A program made the position numbers and the translations under genes. A DNA stretch of 64,000 nucleotides from contig JAKOVQ010000003.1 of the NCBI GenBank assembly GCA_029781975.1, positions 62,001 through 126,000 of the forward strand. Reading direction: 5' to 3'. The notes under the pieces are model-generated. The model ran no database searches, was not told where the DNA came from, and saw only the letters and a program-made list of their open reading frames with translations. Positions 1 to 64,000 of this stretch are shown here, piece after piece. How positions within the stretch are numbered: the first letter of the stretch is position 1; the number at the start of each line of letters is the position of its first letter. Source of the DNA: Acidobacteriota bacterium (GTDB lineage: Bacteria; Acidobacteriota; Thermoanaerobaculia; UBA5066).

Positions 1-1886
1 CCGAGGCCCCCTGGATCCTCGACGTCGTGATCGCCCTCCTCTGGGTCGTCTTCGCGGTCAACTTCTTCGGGACGATCGCGATCCGGCGCGAGAAGCACCT
101 CTACGTCGCGATCTGGTTCTACATCGCGTCCATCGTCGCCGTCGCCATCCTCCACATCGGGAACAGCATGGCGATGCCCTACTCCTGGCTCGGGAGCTAC
201 TCGGCCTACTCGGGGGTCAAGGACGCCCTGATGCAGTGGTGGTACGGGCACAACGCCGTCGCGTTCTTCCTGACGACGCCGTACCTCGGCCTCATGTACT
301 ACTACCTGCCGAAGGCGGCGGAGCGCCCGGTCTTCAGCTACCGGCTGTCGATCATGCACTTCTGGTCGCTCGTCTTCGTCTACATCTGGGCCGGCCCGCA
401 CCACCTCCACTACTCGGCCGTCCCCGAGTGGGCCTCGACGCTCGGGATGCTCTTCTCGCTCATCCTCTGGATGCCCTCCTGGGGGGGGATGGTCAACGGC
501 CTCCTGACGCTCCGGGGCGCGTGGAACAAGCTGCGCGAGGACCCGATCCTGAAGTTCATGGTCGTCGCCGTGACCTACTACGGCATGTCGACGTTCGAGG
601 GCCCGATGATGTCCATCAAGTCGGTGAACGCGGTCTCGCACTTCACCGACTGGACGATCGGCCACGTCCACGCGGGGGCCCTCGGCTGGAACGCGTTCCT
701 CTCGTTCGGGATCCTCTACTGGATCGTCCCGAGGCTCTGGAAGACCGAGCTCTACTCCAGGCGGCTCGCGACCGCCCACTTCTGGATCGGCACGATCGGC
801 CTGATCCTCTACCAGGTCTCGATGTGGGTCGCCGGCATCACCCAGTGGGCGATGTGGCGCGCCTTCGAGCCGGACGGGCGGCTCACCTACCCCGACTTCA
901 TCGAGACCGTAACCAGGATCGTCCCGCTCTACTGGGTCCGCCTCGTCGCGGCGATCTTCTTCTTCACCGGCGTCGTTCTCCTGGTCTGGAACGTCTTCAA
1001 GACGATCCGGAAGGCCCCGGCGGGCTTCGACGAGGAGCCGGAGGTGAAGGCGCCGCCGCTCGTGGCCGACCTGTCGGCCCCCGGGGCGACGACCGGTCCG
1101 GACACCTACGACTACGCCTTCTACCGGTTCCAGCACGCCCTGCGGCACGGCTTCCACCGGATCCTCGAGGGACGCACGGTCACCTTCACGGTCCTCACCA
1201 CGCTCGCGCTCGCCGTCGGCTCCCTCGTCGAGGCGATCCCGATGTTCTTCGACAGGGACAACGTGAAGGAGATCGCGAGCGTCAAGCCCTACACGCCGCT
1301 CGAGGTCCTCGGCAGGGACATCTACACGCGCGAAGGGTGCTACCTCTGCCACTCGCAGCTCGTCCGGCCCTTCCGCTACGAGACCGAGCGGTACGGGGAG
1401 TACTCGAAGGCCGGCGAGTACATCTACGACCACCCCTTCCAGTGGGGCTCGAAGCGGACCGGACCGGACCTCCACCGCGTCGGCGGCAAGTACCCCTCGC
1501 TCTGGCACGTCCGCCACATCCAGAACCCCCGCTCGACGACGCCGGGCTCGGTCATGCCCCGGTACACCCACATCCTGACGTCGACGCTCGACGCGCGCGA
1601 GATCGGCGCGAAGATGCGCGCCCTCCGGGCCGTCGGCGTTCCCTACACCGACGGCGAGATCGAGGGCGCCCCGGCCGCCATCGAGGCCCAGGCGAAGGCC
1701 ATCGCCGCGGAGGTCGAGGCCCAGCGCGGGCCGAGGGGGCTCGCCGACAAGGAGATCGTGGCGCTGACCGCGTACCTCCAGCGGCTCGGGACCGACATCA
1801 GGTGGAAGCCGGTCGCGCCGCAGGAGCCGCTCGCCCCGGCTCCTCCTCCGGCCCCGGCGGCCCCCGCCGTCGCGGCCGCGAGGTAG
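1..1886 (+). CDS. ccoNO: cbb3-type cytochrome c oxidase, fused CcoN-CcoO (5' end outside window)
   Basis: Terminal oxidase reducing O2 at the inner membrane; the fusion joins the catalytic haem b/b3-CuB subunit to the monohaem c subunit. The frame is open to the left edge, so the start lies outside. About 130 N-terminal residues of CcoN appear to be missing. Visible CcoN signatures are WWYGHNAVAF (a CuB ligand His), AGPHHLHY (the His pair of CuB) and GHVHAGALGWN (haem ligands), within several membrane spans. After a linker near visible residue 350 a CcoO segment begins, with one membrane anchor and a haem c site CYLCH at visible residues 438-442, then SVMPRY as likely Met ligand. The Ala/Pro-rich tail is low complexity. 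ccoQ and ccoP follow closely. CcoNO fusions are known from several phyla, so the fusion is unlikely to be an assembly error. Confidence 0.95.
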   Translation, partial: EAPWILDVVIALLWVVFAVNFFGTIAIRREKHLYVAIWFYIASIVAVAILHIGNSMAMPYSWLGSYSAYSGVKDALMQWWYGHNAVAFFLTTPYLGLMYYYLPKAAERPVFSYRLSIMHFWSLVFVYIWAGPHHLHYSAVPEWASTLGMLFSLILWMPSWGGMVNGLLTLRGAWNKLREDPILKFMVVAVTYYGMSTFEGPMMSIKSVNAVSHFTDWTIGHVHAGALGWNAFLSFGILYWIVPRLWKTELYSRRLATAHFWIGTIGLILYQVSMWVAGITQWAMWRAFEPDGRLTYPDFIETVTRIVPLYWVRLVAAIFFFTGVVLLVWNVFKTIRKAPAGFDEEPEVKAPPLVADLSAPGATTGPDTYDYAFYRFQHALRHGFHRILEGRTVTFTVLTTLALAVGSLVEAIPMFFDRDNVKEIASVKPYTPLEVLGRDIYTREGCYLCHSQLVRPFRYETERYGEYSKAGEYIYDHPFQWGSKRTGPDLHRVGGKYPSLWHVRHIQNPRSTTPGSVMPRYTHILTSTLDAREIGAKMRALRAVGVPYTDGEIEGAPAAIEAQAKAIAAEVEAQRGPRGLADKEIVALTAYLQRLGTDIRWKPVAPQEPLAPAPPPAPAAPAVAAAR

Positions 1887-1912
1887 CGAGGGAGCGAGGG
1901 AGCGAGGGAGCG
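1886..1912 (+). repeat. 8-nt tandem repeat supplying the ccoQ ribosome binding site
   Basis: Between the ccoNO stop and the ccoQ ATG the unit agggagcg occurs three times in direct tandem. Each copy contains a GGGAG Shine-Dalgarno core, and the last is about 5 nt from the start codon. The repeat could vary in copy number by slippage. Confidence 0.7.
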
Positions 1913-2113
1913 ATGCTCCAGGAGCTCGCCGCACGGACCGGAGCGGGCGCGTGGGCGATCGCTTCGATGCTCTTCTTCCTGGCGGTCTGGGTCTTCATCG
2001 CGGTGCGCGTCGTCAGGGCCCGCCGGGAGGACCTCGACGCCCGGGCCCGCCTCCCCCTCGAGGAGGACGGCGGACCCGGCGATGACCCTCCGGGCGCCCG
2101 CCCGAGAGGCTGA
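1913..2113 (+). CDS. ccoQ: CcoQ/FixQ-like small cbb3 subunit
   Basis: A 66-residue protein between ccoNO and ccoP, the usual place of CcoQ, which stabilises the cbb3 complex. It has one hydrophobic span at about residues 14-32 (WAIASMLFFLAVWVFIAVRVV), then a charged cytoplasmic tail rich in Arg, Asp and Glu, the CcoQ layout. The ATG at 1913 follows the tandem GGGAG repeat. The stop is 12 nt before ccoP. Sequence conservation in CcoQ is weak, so the call rests on position, size and topology. Confidence 0.75.
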   Translation: MLQELAARTGAGAWAIASMLFFLAVWVFIAVRVVRARREDLDARARLPLEEDGGPGDDPPGARPRG

Positions 2114-2125
2114 CGAGAGGGGACC

Positions 2126-2713
2126 ATGGCACAGTTCGAGGACAAGGTTCTTCACGAGCTCGACGGGATCAAGGAATACGACAACCCCATGCCCGGCTGG
2201 CTCATGGCCATCTGGTGGGGCTCGCTGATCTTCGCCGCCGCCTACCTCGTCTTCTACGCGCTGAGCTTCGGCGAGGGCTCGATGGAGGCGGAGTACCGGG
2301 CCGAGGCGCAGCGGTCGACCGCCTCCGTCCAGGCGTACTTCGACGCGCACCCGATCGTCCCGCCGAAGGCCGCCGACCTCCTCGCCGGGGCGGCGAACCC
2401 GGCCGTGCTCGAGATGGGGGCCGCCCGGTTCGCGAAGACCTGCGCCCCCTGCCACGGCGCCCAGGCCCAGGGGCTCATCGGTCCGAACCTCACCGACGAC
2501 CGGTGGATCCACGGCGGACAGGTGGAGCAGATCTTCCAGACCGTCGCGAAGGGCTGGCCGGCGAAGGGGATGCCGCCCTGGGGCCGCGCCCTGAGGCCCG
2601 AGGAGCTCTCCGCGCTCGTCTCGTACGTGCGGAGCCTCCAGGGGTCGCACCCGCCGAACGCCAAGCCCCCGGAGGGCGACCCCGTCACGCCCGAGCCGAT
2701 CCCGGGAAGCTGA
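2126..2713 (+). CDS. ccoP: cbb3 oxidase subunit III (CcoP), single-haem form
   Basis: Membrane-anchored cytochrome c passing electrons to CcoNO. 195 residues: an N-terminal motif typical of CcoP (EYDNPMPGWL, residues 17-26), one membrane span at about 27-47, then one cytochrome c domain with CAPCH at 106-110 and a distal Met in GMPPWG near 148-153. Canonical CcoP is about 300 residues with two haem c sites; here only one CxxCH is present, so one cytochrome domain is absent. The gene ends 1 nt before the GTG of ccoG. The Pro-rich C-terminus looks intact, so this is a short natural form rather than a broken gene. Confidence 0.9.
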   Translation: MAQFEDKVLHELDGIKEYDNPMPGWLMAIWWGSLIFAAAYLVFYALSFGEGSMEAEYRAEAQRSTASVQAYFDAHPIVPPKAADLLAGAANPAVLEMGAARFAKTCAPCHGAQAQGLIGPNLTDDRWIHGGQVEQIFQTVAKGWPAKGMPPWGRALRPEELSALVSYVRSLQGSHPPNAKPPEGDPVTPEPIPGS

Positions 2714-2714
2714 C

Positions 2715-4223
2715 GTGACGAACGCCGTCGCGGAGCCGCCCCGCGCGCCGGAGCCCGAGCAGGGGGCCGCGGCCCCGGCCGGGGGCCTGCCGGTCCTCGA
2801 CCGCGTCTTCGACGTCGCCCCCGAGGAGGAGCTCCTCTACAGCATCTCGGCCGACGGGAAGCGGAAGTTCATGCACCCGATCGTCCACAAGGGGCGGCAC
2901 TGGAAGGTCCGCCGGGCGATCGCCTACGCGCTCTACGCCCTCTTCTTCGCGCTCCCGCTGGTCCCCGTCGGGGGCTCCCCGGCCGTCTTCCTCGACCTCG
3001 ACGCGCGGCGGTTCCACGTCCTGGGCACCACCTTCCACGCGACGGACAACCTCCTCCTCGCCGCCTTCGGGCTCGGCGCCATCGTGACGGTCTTCTTCGT
3101 CGGCTCGACGTTCGGGCGGATGTGGTGCGGCTACGCCTGCCCCCAGACCGTCTACCTCGAGTTCCTCTTCCGCCCGGTCGAGGCCTTCCTCGAAGGGGGA
3201 CCGCTGAGGCAGCGGAAGCTGAACGCCGCTCCCTGGAGCCGCCGGAAGGTCGCCATCAAGGTGGCGAAGTGGTCGATCTGGACGGTCGTCGCCCTCCTGA
3301 TGGCCTCGACCTTCGTCGCCTACTTCGTCAGCTGGAAGGCCCTCGTCGCGGGCCTCTTGCACGACCCGTTCGCGATGAAGGGGGCGCTCTTCACGACGGC
3401 CCTCCTCACGGGGGCCATCCTCTTCGACTTCGGCTGGTTCCGCGACCAGATGTGCACGATCGCGTGCCCCTACGGACGGCTCCAGAACGTCATGGCCGAC
3501 CAGGACACGATCCTCGTCGCCTACGACGCGCCGCGCGGCGACCCGAAGGTGAAGGTGAAGGACCGCGTCGCCGGCGTCCCGGCGGGGGACTGCATCGACT
3601 GCCGGAGCTGCGTGAACGCCTGCCCGACGGGTACCGACATCCGTCGCGGCCTGCAGCCCGAGTGCATCGGGACCGCCCAGTGCGTCGACGCGTGCGACGA
3701 GGTGATGATCGGGCAGAAGAAGCCGATCGGCCTCATCAAGTACACGTCCGAGCGCGAGCAGAAGGGGGGCGTCCGCCGCGTCCTCCGCCCGCGGAACGTC
3801 GCGTACCTCGTCCTCCTCGCGATCGCCTGGGGGACGCTCGCCGCCCTCGTCCTGACGCGGGGAGACGCCCAGATCGAGGTGGTCCGCGGGGGGCGCGAGC
3901 CGTACCGGCTCCTCCCGAACGGGCAGGTCGCGAACCAGCAGCGCGTGAGGATCACGAACCAGCTCGCCGAGACGCAGCGGTTCACGATCGAGGTGCTGAG
4001 CCCGAAGGGGGCGAGCCTCGTCGTGAGCGAGTCCCCCGTGACCGTCGCGCCCTCGGGCCTCGTCACGGTGGACGTCGTGACGACGGTGCCGCCGGCCGTC
4101 TTCGTGGACGGGCAGATCCCCGTCCGTTACCTGGTCCGCTCCGACAAGGGCTTCCGCAAGGAGGTCGGGTTCCTCCTCCTCGGGCCGTTCAACGACGCCG
4201 GGCCGGACGGAGGGACGCCGTGA
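2715..4223 (+). CDS. ccoG: Cytochrome c oxidase accessory protein CcoG (RdxA/FixG)
   Basis: A membrane iron-sulphur protein of cbb3 biogenesis; the family is described as a Cu(II) reductase supplying Cu(I) for the CuB site. 502 residues with several N-terminal membrane spans, the GYACPQTVY segment near residue 138, a second Cys pair in CTIACPYGRLQ, and a ferredoxin-like pair of clusters in CIDCRSCVNACPTG and CIGTAQCVDACDE at about 293-330. A further membrane span and a periplasmic Ig-like C-terminal domain (about 400-490) follow, the full family layout. The GTG start at 2715 directly follows the ccoP stop. The stop overlaps the ccoH GTG, consistent with coupling. Confidence 0.95.
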   Translation: MTNAVAEPPRAPEPEQGAAAPAGGLPVLDRVFDVAPEEELLYSISADGKRKFMHPIVHKGRHWKVRRAIAYALYALFFALPLVPVGGSPAVFLDLDARRFHVLGTTFHATDNLLLAAFGLGAIVTVFFVGSTFGRMWCGYACPQTVYLEFLFRPVEAFLEGGPLRQRKLNAAPWSRRKVAIKVAKWSIWTVVALLMASTFVAYFVSWKALVAGLLHDPFAMKGALFTTALLTGAILFDFGWFRDQMCTIACPYGRLQNVMADQDTILVAYDAPRGDPKVKVKDRVAGVPAGDCIDCRSCVNACPTGTDIRRGLQPECIGTAQCVDACDEVMIGQKKPIGLIKYTSEREQKGGVRRVLRPRNVAYLVLLAIAWGTLAALVLTRGDAQIEVVRGGREPYRLLPNGQVANQQRVRITNQLAETQRFTIEVLSPKGASLVVSESPVTVAPSGLVTVDVVTTVPPAVFVDGQIPVRYLVRSDKGFRKEVGFLLLGPFNDAGPDGGTP

Positions 4224-4741
4224 AGCTCCTCCGGACGATCTCCGCGTACCGCTGGCCGATCTACCTCGGCGGCCTCCTCGCCATGTCCGTCGTGGCGTGC
4301 GGGGTCCTCGTCTGGGTCGCGACGCGGCCCGACACGCCGCGCCCGATCCGGGGCTACTACGAGGCCGCGAAGGCGTGGGACGCGGACGAGGCCGTCGAGG
4401 CGGCGAGCCGCCAGCTCGGCTGGAGCGTCCGCTACGAGCTCCCCGGGGACGTCCCCCACCTCGCCGGGATGCCGCGGCCCGTCGACGTCCGCGTCGCGGA
4501 CCGGGACGGCCGGCCCGTCTCCGGCCTGACGGGTCTCCTCTTCGCGATCCGCCCGGCGGACGGCCGCCTGAACCAGAGCGGCCCCCTCGTCGAGATCCCG
4601 CAGGCGGCGGGGACCTACCGCTCCCTCGTGAGGATGGACGAGGCGGGCGCGTGGGAGCTCCGGATCGACGCGAAGCGGGACGCCCTCCGCTTCGTCCACG
4701 CCGCCCGGATCGACGTCGCCGCGGAGGGTTCCCCGAGGTGA
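4220..4741 (+). CDS. ccoH: CcoH/FixH family oxidase assembly protein
   Basis: 173 residues: a short cytoplasmic start, one membrane span at about 14-35 (PIYLGGLLAMSVVACGVLVWVAT) and a periplasmic beta-rich domain of FixH type, ending in a segment that keeps the family pattern of a Gly-Thr-Tyr turn followed by a Trp-Glu-Leu strand (GTYRSLV...GAWELRIDA). FixH proteins help assemble cbb3 and act with the CcoI copper ATPase. The start is a GTG overlapping the ccoG stop (GTGA), and the stop overlaps the ccoI start, placing it firmly in the maturation operon. Confidence 0.85.
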   Translation: MKLLRTISAYRWPIYLGGLLAMSVVACGVLVWVATRPDTPRPIRGYYEAAKAWDADEAVEAASRQLGWSVRYELPGDVPHLAGMPRPVDVRVADRDGRPVSGLTGLLFAIRPADGRLNQSGPLVEIPQAAGTYRSLVRMDEAGAWELRIDAKRDALRFVHAARIDVAAEGSPR

Positions 4742-7260
4742 CGCGAGCCCGCGCGGACCGTCCGCTGGGCGTCGCCCCCGTGGCGTGCGCGCACTGCGGC
4801 CTCGCGGTCCCGGCCGGCCTCCTGCGCGAGGGGGAGGAGGAGCAATTCTGCTGCCCGGGCTGCCGGCAGGTCTACGCCCTCGTGAAGGAGTGGGGCCTCG
4901 ACCAGTACTACCGCCTCGTCGACCAGCAGCAGGGCGTCCTCGAGCCGGCTCGGGTGACGGGGCGCTCGTTCGAGGACTTCGACGACCCGGGGCTCCAGGG
5001 GGAGGCGACCGAGCCGGCCGGCGCCGACCGCTGCCGGACGCGCCTCTACCTCGAGGGGGTCCACTGCCCCGCCTGCGTCTGGCTCGTCGAGAAGCTCCCG
5101 GCGGCGCTCCCCGGCGTCGACGAGGTCCGGCTGAACCTCGGCAGCGCCGTCGCCGAGGTGACGTGGCGGCCCGGCGCGACGCGCCTCTCGGCGATCGGCC
5201 GCGCCCTCGACCGCCTCGGCTACACGCCGCACGTCCACCGCGCCGCGCGCCTCCAGGAGGCCCGGCGCGTCGAGGACCGCAGGGCGCTCGCCCGGCTCGG
5301 CGTCGCGGCGGCCTGCGCCATGAACCTCATGTTCCTCCACGGGGCCCTCTACGCGGGCGAGGCCTCGGGGATGGCGTCGCGCTTCGAGACGTTCTTCCGC
5401 TGGGCGTCCCTCCTCGTCGCGCTTCCGGTCGTCCTCTTCTCGGCGCAGCCCTTCTTCAGGACGGCCCTGGCGGGGCTGAAGGCCCGGTTCGTCCACATCG
5501 ACCTCCCCATCGCGATGGCCCTCGCCGTCGCGTTCTCGGCGAGCGCGTGGAACACCGTCCGCGGGAGCGGGCCCCTCTGGTTCGACTCCCTCGCGATGCT
5601 CGTGGCGGCCCTCCTCGGGGCGCGGCAGGTCCAGCGGGGCGCGCAGCGCGCCGCGCTCGAGCGCGCCGACGGCCTCCGGGGAGCGGCGTTCGTCGAGTTC
5701 GCCCGGCGCCTCTCGGGGAACGGACCCGACGCCCCGGCGGTGGAGGTCCCCCTCGCGGCGCTCTCCCGGGGCGACCGCGTCGAGGTCCGCTCCGGCGAGC
5801 TCGTCCCGGTCGACGGCGTCGTCCTTCTCGGACGCTCGTCGCTCGACAACGCGGTCCTGACGGGAGAGACCGAGCCCGTCCCGGTCCGGGCGGGAGACAC
5901 CGTCAACGCCGGCGCCACGAACCTCGGCGCGCGGCTCGTCGTCCGCGTCGACGCCGCCGGGGAGAAGACCCGGGTCGGCGCCCTCCTCGCGGTCGTCGAG
6001 GAGGCGCTCGCCCGCCGTCCCGCCCTCCTGCAGCGCACCGACCGGCTCGCCCGCCGCTTCGTCCAGGCCCTCCTCGTCCTCGCCGTCGCGACGGGCGCCG
6101 CCTGGCTCTCGCACGGTCCCGCGGTGGCGCTCGAGCGCGTCGTCGCCCTCCTCGTCGTGGCCTGCCCCTGCGCGCTCGGCCTCTCCGTCCCGCTCGCGCT
6201 GTCGGTCACCCTCCTCCGCGCGGCCCGCGCCGGCGTCTTCGTGAAGGACCCGGACGCCCTCGAGCGTCTCCGCCACGTCGGCACCGTCCTCCTCGACAAG
6301 ACCGGGACCCTCACCCGCGGCCGGGCCACCGTCGCCCGGTGGGAGGGGGACGACGCCGCGCTGCAGCTGGCGCGGGCGCTGGAGTCGGAGTCGTCCCACG
6401 CCGTCGCCCGCGCCTTCCGGGACTCCTCCGGCCGGCCCGTGAGGGTCGTGCGCGACGTCGAGGGGGTCCGCGAGGTCCCCGGACGAGGGATCTCCGGGAC
6501 GCTCGACGGCCGCGTCGTCCGCGTCGGGAGCCGGCTCCACGTCGAGGCCGCGGGAGCGCCCGTCCCTCCCGCCCTCGCCGCGCGCGCCGAGGCCTTCGTC
6601 GCCGAGGGGCTGAGCCCCGTCTTCGTCTCGGTGGACGGCCGGGTCGCGGGGATCGCGGGCCTCGGCGATCCGCTCCGCGCCGACGCCCGCCGGACGGTCG
6701 ACGCCCTGAAGAGGCGTGGCGTCAGGGTCCGCATCCTCTCCGGCGACGACCCCTCGGTCGTCGCGCGCGTGGCGGCCGAGCTCGGGATCCCCGCCGCCGA
6801 CGCCCTCGGCGGGCTCTCCCCCGAGGCCAAGCGGGACGTCGTCGCCGGTCTCGCCGGCCCCGCCGGCCTCGCCCCCGCCGGCGGCCGCGCGGCGGTCGTG
6901 ATGGTCGGCGACGGCGTGAACGACGCGGCGGCCCTCGCCCTCGCCGACGTCGGGATCGCCGTCCACGGGGGGACCGGCGCCTCGATCGTCGCCGCCGACG
7001 TCGTCCTCACCCGCGAGGGGGTGGCCCCGCTCCTCGACCTCCTCGACGGAGCCCGGCGCCTGCGGGGGGCGGTCCGGCGCAACCTCGGCCTCTCGCTCGT
7101 CTACAACGCCGCCGCGACCACGCTGGCGGCCCTCGGCCACGTCGGGCCGCTCCTCGCGGCCGTCCTCATGCCCGCCTCGTCGCTGAGCGTGGTCCTTTCC
7201 TCCGCCTTCTCGGGCGCCTTCCCGCGCCCGCGCCGGTCGACCGGGGCGGGGGAGGCCTGA
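4738..7260 (+). CDS. ccoI: CcoI/FixI copper-exporting P1B-type ATPase
   Basis: Pumps Cu(I) across the inner membrane for cbb3 assembly. 840 residues. The N-terminus has a Cys-rich metal-binding module (CAHCG, then FCCPGCRQV at about 34-42) and an HMA domain with GVHCPACVW near 107-115. Eight membrane spans are expected; the CPC copper motif is in VACPCALG near 475, the phosphorylated Asp in DKTGTLT near 519, and the hinge GDGVNDAAALA near 723. TGE is in LTGETEPV. The GTG at 4738 overlaps the ccoH stop by 4 nt. The N-terminal zinc-finger-like module plus HMA is characteristic of FixI rather than CopA. Confidence 0.95.
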   Translation: MTRARADRPLGVAPVACAHCGLAVPAGLLREGEEEQFCCPGCRQVYALVKEWGLDQYYRLVDQQQGVLEPARVTGRSFEDFDDPGLQGEATEPAGADRCRTRLYLEGVHCPACVWLVEKLPAALPGVDEVRLNLGSAVAEVTWRPGATRLSAIGRALDRLGYTPHVHRAARLQEARRVEDRRALARLGVAAACAMNLMFLHGALYAGEASGMASRFETFFRWASLLVALPVVLFSAQPFFRTALAGLKARFVHIDLPIAMALAVAFSASAWNTVRGSGPLWFDSLAMLVAALLGARQVQRGAQRAALERADGLRGAAFVEFARRLSGNGPDAPAVEVPLAALSRGDRVEVRSGELVPVDGVVLLGRSSLDNAVLTGETEPVPVRAGDTVNAGATNLGARLVVRVDAAGEKTRVGALLAVVEEALARRPALLQRTDRLARRFVQALLVLAVATGAAWLSHGPAVALERVVALLVVACPCALGLSVPLALSVTLLRAARAGVFVKDPDALERLRHVGTVLLDKTGTLTRGRATVARWEGDDAALQLARALESESSHAVARAFRDSSGRPVRVVRDVEGVREVPGRGISGTLDGRVVRVGSRLHVEAAGAPVPPALAARAEAFVAEGLSPVFVSVDGRVAGIAGLGDPLRADARRTVDALKRRGVRVRILSGDDPSVVARVAAELGIPAADALGGLSPEAKRDVVAGLAGPAGLAPAGGRAAVVMVGDGVNDAAALALADVGIAVHGGTGASIVAADVVLTREGVAPLLDLLDGARRLRGAVRRNLGLSLVYNAAATTLAALGHVGPLLAAVLMPASSLSVVLSSAFSGAFPRPRRSTGAGEA

Positions 7261-7261
7261 C

Positions 7262-7525
7262 GTGGAGACGATCTTCGTCCTCCTGCCCCTCGCGCTCCTC
7301 ATCGCGGCCATCGCGGTCGGGCTCTTCATCTGGGCCGCGAGGACCGGGCAGTTCGACGACCTGGAGACCCCCGCCGTGAGGATCCTCTTCGACGACGAGG
7401 AGCCGCGCCGCCCGCTGGCGGCGCGCACCTCCGCCCCTGGCGCGGGAGCGGCGGCCGGGGCGACCCCCGGGACGACGCCCCGACAGACGACGAAAGCCGA
7501 TTCGACAAGGAGGGCCCCCGAATGA
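7262..7525 (+). CDS. ccoS: CcoS/FixS cbb3 maturation protein
   Basis: 87 residues, starting with a GTG one base after the ccoI stop. Residues 4-26 form the single membrane span, followed by the CcoS signature (WAARTGQFDDLETPAVRIL), in which the Gly-Gln-Phe-Asp-Asp-Leu run and the acidic end (FDDEE) are conserved in the family. Family members are usually 45-65 residues; here an extra Ala/Gly/Thr-rich tail of about 35 residues follows. CcoS is needed for cofactor insertion into CcoN. Its stop overlaps the ATG of the pentahaem gene (ATGA), tying oxidase maturation directly to alternative complex III. Confidence 0.9.
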   Translation: METIFVLLPLALLIAAIAVGLFIWAARTGQFDDLETPAVRILFDDEEPRRPLAARTSAPGAGAAAGATPGTTPRQTTKADSTRRAPE

Positions 7526-8145
7526 ACGGAAGGAGAATGCCCGTCCGCATCCTGTCGCTCCTTTTGGCGGCGGGCCTGGCGGGCTCCCTCGCGTACGGGC
7601 TCAGCAACGCGCGCAAGGGCTACGAGCCACGCCAGCCCATCCTGTTCCGCCACACGCGGATGGCGGGCGTCCCCGTCTGGCAGAAGGACGCGAAGGGCGA
7701 GATGGTGAACGTCGGGGGCTTCGGCATCCCGTGCGTCTACTGCCACACGATGGCCTACAAGGGGCGCCACTCCACCGTCCCGTCCACGGCCGTCTGCATG
7801 AACTGCCACACGAGCGTGGGCCTGAACAAGGAGTGGGTCCTGAAGATGAAGGAGTACTGGGACCGCGGCGAGCCGATCCCGTGGGTGAAGGTCCACGACC
7901 TCCCCGACTTCGTCTACTACGACCACTCGGCCCACCTGAACGCGAAGGACGAGAAGGGCGAGCCGAAGATCCCCGTGAAGGACGCGGAGGGGAGGCGGAT
8001 CAACCCGTGCGAGGCCTGCCACGGGAAGGTCGAGCAGGAGGAGATCGTCCGGGTGCAGGTGAACTTCAACATGCAGTGGTGCCTCGACTGTCACCGGAAG
8101 CCCGAGATGAAGGCGCCCACCGATTGCGTCGCGTGTCATCGGTGA
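7522..8145 (+). CDS. actA: Alternative complex III subunit ActA, pentahaem cytochrome c
   Basis: Membrane-anchored periplasmic electron carrier of the quinol:cytochrome c (or direct oxidase) oxidoreductase ACIII. 207 residues: an N-terminal hydrophobic anchor at about 8-26, then five CxxCH sites at residues 71 (CVYCH), 92 (CMNCH), 163 (CEACH), 187 (CLDCH) and 202 (CVACH), the number expected for ActA. The spacing, with two N-terminal sites, a long gap carrying a PDFVYYDHSAH His segment, then three close sites, matches the family. The start overlaps the ccoS stop; ActB begins 11 nt downstream. Confidence 0.95.
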   Translation: MNGRRMPVRILSLLLAAGLAGSLAYGLSNARKGYEPRQPILFRHTRMAGVPVWQKDAKGEMVNVGGFGIPCVYCHTMAYKGRHSTVPSTAVCMNCHTSVGLNKEWVLKMKEYWDRGEPIPWVKVHDLPDFVYYDHSAHLNAKDEKGEPKIPVKDAEGRRINPCEACHGKVEQEEIVRVQVNFNMQWCLDCHRKPEMKAPTDCVACHR

Positions 8146-8156
8146 GGGGGAAGACG

Positions 8157-11100
8157 ATGAATCCGAACGAGACCAGCGCGCGCCCCGAGCTCTCCGCCGT
8201 CGACCGGCGCGAGTTCCTCAGGCTGAGCGGGACCCTGGCGGCCGCCGCGGCGCTCGCCTCCGCGGGCTGCCAGCCGCCGCAGGAGGCGACGATCCCGTTC
8301 CACGACATGCCGGAGAGCCTCGTGGACGGCCTGGGCCCGGCGCGCTTCTTCCACACGGTCCTCGACGGGTCCCCCGTCCTCGTGAAGACCCGCGAGGGGC
8401 GCCCGATCCTCCTCGCCCCGAGCCCGAACGACGGGAGCGGGCGCGGCCTCACGCTCCGCCACCACGCGGCGCTCATGGACCTCTACGACCCCGACCGCGC
8501 GCGCGGGCCTCTCTCCGTCCGCCGCGGCACGGGGGCGCCCGTCGCGTCGAGCTGGAGCGCGGTCGCCTCCGACGTCGCCTCGAGGCTGAAGGCGGCCGGC
8601 AGGAAGGCGGTCCTCCTCAGGGGGCCCGCCTCCGGCCCCGCGCTGGGGGCCGCCGTCGCGGCGCTCTCGGAGAGGAGCGGCCTGAGGGAGGTGGTCTGGT
8701 CGCCCCTCGGGTCCGACGCGGCCCGCGAGGCGTGGACGCGGGCCTTCGGGAGCGGAAGGGTCGCGCGGCCCCGGCTCGACAGGGCCGACCTGGTCGTCGG
8801 CCTCGGCTCCGAGTTCCTCGACAGGCCCGGCGACGGCCTCGAGAAGGACTTCGCCGCCCGCCGCTCCCCCGACCCGGCGGACGGCCGGGGGATGAGCCGG
8901 TTCGTCCAGCTCGAGGGGCGGCTCACGCTGACCGGCGCGAACGCCGACCGGCGGATCCGGGTCCGCGACTCTCAGCTCGCGGCCGTCGCCGCCGCCCTCG
9001 CGCACGAGCTCGTCGTCGTCCGGAAGGTCGGCCCTCTCGCCGCCGACGCCGCGGTCGCCCGGGCGCTCGCTCCCTACGCGGCCGACGTCGTGGCGAGGCA
9101 GGCGGGCGTCCCGGCGTCCGTCCTCACGGGGCTCGCGGCGGAGCTCGCCGCCGCCTCCGGGAGGGCGGTCGTCGTCGCGGGCGGCTCCGCGAGCAGCGCG
9201 CCTTCCGGCCCGGCCCTCGAGGCCGCCGCGCTCCTCCTCAACCTCGCGATCGGAGCCTTCGACGCGGGCCTCCTCGACCGGACCGACGCGGAGGAGCCGT
9301 ACGCGGGGGGAGGCGCCGCGCTCGCGGCGCTCGCCGAAGAGATGCGGGCGGGGAAGGTCGAGCTGCTCCTCGTGGCCGGCGTGAACCCAGTCTACGACGC
9401 GCCCGTCTCGCTGAACTTCGCCGAGGCGCTCGCGAAGATCCCCTGGGTCGTCTCCCTCAACGACCGGCTCGACGAGACGAGCCTCCTCGCCGACGTCCTC
9501 GCCCCCGCGAGCCACCCGCTCGAGTGCTGGGGGGACGTCTCTCTCCCCCGAGGGTTCGTGGCGATCCAGCAGCCCGTCATCCAGCCCCTCTTCGACACGC
9601 GGGGCCTCCTCGACCTCCTCGTCGACTGGGGAGCCGCCGTCGACGACCCGGCGGCCGTGGCCGCGGTGGCCGCCGCACGGGCCGCCCTGGCGAAGCCGCC
9701 GCTCCCCGCGTCGGCCGCGCCGCCGCCGAGCCCGAGCGTCGCCTGGCACTACCTGCGCGCGGCGTGGGCCACGCGCCTCGGGCACGAGGCCGGGACCCCG
9801 GCCTTCGACGCGGCGTGGAACGAGGTCCTCCGCTCCGGCTCCTGGCAGGGACCCGCCCCGGCGGCCGTCGGGACCGGGCTCGCCCCCGCCGCGCTCGCGC
9901 TCCTCGCCGGGCTCCCCCCCGCGCCGTCCGGCCTGGAGCTCCAGCTCTATCCCCCCATCGCCCTCGCGGACGGGCGCGCGGGGAACAATGGCTGGCTCCA
10001 CGAGCTCCCCGACCCGATCACCCGCATCACCTGGGGCGGCGCGCTCTCGATCGCGCCGCGCCGGTTCGACGAGATGAAGCTCCGGAACGGCGACCTCGTC
10101 GAGGTCGACGCCGGGCACGCGAAGGTCGTCGCGCCGGCCTACCGCCACGCGGGGATGCACGACGACGAGGTCGCCCTGCCGCTCGGCCTCGGCCGGACGG
10201 CGTGCGGCGCGATCGGCGCGGGCGTCGGCCCGAACGCCTTCCCGCTCCGGCTCCTCGCGGACGGACGCGTCCTCGCGGCCGGCCTGCCGGTCACGATCCG
10301 GAAGCTCTCCGGGAACGAGCCCCTCGCCCTGGCGCAGGGCTCCGACGTGATCGACCGCGACCGCCGCCCCCTCGTCCCGGTGACCACCCTCACCGCGTAC
10401 GAGAAGGACGCGAAGGCCGGGACGGAGCAGGTCGAGGGCGGCCCCTCCATCTGGCCTTCGCACCCGTACCCGAACGCCCGCTGGGCGATGGCGATCGACC
10501 TGAGCAGGTGCAACGGCTGCGGCAAGTGCGTGATCGGCTGCCAGGCCGAGAACAACGTCCCCGTCGTCGGCCGCCACGGGATCCTCGACGGCCGCGAGAT
10601 GTCGTGGATGCGGGTCGACCGCTACTACGACGCCCCGAAGAAGGACGGCCGCTGGGACGCCGAGGTCTGGGACGGCCCGCTCGAGGTCGTCGAGGAGCCC
10701 CTGACGCTCTTCACGCCGATGCTCTGCCAGCACTGCGAGAACGCCCCGTGCGAGACCGTCTGCCCCTTCGTGGCGACGATGCACAGCGCCGACGGCCTGA
10801 ACCAGCAGGTCTACAACCGCTGCGTCGGCACCCGCTACTGCGCGAACAACTGCCCCTTCAAGGTGCGCCGCTTCAACTTCTGGGAATACGGCAAGAAGCA
10901 GGAGAGCGCGCTGATGCGGGCGCTCGAGCCCCGCATCAAGCGGAACGCCGAGCTGAACACGCGCGTCCCGATGCAGATGAAGAACAACCCGGAGGTGACC
11001 GTGCGGAGCCGGGGCGTGATGGAGAAGTGCTCCTTCTGCATCCAGCGGATCCGCGCCGCGACGTCGGACGCGACGCGCGGGGGGAGGAAGAAGGACCACT

Positions 11101-11294
11101 ACCCCGACGGCGCCGTCGTCCCGGCCTGCATGGAGGCCTGCCCGACGGGGGCCATCACCTTCGGCGACGTGAACGCCCCCGGCGCGAAGGTGGCGGCGCT
11201 CGCCGCGCACCCGCGGGCCATGAAGCTCCTCGAATCCGTCGGCGTGAAGCCGGCGGTCTCCTACCTGACGAAGGTGCGCAATGACAAGGCATGA
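8157..11294 (+). CDS. actB: Alternative complex III subunit ActB, fused molybdopterin-like and Fe-S domains
   Basis: 1045 residues. The N-terminus has a Tat-like motif (RREFLRLSG) and a lipobox-like ASAGC, so it is probably exported folded and lipid-anchored. The first ~750 residues resemble a molybdopterin oxidoreductase fold that in ActB carries no Mo cofactor; the C-terminal third is a 4-cluster ferredoxin-like domain with [12 protein letters not shown] (~785), [14 protein letters not shown] (~858), [12 protein letters not shown] (~889) and CSFCIQR plus CMEACPTG (~958 on). Such fusion is normal for ActB. Start at 8157 was chosen because the Tat signal begins there; upstream sequence in this frame is antisense-like filler overlapping actA. 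The 3' end overlaps actC by 14 nt. Confidence 0.95.
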
Positions 11295-12780
11295 CGCGAG
11301 CCCCTACGCCACGGTGATGGGCGACGGCCAGCTCACCGGGCGGCCGATCGTCCTCGCGGGGGCCGGCCCCTACGGGGGGGACCTCGAGGTCCCCGAGCCC
11401 CTCGTCACCGGCGGGAAGACGTGGGCCGACGTCGACCGCGACATCTGCATGCACGCCGAGCGGTTCCCCACGAGGCGGTGGTGGATCGCGTTCGCCGTCG
11501 CGCTGTCGTTCCTCGGCCTCCTCGTCTTCTCGGTGGGCGTCCTCCTCTACGACGGGATGGGGATCCTCGGGGTCAACCACCCGGTCGGCTGGGGCTCGTT
11601 CATCATCAACTTCGTCTTCTGGATCGGCATCGGGCACGCCGGGACGCTCATCTCGGCGGTCCTCTTCCTGTTCCGGCAGCAGTGGCGGACCGGCATCAAC
11701 CGGGCCGCCGAGGCGATGACGCTCTTCGCCGTCGCCTGCGCCGGGATCTTCCCCGTCCTCCACCTGGGGAGGGCGTGGTTCGCCTACTGGCTCGTCCCCT
11801 ACCCGAACGCGAGGGGCCCGCTCTGGGTCAACTTCAACTCGCCGCTCGCGTGGGACATCTTCGCGATCTCCACCTACGGCCTCGTCTCCCTCGCCTTCTG
11901 GTACGTCGGGCTCCTCCCCGACCTCGCGACCGTCCGCGACCGGGCGACCCACCCGTGGCGCAAGAAGCTCTACAACGCGATGAGCTTCGGCTGGACCGGC
12001 TCCCACCGGATGTGGCGGCACTACGAGTCGGCCTACATGATCCTCGCCGCCCTCGCGACGCCGCTCGTCTTCTCGGTCCACACGATCGTCTCGTTCGACT
12101 TCGCGACGTCCGTCATCCCGGGCTGGCACACGACGATCTTCCCGCCCTACTTCGTCATCGGCGCGATCTTCTCGGGCTTCGCGATGGTCATCACCCTGAT
12201 GACCTTCATGCGCGGCTACTTCGGGATGAAGAACTACATCACGCTGAACCACATGGAGGCGATGGCGAAGATCCTGATGCTGACGGGGATGCTCGTCGGC
12301 TTCGCCTACTCGACCGAGTTCTTCATGGCCTGGTACTCGGGGAGCGAGTGGGAAGGGTTCGTCTTCAGGAACCGCGCGTTCGGCCCGTACGGCTGGGCCT
12401 ACTTCATCATGTTCACCTGCAACGCCATCGTCCCGCAGGTCTTCTGGTGGAAGAAGGCGAGGCGGAATACCTGGGTCCTGTTCGTCGTCTCGATCCTCGT
12501 GAACGTCGGGATGTGGTTCGAGCGGTACGTCATCGTCGTGACGTCGCTCCACCGCGACTTCCTCCCGTCGTCCTGGGGCATGTACGCCCTGACGAGGTGG
12601 GACTACGCGATCCTCCTCGGCTCCTTCGGCCTCTTCTTCACCCTCTTCCTCCTCTTCGTCCGCGTCCTCCCCGTCGTCGCGATCTCGGAGGTCAAGGGCG
12701 TGATGGACCCGAAGGTGGCCCGGAGCGCGCCCGAAGATCCCCCCACCGCTGCCGCCCCCCTGGCGGCCCAGGAGGCCTGA
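11281..12780 (+). CDS. actC: Alternative complex III subunit ActC, NrfD-like quinol-site membrane protein
   Basis: 499 residues with about ten hydrophobic spans, of the NrfD/PsrC type. The N-terminus carries the ACIII-specific leader ([15 protein letters not shown]) before the first span. The family pattern [29 protein letters not shown] is split by membrane spans and includes the His of the proposed quinol/proton site; [15 protein letters not shown] follows. ActC and ActF are the two large membrane subunits; ActC lies beneath ActB. The start ATG lies inside the end of actB (14-nt overlap). Confidence 0.95.
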
Positions 12781-12783
12781 GCC

Positions 12784-13329
12784 ATGATGCCGACCTCGAC
12801 GAAAGGCGTCCTCGGCCACTTCCGCGAGCCGGACGAGGCCCTCGCCGCCGCCGCGAAGGTCCGCGACGCCGGCTGGAAGCACTTCGACTTCCTGACCCCC
12901 TTCCCGATCCACGGCATGGAGGAGGCGATGGGCCAGAGGCGTTCGTGGATCCCGATCGCGACGGCGGTCCTCGCCGCGTGCGGCATCCTCTTCGCGCAGG
13001 GCCTGCAGAACTACGTCATGGTCTGGGACTGGCCGATGAACTTCGGCGGCAAGCCCCACGCCTCCTGGCCCGCCTTCATCCCGATCACGTTCGAGGCGAT
13101 GGTCTTCTGGGCGGCGCTCGGCACCGCGCTCGTCGCGATCGTCGCCGGCAAGAGGGACACGGTCCCGCAGCCGCCGCCGATGGTCGTCGAGACGGGAGCC
13201 ACGGTCGACCGGTTCGTCCTCTGGATCTCGGCGACCGACCCGAAGTGGAACCCCGCCGAGGCCGAGACCTTCGTCCGGTCCCTCGGCGCCCAGGGCGTGA
13301 GGCTCGTCGACGGAGGGGCCGATGCGTAG
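12784..13329 (+). CDS. actD: Alternative complex III subunit ActD (DUF3341)
   Basis: 181 residues. The N-terminal cytoplasmic part has the ferredoxin-like DUF3341 pattern: GVLGHFREPDEALAAAAKVRDAG, then FDFLTPFPIHGMEEAMG, followed by two membrane spans at about 57-77 and 100-122 with the conserved WDWPMNFGGKP loop between them. ActD is a peripheral-plus-membrane ACIII subunit contacting ActC and ActF. It begins 3 nt after actC and overlaps actE by 8 nt. The tail has an unusual extra segment (DRFVLWISATDPKWNPAEAE) resembling part of the usual ActD C-terminus, so the protein looks complete. Confidence 0.9.
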   Translation: MMPTSTKGVLGHFREPDEALAAAAKVRDAGWKHFDFLTPFPIHGMEEAMGQRRSWIPIATAVLAACGILFAQGLQNYVMVWDWPMNFGGKPHASWPAFIPITFEAMVFWAALGTALVAIVAGKRDTVPQPPPMVVETGATVDRFVLWISATDPKWNPAEAETFVRSLGAQGVRLVDGGADA

Positions 13330-13984
13330 CGGCAGCCGGCTCCTCGCCCTCGCGGCGATCGCCTCGACGGTGTCGCTCCTCGCCGGGTGCGACCTCGGCC
13401 TGCCGGCCGGGCGGACGCCCCACCGGGAGGGGAACCGCCTCGACATGGGCGACCAGCCGAAGCTCAAGCCGCAGAGGAAGGACATCTTCCTCGGCCGCCC
13501 GACGGGCCTGATGGCGCCCCAGCCGGGAGCGGTCGCCGTCGGCGAGACCCCCTACCCCTACGCGCAGAACGAGGCCGACAAGGCCGGGGCCGAGCTCGTG
13601 AACCCGCTGAAGCCGACCGCCGACGTCCTCGCGCACGGGAAGTTCGTCTTCGAGAACGTCTGCATCACCTGCCACGGCCCGAAGGGGGCGGGCGACGGCC
13701 ACGTCACCGCCCTCTTCCCGAAGCCCCCGAGCCTGATGACGCAGAAGGTCCGCGACTGGCCCGACGGCCAGCTCTTCCACCGGCCGATGCGCGGCCAGGG
13801 CTCGATGCCGAGCCACGCGCGGCAGGTCGACCAGGCCGACGCCTGGTCCGTGGTGCTCTGGATCCGCGAGATGCAGAAGACGGAGCCCGTCGCGCCGCCG
13901 CCGGCCGTTCCCGCGGCGGTCGCCGCCGCCACCTCCTCCGCCCCCGCTCCACGGGCCGTCCCGGCCGCCGGAGGGAAGCCATGA
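13322..13984 (+). CDS. actE: Alternative complex III subunit ActE, monohaem cytochrome c lipoprotein
   Basis: 220 residues. A signal peptide with lipobox LLAGC (Cys at residue 23) predicts lipid anchoring on the periplasmic face. A cytochrome c domain follows with CITCH at residues 114-118 and a distal Met in GQGSMPSHA. The typical ActE linker (YAQNEADKAGAELVNPL) precedes the haem domain. The last 35 residues are Ala/Pro-rich. ActE is thought to pass electrons from ACIII to the oxidase; with cbb3 genes immediately upstream, CcoP or CcoNO is the natural acceptor. Confidence 0.93.
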   Translation: MRSGSRLLALAAIASTVSLLAGCDLGLPAGRTPHREGNRLDMGDQPKLKPQRKDIFLGRPTGLMAPQPGAVAVGETPYPYAQNEADKAGAELVNPLKPTADVLAHGKFVFENVCITCHGPKGAGDGHVTALFPKPPSLMTQKVRDWPDGQLFHRPMRGQGSMPSHARQVDQADAWSVVLWIREMQKTEPVAPPPAVPAAVAAATSSAPAPRAVPAAGGKP

Positions 13985-15195
13985 GCTACGACCACTCCCA
14001 CCCCCGGCCGGAGCCGCCCGGCCGCCTCGCGCTCCCCGGCAGCGTCCAGGGTCTCGCGGTCGCGCTCGTCCTCGTCGGCGGGGCGGCGCTCGGCTGGGCC
14101 TTCTCGCGCGGCGAGGCGCAGCTCGCCTGGAGCTCCTACCTCATCGGCGCCTTCTTCGCCCTCGGCCTCGGCGTCTTCGGCGCCGCGTGGCTCGCGATCC
14201 TCTACCTCGCCCGCGGCGCCTGGTCCGTCACGATGCGGCGCGTCCCCGAGGCGATGACGGCGTGGCTCCTGCCGGGCGGCGTCCTCGCGCTGGCGGCCGG
14301 TCTCGGCGCGCGCGCTCTCTACCACTGGTCCCACGCGGACGTCGTCGCGAAGGACGCGCTCCTGACCCACAAGGCGCCGTTCCTGAACCTGACGATGTTC
14401 TACGCGCTCGTCGGCGCCAGCCTCCTCCTCTGGGTCGCCTTCGGCGCGGCCTTCGTCGCGGTCTCCCGCCGGCAGGACCGGGACGGCGGGATCGGGCCGA
14501 CGCGGACGGCGCGGGCCCTGTCGGCCGCCTTCCTCGTCGTCTTCGCCCTGACCATCTCGATCGTCAGCTTCTACCTCCTCCTCTCCCTCGACGCCCACTG
14601 GTTCTCGACGATGTTCGCGGTCCTCGTCTTCACCGACGTCGTCCAGACGGGGACGGCCTTCGTGGCGGTCGTCGCCGGCCTCCTCGTCGCGGCCGGGAAG
14701 CTCCGGGGCTTCCTGAACGAGAACCACCTTCACAGCCTCGGGAAGATGGTCTTCGCGTCGACCGGCTTCTGGGCCTACATCTACTTCTGCCAGCACATGC
14801 TCATCTGGTACGCGAACCTCCCCGAGGAGACGGTCTACTTCCTCAGGCGCACCTCGAACGGCTGGCTCCCGTACATCCTCCTCCTCCCGCTCCTCAAGTT
14901 CGTCGTGCCGTTCCTCCTCCTCGTCCCGCGCGAGGCCAAGCGGAAGGCCGGGCGGCTCGTTCCTGTCGCGGCTCTGATCGTCTTCGCGCAGTTCTGGGAG
15001 CTCTACCTCATGGTCGCCCCCGCGATGGGGCACGGCGGCGAGGCCGCCCACGCGCACCTGCCGCTCGTCGAGCTCGGCGCGACTCTCGGCTTCCTCGGCC
15101 TCTTCACCCTCGTCTTCGGCTGGTCCCTCGCGCGTCACGACGCCGTGCCGCTGAAGGACCCCGCCCTCGCCGAGTGCCTCGACTACCACACCTGA
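13981..15195 (+). CDS. actF: Alternative complex III subunit ActF, second NrfD-like membrane protein
   Basis: 404 residues with about ten membrane spans, homologous in layout to ActC. Recognisable family stretches are YHWSHADVVAKD near the first periplasmic loop, KAPFLNLTMFYAL, LDAHWFSTMFAVLVFTD and FWAYIYFCQHMLIWYANLPEE, the last being a strong ActF signature. ATG at 13981 overlaps the actE stop by 4 nt (ATGA). No ActG-like gene follows; the complex in this organism probably has six subunits, as in several other phyla. Confidence 0.95.
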   Translation: MSYDHSHPRPEPPGRLALPGSVQGLAVALVLVGGAALGWAFSRGEAQLAWSSYLIGAFFALGLGVFGAAWLAILYLARGAWSVTMRRVPEAMTAWLLPGGVLALAAGLGARALYHWSHADVVAKDALLTHKAPFLNLTMFYALVGASLLLWVAFGAAFVAVSRRQDRDGGIGPTRTARALSAAFLVVFALTISIVSFYLLLSLDAHWFSTMFAVLVFTDVVQTGTAFVAVVAGLLVAAGKLRGFLNENHLHSLGKMVFASTGFWAYIYFCQHMLIWYANLPEETVYFLRRTSNGWLPYILLLPLLKFVVPFLLLVPREAKRKAGRLVPVAALIVFAQFWELYLMVAPAMGHGGEAAHAHLPLVELGATLGFLGLFTLVFGWSLARHDAVPLKDPALAECLDYHT

Positions 15196-15202
15196 GCCCT
15201 CC

Positions 15203-15769
15203 GTGACCCGCCGCGAGACCCTGCTCGGCCTCCTCGTCCTCGCCGCCGTCCTCGGGGGCGTCCTCTGGGCGCGCGGGCGGGGCCGCGGGGAGAGAGCCCC
15301 CGCCGCCCCTGGCGGCGTGGCCGGCACGGCTGGCGCGACCGGCGCGACCGGCGCCGCGACGGCTGCCGGGCCAGAGGGCGCCCTGCCGGACGTCACCCTC
15401 GCCGACGGCTCCGTCGAGGTGGGCGGCGTCCGGCTCGTCCTCTCGGCCGAGCGGCCGATCCTCGCGTTCTCGAAGGTCCGCTGGCGCGCCCGCGCGGAGT
15501 CGGGCGGAGCGCCCGTCGCCCTCGAGGACGGCCGCCTCTCCTTCGAGATGACGATGCCGATGGGCGACCACCGCTACGCGCTCCTCCCCGGCGCCGGCGG
15601 GTGGCAGGAGGCCGAGGTCGTCCTCCCGATGTGCCGGAGCGGGAGCCGGACGTGGTTCGCGACCCTCGAGGGGAAGGTCGGCGGGAAGCCCGTCTCCTCC
15701 CGTTTCCGGCTCGAGCTGTCGCCCCCGCCGGAGGAGCCGGCCCCGGCGGCGACGCCCGCGGCACGTTGA
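15203..15769 (+). CDS. Membrane-anchored periplasmic protein, FixH-like fold suspected
   Basis: 188 residues, not firmly recognised. It has an N-terminal anchor (about 6-22), a Gly/Ala/Thr low-complexity linker with repeated GAT triplets (about 32-58), then a beta-rich domain. The core FEMTMPMGDHRYALLP then VVLPMCRSGSRTWFATL resembles the Met-rich strand and the Gly-x-Trp strand of FixH/YtkA-like domains, and contains Met, His and Cys residues that could bind copper. Position between actF and a SafE-like gene, with a GTG start 7 nt after actF and a stop overlapping the next TTG, argues for a role in oxidase or copper handling. This is inference from context. Confidence 0.55.
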   Translation: MTRRETLLGLLVLAAVLGGVLWARGRGRGERAPAAPGGVAGTAGATGATGAATAAGPEGALPDVTLADGSVEVGGVRLVLSAERPILAFSKVRWRARAESGGAPVALEDGRLSFEMTMPMGDHRYALLPGAGGWQEAEVVLPMCRSGSRTWFATLEGKVGGKPVSSRFRLELSPPPEEPAPAATPAAR

Positions 15770-16428
15770 TCGAGCGGCTCGGCTTCCTGGGCTTCCTCGC
15801 GCTCGGCCTCGTCGGCGGGTTCGGGCACTGCGTCGGGATGTGCTCGCCGTTCGTCCTCTTCGTCTCCCGACGCTCGTCCGCGCCGGACGCCGGCCGCGGG
15901 GCCGTCCTCCGTGCCCAGCTCTGGTACACGGCGGGGCGCGTCGCCACCTACGTCGCCCTCGGCGCCCTCGCGGGGACCCTCGGCGGCGTCGTCCAGCTCG
16001 CGGGGGCGCTCCTCGGCCTGCAGCGCGCCGCCTCCGTCCTCGCGGGCGCGGCGCTCGTCGTCTGGGGCCTGGCGGCCCTCTCCGACCTCGTGCCCGGCTT
16101 CTCGGCCGGAGGGAAGGTCTTCGGGCGGCTCGCGCGCGCGTTCCACGGCCATGCGCCGGGCCACCCCTTCGCGATCGGCCTCTTCCTCGGCCTCCTCCCC
16201 TGCGGCCTCCTCTACTCCGCCGTTCTCGCCGCCGTCGCCCGGGGAAGCGCGCTCGAGGGGGCCTTCGCCCTCGCCCTCTTCGGCCTCGGCACCGCCCCCG
16301 CTCTCCTGGGCGTCTCCCTCGCCGACGAGCTCCTCGCGCGCCGCCGCGCCCTCCTGAACCGGCTCTCGCAGGCGTTCGTGCTGGCGATGGGAGGGTGGTT
16401 CCTCTGGACGGGGCTCGCCGGACGGTGA
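15766..16428 (+). CDS. SafE/TauE-type membrane protein of cbb3 clusters (DUF2499-like, metal handling)
   Basis: 220 residues with six to seven membrane spans. The N-terminal signature GHCVGMCSPFVLF matches the GHCxGMCGPF motif of SafE-like membrane proteins commonly found at the end of cbb3 maturation operons, where the His and two Cys are suggested to handle copper. A second conserved segment, IGLFLGLLPCGLLYSA, is also present. The likely start is TTG at 15766, overlapping the preceding TGA; no ATG or GTG is available near the first span. This is the last gene of the respiratory operon: the next gene is 103 nt away, behind three hairpins. Confidence 0.75.
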   Translation: MIERLGFLGFLALGLVGGFGHCVGMCSPFVLFVSRRSSAPDAGRGAVLRAQLWYTAGRVATYVALGALAGTLGGVVQLAGALLGLQRAASVLAGAALVVWGLAALSDLVPGFSAGGKVFGRLARAFHGHAPGHPFAIGLFLGLLPCGLLYSAVLAAVARGSALEGAFALALFGLGTAPALLGVSLADELLARRRALLNRLSQAFVLAMGGWFLWTGLAGR

Positions 16429-16452
16429 CCCGCGCCGAGGCGCAGCTCCCCC

Positions 16453-16513
16453 GCGGCGCTGCGCCGCAGTATCCTCGGGGGGGCGCGCCGGCGCCCCCAC
16501 GGGGCCGTGCCCC
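16453..16513 (+). terminator. Cluster of three GC hairpins after the respiratory operon
   Basis: Three successive inverted repeats: gcggcgc-t-gcgccgc (16453-16467), an 8-bp perfect stem gggggcgc / gcgccccc with a 4-nt loop (16479-16498), and ggggc-cgt-gcccc (16501-16513). None has a following T tract. They may end the operon or structure the leader of the next gene. A TATCCT hexamer at 16470-16475 lies between the first two. Confidence 0.45.
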
Positions 16514-16531
16514 GGCGGGAGGGAACGGGAG

Positions 16532-16936
16532 ATGAGCATCCTCAGGAACGTCCTCGGCCCGAAGTCGAAGTACGACCACCGGCTCCCCTACACCTACGAG
16601 GCGCGCCTCGCCGTCACGGGGGTCCCGGGGATGACCGAGAGCTACGTCTCCGACACCCTCTGCGGCCTCCTCGAGCGCCTCGCCGCGGAGAAGGCCGACC
16701 CGGCCGAAGCGACGATCCTCGAGATCCGCCCCGAGGGGGAGGTCCCGATCCTCGTCGAGCACTGCCTGGCAGCCGACGGCAGCTGGCTCCGGAGGCCGGA
16801 GGCGTGCCGGTCGTTCGAGGCCCGCTACGCCGGGCACGAGAAGAGCGGCCGGTGCTGCTACCGCGACCGGAGCCGGGAGTCCGACGGGCCGTTCGTGGAG
16901 TACGTCCCGGGAGCGGCGAACGGAAAGCCCGGCTGA
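16532..16936 (+). CDS. Hypothetical protein, 134 residues
   Basis: Not recognised. It is soluble, with no signal peptide or membrane span. The start ATG has a good GGGAG-type site about 10 nt upstream. Cysteines occur at CGLLERL, EHCLAADG, EACRSF and a CC pair (GRCCYRD), so metal binding or redox activity is possible. The C-terminus is Gly/Ala-rich. Codon use is like its neighbours, with strong third-position GC, which supports it being a real gene. Neither neighbour gives a clear functional link. Confidence 0.6.
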   Translation: MSILRNVLGPKSKYDHRLPYTYEARLAVTGVPGMTESYVSDTLCGLLERLAAEKADPAEATILEIRPEGEVPILVEHCLAADGSWLRRPEACRSFEARYAGHEKSGRCCYRDRSRESDGPFVEYVPGAANGKPG

Positions 16937-17047
16937 CGGGGACCCGGCCGCGCCTCCCCGAGGCTCTATGATGCGGGCGCGCGGGGTGGCCTCCCTTCGG
17001 ACCTCTCATCGCAGTCCGGGCGATCGGGCGGCGCACCCCGCCGAGCC

Positions 17048-17833
17048 GTGAACGCGCTGAACCCTCTCGACGTCGTCCTCCTCCTCGGGGTGGCCTGTCC
17101 GCTCCTTCCGGCGATCGTCTGGACGGCAGAACGGAAGGGATGCTTCCGGATCGACACCTTCCCGTCGGACGCCTTCCTTCGTTCGGGCCTTGCCCTGTTC
17201 ACCTTCGTCCTCGTCCTGACCACGCTCATGCCGGCCGCCGCGCTGGGCCGCCGAATCGACCCGGGCAAGCTCACCCTGCCGCGGCTCCTCGCCCTGCAGG
17301 CGGTCCTCCTCCTCTTCCTCCTCGTCTGGTGGCTCCTGTCGGCTCGGCCCCCCCTCCGGTCGTTCCTCTGCCTGACGGGGCCGCACCCCCTCCAGCAGGC
17401 GGGCGTCGGCGTCGTGGTCGGCCTGGCGGGGTGGGGTCTCACGGTGGCGACGGGCGCCCTCCTCGTGCTGGTGACCCGCGCTTTCCACCTGCCGACCCCC
17501 GGAGGCCTGACGCCCCTCGTCGCCGGTCTCGCACGCCTGCCGGCGATCGAGCGGCTCGCCATCGTCGCGGCGGCGATGACGGTGGAGGAGTTCTACTTCC
17601 GCTCGTTCCTGCAGCGGCGCCTCGGCGCCTTCCCCGCGGCGGCCCTCTTCCTCGTGGCCCACGCCGGGTACGGCGACCCGCTCTTCTTCGTCGGCCTCCT
17701 GGCGATCACCGCGGTCCTGACGCTGTCGTTCGCGAGGACCGGCTCGGCCATCGCCGCCATCGCCGCGCACGGGACCTTCGACGCGATCCAGCTCCTCCTG
17801 GTCCTGCCGGCGGCCGTCCGCGCCGGAGGCTGA
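17048..17833 (+). CDS. CPBP-family intramembrane metalloprotease
   Basis: 261 residues with about seven membrane spans. The Abi/CPBP signature is present: motif 1 EEFYFRSFLQRRL with the catalytic Glu pair at residues 180-181, and motif 3-like AHGTFDAIQLLL near the C-terminus with His and Asp. Motif 2 is represented by FLVAHAGYGDPLFF. CPBP proteins include Rce1-type CAAX proteases; the bacterial substrate is unknown. The GTG start follows a 112-nt spacer lacking a convincing Shine-Dalgarno. The gene converges on the metalloprotein gene downstream. Confidence 0.8.
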   Translation: MNALNPLDVVLLLGVACPLLPAIVWTAERKGCFRIDTFPSDAFLRSGLALFTFVLVLTTLMPAAALGRRIDPGKLTLPRLLALQAVLLLFLLVWWLLSARPPLRSFLCLTGPHPLQQAGVGVVVGLAGWGLTVATGALLVLVTRAFHLPTPGGLTPLVAGLARLPAIERLAIVAAAMTVEEFYFRSFLQRRLGAFPAAALFLVAHAGYGDPLFFVGLLAITAVLTLSFARTGSAIAAIAAHGTFDAIQLLLVLPAAVRAGG

Positions 17834-17848
17834 CCCCGGGACGGGAGA

Positions 17849-17864
17849 GCCCGGAAGGCCGGGC
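17849..17864. terminator. Short hairpin between convergent genes
   Basis: An inverted repeat gcccgg-aagg-ccgggc in the 42-nt gap between two convergent stop codons. No T tract on either side; it could act as a bidirectional transcription barrier. Confidence 0.35.
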
Positions 17865-17875
17865 GCCGGCCTCGC

Positions 17876-19180
17876 TCAGCGGGGGGGCCGGCTGGCGGCC
17901 CGGGCGTTCCCTCGCGCCACCTCGACGTAGGAGTCGAACGCCTTCACGGTCGGCCGGGCGTGGAGCGGGCGGCCGGAGTAGAGGGGCGGCAGGAGCGTCG
18001 CGAGGCGCTGGGCGGAGGCCGGGCTCGTGCAGCGGATCCGCCAGACGAACCCGACCTGCCAGCCCGGGCGGCTCCGCGGAGAGAAGAAGACGACCCGGTC
18101 GTCCTGCCAGGACGCGGCGGCGTCCGCGGCGTCCTCTCCCGCTCCGGCCTCCTCGAGGAGGAAGCGGAGCGCCCACTCGCCGAGGGTGTCCGAGAAGAGG
18201 ATGTCCGAGCCTGCCGGCACGTCGGCCGCTCCCGGCCGGAGCCGGTCGGGCAGGAGCGGGCGGGACCAGGGGTAGCGCTCGGGGTGGAGGATCTCCGACG
18301 TCGTCGCCGGCAGGCGGCCGTACGCGGCGTCCACGGCCGCCCAGCCGCCGGCGTCGCGCCGGCGGCGCACCCACTCGGTCCCGGAGGCGTAGGGGAAGAG
18401 GAGCTCCTTGACGAAGAACTCCGGCACGCCGTCCGCGCCCTCGACGTCGGACGTGCCGAGGCCCTGGAGGGTCTCGGCGACGAGGTCCGAGGAGACGAGC
18501 CCGCGGGAGTCCTCGGGAAGCCTGGCGACCAGGGCGTCGGCCATGACCACGGTGGCTTCCCCCTCCAGCAGGGCCTGCAGGGCGAGCAGGCCGTCGCTGT
18601 CGTCCTTCAGCGCGTCGATCCTCCGCTTCAGGCCCAGCCTCCGGTCCTGCAGCGCATGGGTCAGCTCGTGGACGAGGAGGGACTCCTCGAGGAGGTCCCC
18701 GGTCTCGCCGGCGGCTCCCGCGGCCGCGCCGAACCTCTCGGGGACGACGAAGAACCGCTTCTCGCCGGGATCGTAGAAGCCGACGACCTGGCGCGCGTAG
18801 AGCCGGGTGAGCCTCGCCAGGAGCTCCGGCGACGGCTCGATCAGGCCGATGGAGGCGAGCGCGGCGGCGTAGGCGTCGAAGGAGACGGGGAGGTCCTCGA
18901 CGAGCTTCCTGGCGAGGATCGGCTCGAGCTCCTTCTCGTGGATGACGGCGGAGGCGACCTCGCCCCGGAACGGGAGACCCCGCACCTCCTCGACGACCTT
19001 CTGGGCCTCGCGGACCTTCGCGGGGAGCTCCCCGGCGGCGCGCCCGGGAGAGGGGAGGACGAGGAGCGCCGCGAGCGCGGCGGCGAGCGGTGCGACCTTA
19101 CCGCGCGGCCCCGGTGGACGCTCCCGCTCCGGCTCGCGTAAGATCCTGCGTCGAATGTCTCGTGGCCAGGAGGTGTGCAT
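17876..19180 (-). CDS. Secreted HExxH-type zinc metalloprotein
   Basis: 434 residues. A basic N-terminus and hydrophobic stretch (about 30-47, ending PGRAAG) suggest export; the true start could be a little downstream, as the first 25 residues are unusually charged. The motif LLVHELTHALQDR puts HELTH at residues 171-175, and the downstream helix LQALLEGEAT at about 200-210 supplies a likely third ligand Glu, the gluzincin arrangement. A PExFF segment (VPEFFVKELLFPYASG) and GW/WAL strands follow. Substrate is unknown. It is followed on the other strand by signalling genes with no obvious functional tie. Confidence 0.7.
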   Translation of the reverse strand: MHTSWPRDIRRRILREPERERPPGPRGKVAPLAAALAALLVLPSPGRAAGELPAKVREAQKVVEEVRGLPFRGEVASAVIHEKELEPILARKLVEDLPVSFDAYAAALASIGLIEPSPELLARLTRLYARQVVGFYDPGEKRFFVVPERFGAAAGAAGETGDLLEESLLVHELTHALQDRRLGLKRRIDALKDDSDGLLALQALLEGEATVVMADALVARLPEDSRGLVSSDLVAETLQGLGTSDVEGADGVPEFFVKELLFPYASGTEWVRRRRDAGGWAAVDAAYGRLPATTSEILHPERYPWSRPLLPDRLRPGAADVPAGSDILFSDTLGEWALRFLLEEAGAGEDAADAAASWQDDRVVFFSPRSRPGWQVGFVWRIRCTSPASAQRLATLLPPLYSGRPLHARPTVKAFDSYVEVARGNARAASRPPR

Positions 19181-19271
19181 CGGGGCTTCAGCTTAGCAGG
19201 GGTACGCGCCGCCGACCGGCGTCGACGGCCGGCCGGCTGCCCTGCCTCGGAAGCCTCGAGCGGATCGCGAC

Positions 19272-19724
19272 ATGACGGAACCCGAGCAGGGAGCGGTCGT
19301 CCTCTGGCTCTCCAGCCGCTACGAGAACATCGAGCTCGTCCAGGCGGCGCTGGGCCACGTCTGCCGGCTCCGGGGGATCGACGGCGAGATGGAGCACTGG
19401 ATCGGGATGGCGCTCCGGGAGGCGGTGGCGAACGCCATCAGGCACGGGAACCGGCTCGACCCCCAGAAGAGGGTCCTCGTCTCGTTCGGAGGCGACGGCG
19501 ACGTCCTCGAGCTGACGGTCGGAGACGAGGGGGACGGCTTCGATCCGGGCCGGATCTCGGATCCGCTCGCGCCGGAGAACCAGATGAAGACCTCCGGACG
19601 GGGGATCTTCTACATCCGGACCTTCATGGACGAGGTCAGCTTCTCCCGCGGGGAGAAGGGCGGCACGATCCTGACGATGAAGAAAGACCTGAAGACCCGA
19701 ATCGCGGGAAAGGGAGAGCAGTGA
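19272..19724 (+). CDS. RsbW-like anti-sigma / histidine-kinase-fold Ser kinase
   Basis: 150 residues forming one HATPase_c_2 domain. The N box is seen as ALREAVANAIRHGN (Glu and Asn of the ATP site at about 57-68), the G1 box as VGDEGDGFDP (about 76-85) and the G2 region as TSGRGIFYIRTFMDEV (about 106-121). Such kinases phosphorylate a STAS-domain antagonist and bind a sigma factor or other target. The next gene, overlapping by 1 nt, encodes exactly such a STAS protein. No sigma-factor gene is adjacent, so the output partner lies elsewhere. Confidence 0.88.
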   Translation: MTEPEQGAVVLWLSSRYENIELVQAALGHVCRLRGIDGEMEHWIGMALREAVANAIRHGNRLDPQKRVLVSFGGDGDVLELTVGDEGDGFDPGRISDPLAPENQMKTSGRGIFYIRTFMDEVSFSRGEKGGTILTMKKDLKTRIAGKGEQ

Positions 19725-20068
19725 TGGGCAAGGACTTCGGTATCCGGATGAACGGCGACGTCAAGGTCATCGAGCTGAAGGGGAAGATCACGATCGGCTC
19801 GGGCGACCTCAAGATGCGCGAGACGATCCACCAGGCGCTCGGAGACGGCACGAAGAAGATCCTGATCGACATGGCCGGCGTCAGCACCATCGACTCCTCC
19901 GGGGTCGGCGAGCTCGTCGGCTGCTACACGACGGCGACGCACAAGGGAGCCAAGCTGAAGCTGATGAACCTCCCGAACAAGATCCAGGACGTCCTCACCG
20001 TCACCCAGCTGATCACGGTGTTCGACGTCTATTCCAGCGAGGCGGAGGCGGTCGCCAGCTTCGGCTGA
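19724..20068 (+). CDS. STAS-domain anti-sigma factor antagonist (RsbV-like)
   Basis: 114 residues, a single STAS domain. The phosphorylation loop is DMAGVSTIDSSGVGELVG at about residues 46-63, with the SS pair holding the serine targeted by RsbW-type kinases. It begins at ATG 19724, overlapping the kinase stop; a GTG one codon earlier is an alternative. It probably forms a partner-switching pair with the upstream kinase; a SpoIIE-type phosphatase able to dephosphorylate such proteins is encoded at 58355-59494. Confidence 0.9.
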   Translation: MGKDFGIRMNGDVKVIELKGKITIGSGDLKMRETIHQALGDGTKKILIDMAGVSTIDSSGVGELVGCYTTATHKGAKLKLMNLPNKIQDVLTVTQLITVFDVYSSEAEAVASFG

Positions 20069-20091
20069 TCGCCCCTCGGAAGGCGCCCGGC

Positions 20092-20121
20092 ACCGGCACG
20101 CCGCGCAGGCGCGCCGGCCGG
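20092..20121. repeat. GC-rich palindromic intergenic element
   Basis: Imperfect inverted repeat between convergent stop codons. It contains the 16-mer gcgcaggcgcgccggc, also present after the mtr operon at 50209-50224. It may serve as a bidirectional terminator or a REP-like element. Confidence 0.45.
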
Positions 20122-20134
20122 GCCGCCCCGGCCC

Positions 20135-23100
20135 TCAGCGCTCGAACCAGAGGTCGTTCCACCGCACCGGCGGCGGCAGGAGGTGCGCCTGCACGCCCCT
20201 CAGGCGCGGGCTGTGGGCCACGAAGGCGCGGTCGTGGAAGAGGAAGACGACCGGCGCCTCGGACTGGATCAGCCTGTTGAGCTCGCGGTAGGCGGCTTCC
20301 CGCTCGCTCGTGTCGACGGCGCGGGCCCCGCGCTCCACGAGGCGGTCGACCTCGTCGTTGCGGTAGCCGGAGTCGAGCACGTCCTCGGTCTTCGAGTAGA
20401 AGAGCGAGTTGAAGAAGGTGTCGGGGTCGGGGAAGTCGGCGAACCACCGCGCGAGGCGCACGTGCGGGAACTCGCCCCTCTTCCGGCGGGCGGCGGCCTC
20501 GTCGGCCGGGACCACCTCGATCCCGAGCGCGATGCCGGCGGCCTCGAGCTCGGCGGCGATCGCCGCGAGCGGGTTCGACGGGTTGCGCGCCTCGTTCGGG
20601 CCCTGCCAGGCGGTGAGGGTCAGGGGCGCCGCCACGCCCGCCTCCTGGAGCAGCGCGCGCGAGCGCTCGACGTCGTGCCGGTAGGGCCGGAGCGAGGGGT
20701 CGTGGCCGACGAGATGGGGCGGCAGGATCGAGGCCGCGACCACGGTGAGGCCCGAGAAGAGCCTCTCGTTGAGCCGGTTCCTGTCGAGGGCGTGGTTGAG
20801 GGCCCGCCGGACCCTGACGTCGTTCAGGGGGGGGCGGTCGCATCGCAGCGTCAGGAACGACGTGTGGAGCTGGACGGACGAGTCGAGATAGGGCCTCCAC
20901 TCCGGGTCTGCGGAGAGGCGCGCCGCCTCGGCGTAGGGGACGTCCCAGGTCACGTCGAGCGCGCCGTCCAGGAACCGCTGGAAGACGCCGGCCTCCGAGT
21001 CCTCGGTCAGGTCGAGGTCGACCCCCTCCGGGGCGATCCGGGAGCGGTTCCAGTACCCGTCGAAGCGGTCGAACCGCGCCGCCGCGCCGTAGCGGATCTC
21101 GCGGGGGACGAAGGGGCCCGTCCCGCTGGGGTGCGCGCGAACGCGGGCCGGATCCGCGAGGAGCGAGGGCGGGAGGACCGTGATGTCCGGGAGGGTGAGG
21201 AGCTGGAGGAAGAACGGGAGGGGGCGGTCGAGCCGGACCGTCACGGTCGACGGCCCGGTCGGCTGGATCCCGCTCACCTCACGGCTCCGGCCGGCACGGA
21301 AGTCGGAGAAGCCGTCGATGGCCTCGAACAGGCCGGCGAGCGGCGCGTTCAGCTCCGGCCGGAGGAACCGCTCGAACGACCTCTTGATGTCGGCGGCGGT
21401 CAGCGTCCCTCCCTCGTGGTACCGCACGCCGCGGCGAAGGTGGAACGTGTACAGGGTCCCCGTCGGGTCGATCTCCCACCGCTCGGCGAGCTCGGGGAGG
21501 ATCCGGGTCCCTTCGCCGAAGCGGACCAGCCCCTCGCCCCACGTCCTCACGAGGATCGACTGCGGGACGGTCTGGCCGAAGGCCGGGTCGAAGTTCTCGT
21601 CGGGGAGGTAGCGGAGCGCCGCCCGGACGCGGCCGCCGGGGACCTGCGCGGGGAAGCGGAAGAGGGCCGCGCGCGACCTGAGGACGAGCGCCTCCTGCTC
21701 CAGCGCCTGCGCGGTCTGGTTCATCGCCGTCGCCGCGTAGGCGTTCTGCGAGGCGGCCTTCCGGATCTCGGACATGGAGCGGACGATCTCCCGGGACCCG
21801 TCGGCGAGCGTGGAGGTGGCCTCGGCGATGTCGTCGACGGTGGAGGTCACGCTCTCCATCGACGCCAGGACGCTGCGGCTCCCCGCGGCCTGCTCCTCCA
21901 TGGCCCGCGCCAGCTGCTCGGTCAGCTCGCGGACGCGCTCGGCCCGAGCCCCGACCGACCGTGCCCCCTCCAGCTGGCCGCGGGTGGCGCGCGAGATCCG
22001 GGCCACCTCCTGGGAGACGCGGCCGGTCGCCTCCGAGACGCGGAGCACCTCGACGGCCTGGTCGGCCGCCGCCGCGGCGATCCCGTCCGAGGAGTCCTTC
22101 GACTCGGCGGCGAGGCGCTGGATCTCGCCCAGCGTCGAGTCGGCCGTGTGGGCCTGGTCGACCCCTTCCTCGGCGCGGCGCCGCGCCTCGAAGAGGAGGC
22201 GCCTCACGTCCTCGATCCCGCCGCGCACGGACGAGACCAGGCCGCGCACCTCCTCGGTCGAGACCGCGGACCGGTCGGAGAGGTCCCGGATGTCCTCGGC
22301 CAGGACCGAGAAGGCCCGGCCCGACTCCCCGGCCTGGGCCGCGATGATCGAGGCGTTGAGGGCGAGGAGGTTCGTCTCGCCCGCGATCTCCTCGATCGCC
22401 CGGAGGATCTCCCCGATCCGCGCCGAGTGCTCGCCGAGGAGCGCGGCGGCGTCGGCCGCTCCCCCGACGACGGTCCTCACCTGCTCGATCCCCTCCGCGG
22501 CCGCCGAGACCGCGGCCTTCCCCGAGACCGCGGCGGCCGCGACGCGCTCCGCCAGCCGGGCCCCCGTCTGCGCCTGACGGTCCGTCTCGGCGGTCGACTC
22601 GCGGATGGAGCCCGTGGAGCGGACCGTCTCCTCGGCGAGGTCCGAGAGGTTCTCGACCGCCGAGGCGACCTCCTGGAGCGCCGTCACGACCCCGCCCAGC
22701 GAGGCCGTCGTCTCGTCCACGAAGGCGCGGAGCCCGAGCGTCGAGCGCGACACCTCGCCGATCGCCGTCGTCATCTCGTGCAGCGACGCCCCCGCGTCCT
22801 CCGCCGCTCCCGCGAGGGTCTCCATCGTCGCCCTGAGCGACGAGATGGCCGCGTCGTTCCTCTCGATGGCGAGCGCCGTCTCCTCGGAGCGGGAGTTCTG
22901 CACGGCGGCGGCCCGCGAGAGGTCCCGTCCCCGGCTCGTCAGGTCCCGCGCGACGGCCGAGACCGCCTCGGAGAGCCGCGCGAACGAGGCGAGGATCCGC
23001 TCCATCGCGACCAGCAGCCCGTGGAGGGCGTTCGCCGTCTCGGTGTCGCCGGACCGCGACAGCTCGCTCCTCTCCAGGGTCAGGTCGCCCGCGGCCGTCC

Positions 23101-23332
23101 GGTAGAGGGCGTCGCGGGTCGCGTCGCGGGCCTTCCGGGCGCGGGCCGCCGCGCCCAGGGTGACGACGAGGACGGCGGAGGCGGTGAGGACGCCGACGGT
23201 CAGGATGCGCAGGGGCGAGTAGCCCGGCGTGAGGGCGAGGACCACGAACCCGGCCGCCACCGGGACCGCGGGCAGGAAGGCCGCGGCGCGAGAGCGGCCC
23301 CTTCCGGGAGGCGGCGCGTTCACGGCGGGCAT
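20135..23332 (-). CDS. Chimeric methyl-accepting chemotaxis protein with C-terminal peptide-binding domain
   Basis: 1065 residues. Residues 16-36 and 42-62 are two membrane spans with only about five residues between them, so there is no periplasmic sensor domain. Residues ~65-555 are a long alpha-helical MCP signalling region; the hairpin tip is IAGETNLLALNAS then IIAAQAGESGRAFSVLAED (~317-347). Residues ~570-1065 are a complete SBP_bac_5 (DppA/OppA-like) domain, with FDPAFGQTVPQ, YTFHLRRGVRYHEG, GTGPFVPRE and LNHALDRNRLN. No membrane span or signal separates the two, so the binding domain should be cytoplasmic. The ATG at 23332 was chosen because upstream sequence is antisense to the prenyl synthase gene. 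No che genes are nearby. Confidence 0.9.
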   Translation of the reverse strand: MPAVNAPPPGRGRSRAAAFLPAVPVAAGFVVLALTPGYSPLRILTVGVLTASAVLVVTLGAAARARKARDATRDALYRTAAGDLTLERSELSRSGDTETANALHGLLVAMERILASFARLSEAVSAVARDLTSRGRDLSRAAAVQNSRSEETALAIERNDAAISSLRATMETLAGAAEDAGASLHEMTTAIGEVSRSTLGLRAFVDETTASLGGVVTALQEVASAVENLSDLAEETVRSTGSIRESTAETDRQAQTGARLAERVAAAAVSGKAAVSAAAEGIEQVRTVVGGAADAAALLGEHSARIGEILRAIEEIAGETNLLALNASIIAAQAGESGRAFSVLAEDIRDLSDRSAVSTEEVRGLVSSVRGGIEDVRRLLFEARRRAEEGVDQAHTADSTLGEIQRLAAESKDSSDGIAAAAADQAVEVLRVSEATGRVSQEVARISRATRGQLEGARSVGARAERVRELTEQLARAMEEQAAGSRSVLASMESVTSTVDDIAEATSTLADGSREIVRSMSEIRKAASQNAYAATAMNQTAQALEQEALVLRSRAALFRFPAQVPGGRVRAALRYLPDENFDPAFGQTVPQSILVRTWGEGLVRFGEGTRILPELAERWEIDPTGTLYTFHLRRGVRYHEGGTLTAADIKRSFERFLRPELNAPLAGLFEAIDGFSDFRAGRSREVSGIQPTGPSTVTVRLDRPLPFFLQLLTLPDITVLPPSLLADPARVRAHPSGTGPFVPREIRYGAAARFDRFDGYWNRSRIAPEGVDLDLTEDSEAGVFQRFLDGALDVTWDVPYAEAARLSADPEWRPYLDSSVQLHTSFLTLRCDRPPLNDVRVRRALNHALDRNRLNERLFSGLTVVAASILPPHLVGHDPSLRPYRHDVERSRALLQEAGVAAPLTLTAWQGPNEARNPSNPLAAIAAELEAAGIALGIEVVPADEAAARRKRGEFPHVRLARWFADFPDPDTFFNSLFYSKTEDVLDSGYRNDEVDRLVERGARAVDTSEREAAYRELNRLIQSEAPVVFLFHDRAFVAHSPRLRGVQAHLLPPPVRWNDLWFER

Positions 23333-23413
23333 CTTCGGCGATGCTACACTGCCCGAGGGCCCGGATCGCCGCTCCAGCGCCTCGCGGCGCGGCCCGGCGC
23401 GGGCGCCGCACCC

Positions 23414-24313
23414 GTGCCGGAATCCCTCCCAGCCTTCCTCGAGCGCGTCCGGCGGGCCGTCGACGCCCGCCTCCCGGAGCTCCTCCAGCCGGGCCGCACG
23501 GCGTCGGCGCTCGGCGAGAGGCCCGATCCCCTGCCGGCCGCGGCGCGCGACGCGCTCCTCTCGCCCGGCAAGAGGGTCCGTCCCGGGCTCGTCTTCCTCG
23601 CGGGCGACCTCTTCGCGGCGAGGCCCGAGCGGCTCCTCGACCCCGCCTGCGCCGTCGAGATGGTCCACGCCGCCTCGCTCGCGCTCGACGACCTGCCGTC
23701 GATGGACGACGCGACGACGCGCCGCGGGCGCCCGGCCCTCCACGTGGCCCACGGCGAGGACCTCGCGATCCTCTCCGCCGTGACGCTCCTCGCCCGCGCG
23801 TTCGGCGTCCTCGCCGAGGCGGGGCTCTCGGACGTCCGGCCCGCCACCGCCCTCGACCTCGTGGCGCGCCTCGCCGACGCGTCGGGTCTCCTGGGGCTGG
23901 CGTCGGGGCAGTCCCTCGACCTGAGGACCGCGCCGGCGGACGCCACGTTCGAGGCGCTGGAGACGATCCACGCGCGGAAGACCGGAGCGCTCTTCGTCGC
24001 CGCGGCCGAGTTCGGCGCCGTGCTCGGCGGGGCGCGGCCCCGGGAGCTGGCCGCGGTCCGCTCGTACGCCAAGAACGTCGGCCTCGCGTTCCAGATCGTC
24101 GACGACCTCCTCGAGGCGGCCGACCCGGCGCAGACGGGGAAGGAGGCGCGCCGCGCGCCGGCCCCGACGTTCTCGGGGCACGTCGGAGGGGAGGGGGCGC
24201 GGAGGCTCGTCGCCGAGCTCACCGCGCACGCCGTCGAGGCGCTCGATCCCTTCGGCGGGCGCGGCGCCCTCCTGGCGGAGTTCGCCGAGCTCCTGCGAGA
24301 CCGGACCCGGTGA
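23414..24313 (+). CDS. Polyprenyl (farnesyl/geranylgeranyl) diphosphate synthase
   Basis: 299 residues, isoprenoid chain elongation from IPP and an allylic diphosphate. The first Asp-rich motif is DDLPSMDD at residues 92-99, followed by ATTRRGRPALH; KTGALF and SGQSLDL occur as in short-chain synthases of the IspA type. The second Asp-rich motif reads DDLLE at 230-234, with Glu for the usual last Asp. GKRVRPGLVFLAGDLF near the N-terminus carries the IPP-binding Lys/Arg. GTG at 23414 is the best start, giving the expected length; the long open frame upstream is antisense to the chemotaxis fusion. Product length cannot be told from sequence alone. Confidence 0.88.
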   Translation: MPESLPAFLERVRRAVDARLPELLQPGRTASALGERPDPLPAAARDALLSPGKRVRPGLVFLAGDLFAARPERLLDPACAVEMVHAASLALDDLPSMDDATTRRGRPALHVAHGEDLAILSAVTLLARAFGVLAEAGLSDVRPATALDLVARLADASGLLGLASGQSLDLRTAPADATFEALETIHARKTGALFVAAAEFGAVLGGARPRELAAVRSYAKNVGLAFQIVDDLLEAADPAQTGKEARRAPAPTFSGHVGGEGARRLVAELTAHAVEALDPFGGRGALLAEFAELLRDRTR

Positions 24314-24327
24314 GCCCCTCGGGCTGG

Positions 24328-24333
24328 TAACGT
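24328..24333 (+). promoter_or_regulatory. -10-like hexamer for a probable leaderless mRNA
   Basis: TAACGT ends 7 nt before the GTG of the next gene, with no Shine-Dalgarno between. Transcription would start at or next to the start codon. The same TAACGT is found before the gene at 55048. Confidence 0.4.
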
Positions 24334-24340
24334 CCTCCTC

Positions 24341-26131
24341 GTGGAGAAGCCTCCGCCCGGGCCCGGCCCCCTCTCCTTCGACGAGGCGCGCGAACGGCTG
24401 AGGGCCCGCGGCTACCTCGACCGAGGGGTCGAGGGGGCCGTCCTCCGGGGCGCGCTTGCCGCGAGGACGCGGGCGAGGGCGGTGGTCAGGGCCTCTGCGG
24501 TGGCCGCGGCCATTCTCGCCGCAGTCCTCGCCGCCGCAGAGACCGTCGCCCTCGCGCTCCGATCCACCCTGGGGGGCCGCGACGCGGCCGTCCTCTTCGC
24601 CTGGCTCCTCCTCGGCAGCGCGCTCGCGGCCGTCGTCCTCGTCCTCGCGCTGGCCCTCGTCGCCTGGGCGAGGAGCCGGGGCCGCACCGACCCGGGCGGG
24701 GCCTCCACCGAGGTCGCCGTGGCGTTCGGCCTCCTGATCGGGGTCGCCGGCGCGTTCGCCCTGAGGCCGGCCCTGGCGAGCGCCTCGCCGGCGGCCGCGG
24801 CGGGCGCCTTCCTCGCCGTCGGGCTCGCGGTCTTCCTGGCCGTCCGGGTCGCGCGCGGGGTGACCCTCACCGTCCTCCTCGCCTCGGGCCGCTCCGTCCT
24901 GGCGCGCCGGCCGGGCGCGGCCACGGCCGCGGCGCTCGTCCTGGCCGCGGCGGCGCTCGGGGTCGCCCTCTTCGCCGCGCGGCGCGAGGCCCCGGCTCCC
25001 GGCGGTCCCCTCGTCGTCCGGGGGGGGACCGCGAGGGTCGTCGTGGTCGCGGTCGACGGCTGGGACGACCGCTTCGTCGCGCCGTCCGGCCCGCCCGCCG
25101 AGCCCCTCGCCGCCCTCCTCCACGCCGCGTCTCTCCCGTACGTGAAGAGCTCCCTCGACCCGGCGGCGTTCTGGACGACGGTGGCGACGGCCGAGCCTCC
25201 CGACCGCCACGGCGTCGGAGCCCTCGACCTCGTCCGCCTCGCGGGGGTGAGCGCACCGGTCCGGCCGACGGGGGAGTCGGGCTGGTACCTCGGCCGCGTC
25301 CTCCCGGCCCTCGGGCTCGCTCGGGTCGAGTCGGTCACGGCTGCGGCGCGGCGGGTCCCGGCGATGTGGGAGGTGGCGCGGCGCGGCGGCCTCGCGACGC
25401 TCGTCGTCAACTGGTGGACCACCTACCCGGCGGGGCCGGACGCGACGGTCGTCCTCTCGAACCACCTCTTCTTCGCGGCGCGCGCCGGGTCGAGCCTGGC
25501 CGGCGAGGGCTGGCCTGCGGACGCGGCGGCCCGTGCCGCAGCTCTCGCCCCGCGCGGCGTCCCGTCCGGAGGGCGCGTCGAGCGGCTCGTCGCCGACGCG
25601 CGCGGCCTCGACGCCTTCGCGCGCGCCGCGTTCCTGGCCGAGCGCGACCGCCTGAAGCCGCGCCTGGCGCTCCTCTACCTCCCCGGCCTCGACATCCTCG
25701 GAACGGCGCTCGGCGAGCCGGGACGGAGCGCCGGGGAGCGCGTCGCGCTGGCGAGCGCGCTCGTCGAGGAGGCCCGCGACATCCGGGGGTTCCTCGCGGG
25801 GGAGGCGGCCGGCGGCGCCGACCTCCTGGCCGTCTTCCTCGACGGCGGCCGCGCCCGGAGCGAGGGGACCCTCCTCCTCGCGGGGCCGCTGGCGAACGCG
25901 AGCGCGACCGGATCCGTCCGGCCCGAGGACGTCGCCCCCACCCTGCTTCGCGCCCTCGGCGTGCCGGCCTCGGCGGAGGTCGCCGGACGGGTCGAGCCCC
26001 GGCTCCTCGCGCCGGCCGTCGCCGACCCCGGCACGGTCGCCACCTGGGGCCGGAAGACGCCGGACGGGGCGATCCCGGTCGACCCGCGCGCCTACGTCGA
26101 GAACCTCCGCTCGCTCGGCTACCTGCGATAG
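24341..26131 (+). CDS. Membrane protein with alkaline-phosphatase-fold domain, probably degenerate active site
   Basis: 596 residues. About six hydrophobic spans lie in the first 220 residues; then a type I phosphodiesterase/alkaline-phosphatase-like domain with strand and metal Asp in VVVAVDGWDD (Asp near 239) and nucleophile region FWTTVATAEPPDRHGVGALD (Thr near 279-280). Later metal motifs are eroded: LYLPGLDILGTAL keeps an Asp (~451) but lacks the GH of the usual DxxGH, and VFLDGGRARSEGTLLLAG keeps Asp (~501) but has Gly where the usual Asp-His pair continues. It may bind but not hydrolyse phosphoesters. The terminal LRSLGYL motif is common in such bacterial proteins. Confidence 0.75.
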   Translation: MEKPPPGPGPLSFDEARERLRARGYLDRGVEGAVLRGALAARTRARAVVRASAVAAAILAAVLAAAETVALALRSTLGGRDAAVLFAWLLLGSALAAVVLVLALALVAWARSRGRTDPGGASTEVAVAFGLLIGVAGAFALRPALASASPAAAAGAFLAVGLAVFLAVRVARGVTLTVLLASGRSVLARRPGAATAAALVLAAAALGVALFAARREAPAPGGPLVVRGGTARVVVVAVDGWDDRFVAPSGPPAEPLAALLHAASLPYVKSSLDPAAFWTTVATAEPPDRHGVGALDLVRLAGVSAPVRPTGESGWYLGRVLPALGLARVESVTAAARRVPAMWEVARRGGLATLVVNWWTTYPAGPDATVVLSNHLFFAARAGSSLAGEGWPADAAARAAALAPRGVPSGGRVERLVADARGLDAFARAAFLAERDRLKPRLALLYLPGLDILGTALGEPGRSAGERVALASALVEEARDIRGFLAGEAAGGADLLAVFLDGGRARSEGTLLLAGPLANASATGSVRPEDVAPTLLRALGVPASAEVAGRVEPRLLAPAVADPGTVATWGRKTPDGAIPVDPRAYVENLRSLGYLR

Positions 26132-26149
26132 GGGGACCGGCCGCCGACG

Positions 26150-26222
26150 GTCCGCGGATCACGGATCACAGACCTGACCCCCGATTTTGACCCCCGGTTT
26201 CTCCCGGGTTTCTCGGACCTCC
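26150..26222. repeat. Short direct repeats in an AT-richer intergenic stretch
   Basis: Between convergent genes: cggatca repeated twice in tandem (26156-26169), tgaccccc repeated 12 nt apart, and gtttctc repeated. The complement reads gggggtcaggtctgtgatcc, like the short motifs often seen near REP-associated (RAYT) transposase genes. No transposase is present. Confidence 0.4.
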
Positions 26223-26244
26223 CTTGCTCCCGGCCGGGCCCCGT

Positions 26245-27645
26245 TCAGTAGGCGTTCTGGTCGCGGAAGGAGCGGGTGAGGGTGAGCCAGAGGATCTTCA
26301 GGTCGAGGGCGAGGCTCCAGTTCTCGATGTAGTAGAGGTCGTACTCGATCCGCTTGGAGAGGCTGGTGTCGCCGCGCCAGCCGTGGACCTGCGCCCAGCC
26401 GGTGATCCCGGCGCGCACGCGGTGGCGGAGCATGTACTGGGGGACCTTCTCCTTGAACTCGCGGACGAACTCGGGCCTCTCCGGGCGGGGGCCGACGAGC
26501 GACATGTCTCCCTTGAGGACGTTCACGAGCTGCGGGAGCTCGTCGAGCGAGGAGCGGCGGAGGAAGGAGCCGACGCGCGTCTTTCGCGGGTCGTCGCGCC
26601 GCGCCCAGACGGCGCCCGTCTCGTCCTCGGCCCCGACCCGCATCGACCGGAACTTGAGGATCCGGAAGAGGCGCCCGTCGAGCCCCATCCGCTCCTGCGT
26701 GTAGAAGACGGGCCCGCGGTCCTCGAGCCAGAGGGCGACGGCGACCAGCGGGACGAGGAGCGCCAGGACGACGAGGCCGGCGGCCGAGAGGGCGATGTCC
26801 ATCGTCCGCTTCACGAGCGAGTCCCACCCCTCGAGCGGGCGCTGCGTCAGGTTGATGACGGGGAGGCCGTCGAAGTCCTCCACCCCCGCCCGGAACGTGA
26901 CGTACTGGAAGAGGTCGGGGACGACGCGGACGTCGACCATCTCGTTCCCGACCTCCTTGAGGATCGCGAGCATCGTCCGGTAGGCCTCGACCGGGAGGGC
27001 GAGGAAGACCGTGTCGATCTCGTGGGCCGCGAGGAGCTCCCTCACCTGCGCCGTCGTCCCGAGGACGGGGACGCCGCGGAACCCGTCGGCGGCCTTCCCC
27101 GGGTCGTCGTCGGCGAAGCCGACGGGGAGGAGGCCCGTCGCCGGGTGGTCCAGGAGCTTCTCGACGACGGCCCGCCCCGCGGTCCCCGCGCCGACGACGA
27201 GGGCGCGGCGGAGGCCGACGCCCGCCTTGCGGATGGTCTCGAGGTACTTCCAGATGCCGAACCGGCCGAGCGAGACGAGGAGGATGTCGAGGACGAGGAA
27301 GAGGAGGAGGAGGGGCCGGCTGAACGAGTAGGCCCGCCAGAACGAGAGGATCCCGACGAGGAGGAGGGTCCCGAGCGAGACGGCGACGACGATGGCGAGG
27401 GCCTCGTCGATCGCCGACCGGTCCCGCCGGAGCTGGTAGAGCCGGTGGAAGTAGAACGTGACCGGCCAGAGGACGGTGAGGGCCGGCAGGAGCTGGAGGT
27501 AGTTCTCGATCGGCTGCGGGCCCTTGGGGATCGGCCACGCCGACTCGAACCGGATGAGATAGGCCGCCACCAGCGCCGTCCACGTGGCGAGGACGTCGGA
27601 GAGGACGAAGACGGCCTGGAGGCGACGGGTCTGGCGGCGGATCAC
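26245..27645 (-). CDS. Undecaprenyl-phosphate hexose-1-phosphate transferase (polyprenyl sugar transferase)
   Basis: 466 residues, WcaJ/WbaP type: starts polysaccharide repeat assembly by moving a sugar-1-phosphate to undecaprenyl phosphate. Four to five N-terminal membrane spans (to about 125) are followed by a CoA-binding-like Rossmann domain (ALVVGAGTAGRAV, about 147-260) and the catalytic bacterial sugar transferase domain with KRTMDIALSAAGL, RMGLDGRLFRILKFRSM, SSLDELPQLVNVLKGDMSLVGPRP and ITGWAQVHGWRG. The sugar specificity is not readable. Its GTG start overlaps the stop of the glycosyltransferase upstream by 3 nt, so the four genes 31002-26245 form one operon. Confidence 0.93.
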   Translation of the reverse strand: MIRRQTRRLQAVFVLSDVLATWTALVAAYLIRFESAWPIPKGPQPIENYLQLLPALTVLWPVTFYFHRLYQLRRDRSAIDEALAIVVAVSLGTLLLVGILSFWRAYSFSRPLLLLFLVLDILLVSLGRFGIWKYLETIRKAGVGLRRALVVGAGTAGRAVVEKLLDHPATGLLPVGFADDDPGKAADGFRGVPVLGTTAQVRELLAAHEIDTVFLALPVEAYRTMLAILKEVGNEMVDVRVVPDLFQYVTFRAGVEDFDGLPVINLTQRPLEGWDSLVKRTMDIALSAAGLVVLALLVPLVAVALWLEDRGPVFYTQERMGLDGRLFRILKFRSMRVGAEDETGAVWARRDDPRKTRVGSFLRRSSLDELPQLVNVLKGDMSLVGPRPERPEFVREFKEKVPQYMLRHRVRAGITGWAQVHGWRGDTSLSKRIEYDLYYIENWSLALDLKILWLTLTRSFRDQNAY

Positions 27646-28802
27646 GGGACCGTCTCCATTGTACGGGCCGGGTCGCCGTCGCCCGGGAGCGCGTCGGCCA
27701 GGTCGGCACGCCCGCCCTCGCGGAGCGAGGCCTCCGCCGCGGAAAGGAACGCACGCCGGAAGGCCGCCGGCGAGAAGCGGGCGGCGTTCCCGACCGTCGC
27801 GGCCCCATCGAGGGCCAGGGTCCGGAGCCTCCGGACCCCCGCGGCGAGCCCTTCCGGCCCCGCTTCGGCGTAGAGGACGCCCGTCTCGCCGTCCCGCACC
27901 GTCTCGAGCGCCCCGCCCCGGCCGAGGGCCACGACGGGGGTCCCGCAGGCCTGGGCCTCCAGGGGGACGATCCCGAAGTCTTCCTCTCCCGGCATCAGCA
28001 CGGCCTCGCTCCTCCGGTAGAGCTCGCGCAGCTCCTCGTCCGTGGGAGTGCCGGCGAACGTCGCGTCCTCACCGGCGAGCGAGCGGAGCCGGGCCTCTTC
28101 CGGGCCGAAACCGGCGATCGTGAGCCGGCTCCCGAGGATGCGGGCCGCGGCGATCGCGTCGTCGATCCGCTTGTACGGGGCGAGGGCCGAGACGACGAGG
28201 AGCCCCTCGCGCTCCGTGCCGGAGGGGGGCGGGGTGTAGAAGCCGACGTCCACGGGGGGCGGGACGACGCGCGCCTCCCGGCCGTAGAGGCGCGAGATCC
28301 TCCCGCGGACGTTCTCGGAGTTGGCGAGGAACGCGTCGACGCGGGAGGTCGTCGCGACGTCCCGCGCGCGGAGGGGGGCCCTGATCATCCGGGCGGCCGC
28401 ACGGACGGCCGCGGGGCGCGACCGGAAGTAGTCGTCGAACTGGTCGTGGAGGTACCGGACGGGCGTGTGGCAGTAGCAGAGGTGGAAGCCTCCGCGCCCG
28501 CGCCGGGCGGACTTCGCGACGCAGTGGGACGAGGAGACGACGAGGTCGAACCCGGAGAGGTCCCACGCTTCGGCGGCGGCGAAGAAGAGGGGGAGGAGCG
28601 TCCGGTAGTCGCGGCCGGGAGAGACGAGCCGCTGGAGCCAGGTCGTCCTCACCTCCAGGGCCTCGACCTCGGGCGGGACGGTCCCGGGGAAGTGGAAGAG
28701 GGTGAAGAGGGTGGCCCCCGGGAAGAGGCGGGCGAGCGCGAGGAGGACCTTCTCGCCTCCCCGGGTGCCCGTCAGCCAGTCGTGGACGAGGGCGACCCTC
28801 AC
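27642..28802 (-). CDS. GT4-family glycosyltransferase
   Basis: 386 residues, GT-B fold. The N-terminal Rossmann domain begins ALVHDWLTGTRGGEKV, typical of GT4 enzymes of exopolysaccharide loci, with CYCHTPVRYLHDQFDDY. The C-terminal nucleotide-sugar domain shows VSALAPYKRIDDAI and the GPGEEDFGIVPLEAQACGTPV region (EX7E pattern: Glu in EDFGIVPLE). GTG start at 28802 overlaps the preceding gene by 4 nt. It probably adds one sugar to the lipid-linked repeat started by the adjacent sugar transferase. Confidence 0.9.
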   Translation of the reverse strand: MRVALVHDWLTGTRGGEKVLLALARLFPGATLFTLFHFPGTVPPEVEALEVRTTWLQRLVSPGRDYRTLLPLFFAAAEAWDLSGFDLVVSSSHCVAKSARRGRGGFHLCYCHTPVRYLHDQFDDYFRSRPAAVRAAARMIRAPLRARDVATTSRVDAFLANSENVRGRISRLYGREARVVPPPVDVGFYTPPPSGTEREGLLVVSALAPYKRIDDAIAAARILGSRLTIAGFGPEEARLRSLAGEDATFAGTPTDEELRELYRRSEAVLMPGEEDFGIVPLEAQACGTPVVALGRGGALETVRDGETGVLYAEAGPEGLAAGVRRLRTLALDGAATVGNAARFSPAAFRRAFLSAAEASLREGGRADLADALPGDGDPARTMETVP

Positions 28803-29911
28803 CCGGCCCCCGCGGCGTCCCGGTAGGCCTTCGCGACCGCCTCGGCGGCGGCGTCCCACGTGAAGGCCGCGGCCCGCCGGCGCCCGCGCTCCCCGAGCGT
28901 GCGCCGGAGGGCACCGTCGGCGAGGAGGCGGGCGATCGCGCCCGAGAGGGCCCCGTCGTCCTCCGGGTCGACGAGGAGCGCCCCGTCCCCTGCGGCCTCG
29001 GGGAGGCCGCCCCGGTCCGAGCAGACGACGGGGGTCCCGACCGCCTCGGCCTCGAGGACGGGGAGGCCGAAGCCCTCGGCGAACGAGGGGAGGACGAGAG
29101 CTTCGGCTTCGGCCAGGAGCGGAGCGACCTCGGCGTCGGCCACGATGCCGAGGTCGACGACGGCCCCGTCGGGCAGTCCCGCCTCCCGCGCCAGGGCCTG
29201 CCGAACCCCCGCTCGCTGCGGGGCGCCTCCGGCGAGGACGAGCCTGCGCTCTCCCCGGACCTCCGCGGCGAGACGCGCCCAGGCCCGCAGCAGCCCGGGG
29301 AGGTTCTTGTGGGGCTTGTCGTTGCCGAGGAAGAGGACGTAGGGGAAGGAGAGCGCGCGGGACGAGCGGAGGCTCCTCCTCTCGTCCGCCGTCGGGGAAG
29401 AGAGGAAGCGGCCGTCGACGCCGTTCGGAACGACCCGGATCTTCCTCGCCGCGGACGGGAAGAAGGCGACCAGGTCGCGCCGGACCGCCTCCGAGACCGT
29501 GAGGACGATGCGCGCCGCGCCCAGGGCCCGGCGGATCATCGTCCGCGCGTAGGCGCGCCGGAGCGGGGAGGCGTGCTCGGGCCGGAGGAGGTGGATGAGG
29601 TCGTGGACGGTCACGACCGTCGCGGCCGGCGGGAAGAGGGGGACGACGTAGTGCGGCGCGTGGAAGACGCCGCGCGGGGCGGCGGAGAGGGCCCGCCGGA
29701 CCGCGAGGGGCTCGACGAGGGAGTAGTCGCGCGCGTCGCACGGCACGGCGCTGACCCCGGCCGGGAGGAGCGCCTCGTCGCCGGACCTGACGAAGGCCGT
29801 CAGCGAGAGGTCTCCCCGGCGGGCGAGCGCGCCGAGGAGGCCGCGGACGTAGCTCCCGATCCCGAAGTCCCGCGCCTTGCGCGCGTCCATCGTCACGGCG
29901 AGGAGCCTCAC
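28799..29911 (-). CDS. GT4-family glycosyltransferase
   Basis: 370 residues. The start VRLLAVTMDARKARDFGIGSYVRGL is the N-terminal acceptor-domain signature of mannosyltransferase-like GT4 enzymes; VVTVHDLIHLLRP and RIVLTVSEAVRRDLV follow. The donor domain has VLFLGNDKPHKNLPGLLRA and PSFAEGFGLPVLEAEAVGTPV with the conserved Glu pair. GTG start at 29911, with 4-nt overlaps on both sides. It is similar in architecture to the upstream gene (29908-31002), suggesting the two arose by duplication. Confidence 0.92.
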   Translation of the reverse strand: MRLLAVTMDARKARDFGIGSYVRGLLGALARRGDLSLTAFVRSGDEALLPAGVSAVPCDARDYSLVEPLAVRRALSAAPRGVFHAPHYVVPLFPPAATVVTVHDLIHLLRPEHASPLRRAYARTMIRRALGAARIVLTVSEAVRRDLVAFFPSAARKIRVVPNGVDGRFLSSPTADERRSLRSSRALSFPYVLFLGNDKPHKNLPGLLRAWARLAAEVRGERRLVLAGGAPQRAGVRQALAREAGLPDGAVVDLGIVADAEVAPLLAEAEALVLPSFAEGFGLPVLEAEAVGTPVVCSDRGGLPEAAGDGALLVDPEDDGALSGAIARLLADGALRRTLGERGRRRAAAFTWDAAAEAVAKAYRDAAGAG

Positions 29912-31002
29912 GCCAGGGCCTTCTCGAAGAGGGCGCGCGTCCTTCGCGCCGCCTCGTCCCAGGTGAAGAGGCGCGCCCGCGCCGGCCCCCTCTCCCGCGC
30001 CCGGGCGCGGAACCCCTCGTCGGCGTCGGCCGTCTCGAGGGCGGCCGCGATCGCCTCGACGTCCGTCGGGTCCGGGAGGAGCCCGGCGTCCCCCACGACC
30101 TCGGGGAGGGACGACGAGCTCGAGGCGACGACCGGGACGCCGAGGGCCATCGCCTCGAGCGGCGGGAGCCCGAACCCCTCGTAGAGGCTCGGATAGGCGA
30201 GGAGCCGCGCGTGGGAGAGGAGACGGGGCGCCTCCTCGGGGGTGACGTAGCCGAGGCGGCGGATCCGGTCCCGGAACGGGGAGGCCGCCAGGAGCCGGGG
30301 GAACTCGTCCGAGCCCCAGCCCATCCCGCCCGCCAGAACCAGGTCGGGGAAGGCGGGGCGACGGCGCCAGACGGTCTCGCAGGCGGCGACGAGGCGGGGC
30401 AGGTTCTTCCGGGGCTCGATCGTCCCGAGGAAGAGGACGTAGGGCCTCCCCTCCGGGAGGCCGGCAGGAGGGGGGAGGGGGCCGGCAGGGGGAGGGGCGA
30501 CCCCGTTCGGGATCGCGACCGCCTTCCCCCTCGCCTCCGGGTAGCGGCGGAGGAGGTCGCTCAGCGTGGCCTCGGAGACCGTCGCCACCGCCCGGGCGAC
30601 CCGGACGGTGGGGCCGAGGAACGGCGCGAACCCGAGCCGGTTCCTCCGGTCGTGCCACGCGGGGAAGAGGATCGGGGTGAGGTCGTGGACCGTGGCGACC
30701 CCGGGAAGGCGTCCGGCCAGGGGGAGGACGCCCAGCGGCCCGAAGAAGAGGTCTGCCCGGAGCCTGGCGGCGCGGCCCGGCGCGCGCGCCTGGAGCCAGA
30801 GGGTCCCGGGGAGGCGGCTCCGCTCGGGGTCGACCTCCGCCCAGCCGTCGAGGGCGGGGGGGAGGAAGACGGGGCGGCACGAGACGAGGACGAAGCGGTC
30901 GGAGGGATAGAGCCGCTTCCAGGCTTCCAGGATGCCTTCGAGGTATCGTCCGACCCCTGTCCGCTGGGCCTCGAGGGGCCGGGCGTCGACGGCGATCCGC
31001 AT
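29908..31002 (-). CDS. GT4-family glycosyltransferase (mannosyltransferase-like)
   Basis: 364 residues from the ATG at 31002. MRIAVDARPLEAQRTGVGRYLEG is the standard N-terminus of this GT4 subgroup, which is why this start was preferred to an in-frame one further up. VATVHDLTPILFPAWH, VATVSEATLSDLLRRYP and the donor-site strings YVLFLGTIEPRKNLPRL and PSLYEGFGLPPLEAMALGVPV are present. It is the first gene of the polysaccharide operon. Upstream on this strand TACCAT (complement of 31012-31017) lies 9 nt before the start; the divergent promoter for the fatty-acid operon is in the same 88-nt gap. Confidence 0.92.
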   Translation of the reverse strand: MRIAVDARPLEAQRTGVGRYLEGILEAWKRLYPSDRFVLVSCRPVFLPPALDGWAEVDPERSRLPGTLWLQARAPGRAARLRADLFFGPLGVLPLAGRLPGVATVHDLTPILFPAWHDRRNRLGFAPFLGPTVRVARAVATVSEATLSDLLRRYPEARGKAVAIPNGVAPPPAGPLPPPAGLPEGRPYVLFLGTIEPRKNLPRLVAACETVWRRRPAFPDLVLAGGMGWGSDEFPRLLAASPFRDRIRRLGYVTPEEAPRLLSHARLLAYPSLYEGFGLPPLEAMALGVPVVASSSSSLPEVVGDAGLLPDPTDVEAIAAALETADADEGFRARARERGPARARLFTWDEAARRTRALFEKALA

Positions 31003-31053
31003 GGAGGGCCCATGGTACCGGCGGCGGGCCGAAACGGGGGGGGCGGACCTCCA

Positions 31054-31062
31054 TGGTATATT
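31054..31062 (+). promoter_or_regulatory. Extended -10 promoter for the fatty-acid operon
   Basis: TGGTATATT fits the extended -10 pattern TGnTATAAT (5 of 6 in the hexamer). It lies 28 nt before the first ATG of the operon, in a gap flanked by divergent genes. No good -35 is seen, as is common for extended -10 promoters. Confidence 0.5.
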
Positions 31063-31090
31063 CGCCGACTCCCCGCGAGGGGGGGCCACG

Positions 31091-31612
31091 ATGGAGCTGA
31101 ACCTGGAAGAGGCGCTCGACGCGCCGGTCGAACTGTCTCAGCGCCTCGACGTTCCGATGGAGCGGCTCGAGCGGCCGGAGCTCGTCTCGCTCTCCCCGGT
31201 CACGTTCCAGGGAGTCCTCCGGCACCTGGAGCCGGGGTTCGTCCTCTCCGGACGGCTCGGGTTCGGGGGGCAGGCGATCTGCGCCCGCTGCCTCGGCCCG
31301 GTCCCCTTCACGCGGGAGGCCGACGTCTCCTGGGTCTTCTCCCCCGCCTACCGGCGGTCCGAGGGCGAGGAGGTCGAGCTGAAGGCCGACGACCTCGACG
31401 TCGTCTACTACGAGGACTACACGATCCCGTTCGACCCGCTCGTCGAGGAGCAGCTGCAGCTGGAGATCCCGCTCAAGCCGCTCTGCCGGCCGGACTGCAA
31501 GGGGCTCTGCCCCCGGTGCGGCGCCGACCGGAACGCCGTCGCCTGCGCCTGCGCGCCCGAGGGAGACGCGCGGCTCGAGGCGCTGCGGGCGCTGCTGCCG
31601 AAGACGAGCTGA
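31091..31612 (+). CDS. yceD: DUF177/YceD family protein, 23S rRNA accumulation
   Basis: 173 residues. The YceD/DUF177 pattern is clear: a beta-rich N-terminal half with GQAICARCLGPVPF, then the acidic segment VVYYEDYTIPFDPLVEEQLQLEIPLKPLC, ending in a four-Cys cluster (CRPDCKGLCPRCG) typical of the non-proteobacterial form. The family is linked to rRNA processing or 50S assembly and nearly always precedes rpmF, as here (60 nt upstream). First gene of the ribosome/fatty-acid operon. Confidence 0.9.
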   Translation: MELNLEEALDAPVELSQRLDVPMERLERPELVSLSPVTFQGVLRHLEPGFVLSGRLGFGGQAICARCLGPVPFTREADVSWVFSPAYRRSEGEEVELKADDLDVVYYEDYTIPFDPLVEEQLQLEIPLKPLCRPDCKGLCPRCGADRNAVACACAPEGDARLEALRALLPKTS

Positions 31613-31672
31613 CCGGGCGCCGCGCCGCGCGGACGCCCCGCACCAGGACCCGATATCCCGAGGAGGACCACG

Positions 31673-31858
31673 ATGCCGAATCCAAAGCACCGCCACAGCA
31701 AGACCCGTCGCGACCTGCGGCGTGCCCACGACTTCCTCAAGGAGAAGAGCACGTCGCGGTGCCCCAGCTGCGGCGCGGCGAAGCTCCCGCACCGCGTGTG
31801 CCCCTCCTGCGGCTCCTACCGGGGCCGCGAGGTCTCGGCGGGCTCAGAGAAGCGCTGA
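31673..31858 (+). CDS. rpmF: 50S ribosomal protein L32
   Basis: 61 residues. MPNPKHRHSKTRRDLRRAHDFL is the L32 N-terminus; two CxxC pairs (CPSCG at about 30 and CPSCGSYRG at about 43) form the zinc site of the Cys4 form. A strong GAGGA site precedes the ATG. Position between DUF177 and plsX is the classic arrangement coordinating ribosome and lipid synthesis. Confidence 0.97.
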   Translation: MPNPKHRHSKTRRDLRRAHDFLKEKSTSRCPSCGAAKLPHRVCPSCGSYRGREVSAGSEKR

Positions 31859-31883
31859 TCGCGGCTCCCGAGCCGCGAGCGTC

Positions 31884-32903
31884 ATGACCGTCGCCGTCGA
31901 TGCCATGGGGGGCGACGACGCCCCCCGGGCGATCGTCGAGGGAGCGGTCGCCGCCGCGGTGGACTTCGGGCTCGACCTCCTCCTCGTCGGCAGGAGGCTC
32001 GAGCTCGAGCCGCTCCTGAAGGGCTCCGGCTACAAGGGGAGCCGGGTGGGGATCGTGGATGCCGAGGAGGTGGTCGGCTTCGACGAGCCCTCCGTCACCC
32101 CGATCCGGAAGAAGCACCGCTCCTCGATCCGGGTCGCGGCCGAGCTCGTCCGCGACGGGGTCGCCAACGGGCTCTTCACGGCCGGGCACACCGGGGCGGG
32201 GATGGTCGTGGCGAAGGTCGTCCTCGGCGTCGTGGACGGGATCGACCGTCCCGCCCTGGCGGCGATCCTCCCCGGCCTGGGGAGGCGCCGCCTCCTCCTC
32301 GACGTCGGCGCGAACCTGAGCTGCCGCCCCGAGAACTACCGGGAGTTCGCTCTGATGGGACACTTCTACGCGCAGGAGGTCCTCGGCATCAGCAAGCCCA
32401 GGATCGGCCTGATGTCGGTGGGGGAGGAGCCGGGCAAGGGGACGGAGACCACCAAGGAGGTCTTCAGCCTCCTCCGGGAGTCCGGCCTCAACTTCGTCGG
32501 GAACTGCGAGGGGAGCGACGTCTACTTCGGCGGGAACGTCGACGTGGACGTCGTCGTGACGGACGGCTTCACCGGCAACGTCGTCCTGAAGGCCTCCGAG
32601 AGCCTCGCGCACCTCGTCGAGGAGGCGCTCAAGCAGGAGGTCACGCGGAGCCTCCAGGCCTCGGTCGGCTTCCTCCTCTCCAAGGACGCCTTCCGCGCCT
32701 TCAAGAAGCGGCTCGACTACACCGAGTACGGCGGCGCCCCCCTCCTGGGGATCCGCGCGGCCGTCCTGATCGGGCACGGGCGCTCGAACGGCCGGGCCGT
32801 CCGGAACGGCATCAAGGCCGTCCACGATTTCGCCCGGAGACGGATCCCGGAGAAGATCCGCGCCAAGGCGCGCGAGCTCGCTCCGCTGCCCTCGGCTCGC
32901 TGA
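31884..32903 (+). CDS. plsX: Phosphate acyltransferase PlsX
   Basis: 339 residues, converting acyl-ACP to acyl-phosphate for phospholipid synthesis at the membrane surface. VAVDAMGGDDAP at the N-terminus is the family signature; GHTGAGMVVAKV, LLDVGANLSCRPENY, GLMSVGEEPGKGTE, VVVTDGFTGNVVLK and YGGAPLLGIRAAVLIGHGRS are all typical. The ATG at 31884 places the signature at residue 4. Followed 14 nt later by fabH. Confidence 0.97.
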   Translation: MTVAVDAMGGDDAPRAIVEGAVAAAVDFGLDLLLVGRRLELEPLLKGSGYKGSRVGIVDAEEVVGFDEPSVTPIRKKHRSSIRVAAELVRDGVANGLFTAGHTGAGMVVAKVVLGVVDGIDRPALAAILPGLGRRRLLLDVGANLSCRPENYREFALMGHFYAQEVLGISKPRIGLMSVGEEPGKGTETTKEVFSLLRESGLNFVGNCEGSDVYFGGNVDVDVVVTDGFTGNVVLKASESLAHLVEEALKQEVTRSLQASVGFLLSKDAFRAFKKRLDYTEYGGAPLLGIRAAVLIGHGRSNGRAVRNGIKAVHDFARRRIPEKIRAKARELAPLPSAR

Positions 32904-32917
32904 CGAGAGGAGGACCC

Positions 32918-33901
32918 ATGTTCCACGCCTGCATCGCGGGCACCGGCCGCGCCGTTCCCGGAAAGGTCCTGACGAACGCCGACCTGACCCGCCTCGTCGA
33001 CACCTCCGACGAGTGGATCGTGACGAGGACCGGGATCCGGGAACGGAGACAGGCCGCGGACGGCGAGGTCCTCTCGGACTTCTGCGTCGAGGCGGCGCGG
33101 CAGGCGCTGGAGGCCGGGAACGTCTCGGTGAAGGACGTCGACGCGATCCTCGTGTCGACGGTCAGCCCCGACGCCCCGATCCCGTCGATGGCCTGCATCG
33201 TCCAGCACAAGCTGGGGGCCAAGAAGGCTGCCGCGTGGGACCAGAACGCGGGCTGCGCGGGCTGGCTGTACGGCCTCCACATCGCCGACGGCCTGATCCA
33301 GTCGGGCAAGGCCCGCAACGTCCTCCTGATCGGCGGCGAGTTCCTGACCCGCTACGCCGACTACACCGACCGGGCGACGTGCGTCCTGTTCGGGGACGGC
33401 GCGGGCGCCACCCTCCTGAAGGCGACGAAGTCCGACCGAGGGGTCCTCGCCTCGACCATCCGGTGCGACGGCGAGGGGGCCGCGTTCATCTCGATGCCGG
33501 GGGGCGGCTCGACCCACCCGCCGAACCGCCCCGAGACGCTCGAGCAGCGCCTCCCGTTCATCAAGATGATGGGGGGGGAGACCTTCAAGGTCGCGGTCCG
33601 CTCGATGGTCGACGTCTGCCGCGAGGTCCTGCAGGAGAGCGGCTTCGAGACCGACGAGGTCTCGTGGCTCATCCCCCACCAGGCGAACGACCGGATCATC
33701 AGCGCCGTCGGCGAGCGGCTCGGGATCCCCAAGGAGCGGTGCGTCGTCAACATCGACCGCTACGGGAACACGAGCGCGGCGTCGATCCCGATCGCCCTCG
33801 ACGAGTTCGTCCGCGAGGGGCGGATCAAGCGGGGCGACCTCATCCTCTTCACGGCGTTCGGGGCCGGCCTCACCTGGGGGGCGGGCCTCGTGAGGTGGTG
33901 A
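32918..33901 (+). CDS. fabH: Beta-ketoacyl-ACP synthase III
   Basis: 327 residues, condensing acetyl-CoA with malonyl-ACP to start fatty acid chains. Catalytic triad: Cys in DQNAGCAGWLYG (the usual pattern is AACSGF, so the flanking residues differ), His in IPHQANDRI and Asn in RYGNTSAASIP. The N-terminal GTGRAVPGKVLTN and DEWIVTRTGIRER are standard. The stop overlaps a GTG preceding fabD. Part of the contiguous fab operon. Confidence 0.96.
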   Translation: MFHACIAGTGRAVPGKVLTNADLTRLVDTSDEWIVTRTGIRERRQAADGEVLSDFCVEAARQALEAGNVSVKDVDAILVSTVSPDAPIPSMACIVQHKLGAKKAAAWDQNAGCAGWLYGLHIADGLIQSGKARNVLLIGGEFLTRYADYTDRATCVLFGDGAGATLLKATKSDRGVLASTIRCDGEGAAFISMPGGGSTHPPNRPETLEQRLPFIKMMGGETFKVAVRSMVDVCREVLQESGFETDEVSWLIPHQANDRIISAVGERLGIPKERCVVNIDRYGNTSAASIPIALDEFVREGRIKRGDLILFTAFGAGLTWGAGLVRW

Positions 33902-33909
33902 GGGACGCG

Positions 33910-34848
33910 ATGTCGGGCGGCACGGCGTTCCTCTTCCCGGGCCAGGGGTCGCAGGTCCCCGGGATGGGGAAGGACCTCGTCGAGCGCTTCCCCGAGGCGC
34001 GGGCGGTCTACGAGCGGGCCGACGCCGCGCTCGCGCCGCTCGGCCTGGTCGTGTCGCGGGCCTCGTTCGAGGGGACCGAGGAGGAGCTCCGGAGGACGGC
34101 GGTGACCCAGCCCGCCCTCGTCACCCACGCCGTGGCGGTCCTCGAGGTCCTGAAGGCGCACGGGCTCCGGCCGACGGTGGCCGCCGGGCACTCGCTCGGC
34201 GAGTACGCCGCCCTCGTGGCGGCAGGCTCGCTGACGCTGGAGGACGCCGTCGTCCTCGTGAGGCGCCGGGGCCTCTTCATGCAGGAGGCGGTGCCGGAGG
34301 GGCGCGGCGCGATGAGCGCGGTGATCGGGCTGGACGGCCCGGCCGTCGCCGAGGCCTGCGCCGAGGCCGAGCGCGAGACGGGGGAGACCTGCTCCGCGGC
34401 GAACTTCAACTCGCCGGAGCAGACGGTCGTCGCCGGGACCGCGGGCGCCGTCGCGCGCGCCGCGGAGCTCCTGAAGGCCCGCGGCGCCAAGAGGGTCCTG
34501 CCGCTCCCGGTCTCGGCCCCCTTCCACTGCGCGCTGATGAGGCCGGCGGAGGAGAGGCTCTCGCCCTACCTCGACGCCGCGCCCTTCGCGCCCCTCGCGA
34601 TCCCCGTCGTCACGAACGTCGACGCGGCCCCGAACAGGGACGCGGGCGGGGCCCGGGAGGCCCTGCGGCGGCAGGTCTGCGCGCCCGTCCGGTGGGTGGA
34701 GACGGTGACGCACCTCGCCGCGACGACGGACGGGGCGATCGAGGTGGGCCCGGGGGCCGTCCTCGCCGGCCTCGCCCGGCGGATCGCCAGGGAGTGGCCC
34801 GTGCGGACCACCGGCGACGCCGAGGGGATCGCGAAGCTCCTGGGATGA
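33910..34848 (+). CDS. fabD: Malonyl-CoA:ACP transacylase
   Basis: 312 residues. FLFPGQGSQVPGMGKDL at the N-terminus, catalytic Ser in GHSLGEYAALVAAG near residue 95, and the active-site His in SAPFHCALMRPA. ATG at 33910 is taken; a GTG at 33898 overlapping the fabH stop is an alternative. Transfers malonyl groups to ACP for FabH and FabF. Confidence 0.96.
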   Translation: MSGGTAFLFPGQGSQVPGMGKDLVERFPEARAVYERADAALAPLGLVVSRASFEGTEEELRRTAVTQPALVTHAVAVLEVLKAHGLRPTVAAGHSLGEYAALVAAGSLTLEDAVVLVRRRGLFMQEAVPEGRGAMSAVIGLDGPAVAEACAEAERETGETCSAANFNSPEQTVVAGTAGAVARAAELLKARGAKRVLPLPVSAPFHCALMRPAEERLSPYLDAAPFAPLAIPVVTNVDAAPNRDAGGAREALRRQVCAPVRWVETVTHLAATTDGAIEVGPGAVLAGLARRIAREWPVRTTGDAEGIAKLLG

Positions 34849-34923
34849 CGGAGAATCGTCACCAACGCGACGCGGGTCCTCGACTCGCGCCGGGCGGCGT
34901 ACGAGGTCGCGACGTTCGCGGCC

Positions 34924-35319
34924 GTGGAGTTCACCGCCGAGGAGGCCGCGGGCAAGCTGGGCGTCCCGCCGGAGGACGTCTTCAAGACGCTCGTCGCCAA
35001 GGGCGACCGGACCGGGCCGCTCGCGGCCGAGGTCCCGACCGGGAGCCGCCTCTCGCTGAAGAAGCTGGCCCGGGCGTCGGGGAACCGGACGGTCGCCCTG
35101 GTCGCGGCCGAGGAGATGGAGCGGCTGACCGGCTACGTGAAGGGAGGCTGCTCCCCCTTCGGGATGCGGCGCCCGCTCCCTCTCTACGTCCACGACAGCG
35201 CGGCCGGGCGGCCGCGCCTCTACTGCTCGGCGGGGCGCCGGGGGGTCCAGCTGGTCCTGTCGGGAGACGCGTTCGTGGCGGCGTCCGGGGCGACGCTGGC
35301 CGACCTGGTGGAGGACTGA
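34924..35319 (+). CDS. ybaK: YbaK/prolyl-tRNA-editing-domain protein
   Basis: 131 residues from the first available GTG. The family strings DVFKTLVAKGD (with the catalytic Lys), SLKKLARASGNRTVALV and GYVKGGCSPFGMRRPLPLYV identify a trans-editing Cys-tRNA(Pro)/aminoacyl-tRNA deacylase. The usual length is about 155 residues. The same frame stays open and family-like upstream (NATRVLDSRRAAYEVATFAAVEF) back to the fabD stop at 34846, with no ATG, GTG or TTG. So either this short form is used, a rare start such as ATC at 34855 is used, or there is a sequence error. It is inserted inside the fab operon. Confidence 0.8.
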   Translation: MEFTAEEAAGKLGVPPEDVFKTLVAKGDRTGPLAAEVPTGSRLSLKKLARASGNRTVALVAAEEMERLTGYVKGGCSPFGMRRPLPLYVHDSAAGRPRLYCSAGRRGVQLVLSGDAFVAASGATLADLVED

Positions 35320-35330
35320 AGGAGGAGCCC

Positions 35331-36089
35331 GTGGCGATCACGCTCTCGCTCGAAGGAAAGGTCGCCCTCGTGACCGGGGGCTCGCAGGGGATCGGCGCGG
35401 CCGTGGCCAGGGCCCTGGCGTCGGCCGGCGCCCACGTCGTCGTCGCGGCCCGCAGCGAGGAGAAGGCCGCGGCCGTCGCGTCGGCGCTCGCGGGGTCCGG
35501 TGGGAGCGCGGAGCCGCTCCGGATGGACGTGGCCGACGCGGCGTCGGTCCAGGCGGGGATGAAGGCGCTGGCCGAGAGGCACGGCCGCCTCGACGTCCTC
35601 GTGAACAACGCCGGGATCACGGAGGACGGCCTCCTCCTGAGGATGTCGAAGGACGCCTGGGACCGGGTCCTGGCGACCGACCTGACGGGGGTCTTCCTGG
35701 TGACCCAGGAGGCCGTCAGGTTGATGATGAAGAAACGGATCCCGGGGCGTATCGTCAACGTCTCGTCGGTCGTGGGCCTCATGGGGAACCCGGGGCAGGC
35801 GAACTACGCCGCCGCCAAGGCCGGGATCGTCGGCTTCAGCATGTCGCTGGCCCGCGAGATCGGCTCGCGGGGGATCACGGTCAACGTCGTGGCGCCGGGC
35901 TACGTCGCCAGCGCCATGACCGACGCGCTCTCGGAGGACCAGCGGAAGGCGCTTTCGGAGAGAATCGTCCTCGGGCGCCTCGGCTCGGGGGAGGACGTGG
36001 CCGGGGCCGTTCTCTACCTCGCGTCCGACCTCGGAGCGTACGTGACGGGGACCGTCCTGAACGTCAGCGGGGGTCTCCTGATCCCCTGA
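35331..36089 (+). CDS. fabG: 3-oxoacyl-ACP reductase
   Basis: 252 residues, short-chain dehydrogenase. NADPH-binding GGSQGIGAAVARAL near 20, NNAGITEDGLLLRM, catalytic Ser in NVSSVVGLMGN and Tyr/Lys in GQANYAAAKAGIVGF, then the FabG ending LASDLGAYVTGTVLNVSGGL. GTG start at 35331 with GGAGGA 5 nt upstream. Reduces beta-ketoacyl-ACP in elongation. Confidence 0.97.
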   Translation: MAITLSLEGKVALVTGGSQGIGAAVARALASAGAHVVVAARSEEKAAAVASALAGSGGSAEPLRMDVADAASVQAGMKALAERHGRLDVLVNNAGITEDGLLLRMSKDAWDRVLATDLTGVFLVTQEAVRLMMKKRIPGRIVNVSSVVGLMGNPGQANYAAAKAGIVGFSMSLAREIGSRGITVNVVAPGYVASAMTDALSEDQRKALSERIVLGRLGSGEDVAGAVLYLASDLGAYVTGTVLNVSGGLLIP

Positions 36090-36161
36090 GACCCGCTTGA
36101 AATGGGGGCCAAAGCCGGGGAGAATGCCGCGGCTTCGGCCAGCCTTAAGGGAGGATTTCGG

Positions 36162-36407
36162 ATGTCGACTTCGATTGAGGAAAAGGTCAAGGGCATCATC
36201 GTCGAGCAGCTCGGCGTGCAGGCCGACGAGGTGAAGCCCGAGGCTTCGTTCGTGGACGACCTCGGCGCCGACTCGCTCGATACGGTGGAGCTGGTCATGG
36301 CCTTCGAGGAGGCGTTCGGCATCGAGATCCCGGACGAGGACGCGGAGAAGATCCAGAAGGTCAAGGACGCGGTCTCCTACATCGAGGGCCACGCCAAGTC
36401 GGCGTAG
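36162..36407 (+). CDS. acpP: Acyl carrier protein
   Basis: 81 residues, strongly acidic. The phosphopantetheine attachment Ser is in [19 protein letters not shown] (about residue 39). ATG at 36162 with a GGAGG site is preferred to an in-frame ATG at 36102. The 72-nt upstream spacer is AT-richer than its surroundings and could hold a separate promoter for the high expression ACP needs. Followed 12 nt later by fabF. Confidence 0.97.
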
Positions 36408-36419
36408 GGTCCCGGCCGC

Positions 36420-37685
36420 GTGACCTCAGCCCCCCTTCTCGACGGCCGGGGCCGTCGTCGCGTCGTCGTCACCGGGATCGGCCTCCTGTCGCCGGTCGGC
36501 CTGACGACGCGCGAGAACTGGGAAAGCCTCAAGGCGGGCCGGTCGGGGATCGGCCCCATCACCCGCTTCGACGCGGCGGACTACGCCTGCCGCATCGCGG
36601 GCGAGGTGAAGGGCTTCGACCCGGCGGCGGTCCTGGACAAGAAGGAGATCAAGAAGTTCGACACGTTCATCCACTACGCGGTCTCCGCCGCGAAGGAGGC
36701 CGTGGCCTCGTCCGGGCTCTCCGTCACGGAGGAGAACGCCGAGCGGGTGGGCGTCTGCGTCGGCTCGGGGATCGGCGGGCTCCCGCTGATCGAGGAGACG
36801 CACAAGAAGCTCCTCGAGCACGGGCCCCGCAGGATCAGCCCCTTCTTCATCCCGGGGCTGATCGCGAACATGTCGTCGGGCCTCATCTCCATCCTCACCG
36901 GCGCCAAGGGGCCCAACACGGCGACCGTCACCGCCTGCGCCACCTCGGCGCACGCCATCGGCGACGCGGTCAACATGATCCGGCACGGCGTCGCCGACGC
37001 CATGATCTGCGGCGGGACCGAGTCCGTCGTGACGCCCCTGGCGATCGGCGGCTTCGCCGCCATGCGCGCCCTCTCGACCCGGAACGACGACCCTCAGGCC
37101 GCCTCGCGGCCGTGGGACCGGGACCGCGACGGCTTCGTCCTCGGCGAAGGGGCGGGGATCCTCGTCCTCGAGGAGATGGAGCGGGCCCGCGCCCGGGGAG
37201 CGGAGGTCTTCTGCGAGGTGGTCGGCTACGGCCTCTCGGGGGACGCCTACCACATCTCCGCCCCGTCCGACGACGGCGACGGCCCGTTCCGCGTGATGCG
37301 GAACTGCCTCCTGGACGCCGCCGCCTCGCCCGACGAGGTCGACTACGTCAACGCGCACGGCACCTCGACGCCTCACGGCGACCGGATCGAGACGGTCGCC
37401 CTCAAGAGGCTCCTCGGGGAGCGGGCGCGGAGCGTCCCGGTCTCGTCCACGAAGTCGATGACGGGCCACCTCCTCGGGGCGGCCGGCGGCTACGAGGCGG
37501 GGGTCCTCGCTCTCGCGATCCGCGACGGCGTCCTCCCCCCGACGATCAACTACGTCACCCCGGATCCCGACTGCGACCTCGACTACGTCCCGAACCAGGC
37601 CCGGGAGGCGACGGTGCGGGTCGGCCTGACGAACTCCTTCGGGTTCGGCGGGACGAACGCCTGCCTGGCCATGCGGCGCGTCTGA
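36420..37685 (+). CDS. fabF: Beta-ketoacyl-ACP synthase II
   Basis: 421 residues. RRVVVTGIGLLSPVGLTTRENW at the N-terminus; catalytic Cys in VTACATSAHAIGDAV, His in NAHGTSTPHGD and His in KSMTGHLLGAAGGYE; C-terminal NSFGFGGTNACLAM. GTG start at 36420. Elongates acyl-ACP with malonyl-ACP; last gene of the fatty-acid operon. Confidence 0.97.
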   Translation: MTSAPLLDGRGRRRVVVTGIGLLSPVGLTTRENWESLKAGRSGIGPITRFDAADYACRIAGEVKGFDPAAVLDKKEIKKFDTFIHYAVSAAKEAVASSGLSVTEENAERVGVCVGSGIGGLPLIEETHKKLLEHGPRRISPFFIPGLIANMSSGLISILTGAKGPNTATVTACATSAHAIGDAVNMIRHGVADAMICGGTESVVTPLAIGGFAAMRALSTRNDDPQAASRPWDRDRDGFVLGEGAGILVLEEMERARARGAEVFCEVVGYGLSGDAYHISAPSDDGDGPFRVMRNCLLDAAASPDEVDYVNAHGTSTPHGDRIETVALKRLLGERARSVPVSSTKSMTGHLLGAAGGYEAGVLALAIRDGVLPPTINYVTPDPDCDLDYVPNQAREATVRVGLTNSFGFGGTNACLAMRRV

Positions 37686-37761
37686 GCGCGGCCCGGCCCG
37701 TCGGCGGGTCCTCGGGCAGGGTGAAACGCTCTATCCTTGCCGGACGGGAAGCCGGGAGACG

Positions 37762-39354
37762 ATGAAGGCCGAGGTCCTCCTCAAGCAGTTCTTCGAGGGT
37801 GCGCCCCGATACCGGTGGCTCGAGACCCTCGGCCGCGGGGGCGTCGGCGTCGTCTTCAAGGCGCGCGACCTCGAGCTCGACGAGGTCGTCGCCATCAAGG
37901 TCCTCTCCCCGGACCTGACCCGGGACGACCAGGAGACGATCCTCGCCCGCTTCAAGAGGGAGATCAACCTCAACCGGAAGATCAAGCACCCGAACGTCGC
38001 CCGGATGTACGACTTCGGGATGAGCGGCGAATACCCCTACATCACGATGGAGTTCATCCCCGGCCGCGACCTCTGGACCATCGTCCACGAGGACGGCCGG
38101 GTCCCTCCGGCGCAGGCGGTCCCCATCCTCCGCCAGATCGCACGGGGCACCGAGGCGGTGCACCGGCTCGGCATCGTCCACCGCGACCTCAAGTCCCAGA
38201 ACATCCTCGTCGACGGCAACGGAGCCGTCGCCATCCTCGACTTCGGGCTCGCGCGAGCGACGGTCAGCGAGTCGTTCACCCTCGACCACATCATCCTGGG
38301 GACGCCCCAGTACATGTCGCCGGAGCAGGCGTCGGGCAAGCCGGTCGACTCCCGCAGCGACATCTACTCCATCGGCATCATCGCCTTCGAGATGCTGACG
38401 GGGACCCTCCCGTTCACCGCCGACTCGCCGATCGCCGTGGCGATGATGCAGATCTCGGACCCGATCCCCGACAGCCTGAAGCACTTCCCCGAGATCTCGC
38501 CCGCGCTCCGGGGGATCGTGATGCGGTGCCTCGAGAAGCAGCCGGCGGCGCGCTTCGCGGCCGCCTCCGAGCTGGAAGGGGAGCTGGCGCTCCTCGAGGA
38601 GCTTCCCGTCCCGGACCGCGGGGTCGGGGAGAAGGTCCGGAGGGAAGGTTCCCCCGCCCCGCCGTCCGTCCCCGAGGGGGCCCGGACCGTCTCGACGGGG
38701 CTCCCGCGTCCGCCGATGCAGTCCCCGGCCACGGTCGCGGCTCCGGCGGCGCTCGGACCGCTCGCTCCCCCTGCTTCCCCCGTCCCGGCCGCCGTCCCCG
38801 AGGCTCCGCCGGGCGCCCCGAAGGCCGTCCCGCAGGCCCCCGCGAGGCCCGTCGCTCCCGTGCCGGCCGGCACGGTGCCTCCGCAGGGCTCCGTTCCCGC
38901 CCCCTCCGTCTCGCGGATGTCCTCGCCCAGGCGGGGACGCCTCCCGGTCGTCCTCCTCGTCTCCAGCGACGGCGCGGTCGCGTCGCAGTGGGCGCGCGTC
39001 CTGGAGGGGGCTGGCTGCCGGACGGCCGAGGCGCGCGGCGGCCAGGAGGCGCTCGAGGCGCTCGTCAAGAAGCCCGCGGACCTCGTGGTGATGGACGTGG
39101 CCCTTCCGGGCGGGATGGACGGTTTCGACGTCACGAGGATCGTCCGGTCGATGCCGAACCTCGCGGGGATGCCGGTGATCCTGACGGCGGAGCGGCTCGA
39201 GAGGAGCCAGTTCGCGTTCGGCTTGCAGTCGGGGGCGCACGACATCCTGTCGCGTCCCGTGGAGCCTCCGGTCCTCGTCGAGAAGGTCTGGAACGCGCTG
39301 CGAAAGCGCGGGTTCGCCGGCCGCGGACCGGGCGACGGCCCTCCTCCAGCCTGA
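37762..39354 (+). CDS. Ser/Thr protein kinase fused to a receiver domain
   Basis: 530 residues. The kinase domain (about 17-280) has glycine loop LGRGGVGVVFKARD, catalytic loop HRDLKSQNILVD near 140, DFGLA, and PQYMSPEQASG activation segment. A Pro/Ala/Ser-rich linker (about 290-390) leads to a receiver domain (about 395-515) with acceptor Asp in VVMDVALPGGMDG (near 445). The conserved switch Lys is replaced: the usual KP reads SRPVEPP. No membrane span, so the protein is cytoplasmic. A TATCCT hexamer at 37732 and a GGGAG site precede the start. It converges within 6 nt on the amidohydrolase gene. Confidence 0.93.
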   Translation: MKAEVLLKQFFEGAPRYRWLETLGRGGVGVVFKARDLELDEVVAIKVLSPDLTRDDQETILARFKREINLNRKIKHPNVARMYDFGMSGEYPYITMEFIPGRDLWTIVHEDGRVPPAQAVPILRQIARGTEAVHRLGIVHRDLKSQNILVDGNGAVAILDFGLARATVSESFTLDHIILGTPQYMSPEQASGKPVDSRSDIYSIGIIAFEMLTGTLPFTADSPIAVAMMQISDPIPDSLKHFPEISPALRGIVMRCLEKQPAARFAAASELEGELALLEELPVPDRGVGEKVRREGSPAPPSVPEGARTVSTGLPRPPMQSPATVAAPAALGPLAPPASPVPAAVPEAPPGAPKAVPQAPARPVAPVPAGTVPPQGSVPAPSVSRMSSPRRGRLPVVLLVSSDGAVASQWARVLEGAGCRTAEARGGQEALEALVKKPADLVVMDVALPGGMDGFDVTRIVRSMPNLAGMPVILTAERLERSQFAFGLQSGAHDILSRPVEPPVLVEKVWNALRKRGFAGRGPGDGPPPA

Positions 39355-39360
39355 CGCGAA

Positions 39361-40674
39361 TCAGGGGCGGCCGAGGAGCTCGAGGGCCGCCAGGGCGAGC
39401 GCGAGCGCGCCCGTCCGGACCGAGCCGGCCGGCTCCGGGGCGTAGCGCGGCGAGTGGAGCCCGGGGAGCGGCCGCCCGGTGCGGCGCGCGTCCTCGAGGA
39501 GCGCCGGGTCGACGGTCCCGCACCAGAGGAGGAGGGAGGGGATCCCCGCGCGGGCGAGCTCGCCGAAGTCCTCGCCCGCGAGGACGGGAGGCGTCTCCTC
39601 CACGCTCCCCTCGCCGAGCCTTCCCCGCAGGGAGGAGGCGACCCGCGCCGCCAGGGCGGGGTCGTTGTAGACGGCCGCCGTCCCCTCCGTCAGGGCCACC
39701 TCGGGCGGGGCCGGCGCCCCGGCCGCGGCGGCCTCGCAGGAGGCGACGCGCCTGATCCCGTCGAGGAGCCGCCGGCGGACCTCCTCGTCGAACGAGCGGA
39801 CCGTGAGGAGGAGGCGGGCCTCGTCCGGGATCACGTTGTAGGTCGTCCCCGCGAGGAACGCGCCGACCGTCACCACGGCAGGTGCCCGCGGGTCCGTCTC
39901 GCGCGAGACGAGCGTCTGCAGCGCCGTCACGATCCGGGCGCCGATCACCACGGGGTCGACGGTGACGTGCGGGTAGGCCCCGTGGCCCCCGCGCCCGTGG
40001 ACGACCACCTCGACCGAGTCGACGTTCGCGAACGCCCAGCCCGGCGTGACGCCGACCGTGCCAGTCGGGAGCTCCGGCGACGCGTGGAGCGCAAGGGCGG
40101 CTTCGGGCCGGGGAAACCGCTCCAGCAGGCCGTCGGCGAGGAGGGCGCGGGCTCCCGAGCCCCGCTCCTCGGCCGGCTGGCCCACGAAGAGCAGGGTCCC
40201 GGTCCAGCCCCCGGCGGCCGAGCCGGAGAGGAGCGCTGCCGCCCCGCACCAGGACGCCATGTGGACGTCGTGGCCGCAGGCGTGCATCACCGGGACCGAT
40301 CGCCCGTCGGGGTCCGTCGCGACGGCCCGGCTCCGGTAGGGGAGATCCGTCTCCTCGAGGACCGGGAGGGCGTCCATGTCCGTCCGCACCAGGACGACGG
40401 GGCCGCGCCCCCGCGCGAGGAGGCCGACCACGCCGTGCCCTCCGACCCCGCGCGTCACGGCGAAGCCGAGGCGCTCGAGCTCCGCCGCGAGCCGTCCCGC
40501 GGTCCGCGCCTCCGCGTTCGAGAGCTCGGGGGCCGCGTGCAGCTCGCGGTAGAGAGAGAGGAGCCCGGGGAGGATCGGATCGAGCGAGGCTGGCAGGTCG
40601 GGAGCGGCGGGCCGGGCAGGCGCGCGGGACCGCTCCCCGCGTCCCGACGCCTGGCCGTCGCGGGGCGGGCTCAT
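39361..40674 (-). CDS. M20-family amidohydrolase (IAA-amino acid/hippurate hydrolase type)
   Basis: 437 residues. The M20D signature is present: TDMDALPV with metal Asp, HACGHDVHMAS with Cys and His ligands, GQPAEERGSGARALLADG with catalytic/ligand Glu, HASPELPTGTV, a lid-domain region GRGGHGAYPHVTVDPV, GAFLAGTTYNVIPDEA and AGEDFGELA. It hydrolyses amide bonds of N-acyl amino acids or small peptides; the substrate is not readable. Its ATG overlaps the stop of the peptide-binding lipoprotein upstream, so uptake and hydrolysis of peptides may be coupled. Confidence 0.9.
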   Translation of the reverse strand: MSPPRDGQASGRGERSRAPARPAAPDLPASLDPILPGLLSLYRELHAAPELSNAEARTAGRLAAELERLGFAVTRGVGGHGVVGLLARGRGPVVLVRTDMDALPVLEETDLPYRSRAVATDPDGRSVPVMHACGHDVHMASWCGAAALLSGSAAGGWTGTLLFVGQPAEERGSGARALLADGLLERFPRPEAALALHASPELPTGTVGVTPGWAFANVDSVEVVVHGRGGHGAYPHVTVDPVVIGARIVTALQTLVSRETDPRAPAVVTVGAFLAGTTYNVIPDEARLLLTVRSFDEEVRRRLLDGIRRVASCEAAAAGAPAPPEVALTEGTAAVYNDPALAARVASSLRGRLGEGSVEETPPVLAGEDFGELARAGIPSLLLWCGTVDPALLEDARRTGRPLPGLHSPRYAPEPAGSVRTGALALALAALELLGRP

Positions 40675-42224
40675 CTCGGAGGAGCCGCCGGCCGGATGTC
40701 GGCCGCGAAGACGGCGAGGTCGAGACGCGGCGAGAAGGCGAGGCCCGACCGGACGCCGTAGGACCAGTCGGGGGAGTAGAGCGGGATGAGGGGCAGGTCC
40801 TCGAGCGCCTGTTTCCCGACGCGGGCGAGGAGGTCGTTCCGCAACGTCGCCTGCATCTCCTGGGCGGCCTTCTCGATCGCGTCGTCGACCGCGGCGTTGG
40901 CGTATCCGGAGGTGTTCTCGGCACCGAGGCCCTCGGCTCCTCCCCGGCTGTGGAGTACCGGCTCGTAGAGGCTGGAGGCGTCGCCCGTGGCGAAGCCCCA
41001 GGAGGCGAGGGCGAGGGGGACCTCGCCTCGCCTCATCCGGAGGTACAGCTCGGCCCAGGGGGTCACATCCACGGTCAGGCGGATCCCGACGTCCGCCAGC
41101 TGGCGGGCGATCTCGGCCCCGACGGCGCGGCCGCGCGGCGACACCGAGAGGACGCTTTCGATCCCCTGTCCGGCGCCCGCCTCGGCGAGGAGGCGGCGCG
41201 CCTCGGCCGGATCGGGCCCCCGCGACGATGCGAGGGGGTCGAACCCGAAGATGCCGCGAGGGACCAGCTGGCGGAGCGGACGCCCCTCGCCGCCCAGCCC
41301 GGCGCGGACGATCTGGTCGCGGTCGAGCGCCAGGTCGATGGCGCGCCGGACGCGCACGTCCTGGAACGGCGACGGCGCTCCCCCGGCGAGCGGCGTGAGG
41401 CGGCAGACGAGGAGCGAGGCGGCGAGGGTCGGCTGGCGGATCGACCGGAACCCGCTCGGGGCGGCCGCGCCGTCCGTGGGGACCGGGAACGGGGTGACGA
41501 CGTCCGCCCCGAGGCGGGCTTCGCGAAGGAGGGCCTCATCGTCCAGGGCCGGGACCGCCTCGAACCGGGAGAAGGCGGGACGGGTCCCCCAGTAGCGCTC
41601 GAACCGGAGGCCCGACAGCGTCACGCCCGACCCGGGGACGGGCTTGAGGTAGCGGTAGGGTCCCGTCCCGATCGGGTGGTCGATCTCGGCGTCCGGCACC
41701 GAGCGGGAGAGGATCGGCGTCTGCGCGAGCTTGGCGAGGAGGAGAGGGCGCGGACGGTCGGTCACGAGCTCCACCGTCGTCGCGTCGACGACGCGCACCT
41801 CCACGACCGACCTCACGTCCGCCTCCATGCGGGAATCGGGAATCGTCCGCCCCCGCCTGATGGTCCGCGCGACGTCCTCGGGTCCGAACGGGCTGCCGTC
41901 CTGGAAGACGACTCCGGGGCGGAGGCGGAAGCGCCAGACGGTCTCCGAAGGGTTCGACCACGTCAGGGCGAGCCGGGGGCGGATGGCGAGGTCCCCGTCG
42001 AAGTCGACGAGCCCCTCGTAGAAGTTCCCGAGGAGCGCGCGGGTCAGGTCCTCGGCGTGCCGTTGCGGGTCGAGCGTCACGGGCGTCCCGCCGACGACGA
42101 TCCTCAGGGTGCGGTCCTGCTCGCGCACCGGCCCGGAGCAGGCCAGGAACGCCGCGGTGACGGCCGCGGCGACCCCCGCGGCAGCCCTCGACGCTCGGGC
42201 CCGGTCCCCTCCCCCGGTCGGCAT
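40671..42224 (-). CDS. ABC-type peptide/solute-binding lipoprotein (SBP_bac_5)
   Basis: 517 residues from ATG 42224. Signal peptide with lipobox AAFLACSG predicts lipid anchoring in the periplasm. Family features: LDPQRHAEDLTRALLGNFYEGLVDFD, VWRFRLRPGVVFQDGSPFGPEDV, HPIGTGPYRYLKP, VRRAIDLALDRDQIV and the C-terminal LPLIPLYSPDW. No permease or ATPase genes adjoin, so transport partners lie elsewhere or it acts as a binding/sensing protein. TGGAAT (complement 42233-42238) lies 8 nt before the ATG. An alternative in-frame ATG at 42239 exists. Confidence 0.88.
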   Translation of the reverse strand: MPTGGGDRARASRAAAGVAAAVTAAFLACSGPVREQDRTLRIVVGGTPVTLDPQRHAEDLTRALLGNFYEGLVDFDGDLAIRPRLALTWSNPSETVWRFRLRPGVVFQDGSPFGPEDVARTIRRGRTIPDSRMEADVRSVVEVRVVDATTVELVTDRPRPLLLAKLAQTPILSRSVPDAEIDHPIGTGPYRYLKPVPGSGVTLSGLRFERYWGTRPAFSRFEAVPALDDEALLREARLGADVVTPFPVPTDGAAAPSGFRSIRQPTLAASLLVCRLTPLAGGAPSPFQDVRVRRAIDLALDRDQIVRAGLGGEGRPLRQLVPRGIFGFDPLASSRGPDPAEARRLLAEAGAGQGIESVLSVSPRGRAVGAEIARQLADVGIRLTVDVTPWAELYLRMRRGEVPLALASWGFATGDASSLYEPVLHSRGGAEGLGAENTSGYANAAVDDAIEKAAQEMQATLRNDLLARVGKQALEDLPLIPLYSPDWSYGVRSGLAFSPRLDLAVFAADIRPAAPPR

Positions 42225-42285
42225 GGACCGGCATTCCATCAGAGTGCGGGAGACGGCGCAATCGGAGGACGTGCCGCGTTCCGGC

Positions 42286-42315
42286 TTTACAACGGCTGGT
42301 CCGGGGCCGAACAAT
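42286..42315 (+). promoter_or_regulatory. Promoter for a probable leaderless mRNA
   Basis: TTTACA (42286-42291, 5 of 6 to the -35 consensus), an 18-nt spacer and AACAAT (42310-42315), then 7 nt to the GTG. No Shine-Dalgarno fits in the gap. This is the best supported of the leaderless-type promoters here, because the -35 is good. Confidence 0.55.
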
Positions 42316-42322
42316 CGGGCCC

Positions 42323-43282
42323 GTGATCGAGGAGGGCCCCGAGGCCGCCGGCTACTCGCCGGCCGAGATGCCGTCGGTCTCCGCCGGCGGCGGGGAGGCG
42401 GATCGCCCGACGATGCCGGGGCCCCAGCCCGACACCTTCTGGGAGGAGAGCGCCTCGGGCATCCGGCTCCTCAGCCGTCCGATCGTCGTGGACGGCCTGA
42501 AGGTCCGGAAGGCGCGCATCGAGCTGGCGCCGCGCGTCATCGAGTCGCGCGGGCAGCTCGTCGACGACTCGTACAGCGCGGTCGACTTCATGGCGTCGCA
42601 GTTCGTCCGCCTGTTCACGCTCGAGCAGCTCGTCATGTCGACGGTGGCGCTCCGCGTCCACATGCGGCGCTCCCGGGAGTTCCTCGAGCGGCGCCGGGTC
42701 CTGCACGAGAGCTGGACGACGGTCGCCCGCCGGCTGATGAAGCTTCGGGCGGAGGGCGAGCGGGTCCGCTGGCGCGCGGAGAGCCACGCCGAGAGGTGCC
42801 TCGAGGCGTCGGTCTGGACGGAGCCGAGGCCCGACGTCGAGGCGCTCCTGCGGCTCGAAGGAGAGGAGATCGCCGAGGTGCGGGCCGCGCTCGAGCGCGA
42901 GGCGGCGAGCGCGTGGGAAGCGTGGAGCGAGCTCGAGAAGGAGGACGCCATCCTCCTGAAGGCCGCCCCGTACTTCGACCAGACGAAGGACCTGCGGCAG
43001 CCCTACGTCCTCACCCTCGTCGCGCCGCGGGAGGACGGCGCGGGCCGCGTGGCGCGGAGCCTTTCGACCGCCATGCACACGCTGGTGCAGGCGCTGCAGA
43101 AGCCCCTCTCGAGGACCGACCAGATGCTCCTGGAGATCGCGTTCCGCCGGTGCATCCGCGACGCCGTTCCCGAGGAGGAGGCGCGGGACGTGGAGGGGTG
43201 GGAACGGCGCCTCCTCGAGCGCGCCGGGGCCGCCTACGCCCTCGAGTTCCCCTGGGCGGGACGGTTCGTCGACGGAAGCTGA
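42323..43282 (+). CDS. Hypothetical protein, 319 residues
   Basis: Not recognised. After a disordered N-terminus (about 1-40, Gly/Pro/Glu-rich) the protein is mainly helical and charged. A central stretch of long amphipathic helices with heptad-like spacing (about 105-215, for example RRSREFLERRRVLHESW and EEIAEVRAALEREAASAW) suggests a coiled coil or helical bundle. No membrane span or signal, only two Cys. Codon bias is like neighbouring genes. The start codon is GTG behind a leaderless-type promoter. It lies alone between a divergent peptide-binding gene and convergent small membrane protein. Confidence 0.65.
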   Translation: MIEEGPEAAGYSPAEMPSVSAGGGEADRPTMPGPQPDTFWEESASGIRLLSRPIVVDGLKVRKARIELAPRVIESRGQLVDDSYSAVDFMASQFVRLFTLEQLVMSTVALRVHMRRSREFLERRRVLHESWTTVARRLMKLRAEGERVRWRAESHAERCLEASVWTEPRPDVEALLRLEGEEIAEVRAALEREAASAWEAWSELEKEDAILLKAAPYFDQTKDLRQPYVLTLVAPREDGAGRVARSLSTAMHTLVQALQKPLSRTDQMLLEIAFRRCIRDAVPEEEARDVEGWERRLLERAGAAYALEFPWAGRFVDGS

Positions 43283-43292
43283 CGGGCGGCAG

Positions 43293-43344
43293 CCGCGGGT
43301 TCCCGCGGAGCTCGGCGGACTTCGGCGCGGACCCGCGAGTCCGC
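43293..43344. terminator. Hairpins between convergent genes
   Basis: Perfect inverted repeat ccgcggg-tt-cccgcgg (43293-43308) and gcggac-6 nt-gtccgc (43327-43344) in a 118-nt convergent gap. No T tract. Further GC self-complementarity follows to about 43385. Confidence 0.4.
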
Positions 43345-43400
43345 GTGCGGAGGGCCGGCTGGGCCGCTCGGCCCCGGGCCCGGCCCTTACGGGCGGATGC

Positions 43401-43643
43401 TCAACCGAGCCCGAGCCGGAGGGCGATCTCGCGGGCCCCCTTGAGGATCACGAGGACGAGCGGCGTGCCGTGGAGGACGAGGTCGAAGACGTCGATCGGC
43501 CGGCGCAACGTCCCCTGCGCGAGCATCTTCAGCTTCTCGACGAGGTGGGGCGTGCCCCCGAACGGAGCCAGGCCGAGGAGGACGGCGACGACGACGAGGA
43601 GGAGCCAGGGGACCCGGTCGAGGAACGCGCCTAGGGGGCCCAT
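43401..43643 (-). CDS. Small two-span membrane protein
   Basis: 80 residues from ATG 43643: MGPLGAFLDRVPW, a first span (LLLVVVAVLLGLAPF), the motif GGTPHLVEKLKMLAQGTLRRPIDVFDL, then a second hydrophobic segment (LVLHGTPLVLVILKGA). The same PHL-E-KLKML-G-L-RPID-FDL pattern occurs in short conserved proteins of many bacteria, sometimes labelled RND-transporter-related, with no known role. The match is from memory of the pattern. Confidence 0.65.
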   Translation of the reverse strand: MGPLGAFLDRVPWLLLVVVAVLLGLAPFGGTPHLVEKLKMLAQGTLRRPIDVFDLVLHGTPLVLVILKGAREIALRLGLG

Positions 43644-43703
43644 CGATCGATGATCCCACGGCGCCGCCCGAGAGGGCCAGGGCGGTCCGTCCGCGGAACG
43701 TGG

Positions 43704-43709
43704 TGAAAT
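43704..43709 (+). promoter_or_regulatory. -10-like hexamer for a probable leaderless mRNA
   Basis: TGAAAT, 7 nt before the GTG at 43717, with no Shine-Dalgarno between and no clear -35. Confidence 0.35.
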
Positions 43710-43716
43710 CCGTCCC

Positions 43717-44526
43717 GTGTGCCTCGTCGTCCTCGCCCTGGGCGTCCGTCCGGACTTCCCGCTCGTCGTGGCCGCCAACCGGGACGAGTTCTATGCCCGG
43801 CCGACCGAGGCGGCGGCCTTCTGGCCGGAGGCCCCCGGGCTCCTCGCGGGACGGGACCTGCGCGGCGAGGGGACCTGGCTCGGCGTCACGGCCTCCGGTC
43901 GCTTCGCCGCGCTCACCAACTTCCGGGACCCCGCGGCGTTCGACCCCGACGCCCCGTCCCGCGGAGGGCTCGTCCGCGCCTTCCTCCTCGCCGACGAGGA
44001 GCCGGAGGGCTGGCTGACGTGCCTGCGGAGCCGGGCCGGTCGCTACAACCCCTTCAACCTCCTCGTCGGGGCGGCTGGCCGCGTCGCGTCCTTCTCCAGC
44101 CGGACGTCCGAGGTCCGGCTCCTCCCGCCGGGCGTCTACGGCCTCTCGAACCACCTCCTCGACACCCCCTGGCCGAAGGTCGAGAGGGCCCGGGGCGCCG
44201 TCGCGAGGATCCTGCGCCGGAGCCCGGACGGCGCGCTCGAGCCGGACGAGCTGCTGACGGCCCTGGCCGACCGGACGCCGGCGCCCGACGCCGAGCTTCC
44301 CGACACCGGGGTAGGGGTCGAGTGGGAGCGGGCCCTCTCGCCCGTCTTCATCGCGACGCCGGCCTACGGCACGCGCTCCTCGACCGTCTTCGTCGTGGAC
44401 CACAAGGGCTCGGCGCTCTTCGTCGAGAGGACCGTCGCCCCGCCCGGGACCGAAGGGGAGATCCGGCGCCGGATTCCGTTCCCGGGCTGGGACGGGGTGC
44501 CCGGCGCGGCGGCCCCTTCCAGCTGA
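43717..44526 (+). CDS. NRDE (TANGO2-like) family protein
   Basis: 269 residues. The N-terminus, CLVVLALGVRPDFPLVVAANRDEFYARPTEA, carries the near-terminal Cys and the NRDE motif of this Ntn-hydrolase-like family; GRDLRGEGTWLGVTASGRFAALTNFRDP is also diagnostic. Animal relatives are implicated in haem or lipid trafficking; bacterial function is unclear. The GTG start encodes Met followed directly by Cys2, the expected nucleophile position. The stop directly abuts the convergent ferredoxin gene with no gap. Confidence 0.88.
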   Translation: MCLVVLALGVRPDFPLVVAANRDEFYARPTEAAAFWPEAPGLLAGRDLRGEGTWLGVTASGRFAALTNFRDPAAFDPDAPSRGGLVRAFLLADEEPEGWLTCLRSRAGRYNPFNLLVGAAGRVASFSSRTSEVRLLPPGVYGLSNHLLDTPWPKVERARGAVARILRRSPDGALEPDELLTALADRTPAPDAELPDTGVGVEWERALSPVFIATPAYGTRSSTVFVVDHKGSALFVERTVAPPGTEGEIRRRIPFPGWDGVPGAAAPSS

Positions 44527-44901
44527 CTACGGGTCGAGGGGGCCGCCCGGCAGCGGGTGGACCGCGATGACGTACTCGGCTACCGGCCGTCCCCCGAGGA
44601 GGTGCTCCTCGAGGATCCGGTCGAGGACCGGGGGATCGCATCCCCGGTACCACACCCCCTCGGGGTAGACCACGGCGATCGGCCCGTCGGTGCAGATCCG
44701 GAGGCAGTTCGCCTTGCTCCGGAGCGTCCCGCCGGCACCCGAGAGCCCGAGCTCGTCCAGGCGGCGCTTCAGGTGCTCCCAGGCGGCCAGGGAGCGCTCT
44801 CTCTCGCAGCACTTCGGCCTGGTCTGGTCGCAGCAGAGGAAGACGTGCCTGCGGGCACGGGGAATCCCGACCTTCTCGGCGACGGTCCTCGGGTCGTCCA
44901 T
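44527..44901 (-). CDS. Thioredoxin-like [2Fe-2S] ferredoxin
   Basis: 124 residues. [15 protein letters not shown] at about 18-32 and [25 protein letters not shown] at about 61-85 form the cluster ligands, in the Cys pattern of thioredoxin-fold (2Fe-2S) ferredoxins; Cys are at 23, 24, 31, 32, 66 and 70. The rest is compact and soluble. The redox partner is unknown; the decaheme operon starts 324 nt away on the other strand but there is no direct evidence of a link. Confidence 0.88.
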
Positions 44902-45079
44902 CCGCCCTCCGGGCGCCTTCCGGGGTCCCGTCCGGCCCGGCGCTCCGGCCCGGATGATAGGGAGAAGGGCCCGTCCCGGGCGAATCGAGGGGGGGATGAA
45001 ACATTTCGTCGCTTCCCGGAGTCTCGGACCGCTCCTGAGATTCCGTTCCGACGGAGCCTATCTCCCTCTGTTTTAGGGC

Positions 45080-45104
45080 TGATGCGTGCGCATCATTTCG
45101 CATC
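45080..45104. promoter_or_regulatory. Candidate operator: palindrome plus third half-site
   Basis: TGATGCG-TG-CGCATCA is a perfect 7-bp inverted repeat (45080-45095), followed by another CGCATC (45099-45104) placed 10 bp, one helical turn, after the right arm. It ends about 18 nt upstream of the candidate -35, a typical activator position. Confidence 0.5.
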
Positions 45105-45122
45105 TTCACGTCGGTTTTTCGC

Positions 45123-45151
45123 TTCTCACCGGCGAGTCCTCCCCCTACGAT
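45123..45151 (+). promoter_or_regulatory. Candidate promoter of the decaheme operon
   Basis: TTCTCA (4 of 6 to the -35 consensus), 17-nt spacer, TACGAT (-10, 4 of 6). It predicts a start near 45158 and a 5' leader of about 65 nt containing the GCATTAC repeats. Confidence 0.4.
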
Positions 45152-45169
45152 TCGCGCGTGACCCGGGCG

Positions 45170-45187
45170 GCATTACCAGCGCATTAC
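45170..45187 (+). repeat. GCATTAC direct repeat in the mtr leader
   Basis: GCATTAC occurs at 45170-45176 and 45181-45187, 11 bp apart start to start. It may bind a regulator downstream of the promoter, which would suit a repressor. Confidence 0.45.
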
Positions 45188-45224
45188 AGTTGAATTCCGG
45201 ATCAGGCCGGAAGGAGGAAGAGTC

Positions 45225-47258
45225 ATGGCGTTGCTCCAGCGCGGATTCATGTTCGTGATCGCGGCGGGTGCGATGGCGGTCCCGACGCTCATCCCGCAGT
45301 CCCAAGCGCCTCCCGTGGGCGAGAAAGCGAAGGCGAGCGTCCTCGAGCCGAGCCACGTCTCGCCGTACTCGACCGACCAGGTCGAGTACTACCTCACCGA
45401 GGAGCAGATGGACTACGTCCGTCCGGGCCTCAACGTGACGTTCGTCGGCGCCCCCGCGAACTTCGCCCCCGGCCAGAAGCCGACCGTCGAGTTCAAGCTC
45501 ACCGACAACCTCGGCGGGCCGCTCGACCGCCTCGGCATCGACACGCCGGGCGCGATCTCCGTCCGCTGCATCGCGGCCTCGTGGGACGCGACCACGGGCT
45601 ACTACACCGACCTGCTTCAGCCGGCGAACGGCAACCCCGGCGCCGACAGGACCGGGACGCTGACCCAGACCGGGCCGGGCCAGTACAAGTACACGTTCGC
45701 GGGCGCCCTCAACGACTTCGACACGTCCAAGCCGGCGACCATCATGCTGAGCGCCCGCCGGTCCACGACCGACATCGTCGGCAAGGACTACTGGGTCAAC
45801 GCCTACAAGGACTTCCTCCCGACGACCGGGGCCGGCGCGACCACCTACAACATCACGACGAACGCGGCGTGCCTCAACTGCCACGACAGCCTCTCGTTCG
45901 TCGGGACGGGCAACTGGCCTCACGGCGGCAACTACCGCGACGTCAAGACCTGCATGATGTGCCACAACCCGAACAACATGGCGAGCGCGAGCCTTGCCGA
46001 GTTCAACGGGCAGCACTTCTGGCACCTGATCCACTCCGGCCAGTCGGCCGACGTCGGCCCGATCACCTACCCGCAGGACATCCGCAACTGCGATACCTGC
46101 CACGACGCCAAGGCCGCGGGCGGCGGGAGCTGGTACAGCAAGCCCAGCCGCGCGGCCTGCACCGGCTGCCACACCAACGTCGACTTCGCGACGGGCACGA
46201 ACCACGGCCCGGAGAACCTCCCGCAGGCCGACGACAGCAAGTGCGCCAGCTGCCACGCGCCGCAGGGCGACGTGGAGTTCGACGCCTCGATCAAGGGCGC
46301 CCACACCGTCCCCTACAGGAGCACCCAGCTCAAGGGCCTGAAGGCCGAGATCGTCTCCGTCACCTCGGTGGGCGCGGGCAAGAAGCCCGTCGTCACCTTC
46401 AAGATCAGCGACTCGACCGGCGCCCTCGACCCGAAGCCGTTCGGCTCGAACCTGAACGTCCTGATGGGCGGCCCGACGACCGACTACGCGATCGACCCGA
46501 TCCGCCAGCGCGCGGACGGTGCGACGTTCAACGGGACGCTCTGCACCTACACCTTCACCACGGCGATGCCGGACAACGCCAGCGGCACCTGGACGTTCTC
46601 GATCGAGGCGCGCCGCACGGTGGCCCTCAAGAACGCCGACGGGACGACCCAGAACTTCACCGAGGGGGCGATGAACCCCGTCTTCTACGCCTCGGCCGAC
46701 GGGAACTCCGTCGTCGCGCGCCGGACCGTCGTCGACATGGCGGCCTGCAACAAGTGCCACGGGCGCCTCGCGCTCCACGGCGGGCAGCGGCTCAACACGC
46801 AGGAGTGCGTGATGTGCCACAACCCGAACGCGGACGACCACCCGTACCGCAAGCCCGTGGACAACCCGCCGGAGTCGATCTCCTTCCAGCGGATGATCCA
46901 CCGGATCCACACCGGCGAGGAGCTCCACAACGACTTCACGATCATCGGCTTCAACGGGAGCGTGAACAACTACAACGAGGTGACGTTCCCCGGCGACCGC
47001 CGCAACTGCGCGGTCTGCCACGGGACGCCCCGGACGCCCACCTACAACCTGCAGGGCTCCGAGGGGCTCCTGAACGTCAAGACCATGCGCGACTACGTTC
47101 CCGAGGTCGGCCCCGGGACCGCCGCCTGCCTCGGCTGCCACGACGGGCGCGACCAGGCGGCTCACGCCTACCTGATGACCGCTCCGTTCGGCGAGGCCTG
47201 CGCGACCTGCCACGGCGCGAACTCGGATCTCTCTCCCGCCAAGGTCCACGCCAAGTAA
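45225..47258 (+). CDS. mtrC: OmcA/MtrC-family decaheme cytochrome c
   Basis: 677 residues, a candidate cell-surface cytochrome passing electrons to extracellular acceptors. Signal peptide at about 1-25. Ten CxxCH sites start at residues 216, 243, 289, 312, 340, 508, 528, 595, 635 and 659, five in each of two clusters. Each cluster follows a beta-rich domain (about 45-215 and 341-507), the four-domain plan of MtrC/OmcA. Unlike the Shewanella proteins there is no lipobox Cys at the signal-peptide end, so it is probably not lipid-anchored. A strong GGAGGA site precedes the ATG. It heads an operon with decaheme MtrA-like and porin-like MtrB genes. Confidence 0.93.
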   Translation: MALLQRGFMFVIAAGAMAVPTLIPQSQAPPVGEKAKASVLEPSHVSPYSTDQVEYYLTEEQMDYVRPGLNVTFVGAPANFAPGQKPTVEFKLTDNLGGPLDRLGIDTPGAISVRCIAASWDATTGYYTDLLQPANGNPGADRTGTLTQTGPGQYKYTFAGALNDFDTSKPATIMLSARRSTTDIVGKDYWVNAYKDFLPTTGAGATTYNITTNAACLNCHDSLSFVGTGNWPHGGNYRDVKTCMMCHNPNNMASASLAEFNGQHFWHLIHSGQSADVGPITYPQDIRNCDTCHDAKAAGGGSWYSKPSRAACTGCHTNVDFATGTNHGPENLPQADDSKCASCHAPQGDVEFDASIKGAHTVPYRSTQLKGLKAEIVSVTSVGAGKKPVVTFKISDSTGALDPKPFGSNLNVLMGGPTTDYAIDPIRQRADGATFNGTLCTYTFTTAMPDNASGTWTFSIEARRTVALKNADGTTQNFTEGAMNPVFYASADGNSVVARRTVVDMAACNKCHGRLALHGGQRLNTQECVMCHNPNADDHPYRKPVDNPPESISFQRMIHRIHTGEELHNDFTIIGFNGSVNNYNEVTFPGDRRNCAVCHGTPRTPTYNLQGSEGLLNVKTMRDYVPEVGPGTAACLGCHDGRDQAAHAYLMTAPFGEACATCHGANSDLSPAKVHAK

Positions 47259-47279
47259 CCAGACGAGGAGCCAGGCCCT

Positions 47280-47332
47280 CCGGCCCGTGTGGGCCGGGGG
47301 GCCGGGCTGTCCGGGGGCGGCGAAGACCGCCC
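47280..47332 (+). promoter_or_regulatory. Intercistronic hairpins in the mtr operon
   Basis: ccggccc-gtgt-gggccgg (47280-47297) and gggcgg-cgaaga-ccgccc (47315-47332) lie in the 98-nt gap between the first two genes. They have no T tract, so they may mark an RNA-processing or partial-termination point. Confidence 0.4.
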
Positions 47333-47356
47333 GCCTCCGGGGAGAAGGGGACGCAG

Positions 47357-48226
47357 ATGGTGAAAAGACCGCTGGGGCCGACCGCCCTCGCGCTCCTCGT
47401 CGCGCTGGCGTTCTGGCCAGGCCGCATGAAGGCGGCCGACGCCACGTGCGCCGACTGCCACGAGCAGGCGAAGACGTTCTCGGCCAACCCGCACGGCCGC
47501 GCCAAGTGCGACGTGCCCGGCGACGCGGCGTGCGTGAGCTGCCACGGCGACGGCAAGAAGCACATGGAGGAAGGCGGCGACAAGCAATACATCAGAGGCC
47601 TGCACGGCCGGGCGGGCGCCAACGTCTGCCTGACCTGCCACGACGTCACGACCGAGCACGAGTCGTTCCGGGACGGCGCGCACGGCGCCACCGAGACGGT
47701 GAACTGCCTCTCGTGCCACAGCATCCACAGCCCCGCGCCGAGGGCGGCGCACCTCCTGAAGAAGACCCAGCCCGACCTGTGCGCCTCGTGCCACCAGGGC
47801 CAGGCCGCGTCCCTGCGGGACAAGCCCTACAAGCACCACGTCGGGCGCGGGGGGTTCGAGTGCTCCTCGTGCCACGACCCGCACGGGCGGAAGGGCGAGG
47901 GGATGCTCAAGCTCGGACGGGGAGGCGACGGCCCGTGCGTCACCTGCCACACCGAGAAGAGGGGCCCGTTCGTCTTCGAGCACGTCGGCCCCACCGTGGG
48001 CGGGTGCCTCTCGTGCCACACGCCGCACGGCTCGCCGAACCCGAGGCAGCTGATCCGGTCGAACGTGAACCAGCTCTGCCTCGAGTGCCATTCCCAGCTG
48101 GGCGGCTCGTTCCTCGGATCGAGGCCCCCCGCCACCCACAACCAGAACCTCGCCCGCTGGCGGAACTGCACGACGTGCCATACGGCCGTCCACGGCTCCA
48201 ACCAGTCGCAGCAGCTGCTGAAGTAG
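47357..48226 (+). CDS. mtrA: DmsE/MtrA-family periplasmic decaheme cytochrome c
   Basis: 289 residues. A signal peptide ends near residue 26 (RMKAAD), followed by ten CxxCH sites: CADCH (31), CVSCH, CLTCH, CLSCH, CASCH, CSSCH, CVTCH, CLSCH, CLECH and CTTCH. Spacing is regular, with SIHSPAPRAAHLL and CSSCHDPHG segments as in MtrA/DmsE. It should sit inside the barrel of the next gene product and carry electrons across the outer membrane. The preceding spacer (98 nt) contains two hairpins. The ATG at 47357 lies just after GGGGACG, a weak ribosome site. Confidence 0.93.
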   Translation: MVKRPLGPTALALLVALAFWPGRMKAADATCADCHEQAKTFSANPHGRAKCDVPGDAACVSCHGDGKKHMEEGGDKQYIRGLHGRAGANVCLTCHDVTTEHESFRDGAHGATETVNCLSCHSIHSPAPRAAHLLKKTQPDLCASCHQGQAASLRDKPYKHHVGRGGFECSSCHDPHGRKGEGMLKLGRGGDGPCVTCHTEKRGPFVFEHVGPTVGGCLSCHTPHGSPNPRQLIRSNVNQLCLECHSQLGGSFLGSRPPATHNQNLARWRNCTTCHTAVHGSNQSQQLLK

Positions 48227-48236
48227 GAGGAGAGAG

Positions 48237-50189
48237 ATGAGATCCCGCAAGCTCCTCTCCTCGGCCCTCGTCCTCGCGGCGCTCGTCTCCGGCCGGGCCC
48301 TCGCGCAGGACGTCCCCGTCGACCTCGAGATCGGCTACCGCTGGCTCGACGTGACGGGGAACAAGGACATGTACCGGACCCAGGTCAACGAGCGTGACGG
48401 CATCCTCCTGAAGAACCTCACGTTCTCCCTGGGCGACATCCGCAACCCGACCTTCATCGACAGCTTCCGGATCGACGCCGCCGACTTCGGCGCGGGCCCC
48501 TCGGGCTCGGTCAGGCTCGAGGCCGGTCGGACCAGCTTCTGGAAGGCCCGCGTCACCTACCGGCGGGACGAGCTCTTCTCGGCACTCCCGGCCTTCGCGA
48601 ACCCGCTCCTCGACTCGACCGGCGTCATCCCCGGCCAGCACACGGAGGACCGGACGCGCAACATGGTCGACGTCGACGTGGAGATCCTCCCCGGCGGCGT
48701 CATCACCCCGCTCCTCGGCTACACGCTCAACAAGTACGAGGGCCCGGGGCGGACGACCTACCACATCGGCGAGGACGAGTTCCGCCTCGAGCAGGGGCTC
48801 GACGACAAGGACCAGGAGTTCCGCGTCGGCCTCGCCTTCAACGCCGGCCCCGTCTGGGGCCAGGTGACCCAGGGCTGGAGGCAGTACAGCGGGACCGAGA
48901 ACCTCAGCCTCGTCTCCGGGGCCGGTGCCGGGAACAACCCGGGCACGGTCCTCGGCACGCCGGTCACCCTGACGAGCTTCCGGCACTCCACGTCGACCGA
49001 CGTCGACACCCCGGTGACGAACGCCATGGTGGCCTGGAAGGTGATCCCCGCCCTGAAGATCTCCGGCATGTACGTGAGGACGAAGGGCGACAGCGACACC
49101 TCCAGCCGCGAGGACGCCTCCGGCTCGCTCGTCTCCTTCGAGCTCTCGCGGTTCTTCGCGGGCCTCGCGGGGTCGGTCTCCTCGAGCGCGTCCGCGACCT
49201 TCTGGCGCGGCAGCGGCCGCGCCGACATCCACATCGCCGACGGCATCGACGTCACGGCCGGCTACACCAAGCGGAACCGGACGGTCGACGGCTTCGCCCT
49301 CATCTCCGACCTCTACTCGTCGACGACGTCCTGGATCGGGATGGCGCCCGGCGACATCACCGCGATCCTCCAGGCCAACACCTCGCTCGAGCGCGACGAG
49401 AGCATCTTCGACGTCGCCGCCACGGCGAAGGGGCTCGGCCCCATCTCCCTGCGCGCCGGCTGGTCCGAGAACAAGGCGGACATCACGGTCCGCAACGACG
49501 CCTCCGAGGTCGTCGCTTCCGACAACGGGCAGGGCGGCAGCTTCAGCCGCCGCGTCCGCCGGTTCGACGGGTCGGCCTCCATGTCCCTCTCCGTCATCAC
49601 CCTCGGGGTGGACTACCGGCGCGAGAGCGCCGACACCGCGGTCATGAGGACCGACTTCCTCACCCGCGACCGGCTCCGGGTCCGGCTCGGCCTCGACCCG
49701 ACGCCGTGGCTCCACGTCGGCGGGACCGCCGAGGGGACCGACTACGACAACGACGGCGTCGGCTCGGGCTACACCGGCAAGGGCCGGCAGTACGCCGGCG
49801 ACCTCGAGATCGGCCCCGCGGACTTCCTCCGCGGCCGCCTCTCGATCGCCCGCTACGAGTCGAGCTCCGACATCCCCGTCGTCAACCCCTACCCGTACGC
49901 CGTGGTCAACTCCGGCTACGAGGAGAAGGGCGACACGATCGACGGCGGCGTCATGCTCCACGCCGGTCCGGTCCTGCTCGACGCCTCGGTCGGGCGGCTC
50001 GACAACGGCGGCACCTTCCCCTTCACGATGGACCGGGTCCGGGTCCGCGCCGAGTTCCAGGTGCACCCGAAGGTCGGTCTCGTCGGCACGTGGGACAACG
50101 ACAAGTACCGGGAGATGGACCGGTCGTACGGCTCGCTGGCCGACTACGACGGCAACCGCTACGGGTTCTTCATCCGGTTCCGGCAGTAG
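48237..50189 (+). CDS. mtrB: MtrB/PioB-family outer-membrane beta-barrel
   Basis: 650 residues. Signal peptide ends at ALAQ (residues 21-24). The mature part starts DVPVDLEIGYRWLDVTGNKDMYRTQVNERDGILLKNLTF, the usual N-terminus of decaheme-associated barrel proteins, and alternates hydrophobic and polar residues throughout with many Tyr/Trp girdle residues, ending in an aromatic-rich strand (NRYGFFIRFRQ). I see no Cys, so the N-terminal CxxC of Shewanella MtrB is absent, as in PioB-like members. It forms the sheath for the MtrA-like cytochrome. The gene begins 10 nt after mtrA and is followed by a strong terminator. Confidence 0.92.
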   Translation: MRSRKLLSSALVLAALVSGRALAQDVPVDLEIGYRWLDVTGNKDMYRTQVNERDGILLKNLTFSLGDIRNPTFIDSFRIDAADFGAGPSGSVRLEAGRTSFWKARVTYRRDELFSALPAFANPLLDSTGVIPGQHTEDRTRNMVDVDVEILPGGVITPLLGYTLNKYEGPGRTTYHIGEDEFRLEQGLDDKDQEFRVGLAFNAGPVWGQVTQGWRQYSGTENLSLVSGAGAGNNPGTVLGTPVTLTSFRHSTSTDVDTPVTNAMVAWKVIPALKISGMYVRTKGDSDTSSREDASGSLVSFELSRFFAGLAGSVSSSASATFWRGSGRADIHIADGIDVTAGYTKRNRTVDGFALISDLYSSTTSWIGMAPGDITAILQANTSLERDESIFDVAATAKGLGPISLRAGWSENKADITVRNDASEVVASDNGQGGSFSRRVRRFDGSASMSLSVITLGVDYRRESADTAVMRTDFLTRDRLRVRLGLDPTPWLHVGGTAEGTDYDNDGVGSGYTGKGRQYAGDLEIGPADFLRGRLSIARYESSSDIPVVNPYPYAVVNSGYEEKGDTIDGGVMLHAGPVLLDASVGRLDNGGTFPFTMDRVRVRAEFQVHPKVGLVGTWDNDKYREMDRSYGSLADYDGNRYGFFIRFRQ

Positions 50190-50199
50190 CTGAAACGGA

Positions 50200-50227
50200 C
50201 CCGCCGGCGCGCAGGCGCGCCGGCGGG
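50200..50227. repeat. 13-bp perfect palindromic element after mtrB
   Basis: cccgccggcgcgc / gcgcgccggcggg, 13 complementary bases each side with a 2-nt centre. Part of it (gcgcaggcgcgccggc) recurs at 20103-20118. Probable REP-like or terminator-support element. Confidence 0.5.
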
Positions 50228-50243
50228 CCTCAAACTCCGACAA

Positions 50244-50278
50244 GGGCGCCCCGGGTCACCCCGGGGCGCTCGCTTTTT
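50244..50278 (+). terminator. Rho-independent terminator of the mtr operon
   Basis: A 10-bp perfect stem (gcgccccggg / cccggggcgc, loop tcac), extended by two weaker pairs, is followed at once by cgcttttt. Ends transcription after mtrB. Confidence 0.8.
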
Positions 50279-50327
50279 GCCCCTCCCGCCGAGCGTCGCG
50301 GCCGCCGGGGGACGGCCGCGACGGGCT

Positions 50328-51686
50328 TCAGCGCATCGCCTCCATCGGCGAGAGGCGCGAGGCCCGCAGGGCGGGGTAGAGGCCGAAGACGAGCGCGAGG
50401 CCGAGGGCGACGACCCACGCGATCACCATGCCGACGGGATTCACCGGGAGGCCGTAGGGGAAGAGGGCGGAGAGGCCGCGGCAGAGGGCCCCGCCGGCGA
50501 GCGTCCCGAGGAACGCGCCGAGGGCGGCCAGGACGAGCGCCTCGAGGAGGAACTGGACCAGGATCTCGCCGTCCGACGCGCCCATCGCCTTCCTGAGGCC
50601 GATCTCGTATCGCCGGTCGGCGAAGGAGATGAGCATGACGGAGAGGACCCCGACGCCGCCGACGAGGAGGACCGTCGCGGCGAGGCTCGAGAGGACGATC
50701 CGCCAGCCGCGGACCTGCTCGAGGAAGCGCTGCCACGCGCGTGCGATCTCGGCCTCCAGGTCCTTGACCTCCACGTCCTCGATGCCGTGGTGGGCCTGCC
50801 GGGCGCGCGCCACCATCACCGACGTCACCTCGTCGAGGTCCGCCCGGCTGCGGAGCTTCACGCCGAGCTGGTCGAGCGAGTGCCCCGGGTTGACCCGGTC
50901 CATGAACGTCTCGAGCGGGATCAGGAAGCCGTTGGCGTCCATGTAGTTCTCGTCGCTGAAGATCTGGCCCGCGGCCAGGACGCCGACGATCCGGTACGGG
51001 ACCCCTTCGAGGACGACGTCGCGCCCCACGGGATCGGTCCCGCCGAAGAGCTTGGACCCGAGCGTCGCGCCGACCACCGCGACGGTGCTCCTGCGCCGCT
51101 CGTCGTCCTCGGTGAGGCCGCGCCCGACGCCGATCGGCCGGTTCATCAGGAGCGAGTAGTCGTGGGTCACGCCCGCCACGAAGACGCGCTCGGCGCCTCC
51201 CGCGACGCGGACGGTGGTCCGGGCGTTCGCGCGCGGGATGAAGCCGAGGACCTTCGGGTGCGGCGCCGTGAGCCGCGAGAGGTCCTCGTAACGGAGGCCG
51301 GGGCTCATCGCGAACCGCTTCTGCTCCTCGCTCGTCGTCGGGGCCTTGGGGACGAGGAGGAGCGTCCCGTCCCAGCTCATGCCGGCGACGCCGGTCGAGA
51401 TCTTGTCGACGACGCCGTCCATGACCGACGTCATCACGACGAGGGTGAAGACGCCGAGCATCAGGAGCGAGAGGGTGAGGATCGAGCGGAGCTTGTGGGC
51501 CCAGAGCTCGACGAAGCCTCCCTGGACGACCTCCCCCACGAGCGCGAAGCGCGCCAGGGCGGACGTGCGCGGGCGGGGGAGGGACGCGGACGGGGCGGGC
51601 GGCGCCCCGGCCGCCGGGCCGTCGGGCTCCCCGGGCGGCGTCCCGAAGGGTCCCGGTCCGTCGAGCGAGAGCAGGCGCTCACTCAT
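50328..51686 (-). CDS. MacB-type ABC transporter permease
   Basis: 452 residues. N-terminal disordered Gly/Pro/Ala segment (1-45), first span in LRSILTLSLLMLGVFTLVVMTSVM (about 66-90), a large periplasmic MacB_PCD domain (about 95-325), then three spans in the FtsX domain beginning RIVLSSLAATVLLVGGVGVLSVMLISFADRRYEIGLRKAMGAS and ending YPALRASRLSPMEAMR, the diagnostic FtsX/MacB C-terminus. It overlaps the neighbouring permease gene by 8 nt. Two permeases in one cluster suggest a heterodimeric transporter with the single ATPase. Confidence 0.92.
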   Translation of the reverse strand: MSERLLSLDGPGPFGTPPGEPDGPAAGAPPAPSASLPRPRTSALARFALVGEVVQGGFVELWAHKLRSILTLSLLMLGVFTLVVMTSVMDGVVDKISTGVAGMSWDGTLLLVPKAPTTSEEQKRFAMSPGLRYEDLSRLTAPHPKVLGFIPRANARTTVRVAGGAERVFVAGVTHDYSLLMNRPIGVGRGLTEDDERRRSTVAVVGATLGSKLFGGTDPVGRDVVLEGVPYRIVGVLAAGQIFSDENYMDANGFLIPLETFMDRVNPGHSLDQLGVKLRSRADLDEVTSVMVARARQAHHGIEDVEVKDLEAEIARAWQRFLEQVRGWRIVLSSLAATVLLVGGVGVLSVMLISFADRRYEIGLRKAMGASDGEILVQFLLEALVLAALGAFLGTLAGGALCRGLSALFPYGLPVNPVGMVIAWVVALGLALVFGLYPALRASRLSPMEAMR

Positions 51687-52929
51687 AGCGAAGGGCCTCC
51701 ATGGGCGAGAGCCGGCTCGCCTTCCAGGCGGGGTAGAGGGCGAAGACGAAGCCGAACGCGAGCGCGAGGAAGAAGGCCCAGACGAAGCTCGGAGGCGCCA
51801 TGAAGAGCGGGATCTTCAGGAAGCCGGTGATCGCCTTCGCGAAGGCGACGCCGACGACGAGCCCGGTGACGGCGCCGAGTCCCGTCAGGAGGAGCGCCTC
51901 GGTGAGGAACGTCTTGAAGACCTCGCGTCCCGAGGCGCCGATGGCCATCTTCACCCCCACCTCGCGGACCCGGTCCTTCAGGCTCGCGAGCTGGATGTTG
52001 ACGTTCACGATGCCGCCGCCGAGGAGGGCGAGGACCCCGGCGAGGAGGAAGATCATGTCGTAGACGGCGCCCTGGCTCTGCTCCCGCCGGATGCGCGCGG
52101 CGACGTCGTCGAGGCGGAAGTCGCGCTGCTGGCGGTGGTTCGCCACCAGCATCCCCTCGAGAGCCTTCGAGAACGTGGCCATGTCGGCGAGGTCCGGGAC
52201 CCGGAAGGTCACCCGGTCGACGCGGTCGTAGGCGTCGCCCTGCATCCGCCGCTGGACGAGCGTGGCGGGGAGGGCGACGATCCGGTTCCGCCAGCGGAAG
52301 ATGTTCCGCTGCCCCTCGCGGAAGCGGAAGACGCGCTCCTCGAGGACCCCGACGACGGTCACGGGGACGTCGCCGACGCGCATCGTCTGGCCGACGGGGT
52401 CGACGTTCGGGAAGAAGCGCTCGGCCACCTCGCTCCCGACGATCGCCACGGGGGCGGCCGTGTCGAGGTCCCGGGCGGAGAACGCGCGCCCGCGCTCGAC
52501 CGTGTAGCCCTCGAGGGCGAGGAAGTCCCGGGCGATCCCGGTGATCCGCCGCTCCTCGTCCGCCCAGGCGGAGCGGACCCGCGCGGTGGCGAACTTCCGG
52601 ACGCTGACGCCGTGCACCTTGCTCGATTCCAGCCCCTCCCCCTCGTCGGCGTCGTCGGACCTGAGCCCGAGGTTCGCCGTCTGGAGGGCCGTCGGGGCCC
52701 CGTCGCGGGCCACGGCGGCGGTCTGGACGTTGAGCTTGTCCAGCCCGCCGATCTTCATGAAGAGCTCGTCGGCGCGCCGCCTGTGGCTGTCGGTGATGGA
52801 GAAGCCCCCGAGGACCGACGCGACGCCCAGGACGACCCCGAGCGTCTGGAGGACCGAGCGCCCCAGGTTCTCGCGGATCTCGACCCACGCCGAGGAGAGC
52901 CGCTCGCGGAACGCCCCCTCGTGCCTCAC
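51679..52929 (-). CDS. MacB-type ABC transporter permease
   Basis: 416 residues from GTG 52929. Begins RSVLQTLGVVLGVASVLGGFSITDSHRRR in the first span and periplasmic entry, then a MacB_PCD domain with FFPNVDPVGQTMRVGDVPVTVVGVLEE, and ends FGFVFALYPAWKASRLSPMEALRYE. The GTG overlaps the ATPase stop by 4 nt. It resembles its neighbour in plan, consistent with duplication. Confidence 0.92.
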   Translation of the reverse strand: MRHEGAFRERLSSAWVEIRENLGRSVLQTLGVVLGVASVLGGFSITDSHRRRADELFMKIGGLDKLNVQTAAVARDGAPTALQTANLGLRSDDADEGEGLESSKVHGVSVRKFATARVRSAWADEERRITGIARDFLALEGYTVERGRAFSARDLDTAAPVAIVGSEVAERFFPNVDPVGQTMRVGDVPVTVVGVLEERVFRFREGQRNIFRWRNRIVALPATLVQRRMQGDAYDRVDRVTFRVPDLADMATFSKALEGMLVANHRQQRDFRLDDVAARIRREQSQGAVYDMIFLLAGVLALLGGGIVNVNIQLASLKDRVREVGVKMAIGASGREVFKTFLTEALLLTGLGAVTGLVVGVAFAKAITGFLKIPLFMAPPSFVWAFFLALAFGFVFALYPAWKASRLSPMEALRYE

Positions 52930-53621
52930 GCGGCCTCCTCGCGCTCCTCCGGCGCGGCGACGAGCCCGTCCCGGATCTCGACGCGGCGCCCGGCCAGGGA
53001 GGCGATGTGGGGGTCGTGGGTCACGAGGACGACGGTGTTCCCCTGCTCGTTGAGCTCGCGGAAGAGCGCGAGGACCTCGGCGCCCGTCCTGGAGTCGAGG
53101 GCGCCGGTCGGCTCGTCGGCCAGGAGGAGGGCCGGCGCGTTCGCGAGCGCCCGGGCGATGGCGACCCGCTGGCGCTGGCCGCCGGACAGGGTGGCCGGGA
53201 GGACGTCGGCCTTCTCGAGGATCCCGACCTTCTCGAGGAGGTGCCGCGCCCTCTCGTGCCGGTCGCGGCGGGAGACGCCCGCGTAGAGCATCGGGAGCTC
53301 GACGTTCCGGAGGACGGTCGCCTTCGGGAGGAGGTTGTAGCTCTGGAAGACGAAGCCGACCTTCCGGTTCCGGATCCGCGCCAGCTCCGTCCCGGAGAGG
53401 CCCTGGACCTCCTCGCCGTCCAGCGCGTACCGCCCCGCGGTGGGGCGGTCGAGGCACCCCAGGATGGCCATGAGGGTCGACTTGCCGGAGCCCGAGGGCC
53501 CGACCAGCGCGACGAACTCGCCCTGCCGGACGGTCACGTCGATCCCGCGGAGCGCGTGGACCGCGGTCCCGTTCGCCCCGTAAACCTTGGTCAAGCCCGT
53601 CGTCTCGATGACGTTCGCCAT
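52926..53621 (-). CDS. MacB-type ABC transporter ATP-binding protein
   Basis: 231 residues. Walker A GPSGSGKST near 40-48, Q-loop in FVFQSYNLLPKATVLRNVELPMLYAG, signature LSGGQRQRVAIARAL, Walker B LLLADEPTGALDSRTG and H-loop VLVTHDPHIA. The LolD/MacB type energises export of lipoproteins, peptides or drugs through the adjacent permeases. Begins 61 nt after the adaptor gene; the gap contains a hairpin. Confidence 0.96.
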   Translation of the reverse strand: MANVIETTGLTKVYGANGTAVHALRGIDVTVRQGEFVALVGPSGSGKSTLMAILGCLDRPTAGRYALDGEEVQGLSGTELARIRNRKVGFVFQSYNLLPKATVLRNVELPMLYAGVSRRDRHERARHLLEKVGILEKADVLPATLSGGQRQRVAIARALANAPALLLADEPTGALDSRTGAEVLALFRELNEQGNTVVLVTHDPHIASLAGRRVEIRDGLVAAPEEREEAA

Positions 53622-53656
53622 GCGGCACCTCGGTCCGGACCGCGCGTCCGGCGGAC

Positions 53657-53676
53657 GGGGGGCCTTCCGGCCCCCC
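53657..53676 (-). promoter_or_regulatory. RNA hairpin with GNRA loop between adaptor and ATPase genes
   Basis: On the transcribed strand the sequence reads ggggggcc-ggaa-ggcccccc: an 8-bp perfect stem capped by a GGAA (GNRA) tetraloop. It may act as an RNA-stability or partial-termination element tuning the adaptor:ATPase ratio. Confidence 0.45.
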
Positions 53677-53681
53677 GGGCG

Positions 53682-54902
53682 TCAGTTGTTCTCGTCGTCC
53701 TTCTCGATCCGCTTCTTCGTCGGGTCCTCGAGGGCGACGCGGTCCTTCGCGCTCAGGCCGGCGAGGACCTCGACCCGCTCGAGGGTGGCGACGCCGGCGC
53801 TCACCGGGACGACGTCGAAGTAGTCCTTCCAGTGCTCCGACAGCCAGACGAACTTCGTGCGGCCCGAGAGCCCTTCCTGGGCGGCCTTCAGCTTCGGCTC
53901 GGGGAGGTCCTTCTTCAGGCGGAACGCCACCGTCTTGCCGTCCCGCTTGAGGAGCGCCTCGAGCGGGATGGAGAGGGCGTTCGGACGGCGGTCGCCGAGG
54001 ATCTCGACGTTCGCGCTCATCCCGGTCCGGAACGAGGTGGTCGCGCCGTCGATCCCGATCTCGACCTCGAAGACCTTGATCTTGTCGAGGAGCTTGGCCG
54101 CGGGCGCGACGAACTGGACCTTCCCCTCGAAGACCTTCTGGGGGTAGGCGTCGAGGGTGATCCGCACCGGCTGCCCGACGGCGACCTTCGCGATGTCGAC
54201 CTCGTTCAGGTTGACCTTGATGATGAGCCGCGAGAGGTCCGCCACGGTGAAGAGGACGGTCCCGGCGTTGAAGGAGGAGACGCCGGAGGTGACCGTCTCG
54301 CCCGGCTCGACCCCCTTGGTGATGACGACGCCGTCCATCGGGGCGGCGACCCGCGCCTTCTGGGACGCCGCGTTGCCTGAGATCGGGATCCCGCGGTCCT
54401 CGACGATCTGGTAGCGCATCCGGGCGGCCTTCAGCGCCTCGTCCGCGAGGTCGCGCTTGGCGAGGTAGTCGCGCAGCGTCTCCCGGCCGATCAGCCCGTT
54501 GTCGAAGAGGGCCTGCTGGGCCCTCACCTCGCGCTCGGCGTCCTTCAGCTTCAGCTCGGCCTGGGTGAGCGAGGCCTGGACCTCGGAGAGCGACTGGGCC
54601 TGCGTGACGTCCGGCTCGACCTCGGCGAGGACGTCGCCCACCTTCACGACGGCGCCCTCCCGGACCTTCAGGCTGACGACGCGGCCCGAGACGGCGGACT
54701 TGACGTCGACCTTCACGACCGGCTCGACGACGCCGACCTCGCGGACGCTGACCTGGAGGTCCTCGGCCTGGACGGTCCCGAGACGGAAGGGGAGGCTGTC
54801 CGGCGACGCCGGGCCCTTGTCCTTGCCCCGGGACGCCAGGACGACGCCGGTCCCCAGCGTCACGGCGGCGACGGCGCAGACGATCACCCACTTCTTCCTC
54901 AT
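53682..54902 (-). CDS. macA: MacA-like efflux periplasmic adaptor (HlyD family)
   Basis: 406 residues. Membrane anchor at about 4-23 (WVIVCAVAAVTLGTGVVLA), barrel-sandwich lipoyl halves (SAVSGRVVSLKVREGAVVKVGDVLAEVE at about 68-95 and ARVAAPMDGVVITKGVEPGETV), a helical hairpin (about 100-160) between, then beta-barrel and C-terminal RND_mfp domains with PLEALLKRDGKTVAFRL. ATG at 54902 has GAGGAGG upstream. First gene of the cluster macA-ATPase-permease-permease. Divergent from the Reg_prop kinase, which may control it. Confidence 0.93.
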   Translation of the reverse strand: MRKKWVIVCAVAAVTLGTGVVLASRGKDKGPASPDSLPFRLGTVQAEDLQVSVREVGVVEPVVKVDVKSAVSGRVVSLKVREGAVVKVGDVLAEVEPDVTQAQSLSEVQASLTQAELKLKDAEREVRAQQALFDNGLIGRETLRDYLAKRDLADEALKAARMRYQIVEDRGIPISGNAASQKARVAAPMDGVVITKGVEPGETVTSGVSSFNAGTVLFTVADLSRLIIKVNLNEVDIAKVAVGQPVRITLDAYPQKVFEGKVQFVAPAAKLLDKIKVFEVEIGIDGATTSFRTGMSANVEILGDRRPNALSIPLEALLKRDGKTVAFRLKKDLPEPKLKAAQEGLSGRTKFVWLSEHWKDYFDVVPVSAGVATLERVEVLAGLSAKDRVALEDPTKKRIEKDDENN

Positions 54903-55035
54903 CTCGGCCTCCTCGAGCTGTTCACGGACTGGCCGGTCTCTCCCCCGGCTCGGGGCGGTTCGCGGCTCGGTCAGCCAATGATTACGGACGCGGGCCGGAA
55001 AAGTTCCGAGGACCCGCCCCCGGGCCCCGATCCGG

Positions 55036-55041
55036 TAACGT
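55036..55041 (+). promoter_or_regulatory. -10-like hexamer for a probable leaderless mRNA
   Basis: TAACGT, 6 nt before the GTG of the sensor kinase. The 6-nt gap is g-rich but too close to the start for a normal Shine-Dalgarno. Confidence 0.4.
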
Positions 55042-55047
55042 AGGGGG

Positions 55048-58000
55048 GTGCCGAGGCCCGTTCGCCCCCTCGCCCTGGCGGGCGCCCTGGCGGCCGGTGC
55101 GGCGCTGGCGGCGGCGCCGGCCCTGGCGCTCGACCCGGGGCGGGCCGTCACCCAGTACCGGAGCGAGGTCTTCCAGACCCGCGACGGCCTGCCGCAGAGC
55201 TCGGCCGAGGCGCTCGTCCAGGACCGGACGGGCTACCTCTGGATCGGCACGCAGGAGGGGCTCGCCCGGTTCGACGGGGTCCGGTTCGCCGTCTTCGACA
55301 AGGCGTCGATCCCGGCCCTTCGTCACAACCGGATCCTCTGCCTCCTCCTGGACGGCCAGGGGACCCTCTGGATGGGGACCGAGGGGGGAGGCCTCACCGC
55401 GCGGGCGGAGGGCCGGTTCCGCACCCTCACCACCGCGGACGGTCTCCCCGACGACATCGTCCGGGCCCTCGCCCCGGGCCCCGCGGGGACCCTCTGGGTG
55501 GGGACGGCGAACGGCCTGGCCCGCTGGGACGGCCGGGCGCTGGAGAAGGTGGTCCCCGGGGACTCCCTCCCGTCGCGCGAGGTGAGGGCCCTGGCCGGAG
55601 GGGGCGGGGGCGACCTCTGGATCGGCACCTCGAGCGGCCTCGCGAGGCTCCGTGCCGGGGCGCTCGAGACGACGCCGATCGCCGACTCCGTCGCGGCCCT
55701 CTACCCCGAGGGGGACTCCCTCTGGGTCGGCACGTCGCGCGGGCTCGTCCGGCTGCGGGGAGGGGAGGTCGTCGAGCGGGTCGGGCGGAAGGACGGCCTG
55801 CCGTCGGACGCGGTCCTCTCGATCCTCCGCGACACGGACGGGAACCTCTGGATCGGCACGTCGGCGGGGCTGGCCCGGCGGACCCCGGCGGGGACCGTCA
55901 CGTCCTACACGACGGCCGACGGCCTCCCGAACGGGATCGTCCTGGCGCTGCTCGAGGACCGCGAGGGGAGCCTCTGGGTGGGGACGCAGGACGGGGGGAT
56001 GGAACGCCTCTCGGACGCAAGCTTCGTCCCGTTCGGCCGCCGCGAGGGGTTGACGAGCGACGTCGTCTGGCCGGTCCTCGAGGACCGGAGCGGAGCCCTC
56101 TGGGCAGGGACCGACGCCGGGGGGCTGAACGTCCTCAGGGCCGGCGTCTGGCACGCCCTGACCACAGCCGACGGCCTCCCCAGCAACTCGATCCAGGCCC
56201 TGTGGGAGGCCCCGGACGGGGCGCTCTGGGTCGGGACCCGCGGCGGCGGCGTGGCGGTCCTCGCGGGGGGGAAGGTCGTGCGGGTGATCCGGGCAGGGCC
56301 GGGCGGGCTCGGCTCCGACTCGGTGTCGGTGATCGCGGGGACGCGGGACGGGAGCGTCTGGATCGGGACGCGGGGCGGCGGGGTGACGCGCCTCGCGCCG
56401 GACGGCTCGATGCTGACGCTGGGGGAGCCCGAGGGGCTCCTCAACACGACGGTCTTCTGCCTCCTCGAGGACAGGGCCGGCTCGCTCTGGATCGGGACCA
56501 ACGGCGGCGGGCTCTTCCGCTGGGACGGCCAGCGGCTCCACCGGACGTCGACGCGCGACGGCCTGTCGATCGACATCGTCAACACGCTCCGCGAGGACCC
56601 GGACGGGACGCTCTGGATCGGCACGTACGGGGGCGGGCTGAACCGCCTCCGCTCGGGCCGGATCACGGCCTTCACGACGCGAGACGGGCTGTTCGACGAC
56701 GCCATCTTCTCGATCCTCGACGACGGCCGCGGGAACCTCTGGATGTCGTGCAACAAGGGGGTCTTCCGCGTCGAGAGGGCCCGGCTCGAGGCGCGGGCCG
56801 CCGGAGGGACCGCGCCCCTCCGCTGCGTCGGGTTCGGCGTGGCCGACGGGATGCGCAACCGCGAGTGCAACGGCGCCAACTCTCCCACCGGGTTCCGCGG
56901 CCGCGACGGCCGCCTCTGGTTCCCGACCATCGAGGGGCTCGTGGCCGTCGACCCGGCGCACCTCTCCGTCAACCACGTGGCGCCCCACCCGGTCCTCGAG
57001 GAGGTCCGGGTCGACGGCGTCTCCCGCGACCCGCTTACGCCCCTGGTCGTCCGCGGGGGCGCGGGGCGCGTCGACTTCCAGTACACGGCTCCGAGCTTCC
57101 GGGAGAGCTCGCGGGTGACCTTCCACGTCCGGCTCGAGGGGGTCGACCCCGCGCCCATCGACGTCGGGACGCGGCGGACCGCCACCTACACCAACCTCGG
57201 CCCGGGCACCTACGTGCTCCGGGTCGCGGCCGCGAACGAGGACGGCGTCATGGGCGCCGAGGAGGCGCGCTTCTCGCTGGAGGTGGAGCCGCGCTTCCGT
57301 CAGACGGTCTGGTTCTGGCTCCTCGTGTCGGCCGCGGCGGTCGGCCTCGCCGTGAGCGCCTACCGGGTCCGGGTGTCGCGCCTCACCGCGCGGCAGGAGG
57401 CGCTCGAGCGGCTGGTAGCGCAGCGGACGGCCAGCGTCACCGAGGAGAAGGAGCGGGCCGAGGCCGCCCTCGCCGAGGCGGAGCGCCAACGCGTCCTGGC
57501 GCAGGCGGCGCGCGCCGAGGCCGAGGAGGCGAACCGCCAGAAGAGCGCGTTCCTCGCGGCGACGAGCCACGAGCTCCGGACCCCGCTCAACGCGATCATC
57601 GGGTACAGCGAGATGCTCGGCGAGGAGGCGGTGGAGCGCGGGCTCTTCGAGCTCTCGCCCGACGTCGACAGGATCCGCGCGGCCGGGAAGCACCTCCTCG
57701 CGCTCCTCGACGACATCCTCGACCTGGAGAGGCTGGAGGCTGGCCGGCTCGAGCTCGCGCCGGAGACCTTCGCCCTCGCCCCCTTCCTCGAGGGGGTCGC
57801 CGCGACGGTGCGGCCGCTCGTCGAGCGGAACGGGAACGACCTCGCGGTCGTGGGGCTCGACGGCGCGGGCGTCCTGACCGCCGATCCCCGCCGGCTCCGG
57901 CAGGTCCTCCTCAACCTCCTCGGGAACGCGGCCAAGTTCACCGACCGGGGGGTCGTGGAGCTCTCGGCCGCACGCGAGGGGACGGGCGTGGAGGAGCGGG

Positions 58001-58287
58001 TCGTCCTGAGGGTGAGGGACACCGGGATCGGGATGACCCCGGAGCAGGTCGCCCGCCTCTTCCGGCCGTTCGTCCAGGCGGACGCCACCATCTCGTCGCG
58101 CTACGGCGGCTCGGGGCTGGGGCTCGTCATCACGCGCCGCCTCTGCCGGATGATGGGGGGAGACGTCCTCGTCGAGAGCGTCCCCGGGCGGGGGTCCGTC
58201 TTCACCGTCACCCTCCCGGCGACGCCGCCCGCGGCGCCTGCTCCGGCCGCCGCACCCGGCGCGGACGGAGAGGGCGGGCCCCGTTGA
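55048..58287 (+). CDS. Reg_prop two-propeller sensor histidine kinase
   Basis: 1079 residues. Signal-anchor at about 7-27, then 14 Reg_prop blades (LW-IGT repeats, about 50-640), enough for two seven-bladed propellers in the periplasm; a Y_Y_Y domain (about 650-745) ending [15 protein letters not shown]; one membrane span near 753-773; a coiled coil (about 785-835); HisKA with phospho-His in [18 protein letters not shown] (His 841); and HATPase with [23 protein letters not shown] and [12 protein letters not shown]. Unlike Bacteroides hybrid sensors it has no receiver or DNA-binding domain. No response regulator is adjacent. Divergent from the macAB-type genes, so they are candidate targets. 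Confidence 0.95.
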
Positions 58288-58354
58288 TCCGGCGTCTCCC
58301 CGGGATCGCAGGCGAGAACCCCACGGCGGGGCATCCACGTATCACGAGGCGGAT

Positions 58355-59494
58355 ATGGCGACCAGGAAAGACTGGCTGAAGCTCGCCCGCGAAACCGTCC
58401 TCGCCGTGGAGCCGAGGGACGTCGGGGACCTCTACTCCGTCGAATGGTCCGAGGCGCGCGAGGTCCTCGTCGAGAGCCACAGGGACGACATCGCGGCCGC
58501 CCGGCCCGGGATCCGGCGGAGCCTCCGGACGGCCAGCGCCGTCCTCTACGGCCTCGCCTCGCGCCTCTCGCCCACCCGCAGGCTCGTCGTCTTCGTCGTC
58601 CTCCTCGCGTGGCTCTTCGCGCTCGTCAAGCTGAGCGGCGGCGGGGAGGGCTCGGACGCCGTGGGCGCGGCCATCATCCTCCTCATCTGCGGCGGCCTCC
58701 TCCTCCTCCTTCTCGCGATGGAGCTCGTCGACAAGCTCCGCTTCCGCGACGAGCTGGTGATGGCCCGCGAGCTCCAGGCGGACCTCGTCCCCGACACCCT
58801 GCCCGAGGTCCCCGGCTGGGACATGGCGGCCTTCAACCGGGTGGCGAACACCGTGGGGGGCGACATCTACGAGGTGACCCCGCTCCCGGACGGCCGCGTG
58901 TCGCTCCTCTTCGGCGACGCCTCGGGGCACGGGATGGCCGCGGGGCTCGTGATGGCGGTGGCCCACACGGCCTACCGCCTCCAGGTCGAGAGCGATCCCT
59001 CACCGGAGGCGGTCACGCAGGCGCTCAACCGTGTCCTCTGCCGGACGGGGGCGTGCCGCCCGCGCGGCGCGCGCTCCTTCTTCGCCGGCGTGACCCTCCT
59101 CCTCGCGCCCGACGGCTCGTTCACGGCGTGCGTCGCGGGCCACCCGCCGGTCCTGAAGGTCGACCGCGCCGGGACGATCGTCGCGAAGATCGGGCAGGGG
59201 TCCTACCCGCTCGGCGTGAAGGAAGGGCAGACCTACGCGGTCGAGACGGGGCGGCTGGAGGAGGGAGAGCTCCTCCTCCTCCACTCCGACGGCCTCCCGG
59301 AGGCCCGCGACGCCGAGGGGCGCGAGTACGGCGACGTCCGGATCTCCCGGGTCCTGTCGCGGATGGCGGGGCGGCCGGCGGCGCAGCTGGTCGACGACCT
59401 CCAGCTGGAGCTCTTCGCCTTCCTCGGCCGGGTGCCGCCGGAGGACGACGTCTCCATCACCGCCGTCCGGCGGGTCCCCGTTCCCTCCGCCTAG
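58355..59494 (+). CDS. SpoIIE/PP2C-type phosphatase with membrane anchor (RsbU-like)
   Basis: 379 residues. A cytoplasmic N-terminus, two membrane spans (about 75-93 and 103-125), then a PPM/SpoIIE domain with ELQADLVPDTLPEVPGWDMAAF, metal Asp in GGDIYEVTPL (near 168), FGDASGHGMAAGLVMA, FAGVTLLLAPDGSF, SDGLPEARDAEG and terminal EDDVSITAVRR. Such phosphatases dephosphorylate STAS antagonists; the RsbV-like protein at 19724 is the only candidate substrate seen in the window. Its TAG stop overlaps that of the convergent Sua5 gene. Confidence 0.93.
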   Translation: MATRKDWLKLARETVLAVEPRDVGDLYSVEWSEAREVLVESHRDDIAAARPGIRRSLRTASAVLYGLASRLSPTRRLVVFVVLLAWLFALVKLSGGGEGSDAVGAAIILLICGGLLLLLLAMELVDKLRFRDELVMARELQADLVPDTLPEVPGWDMAAFNRVANTVGGDIYEVTPLPDGRVSLLFGDASGHGMAAGLVMAVAHTAYRLQVESDPSPEAVTQALNRVLCRTGACRPRGARSFFAGVTLLLAPDGSFTACVAGHPPVLKVDRAGTIVAKIGQGSYPLGVKEGQTYAVETGRLEEGELLLLHSDGLPEARDAEGREYGDVRISRVLSRMAGRPAAQLVDDLQLELFAFLGRVPPEDDVSITAVRRVPVPSA

Positions 59495-60471
59495 ACGATC
59501 CGGGTCGCCGCCCGCTCCAGCCGGTCCATCACGGTCCGGCCGACGCCCCGCCGCGGGATCCCCAGGACGAGGAGCGGCGACCCGCGGCGGCGGGTCCTGA
59601 GGGCGGCGAAGAGGTTCCGGCCCACCTCCTCGGCCGTTCGCCCGAGAGGCACGACGCGCGCGGCCGGGAAGCGCGAGGCGGCTCCTGCGGGGCAGAGGAC
59701 GAGAGCGGCCGGGTTCTCCCGCGCGGCCTCCTCCATCTCGGGGAGACGCGAGGCCCGGAAGAGCCAGAGCGGCCGGTCGGGGGCGTAGTGGCGGTACTTC
59801 ATCCCCGGGCTCTCCGCGATCTCTCCCTCGCGCGGGCGGCGCGCGGCGGTCAGGGAGGGGACGAGGCGGCGGAGCGCCTCGAGCGGGATCGCGCCGGGGC
59901 GGAGGAGGCGCGGTCTCTCCCCGAGGACGACGACGGTCGACTCGAGCCCGTGCTCCGTCGGGCCCCCGTCGAGGACGAGGAGGCCCGGGAAGTCCTGGGC
60001 CACGTGGGCCGCCGTCGTCGGGCTGGGGCGGCCGGAGCGGTTCGCGCTCGGCGCGGCCAGCGGGATCCCGGACTGGCGGATCAGGGCCAGCGCCACCGGG
60101 TGGGCCGGCATCCGGACCGCGACGGTCCCCAGGCCCCCGGTGACGGCGTCCGGGACGCCGCGCCGCTTCGGGAGGACGAGGGTCAGCGGGCCAGGCCAGA
60201 AGGCGTCGGCCAGGAGCCGCGCGGCCGGTGGCCACACGCGGACGAGCCGGCGGAGCATCCCGCGATCCGAGACGTGGACGATGAGCGGGTTGTCGCCCGG
60301 GCGTCCCTTCAGGGCGAAGACCCTGGCCACCGCCGCCGCGTCGAGCGCGTTCGCCCCGAGGCCGTAAACCGTCTCCGTGGGGAACGCGACCGGCTCCCCG
60401 CGCGTCAACGCCGCCGCGGCCCCGCGGAGCGCGGCGGCGGTCGGCCGGACGATCCCCCCTCTCCTCGCCAC
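59491..60471 (-). CDS. tsaC: L-threonylcarbamoyladenylate synthase (Sua5 type)
   Basis: 326 residues: YrdC domain (about 10-200) with EPVAFPTETVYGLGANALD, RPGDNPLIVHVSD and AAPSANRSGRPSPTTAAHV, linker SPGMKYRHYAPD, then the C-terminal Sua5 domain (about 225-326). It makes threonylcarbamoyl-AMP for the t6A modification of tRNAs reading ANN codons. The start is GTG at 60471. Confidence 0.95.
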   Translation of the reverse strand: MARRGGIVRPTAAALRGAAAALTRGEPVAFPTETVYGLGANALDAAAVARVFALKGRPGDNPLIVHVSDRGMLRRLVRVWPPAARLLADAFWPGPLTLVLPKRRGVPDAVTGGLGTVAVRMPAHPVALALIRQSGIPLAAPSANRSGRPSPTTAAHVAQDFPGLLVLDGGPTEHGLESTVVVLGERPRLLRPGAIPLEALRRLVPSLTAARRPREGEIAESPGMKYRHYAPDRPLWLFRASRLPEMEEAARENPAALVLCPAGAASRFPAARVVPLGRTAEEVGRNLFAALRTRRRGSPLLVLGIPRRGVGRTVMDRLERAATRIV

Positions 60472-60477
60472 GCGCGA

Positions 60478-60483
60478 AGGATA
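60478..60483 (-). promoter_or_regulatory. -10-like hexamer for a probable leaderless mRNA
   Basis: On the - strand TATCCT ends 6 nt before the GTG start of the Sua5 gene; no Shine-Dalgarno fits between. The same hexamer occurs upstream of the genes at 37762 and 16532. Confidence 0.4.
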
Positions 60484-60545
60484 GGCGACCTCCGCCGCAT
60501 TGCGGCAGAATCGAGCGTTCCGGCGCGGCCGGAGGGAGGGATCGG

Positions 60546-61028
60546 ATGAGCACGACGACGGCCTCGCCCGGGCGCAGGCTCCGGACGGCCTGGGAGAGGC
60601 TCCACCGGCTGCCGGGCGGGGCGTGGCTCTTCAGCAGGGTCCTCGGCCGGACGGCGCCCTACTCCGGGTCGATCGGGGCGGTCGTGAGGGAGCTCGCGCC
60701 GGGGCGCGCGCGGGTCGAGCTGCGCGACCGGCGGAAGGTGAGGAACCACATCGACTCCATCCACGCCGTCGCCCTGATGAACCTGGCCGAGCTCTCGACC
60801 GGCCTCGCCCTCAACGCCGGGCTCCCGGACGACGCCCGCGGGATCCTGACGCGCCTCACGATCGAGTACGTCAAGAAGGCCCGCGGCACGCTCGTCTCGG
60901 CCTGCACCACGGAGGTCCCGGCGACGAGCGAGAGGCGCGAGGTCGACGTCGCCGCCGAGATCCGGGACGCGGCGGGGGACGTCGTCGCCCGCGCGACGGC
61001 CCGCTGGCTCGTGGGGCCCGCGCGATGA
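60546..61028 (+). CDS. DUF4442 hotdog-fold thioesterase-like protein
   Basis: 160 residues. The DUF4442/PaaI-like pattern is seen: PYSGSIGAVVRELAPGRARVEL, then RNHIDSIHAVALMNLAELSTGLALNA, with the Asn-His and helix of the hotdog fold, and RLTIEYVKKARGTLVSAC. It probably acts on acyl thioesters; the substrate is unknown. GGAGGGAGGG precedes the ATG by about 6 nt. Its stop overlaps the next gene, an oxidoreductase, by 4 nt, so the two may act on one pathway. Confidence 0.85.
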   Translation: MSTTTASPGRRLRTAWERLHRLPGGAWLFSRVLGRTAPYSGSIGAVVRELAPGRARVELRDRRKVRNHIDSIHAVALMNLAELSTGLALNAGLPDDARGILTRLTIEYVKKARGTLVSACTTEVPATSERREVDVAAEIRDAAGDVVARATARWLVGPAR

Positions 61029-62044
61029 GCGGCGGCCCCGCGTCGCCCCCCGGCTCGCGGAACCGCTTCCTCGCCCAGGCCGGGATCGAGGTGCCGGTCA
61101 TCTGCGGGGCGATGTACCCGTGCAGCAACCCGGAGCTGGTGGCCGCCGTCTCCGAGGCCGGCGGGATCGGGATCGTCCAGCCGCTCTCCCTCGTCTACGC
61201 CCACAAGCTCGAGTTCGGCGCGGGGCTCGAGAGGATCCGGCAGCTGACGAAGAAGCCGGTCGGCCTCAACGTCCTCACGGAGAAGTCGCTCTCGCGCGTC
61301 TACCGCAAGCGGATGGAGTCCTACGTCGACGCCGCGCTGGCGCACGGCATCCGGTTCTTCGTCACCGCCCTCGGCAACCCGACCTGGGTCGTCGAGCGGG
61401 TCGGGCCGCACGGCGGCGTCGTCTACCACGACGTCGTCGACCGGAGGTGGGCCGAGAAGGCGCTGGCCGGCGGCGTGAAGGGGCTCATCTGCGTCAACTC
61501 CCGCGCCGGCGGGCACGCCGGCTCCCGGAGCCCCGAGCACCTCGCCGCCGACCTCGCCGACCTGGGCGTCCCTCTGATCTGCGCCGGCGGCGTCGGGAGC
61601 GAGGAGGGGTTCCGGCGCGCGCTCGCGCTGGGATACGAGGGGGTCCAGATGGGGACCCGCTTCATCGCGACCGACGAGTGCCGGACGCACCCCGACTACA
61701 AGAAGGCGATCCTCGACGCGGGCGAGGACGACATCGTCCTGACCGAGCGGATCACCGGCGTCCCGCTGGCGGTGATCAGGACCCCGTACGTCGAGCGGAT
61801 CGGCGGGAAGGCGGGGCCGGTGGGGCGGCTCCTCCTCAAGGGCCGCAGGACGAAGCACCTGATGCGGGCCTGGTACTCCGTCCGCTCCTTCTGGAAGCTG
61901 AAGGAGGCGGCCTCCCGGGGGAGCTCGACCAGGGACGCCTGGCAGGCGGGGAAGAGCGTGGCCGAGATCCACGAGGTCCTCCCGGCCGCGGAGGTGGTCC
62001 GCAGGCTCGCGGCCGCGATTCCCCCCGCCGCCGCGTCACAATAG
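61025..62044 (+). CDS. NAD(P)H-dependent flavin oxidoreductase / nitronate monooxygenase-like
   Basis: 339 residues, FMN-binding TIM barrel. VPVICGAMYPCSNPELVAAVSEAGGIGIVQP at the N-terminus, GLNVL, CVNSRAGGHAGSRSPEHL, ICAGGVGSEEGFRRAL and EGVQMGTRFIATDEC (phosphate-binding loop) are typical of the 2-nitropropane dioxygenase/enoyl reductase FabK-like family. FabK-type enoyl-ACP reductase activity is possible: the fab operon here has no FabI or FabK gene. The ATG overlaps the preceding stop. Confidence 0.87.
   Translation: MSGGPASPPGSRNRFLAQAGIEVPVICGAMYPCSNPELVAAVSEAGGIGIVQPLSLVYAHKLEFGAGLERIRQLTKKPVGLNVLTEKSLSRVYRKRMESYVDAALAHGIRFFVTALGNPTWVVERVGPHGGVVYHDVVDRRWAEKALAGGVKGLICVNSRAGGHAGSRSPEHLAADLADLGVPLICAGGVGSEEGFRRALALGYEGVQMGTRFIATDECRTHPDYKKAILDAGEDDIVLTERITGVPLAVIRTPYVERIGGKAGPVGRLLLKGRRTKHLMRAWYSVRSFWKLKEAASRGSSTRDAWQAGKSVAEIHEVLPAAEVVRRLAAAIPPAAASQ
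62037..62042 (+). promoter_or_regulatory. -10-like hexamer for a probable leaderless mRNA
   Basis: CACAAT, spanning the end of the preceding gene, with 6 nt to the GTG at 62049. No Shine-Dalgarno between. Co-transcription with the preceding gene remains possible. Confidence 0.35.
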
Positions 62045-62048
62045 GCGC

Positions 62049-63704
62049 GTGACCCGAAGCGCCGCGGCCCGCTCCAGGATCGGCGTCGCGGCGCTCCTCG
62101 CCCTGACGGCCGCGCTCGCCGTCCACGACCTGGGGCGCGACTCGGCGACGGCCGACGAGCCGATCCACGTCGCGGCCTCCGCGTCGCTCGTGCGGGACGG
62201 CACCTGGAGCGTCAACGTCGAGCAGCCCCCGCTGGCCAAGGCGCTCTTCGGCGCCGTGGCCCTCGAGGCCGGCTTTCGCCCGGAGCCGCCCCTCGCCTAC
62301 CGCGACCTCTTCCGGACGGCGCGGGCGCAGCTCTTCGGGACGGGCGCGGGACGGTCGCCGGACCGGGTCCTCCGCGCGGCGCGGCTCGTGACCGTCGGCT
62401 TCCTCCTCGTCCTCGTCGGTGCCGCCGCCGGGGCCGCGGGCGGGGGCGAGGCCGGGCTCCTGGCCGCCGCCCTCGTCGCGGGGCAGACCGCCTTCGTCCC
62501 CCACGGCCACCTCGTCACCACGGACGTTCCCGCCGCGGCCCTCTCGCTCCTCGCCCTCTGGGGGGCGCTCGCCTTCTACGAGCGGCCGCGCCCGCTTCCG
62601 CTCCTCCTCTCGGCCGCGTCGCTCGCCGCGGCCCTCGCGACGAAGCAGTCGGCGGTGGCGTTCCTCGGCCTCCTGCCGCTCCTCGGCGTCCCGGCGTTCC
62701 TCCGGGCGGGCGACCGGCAGGCGCGGCTCAGGATCGCCCTCGGCGCCGTCGCCCTCCCGCTCCTCGCCGTCGCGGGGCTCGCCCTCCTCCTCGCGCCCTG
62801 GGTCGCCTCCGACCCGCCGGGGACGACGGCCTTCCTGGTGCGCCTCTACGGCCTCGCGCCGGCCGACCGGGACCTCGTCCTCGCCGTCGAGCGGGGAAGC
62901 CGGGGCCTCGGCCGCTACCTCCTCTCGTCGCTCTTCGTCCTGCGCCAGACGGAGGCGGGGCGCGCAGCCTTCTTCCTCGGGGAGGTCTGGCAGCGTCCGC
63001 CCGCTCTCTACCACCTCGTCGCCCTCGTGACGAAGTCGCCCCTGCCGTGGCTCCTCGCCGTGACGGCTGGGGGGCTCCTCGCCGCGCGGCGCGGGGCGCC
63101 TCCCCGCGCGCGGCTGCTGCTGGCGGCGGGAGCGGTCCTCTTCCTCGTCTCGCTCCCCGGGCCGCGGATCGGCGTCCGCCACGTTCTCTCGCCGGCGGCC
63201 CTCCTGACGTGCGGGGCGGCCGTGGTCCTCGCTCCCGCGATCCGGAAGCGGGGCGGCGCGCTCGCTCTCGCGGCGACGGCCCTGGTCGTCCTGGCGCCGC
63301 TCGCCGGGGGCCGCTCCCTCGGGAGCTTCGGCCTCGTCGCGCGGGCGTTCCCGTCGCCGCCCGTCGCCGACTCGAACCTCGACTGGGGGCAGGACCTCCT
63401 CCGGCTGCGGGACCTCCTGAAGGCGCGCGGCATCCGCCCGGAGGACGCCGGCGTCGCCTACTTCGGCGGGGACAGCGTCGCCTACCGCATCCCCGGCGCC
63501 GTCGACCTCCTGGAGTCCGACGCGCCGCTCCCGCGCCACGTCGCCGTCTCGCGCCAGCTCCTCCTCACCGGGGCGGGGAGCGTCCTCTTCGCCGACGGCC
63601 GCCCGCGCGCGGCGCGGCTCCTCGCGACGCTCGCGGCGGAGGGGGCGAAGCCGGTCGCACGGGCCGGCGACTCGATCGAGCTCTTCGACCTCGCCCGGCC
63701 GTAG
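62049..63704 (+). CDS. GT39/ArnT-like membrane glycosyltransferase family protein
   Basis: 551 residues with about ten membrane spans. The N-terminal periplasmic loop has the acidic pair in TADEPIHVAAS (catalytic Asp-Glu of the PMT/ArnT fold) and the substrate loop NVEQPPLAKALFG. GQTAFVPHGHLVTTDVPAAALSLLALWG and GVRHVLSPAALLTCG further fit GT39-like polyprenyl-phosphate-sugar transferases. The C-terminal ~120 residues are a soluble alpha/beta part with DSNLDWGQDLLRLRDLL. Donor and acceptor are unknown. The GTG start lies 4 nt after the preceding stop. Confidence 0.82.
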   Translation: MTRSAAARSRIGVAALLALTAALAVHDLGRDSATADEPIHVAASASLVRDGTWSVNVEQPPLAKALFGAVALEAGFRPEPPLAYRDLFRTARAQLFGTGAGRSPDRVLRAARLVTVGFLLVLVGAAAGAAGGGEAGLLAAALVAGQTAFVPHGHLVTTDVPAAALSLLALWGALAFYERPRPLPLLLSAASLAAALATKQSAVAFLGLLPLLGVPAFLRAGDRQARLRIALGAVALPLLAVAGLALLLAPWVASDPPGTTAFLVRLYGLAPADRDLVLAVERGSRGLGRYLLSSLFVLRQTEAGRAAFFLGEVWQRPPALYHLVALVTKSPLPWLLAVTAGGLLAARRGAPPRARLLLAAGAVLFLVSLPGPRIGVRHVLSPAALLTCGAAVVLAPAIRKRGGALALAATALVVLAPLAGGRSLGSFGLVARAFPSPPVADSNLDWGQDLLRLRDLLKARGIRPEDAGVAYFGGDSVAYRIPGAVDLLESDAPLPRHVAVSRQLLLTGAGSVLFADGRPRAARLLATLAAEGAKPVARAGDSIELFDLARP

Positions 63705-63716
63705 CCTCCGGAAAGG

Positions 63717-63750
63717 AAAGGGCCCGGGCGCGTCGCGCTCCGGGCCCTTT
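63717..63750. terminator. Bidirectional hairpin terminator between convergent genes
   Basis: An 11-bp perfect stem aaagggcccgg / ccgggcccttt with a 12-nt loop; it has A's on the left and T's on the right, so it can terminate both the membrane glycosyltransferase gene and the convergent gene cut by the right edge. Confidence 0.75.
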
Positions 63751-63771
63751 CGTGCCGGGGGAGCCGGGGGC

Positions 63772-64000
63772 TCACTTGGCCAGGAGCGTCCTCGGGTCGT
63801 TCGTCGCGTTGTCGATGACCGCCGCGTAGGCCGCGAAGGAGCCGCCCGGCGTCTGGGTGGAGAGGACGAGCTGGGCCTTGCTGACGGCCCCGGACACGCC
63901 CATCGCCTCGGTCAGCGGGCCGAGCTGGGTCATCTGGAGGGAGCCGAGCGAGATGGACTTGGTGGCGAGGACGAAGCTGTTGTCGGAGAGGAGGAGGAGG
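63772..64000 (-). CDS. Secreted/surface protein, C-terminal part only (5' end beyond window)
   Basis: About 75 C-terminal residues are visible in an open frame reaching the right edge, ending SFAAYAAVIDNATNDPRTLLAK. The pattern of beta strands with a VIDNATNDP turn is frequent at the end of secreted beta-sandwich domains in Acidobacteriota-like proteins (from memory of such sequences). A likely complete function cannot be given. Its stop sits 22 nt from the bidirectional hairpin terminator. Confidence 0.7.
   Translation of the reverse strand, partial: LLLLSDNSFVLATKSISLGSLQMTQLGPLTEAMGVSGAVSKAQLVLSTQTPGGSFAAYAAVIDNATNDPRTLLAK

Follow-up and report, generated by a model that had tools for sequence, protein, structure and literature searches.

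Textbooks describe solute-binding proteins as extracytoplasmic. A receptor in which such a domain is joined to an MCP has been listed in Myxococcus xanthus, namely McpK (MXAN_6456, ABF92748), a protein of 1048 amino acids for which a table of Moine et al. 2014 (PMC3945109) gives an MCP together with a "Bacterial extracellular solute-binding proteins domain". According to the tables and passages of that paper that concern McpK, Pfam detects no HAMP domain in it, its gene belongs to no che operon, and on the basis of its bundle class it was placed in class 44H with DifA and linked to Dif. In the mutant lists given there, mcpK appears neither among the mcp mutants with swarming defects nor among the mutants without any defect, an absence that leaves a developmental defect possible; the passages in question do not discuss the topology or the ligand of McpK. 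The same tables describe the Che8 operon of M. xanthus (MXAN_4751-4759), which contains cheY, cheA, two cheW, cheR, cheB and cheY, and no receptor. Cytoplasmic SBP_bac_5 domains are known from SgrR-type regulators (PMC13060122). A search of the literature found no treatment of C-terminal cytoplasmic SBP domains in receptors. A preliminary description of the gene analyzed below had contrasted its architecture with that of known receptors, in which a binding protein acts from the periplasm. In view of the McpK entry and the SgrR-type regulators it is not unprecedented: judged by its published table entry, the architecture is already known as McpK, and is unstudied.

Domain layout and breadth of the fusion family

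The window, a stretch of 64,000 nucleotides from an acidobacterial contig with a GC content of 73%, contains on its minus strand the gene for a McpK-like MCP-SBP_bac_5 fusion receptor (20135..23332; 1065 amino acids plus stop), which is defined by its reading frame, by Pfam and by full-length homologues. As first described, a single frame encodes two closely spaced membrane spans, an MCP and then a full SBP_bac_5 domain, and both the coordinates and Pfam agree with this. The frame is open further upstream of 23332, and the N termini of the homologues suggest that the start codon is probably the one at 23332. The features that follow are all on the minus strand. TM1 (residues 16-34; 23231..23287), recognized by hydropathy and helical in the model, is separated by a loop of about 8 residues from TM2 (residues 43-61; 23150..23206), which was also recognized by hydropathy and is followed by the positive-inside sequence RARKAR. 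A HAMP-like linker (residues 62-110; 23003..23149), identified from alignments, contains a conserved AGDL motif and gives no Pfam HAMP match. It leads into the MCP antiparallel coiled coil (residues 111-556; 21665..23002), the C arm of which continues for about 224 residues past the hairpin tip, a 64H-like length. Within the coil lie the Pfam MCPsignal match (PF00015; residues 270-441; 22010..22525; E 1.3e-30, above cut-off) and the tip itself, LALNASIIAAQAGE (residues 323-336; 22325..22366), in which I330 and Q333 occupy the E and R sites of E. coli receptors. The last MCP helix (ALEQEALVLRSRAALFRFPAQVPGG) continues without a break into the strand with which the binding domain begins, with the motif ELxRFxLP-GG at the join. 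The SBP_bac_5 domain, which has no signal peptide (residues 565-1065; 20138..21640), was identified by Pfam (PF00496; residues 611-981; E 8e-66) and by structure comparison. Beyond these two matches the Pfam scan of the window protein found nothing above cut-off, and an SgrR-like N-terminal DNA-binding domain is absent from this protein, the N terminus being a TM hairpin and MCP. A scan of the locus for promoters and terminators was empty.

Given the high GC content and the long antisense frames that overlap the gene, the fusion might be an artefact, two genes having been joined by a lost stop or an assembly error in high-GC DNA. Its distribution argues against this. The search for homologues with the same domain order, which had been proposed as a check, found them in two phyla. 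The fusion is carried by 23 of the 61 relatives searched, some of the copies being incomplete at contig edges, and the full-length, same-order homologues, which come from its own family and from three further families of the class, are 31-73% identical. An even draw of 247 Acidobacteriota genomes yielded 26 with a fusion match at E 1e-70 or better, spread across many families, and a scan of named genomes located the fusion in many Myxococcaceae as well (Myxococcus, Pyxidicoccus, Corallococcus, Archangium and uncultured relatives). Many of the bacteria in which the design is conserved live in soil or are predators. One homologue keeps 1066 codons open in a gene of only 42% GC, so that the GC content of the window does not account for the long frame. 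In comparisons with three relatives, third codon positions have diverged more strongly than the other two in the TM region, the MCP, the junction and the SBP domain, a coding constraint that spans the junction. A consistent split near residue 560, named in the preliminary description as evidence against a true fusion, was not seen: there is no genuine split gene among the homologue copies examined, the one split copy (G056, L044) representing a frameshift in the last MCP heptads and the remaining partial copies (G032 and G044) being cut off by contig ends. Split genes were thus rejected, a reading-frame artefact of high GC is ruled out by the 42% GC homologue together with the codon constraint, and we regard the joining of two genes by a lost stop or misassembly as vanishingly improbable.

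In a quick tree of SBP domains all of the fusions fall in one clade (support 98). Apart from the fusions themselves, the closest relatives that this tree shows for the binding domain are proteins of about 1900 residues that combine a Ser/Thr kinase, AAA_16 and two C-terminal tandem SBP_bac_5 domains, and in these no clear span or signal was found; they add, within these bacteria, another example of this SBP clade at work inside the cell. The tandem-SBP kinases nest inside the fusion clade beside the Myxococcus branch (support 80), so that one and two fusion origins are indistinguishable and a single origin is not upheld.

Predicted membrane topology and the binding domain

Topology was judged from a crude 19-residue hydropathy scan of 30 aligned homologues. 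The strongest hydrophobic segments are N-terminal, all within the first 80 residues; both spans are seen in most homologues, one is clear in a few, and at least one is clear in all. With one exception, the 30 homologues have positive residues ahead of TM1, and positive residues also follow TM2. At the junction of the MCP and SBP domains none of the 30 has a hydrophobic segment (maximum 1.38, versus 1.4-3.0 for the N-terminal spans), and neither the window protein nor the homologues possess a signal peptide, a lipobox or a third span ahead of the binding domain; a third span or a signal at this place in close relatives had been singled out at the outset as telling against a cytoplasmic location. 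Among the stand-alone SBP_bac_5 proteins encoded in the same genomes, the majority have a signal or lipobox ahead of the domain. Because there are two N-terminal spans, the C-terminal binding domain is predicted by the two-span rule to lie in the cytoplasm. The placement of this domain inside the cell, after the MCP, is thus borne out by the predicted topology (two spans and a bare junction), as is the remark that no periplasmic sensor is visible, the loop between the spans being so short.

The published TMHMM count for McpK is three spans (Moine et al. 2014, PMC3945109), and an odd number would turn the C-terminal domain outward. This count favors a reading in which the binding domain is periplasmic after all, by way of a third span or an unusual insertion. 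The Myxococcus relatives do contain an extra hydrophobic stretch. It lies within the MCP helix past the tip, includes charged residues and is missing in Acidobacteriota, and because of this position, charge and lack of conservation the third span called in McpK is probably a false prediction. A periplasmic domain would also require the return arm of the MCP bundle to traverse the membrane, and would have to be reconciled with the absence of a hydrophobic segment at the junction in all 30 homologues. We therefore consider a periplasmic location very improbable and retain the cytoplasmic placement.

The fold of the binding domain is clear. A model of residues 565-1064 superimposes on YliB (1uqw_A) with Z 38.1 and an rmsd of 2.2 over 477 residues, and the structural ranking places YliB first, followed by MppA, DppA and OppA. 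Sequence comparison groups the domain with the same four proteins. In the full-length AlphaFold model the SBP domain is good and the MCP hairpin, folded as a monomer, is unreliable (pLDDT ~43-63 in parts of the bundle). Structure modelling, which had been suggested as a check, was thus informative for one domain and not for the other, and since the hairpin is poorly modelled as a monomer we draw no mechanism from the AlphaFold model.

D966 (codon at 20435..20437) aligns with OppA D419 and DppA D408, with the positions checked; in both proteins this residue grips the amino terminus of the bound peptide. The Asp is invariant in 30 of 30 fusions, and in our alignment SgrR has no Asp at the matching position. 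An invariant Asp at an amino-terminus-binding position speaks for ligands that have a free amino group, with peptides as the first candidates. The earlier proposal of a cytoplasmic sensor of peptides or other solutes, fused in cis to an MCP, accords with the domain layout, the topology signals and this conserved residue; its peptide binding and its location are predictions from sequence. No ABC transporter genes were present among the neighbors scanned, between 17.0 and 27.6 kb.

The same receptor, with the same topology, might instead respond to a non-peptide ligand, either an amino-group solute (an amino acid, an opine or a murein fragment) or a partner protein. The ligands of SBP_bac_5 proteins span peptides, murein peptides, heme, metals, opines and sugars, and the nearest solved relatives include 8upi (aminoserine), YliB, MppA and NikA. 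In addition, SgrR, which is likewise cytoplasmic, has been linked to a sugar phosphate (PMC13060122). However, the invariance of D966 distinguishes the fusions from SgrR. A non-peptide ligand is on balance unlikely, though it deserves real weight, and short peptides remain the preferred ligands.

Hairpin tip, probable CheA partner and output

The tip E and R of E. coli receptors (E385 and R388 in Tsr) are required there for trimer contact and kinase control. In the fusions the tip reads NLLALNA(A/S)IIAAQAGE, compared with NILALNAAVEAARAGE in E. coli Tar, and in the window protein the canonical E and R are absent, their places being taken by I330 and Q333. The pattern II..Q is present in 30 of 30 members, the A between I and Q varying slightly, and the alignments show hardly any variation in the remainder of the tip. 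Other receptors with an I-I-A-A-Q tip are widespread, and most of them end 224 residues past the tip, which is the length of the MCP arm in the fusions. This identity of the arms implies that the fusion consists of a complete receptor of the I-I-A-A-Q class plus a binding domain. The C arm, at about 224 residues, corresponds to 32 heptads, as in the stand-alone I-I-A-A-Q receptors, versus the class 44H published for McpK (PMC3945109).

When the gene of an I-I-A-A-Q receptor stands among che genes, the arrangement is cheY-cheA-cheW-mcp-HEAT-cheR-cheB. The genome of the window has a cheY-cheA-cheW-HEAT-cheR-cheB cluster, without a receptor, on contig C15, elsewhere in the genome. A receptor-less cluster of this HEAT type is also present in the other fusion-bearing Acidobacteriota examined and in the fusion-bearing Myxococcaceae, one Archangiaceae contig in the comparison ending before HEAT, and no receptor with a recognizable tip was found inside the HEAT-type clusters of the fusion-bearing genomes examined. 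The CheA proteins of these clusters form one clade, with 26 rows on one side of a branch with support 96/95, in a tree with long branches and a small outgroup of eight CheAs from other systems. CheW was found in 23 of 23 fusion-bearing relatives versus 18 of 38 that are fusion-free (Fisher p 8e-6, uncorrected for kinship), and a genus of its own family (g3) has neither the fusion nor CheW. This co-occurrence could reflect shared ancestry. In one genome (G059) the tip of each of the three receptors reads I(I/L)AAQ, and a single CheA is indicated by the CheW matches. The other two MCPs of the window's own genome have odd tips that differ, LLAAR and ALHAARSGD, so that its CheA need not use the fusion receptor alone. 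As a whole, these comparisons suggest that the partner of the fusion is likely a non-flagellar, Che8-like CheA cluster. For McpK this assignment conflicts with the published link to Dif (Moine et al., PMC3945109).

A priori, having I and Q at the tip might signify that control over CheA is weak or has been lost. In the extreme case the receptor would be decoupled, its MCP part serving as a mere dimerizing scaffold for the binding domain; the canonical tip E and R are replaced in every member, and the window protein has no match to the methylation consensus. However, receptors whose genes lie within complete che clusters have this tip as a rule, the remainder of the tip is nearly invariant, fusion and CheW co-occur, and a homologue from another family (L013) retains three methylation consensus matches. 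A decoupled receptor is in our view improbable, and we continue with one that is coupled to CheA.

No flagellin was found in 61 genomes of the class, and the output is therefore probably not flagellar. Of the "chemotaxis or kinase-control module" first proposed, what stands is an MCP module with a likely Che8-like CheA, and flagellar chemotaxis is probably wrong.

The neighboring genes suggest a different output, namely partner switching through an RsbW-like kinase and a STAS protein in place of CheA. An RsbW-like ATPase (19272..19724, plus strand) and a STAS protein (19775..20068, plus strand) are encoded convergently to the receptor, and in own-family loci with flanking DNA both genes adjoin the fusion. 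They are absent beside it in all other families and phyla, and their convergent orientation precludes a shared operon. We rejected them as output partners because this neighborhood is restricted to the family; partner switching as the output is barely credible. On the other side a divergent gene for a polyprenyl diphosphate synthase (PF00348; 23414..24313, plus strand) adjoins the fusion in every own-class locus with flanking DNA and not elsewhere. A functional link to the fusion was likewise set aside, since the adjacency is limited to the class, and it remains synteny.

Proposed mechanism and comparison with described systems

We propose that the fusion is a membrane-anchored sensor of cytoplasmic solutes, most likely short peptides, that feeds a non-flagellar Che8-like CheA, a reading that we hold with modest confidence, as a little better than an even chance. 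The two N-terminal spans, with their very short loop, would anchor the receptor, and all else would be cytoplasmic. The MCP helices would extend to the hairpin tip and return, the second arm bringing the SBP_bac_5 domain, which is of the mature type, beside the HAMP-like turn under the membrane. A ligand gripped by its amino group at D966 would cause the binding domain to close, and closure may change how the four-helix bundle packs near the membrane, an effect comparable to that of HAMP motions in ordinary receptors. This change in packing, entering from the cytoplasmic side, would then travel to the tip. There, the I-I-A-A-Q sequence would dock on a CheA/CheW set devoted to it, with genes at another place in the genome, presumably one like M. 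xanthus Che8. Output would pass through CheY to a non-flagellar target, which may be gliding or pilus motility, or gene control.

A broader proposal, which we make tentatively and would place somewhat short of an even chance, is that a widespread class of chemoreceptors senses the cytoplasmic peptide pool and passes this information to a dedicated Che system that is non-flagellar and has a receptor-tip code of its own, the same SBP clade having been captured in tandem by cytosolic Ser/Thr kinases. The peptides of this pool may come from the turnover of proteins, from uptake or from the recycling of murein. If this is true, chemosensory arrays can read an intracellular peptide pool. The fusion family also offers a candidate ligand for McpK, an orphan receptor of the genetically tractable M. 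xanthus, and the I-I-A-A-Q tip together with the HEAT-type cluster provides a sequence code with which orphan receptors may be matched with their CheA.

Each of the described systems shares some of these features. OppA, DppA and MppA have the same fold as the binding domain (Z 32-38) and the Asp for the peptide amino terminus, but they are exported, free or lipid-anchored, and feed ABC transporters. The SgrR-type regulators (E. coli SgrR, V. cholerae DsvR) resemble the fusion in using a signal-less SBP_bac_5 domain as an intracellular sensory part (PMC13060122); they differ in having an N-terminal DNA-binding domain instead of an MCP, and SgrR is without the peptide-binding Asp. The stand-alone I-I-A-A-Q receptors of Deltaproteobacteria, Nitrospirota and Myxococcota have the same tip and the same 224-residue C arm, but end at the MCP domain and carry their sensors N-terminally. 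Che8, as given in the published tables (PMC3945109), has the same layout as the clusters of the fusion-bearing genomes and is a putative partner of the fusion. McpK, compared here by its published description, has the same order of MCP and solute-binding domain and a similar length (1048 versus 1065 amino acids for the window protein). Its length also matches that of the Myxococcus and Pyxidicoccus fusion homologues (1047-1048 amino acids), which have the same order and were aligned with the window protein. McpK differs in its published assignment to class 44H and Dif (PMC3945109), whereas the homologues studied here point to a longer bundle and a Che8-like system. Relative to McpK, what is new is that the fusion extends over two phyla, that its topology is predicted to be inward throughout, that the peptide-binding Asp is invariant and that the tip follows the I-I-A-A-Q code, together with the probable assignment to a Che8-type system.

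Genes flanking the receptor

The gene divergent from the receptor, encoding a polyprenyl diphosphate synthase (window 23414-24313, + strand), is kept at all receptor loci of Thermoanaerobaculia that have flanking DNA, and it does not lie beside the receptor in other classes or in Myxococcota. Convergent with the receptor is a pair of genes for an RsbW-like ATPase and a STAS protein (window 19272-20068, + strand), and conservation of this pair beside the receptor is limited to the taxonomic family of the window genome.

Unusual relatives and SBP_bac_5 kinases

In one relative (genome G056) the fusion copy is frameshifted at about position 4690 of its locus, L044, reflecting either decay or an assembly error. 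Another receptor (L130:3-2237, +) has the same tip as the fusion family and 490 residues beyond it; tblastn found no SBP_bac_5 match in this receptor, and the post-tip stretch includes a putative extra domain.

SBP_bac_5 domains are also found, as a C-terminal pair, in proteins of about 1900 residues that carry a Ser/Thr kinase and an AAA_16 domain (L216:4519-10197, -; L219:3063-8849, -; and others at L217, L218 and L220). No clear span or signal was detected in these proteins, and their SBP domains cluster with those of the receptor fusions.

Other chemosensory components

The remaining two MCPs of the window genome also have odd tips, LNASLLAARAGE (L028:7457-9187, +) and LNLALHAARSGD (L029:7473-8702, +); the latter protein is short, at 410 residues, with a single, N-terminal hydrophobic stretch. 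In Che8-like che clusters, across phyla, cheW and cheR flank a gene for a HEAT-repeat protein of about 740 residues, as represented by L027:7262-9487 (-), from the window genome, and L149:4934-7147 (+).

What the first reader, a model, noticed from the sequence alone, without database searches (positions are those of the whole stretch)
45225..50189. Complete mtrC-mtrA-mtrB-type extracellular electron transfer operon
Ten-haem surface-type cytochrome, ten-haem periplasmic cytochrome and an outer-membrane barrel follow one another with one terminator, in the same order as Shewanella mtrCAB, in what looks like a non-proteobacterial genome that also encodes alternative complex III and cbb3 oxidase. 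It suggests metal or electrode respiration, or electron uptake, by this lineage.
Basis: partly seen in the sequence, partly recalled or inferred. Interest (0 to 1): 0.7.

Follow-up and report, generated by a model that had tools for sequence, protein, structure and literature searches.

The report
Acidobacterial outer-membrane electron conduit operon
A bacterium of the phylum Acidobacteriota carries a complete three-gene set for passing electrons through its outer membrane, built like the well-known Shewanella conduit but with its surface protein lacking the usual lipid anchor and sulfur bridge.

Summary
Window 45225-50189 carries mtrC-like (677 aa, 10 CxxCH), mtrA-like (289 aa, 10 CxxCH) and a cysteine-free barrel (650 aa), followed by one intrinsic terminator. 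Each cytochrome has ten further invariant histidines, as ten bis-His haems need. C and A pass curated OmcA/MtrC and DmsE cut-offs. The barrel matches no Pfam or NCBIfam model, but its predicted 26-strand fold matches Shewanella MtrB best (6r2q_B, E 6e-15, Z 19.9). The host is Acidobacteriota, most likely Thermoanaerobaculia; the barrel is in 38 of 148 genomes of the class, and C, A and B stand together in 17 of 20 loci inspected. Shared flanks in a second genome argue against a chimera.

It is a variant, not a copy: 0 of 25 acidobacterial MtrC homologues have a lipobox or the domain-III CX8-15C pair. Candidate quinol dehydrogenases (NapC/NrfH-like pentahaem; 19- and 13-haem b561 fusions) lie elsewhere in this genome, but NapC-like relatives lie within 10 kb of the barrel in 7 of 30 genomes. 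Most likely function: electron export to minerals or humics when oxygen is short; uptake is not excluded. Acidobacterial mtr genes are already in print.

The parts
45225..47258 (+). mtrC-like gene: decahaem OmcA/MtrC-family cytochrome, 677 aa, signal-peptide-like N-terminus without lipobox, no paired cysteines in domain III; the only match over the family cut-off in the genome
   Evidence: TIGR03507 382 bits; MtrF 3pmq E 3.6e-24; MtrC-type structures are the best fold matches
47357..48226 (+). mtrA-like gene: decahaem DmsE/MtrA-family periplasmic cytochrome, 289 aa
   Evidence: TIGR03508 195.1 bits, cut-off 192.2; MtrA chain 6r2q_A E 6.6e-32
48237..50189 (+). mtrB-like gene: outer-membrane barrel, 650 aa, 26 predicted strands, no cysteine
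   Evidence: no family hit; model, pLDDT 76; 6r2q_B first
50244..50271 (+). intrinsic terminator-like hairpin (12 pairs) with T5 tail, closing the operon; a second GC-rich hairpin lies just before it (about 50197-50229)
27..4223 (+). context: cbb3 oxidase genes ccoNO (fusion), ccoP, ccoG
7522..13984 (+). context: alternative complex III genes (pentahaem cytochrome, FeS protein, NrfD-like, ActD, cytochrome c)
   Evidence: ActD 173 bits; the others consistent

Best explanation
The three genes make one trans-outer-membrane electron conduit. The barrel (B) sits in the outer membrane and sheathes the ten-haem A, which reaches from the periplasm into the barrel. The ten-haem C docks on the outer face of A-B and passes electrons to the outside. 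Electrons most likely come from the quinol pool through a NapC/NrfH-like pentahaem protein and/or membrane-anchored 19- and 13-haem cytochrome-b561 fusions encoded elsewhere in the genome, and leave to Fe(III)/Mn(IV) minerals, humic substances or other cells when oxygen for the cbb3 oxidase is short. Shown here: genes, haem motifs, candidate ligand histidines, family membership of C and A, MtrB-like fold of B (predicted), conserved gene grouping, host lineage. Inferred: assembly of the complex, position of C outside the cell, source of electrons, direction of flow, acceptor.
For: C and A pass curated family cut-offs and match solved Mtr cytochromes. The B model has 26 strands and its best match among 350,542 PDB chains is MtrB 6r2q_B (Foldseek E 6.1e-15, next 1.1e-8; VIA Z 19.9 over 537 residues against 17.2 over 355 for the next). 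All 20 haem-motif histidines plus 10 + 10 further histidines are invariant. C, A and B lie together in 17 of 20 inspected loci (in one of the 17 a pentahaem gene stands between C and A). Pairwise distances of A and B correlate at r = 0.93, of C with A at 0.65 and with B at 0.64, over 18 triads. In the class, the NapC-like protein is found in 30 of 38 genomes with the barrel and 39 of 110 without, and lies within 10 kb of it in 7 of 30 genomes with both, 0.17 expected; in L074 the 12-haem, 19-haem and 5-haem genes follow mtrCAB on the same strand. No RuBisCO match.
Against: C has no lipobox, so nothing in its sequence tethers it outside. B has no sequence-level match to MtrB, and TM to 6r2q_B is only 0.63. 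In this genome the quinol dehydrogenase candidates are on contig C31, not next to the operon on C27. 8 of 38 barrel-bearing genomes show no NapC-like hit and 5 no b561-fusion hit, and 39 and 45 of the 110 others have them without the barrel. The association test is not corrected for kinship. No expression or activity data.
Confidence: 0.78

Rival explanations
1. Electron uptake: the same conduit runs inward, oxidising Fe(II), minerals or a partner's electrons and feeding the quinone pool, ACIII and cbb3 (as in Mto/Pio systems).
For: ACIII and cbb3 genes are in the same window; MtrA-family conduits are known in both directions (PMC9671151 and PMC6295460, passages read).
Against: No RuBisCO match in the genome (other carbon-fixation routes not tested). 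C is an OmcA/MtrC-family protein, while Mto and Pio conduits lack a C subunit (recalled).
Confidence: 0.25
2. DMSO- or other extracellular-enzyme respiration: A is DmsE-like and B DmsF-like, serving an extracellular reductase.
For: A's best NCBIfam model is the DmsE family.
Against: No molybdenum reductase among the neighbouring genes scanned; the third gene is an OmcA/MtrC cytochrome. The DmsE model also covers MtrA, so it does not separate the two.
Confidence: 0.05
3. C is not part of a fixed complex: without a lipid anchor it is released as an extracellular soluble cytochrome, and A-B alone is the conduit.
For: 0 of 25 C homologues with lipobox; MtrF made without its lipobox is secreted to the medium in Shewanella (PMC6929479, passages). 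C distances track A and B less well than A tracks B.
Against: C stays next to A and B across families, which suggests a partnership.
Confidence: 0.2

Closest known systems
Shewanella MtrCAB (6r2q; MtrC 6qyc, MtrF 3pmq)
   Same: Gene order C-A-B, 10 + 10 haems, OmcA/MtrC and DmsE/MtrA families, 26-strand barrel fold, best structure matches for B and C.
   Different: No lipobox and no domain-III CX8-15C pair in C; barrel without cysteine and without sequence-level similarity; no cymA beside it; Acidobacteriota host.
Baker et al. 2022 Group 5 mtrCAB of Acidobacteriia/Bryobacterales (PMC8805035, passages read)
   Same: mtrCAB in the same phylum, no quinone oxidoreductase beside it in this window.
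   Different: Group 5 has a periplasmic tetrahaem gene directly downstream of mtrB; here a convergent MacB-type ABC permease gene follows the terminator. Different class. Group 5 sequences were not fetched by name, so no direct alignment was made.
Thermoanaerobaculum aquaticum MAG mg007 with one MtrC and two MtrA (PMC9671151, passages read)
   Same: Same class by name; an iron-reducing species (as cited there); MtrC and MtrA annotated.
   Different: The passages read give counts only; its sequences were not compared here.
Geobacter porin-cytochrome complex OmbB-OmaB-OmcB
   Same: Barrel plus inner and outer multihaem cytochromes; A also scores 154 bits against the GSU2203 decahaem model, below its 325 cut-off.
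   Different: Geobacter Pcc has 8- and 12-haem cytochromes (PMC4245776, abstract as listed); here 10 and 10.
CbcL and NapC/CymA quinol dehydrogenases
   Same: The C31 genes join periplasmic c-haems to a cytochrome b561 domain, or carry a NapC/NirT domain.
   Different: 19 and 13 c-haems against nine in CbcL (PMC6295460, passages read).

Membership tests
MtrCAB conduit | OmcA/MtrC-family decahaem cytochrome | tested here: met
   TIGR03507 382.1 bits, cut-off 209.3; 3pmq E 3.6e-24
MtrCAB conduit | DmsE/MtrA-family decahaem periplasmic cytochrome | tested here: met
   TIGR03508 195.1 bits, cut-off 192.2, narrowly; 6r2q_A E 6.6e-32
MtrCAB conduit | MtrB-type large barrel by fold | tested here: met
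   26 strands in the predicted model; 6r2q_B best match; pLDDT 76, TM 0.63
MtrB/PioB sequence family | match to the MtrB_PioB model PF11854 | tested here: not met
   no Pfam/NCBIfam hit for B; none in the whole genome. Of 10 other barrels of the phylum scanned, one passes the PF11854 cut-off (L062) and one falls below it (L055)
MtrCAB conduit | neighbouring mtrC, mtrA, mtrB genes | tested here: met
   17 of 20 relatives' loci
Shewanella-type outer-membrane cytochrome (OMMC) | lipobox cysteine for an outer-membrane lipid anchor | tested here: not met
   0 of 25 distinct C homologues including the window's; no Shewanella protein was run through the same script as positive control
Shewanella-type outer-membrane cytochrome (OMMC) | domain-III CX8-15C disulfide (said to be in all OMMCs, PMC4486940 passages) | tested here: not met
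   window C has single cysteines 115 and 440 only; 0 of 25 have such a pair in domain III
Gammaproteobacterial MtrB | N-terminal CXXC motif (recalled, no call) | tested here: not met
   B has no cysteine
MtrCAB conduit | quinol dehydrogenase feeding the conduit (CymA or other) | tested here: inconclusive
   NapC-like and b561 fusions on another contig; linkage in 7 of 30 genomes with both
MtrCAB conduit | electron transfer across the outer membrane | not testable with these tools
   needs bench work
Geobacter OmbB-OmaB-OmcB Pcc | 8-haem inner and 12-haem outer cytochromes | tested here: not met
   10 and 10 CxxCH

The most novel reading that the evidence does not exclude
Acidobacteriota evolved or kept an anchor-free, disulfide-free branch of the Mtr conduit: C is held to the cell only by docking on A-B (or is shed as an extracellular wire), cannot use Shewanella's oxygen-gated flavin switch, and is fed by membrane-anchored 13- to 19-haem b561 proteins whose long haem chains bridge the periplasm directly, making soluble shuttles unnecessary. 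Because the barrel escapes the Pfam and NCBIfam MtrB models, surveys that rely on such models would undercount this branch.
Probability: 0.25. Interest if true: 0.6.

Novelty: new variant of a known kind. Interest (0 to 1): 0.42.

Why it matters
A quarter of the sampled genomes of this class (38 of 148) carry the barrel of this conduit. If it works, iron, manganese or humic respiration is built into a widespread acidobacterial group. The missing anchor and missing disulfide ask directly how a surface cytochrome stays in place and how it avoids reducing oxygen in an organism that also encodes oxygen respiration; both are testable.

Tried and rejected
First whole-genome pattern was written for CxCH instead of CxxCH and its 42 hits were discarded. 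Single-protein search of genome contigs with B found no relatives; the alignment search found 16 loci. PDB sequence searches with B alone and with its alignment gave only hits I read as chance. Plasmid search with C gave no match, so no proteobacterial control set was obtained. A possible inverted repeat about 130 bp upstream of mtrC folds no better than shuffles (z -0.5); the single promoter-like hit lies inside the C gene. Type II secretion (GspD): hits at 174 and 135 bits, below the 351 cut-off, so undecided. The C model is poor in the haem domains (mean pLDDT 59, no haems) and is used only as support for the sequence homology. Chimerism considered and rejected on shared flanks. Origin by transfer from Proteobacteria was not tested, because no proteobacterial sequences could be fetched by name.

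Counting notes: the cut for a 'strong' barrel match was E < 1e-80 (38 genomes); 21 further class genomes had weaker hits (59 in all) and were counted as without. NapC-like and b561-fusion presence was cut at E < 1e-40; weaker hits were counted as absent. Tables were copied by hand into, and coordinates into; one search took the NapC-like gene only. The expected 0.17 assumes a 4.5-Mb genome and a 26-kb target. Many contigs are short, so 7 of 30 is a lower bound. One search used 25 C proteins: the window's and 24 listed by hand from loci L038-L054, L068, L071, L072, L076, L079 and L080; eight named loci whose contigs repeat earlier ones (L067, L069, L073, L074, L077, L078, L081, L082) were left out; L037, L055, L056, L070 and L075 have no whole C. 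One of the 25 (L052) has nine motifs. Start codons are the first after a stop, so some N-termini (L039, L043, L050, L051 and others) are probably too long.
Full report
Observation. Three genes on the + strand were confirmed: C 45225-47258 (677 aa, ten CxxCH), A 47357-48226 (289 aa, ten CxxCH) and B 48237-50189 (650 aa, no cysteine). The gaps are 98 and 10 bp, and a terminator-like hairpin with a T5 tail follows at 50244-50271.

What the parts are. C passes the curated OmcA/MtrC cut-off by far (382 against 209 bits) and A passes the DmsE-family cut-off narrowly (195 against 192). C is the only match over the OmcA/MtrC cut-off in the genome. By sequence C matches MtrF (3pmq, E 3.6e-24) and A matches MtrA (6r2q_A, E 6.6e-32). 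In alignments of 15 C and 10 A proteins all 20 haem-motif histidines are invariant, and exactly ten further histidines are invariant in each, which is the number needed for bis-histidine haems. B matches no Pfam or NCBIfam family and, by my reading, no relevant PDB sequence. Its AlphaFold model, made from the window protein and 16 relatives, has 26 strands with mean pLDDT 76. Its best PDB match is MtrB of the solved Mtr complex: Foldseek E 6.1e-15 against 1.1e-8 for the next, VIA Z 19.9 over 537 residues against 17.2 over 355. TM is only 0.63, so this is the same kind of barrel, not a close copy. The C model is weak in the haem domains (mean pLDDT 59), but its first 15 matches are all MtrC, UndA, OmcA or MtrF chains.

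Host and distribution. The alignment of B found 16 loci in titled genome records, all named as Acidobacteria, Acidobacteriota, Thermoanaerobaculia or Holophagales. A same-class genome (G254, contig of 145,652 bp) corresponds to a record titled Thermoanaerobaculia bacterium (L081), so the window genome is most likely Thermoanaerobaculia. Within the class, B has a strong match in 38 of 148 genomes (E < 1e-80) and any match in 59 of 148; in a sample of the phylum any match in 64 of 297. Of 20 loci fetched with flanks, 17 hold C, A and B together (in L054 a pentahaem gene stands between C and A), one (L037) is cut by the contig end before C, and two (L055, L056) have A and B without C. The genome G176 keeps homologues of window genes on both sides of the operon, which argues against a chimeric contig and for vertical inheritance in the family. 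The window operon and G176 are sisters in the A, B and C trees (support 0.94, 0.97, 0.99), but A and B distances correlate better with each other (0.93) than with C (0.65, 0.64).

Two differences from Shewanella. None of 25 distinct acidobacterial C proteins has a lipobox, and none has the domain-III CX8-15C pair. The 2015 MtrC paper states that all outer-membrane multihaem cytochromes then known have that pair, that it forms a redox-active disulfide, and that its loss harms aerobic growth in Shewanella (PMC4486940, passages). Lipobox-less MtrF is secreted into the medium by Shewanella (PMC6929479, passages). So C here must be held by docking, or is shed; and any protection from oxygen must work otherwise. 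No Shewanella sequence was run through my script as a positive control.

Electron source. The genome has on contig C31 a NapC/NrfH-like pentahaem protein (483 aa) and two fusions of many c-haems with a cytochrome b561 domain (990 aa with 19 haems, 747 aa with 13). They are not next to the operon in this genome. In relatives they can be: in L074 (the contig of G278) a 12-haem, a 19-haem and a 5-haem gene follow mtrCAB on the same strand. Over the class, NapC-like relatives are in 30 of 38 genomes with strong B and 39 of 110 without; b561 fusions in 33 of 38 and 45 of 110 (Fisher 4e-6 and 6e-7, not corrected for kinship). NapC-like genes lie within 10 kb of B in 7 of 30 genomes with both, against 0.17 expected. 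This supports, but does not prove, that they feed the conduit.

Direction. No RuBisCO match was found and the organism encodes aerobic oxidases, so I favour electron export to solids when oxygen is short. Uptake is not excluded; other carbon-fixation routes were not tested.

What is known. [quoted passage not shown] Porin-cytochrome sets in acidobacterial genomes are also reported (PMC13264449, PMC7399161, passages). My searches for Thermoanaerobaculia with extracellular electron transfer or multihaem cytochromes, MtrC with lipobox and MtrC with Acidobacteriota listed no paper that by title or abstract treats the missing lipobox or disulfide in this group; only openly licensed papers are held. 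I therefore call it a new variant of a known kind: it works like MtrCAB and its cytochromes belong to the named families, but it is not a Shewanella-type outer-membrane cytochrome system.

Noticed in passing
L057 10330-19833 (own genome contig C31): NapC/NrfH-like pentahaem protein, and 19-haem and 13-haem cytochrome-b561 fusion proteins, with more c-haems than CbcL; possible periplasm-bridging quinol dehydrogenases.
   Followed up: partly
L045 and L046 (genome G042): One genome carries two separate mtrCAB operons.
   Followed up: no
L052 4400-6661: C homologue with nine instead of ten CxxCH motifs and a CX3C pair shortly before the first haem motif.
   Followed up: no
L053 5129-7141 and 10217-12226: A second C gene lies beyond B, so this locus has C on both sides of A-B.
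   Followed up: no
L044 3811-6595: A second, distant A-B-like pair lies upstream of the mtrCAB operon in the same locus.
   Followed up: no
window 44527-44901 (-): Small 2Fe-2S ferredoxin-like protein next to the operon, divergent from mtrC (below the family cut-offs).
   Followed up: no
L061 9032-10663 (own genome contig C4): Octahaem protein with a sub-threshold match to hydrazine dehydrogenase and a match to PF13447; possible hydroxylamine-oxidoreductase relative.
   Followed up: no
L060 8736-11778 (own genome contig C15): MauG/MbnH-like dihaem enzyme beside a QrcA-like pentahaem cytochrome.
   Followed up: no
window 50190-50285: Two strong GC-rich hairpins in a row between the convergent mtrB and ABC-permease genes; the second has the T-run on the + strand.
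   Followed up: partly
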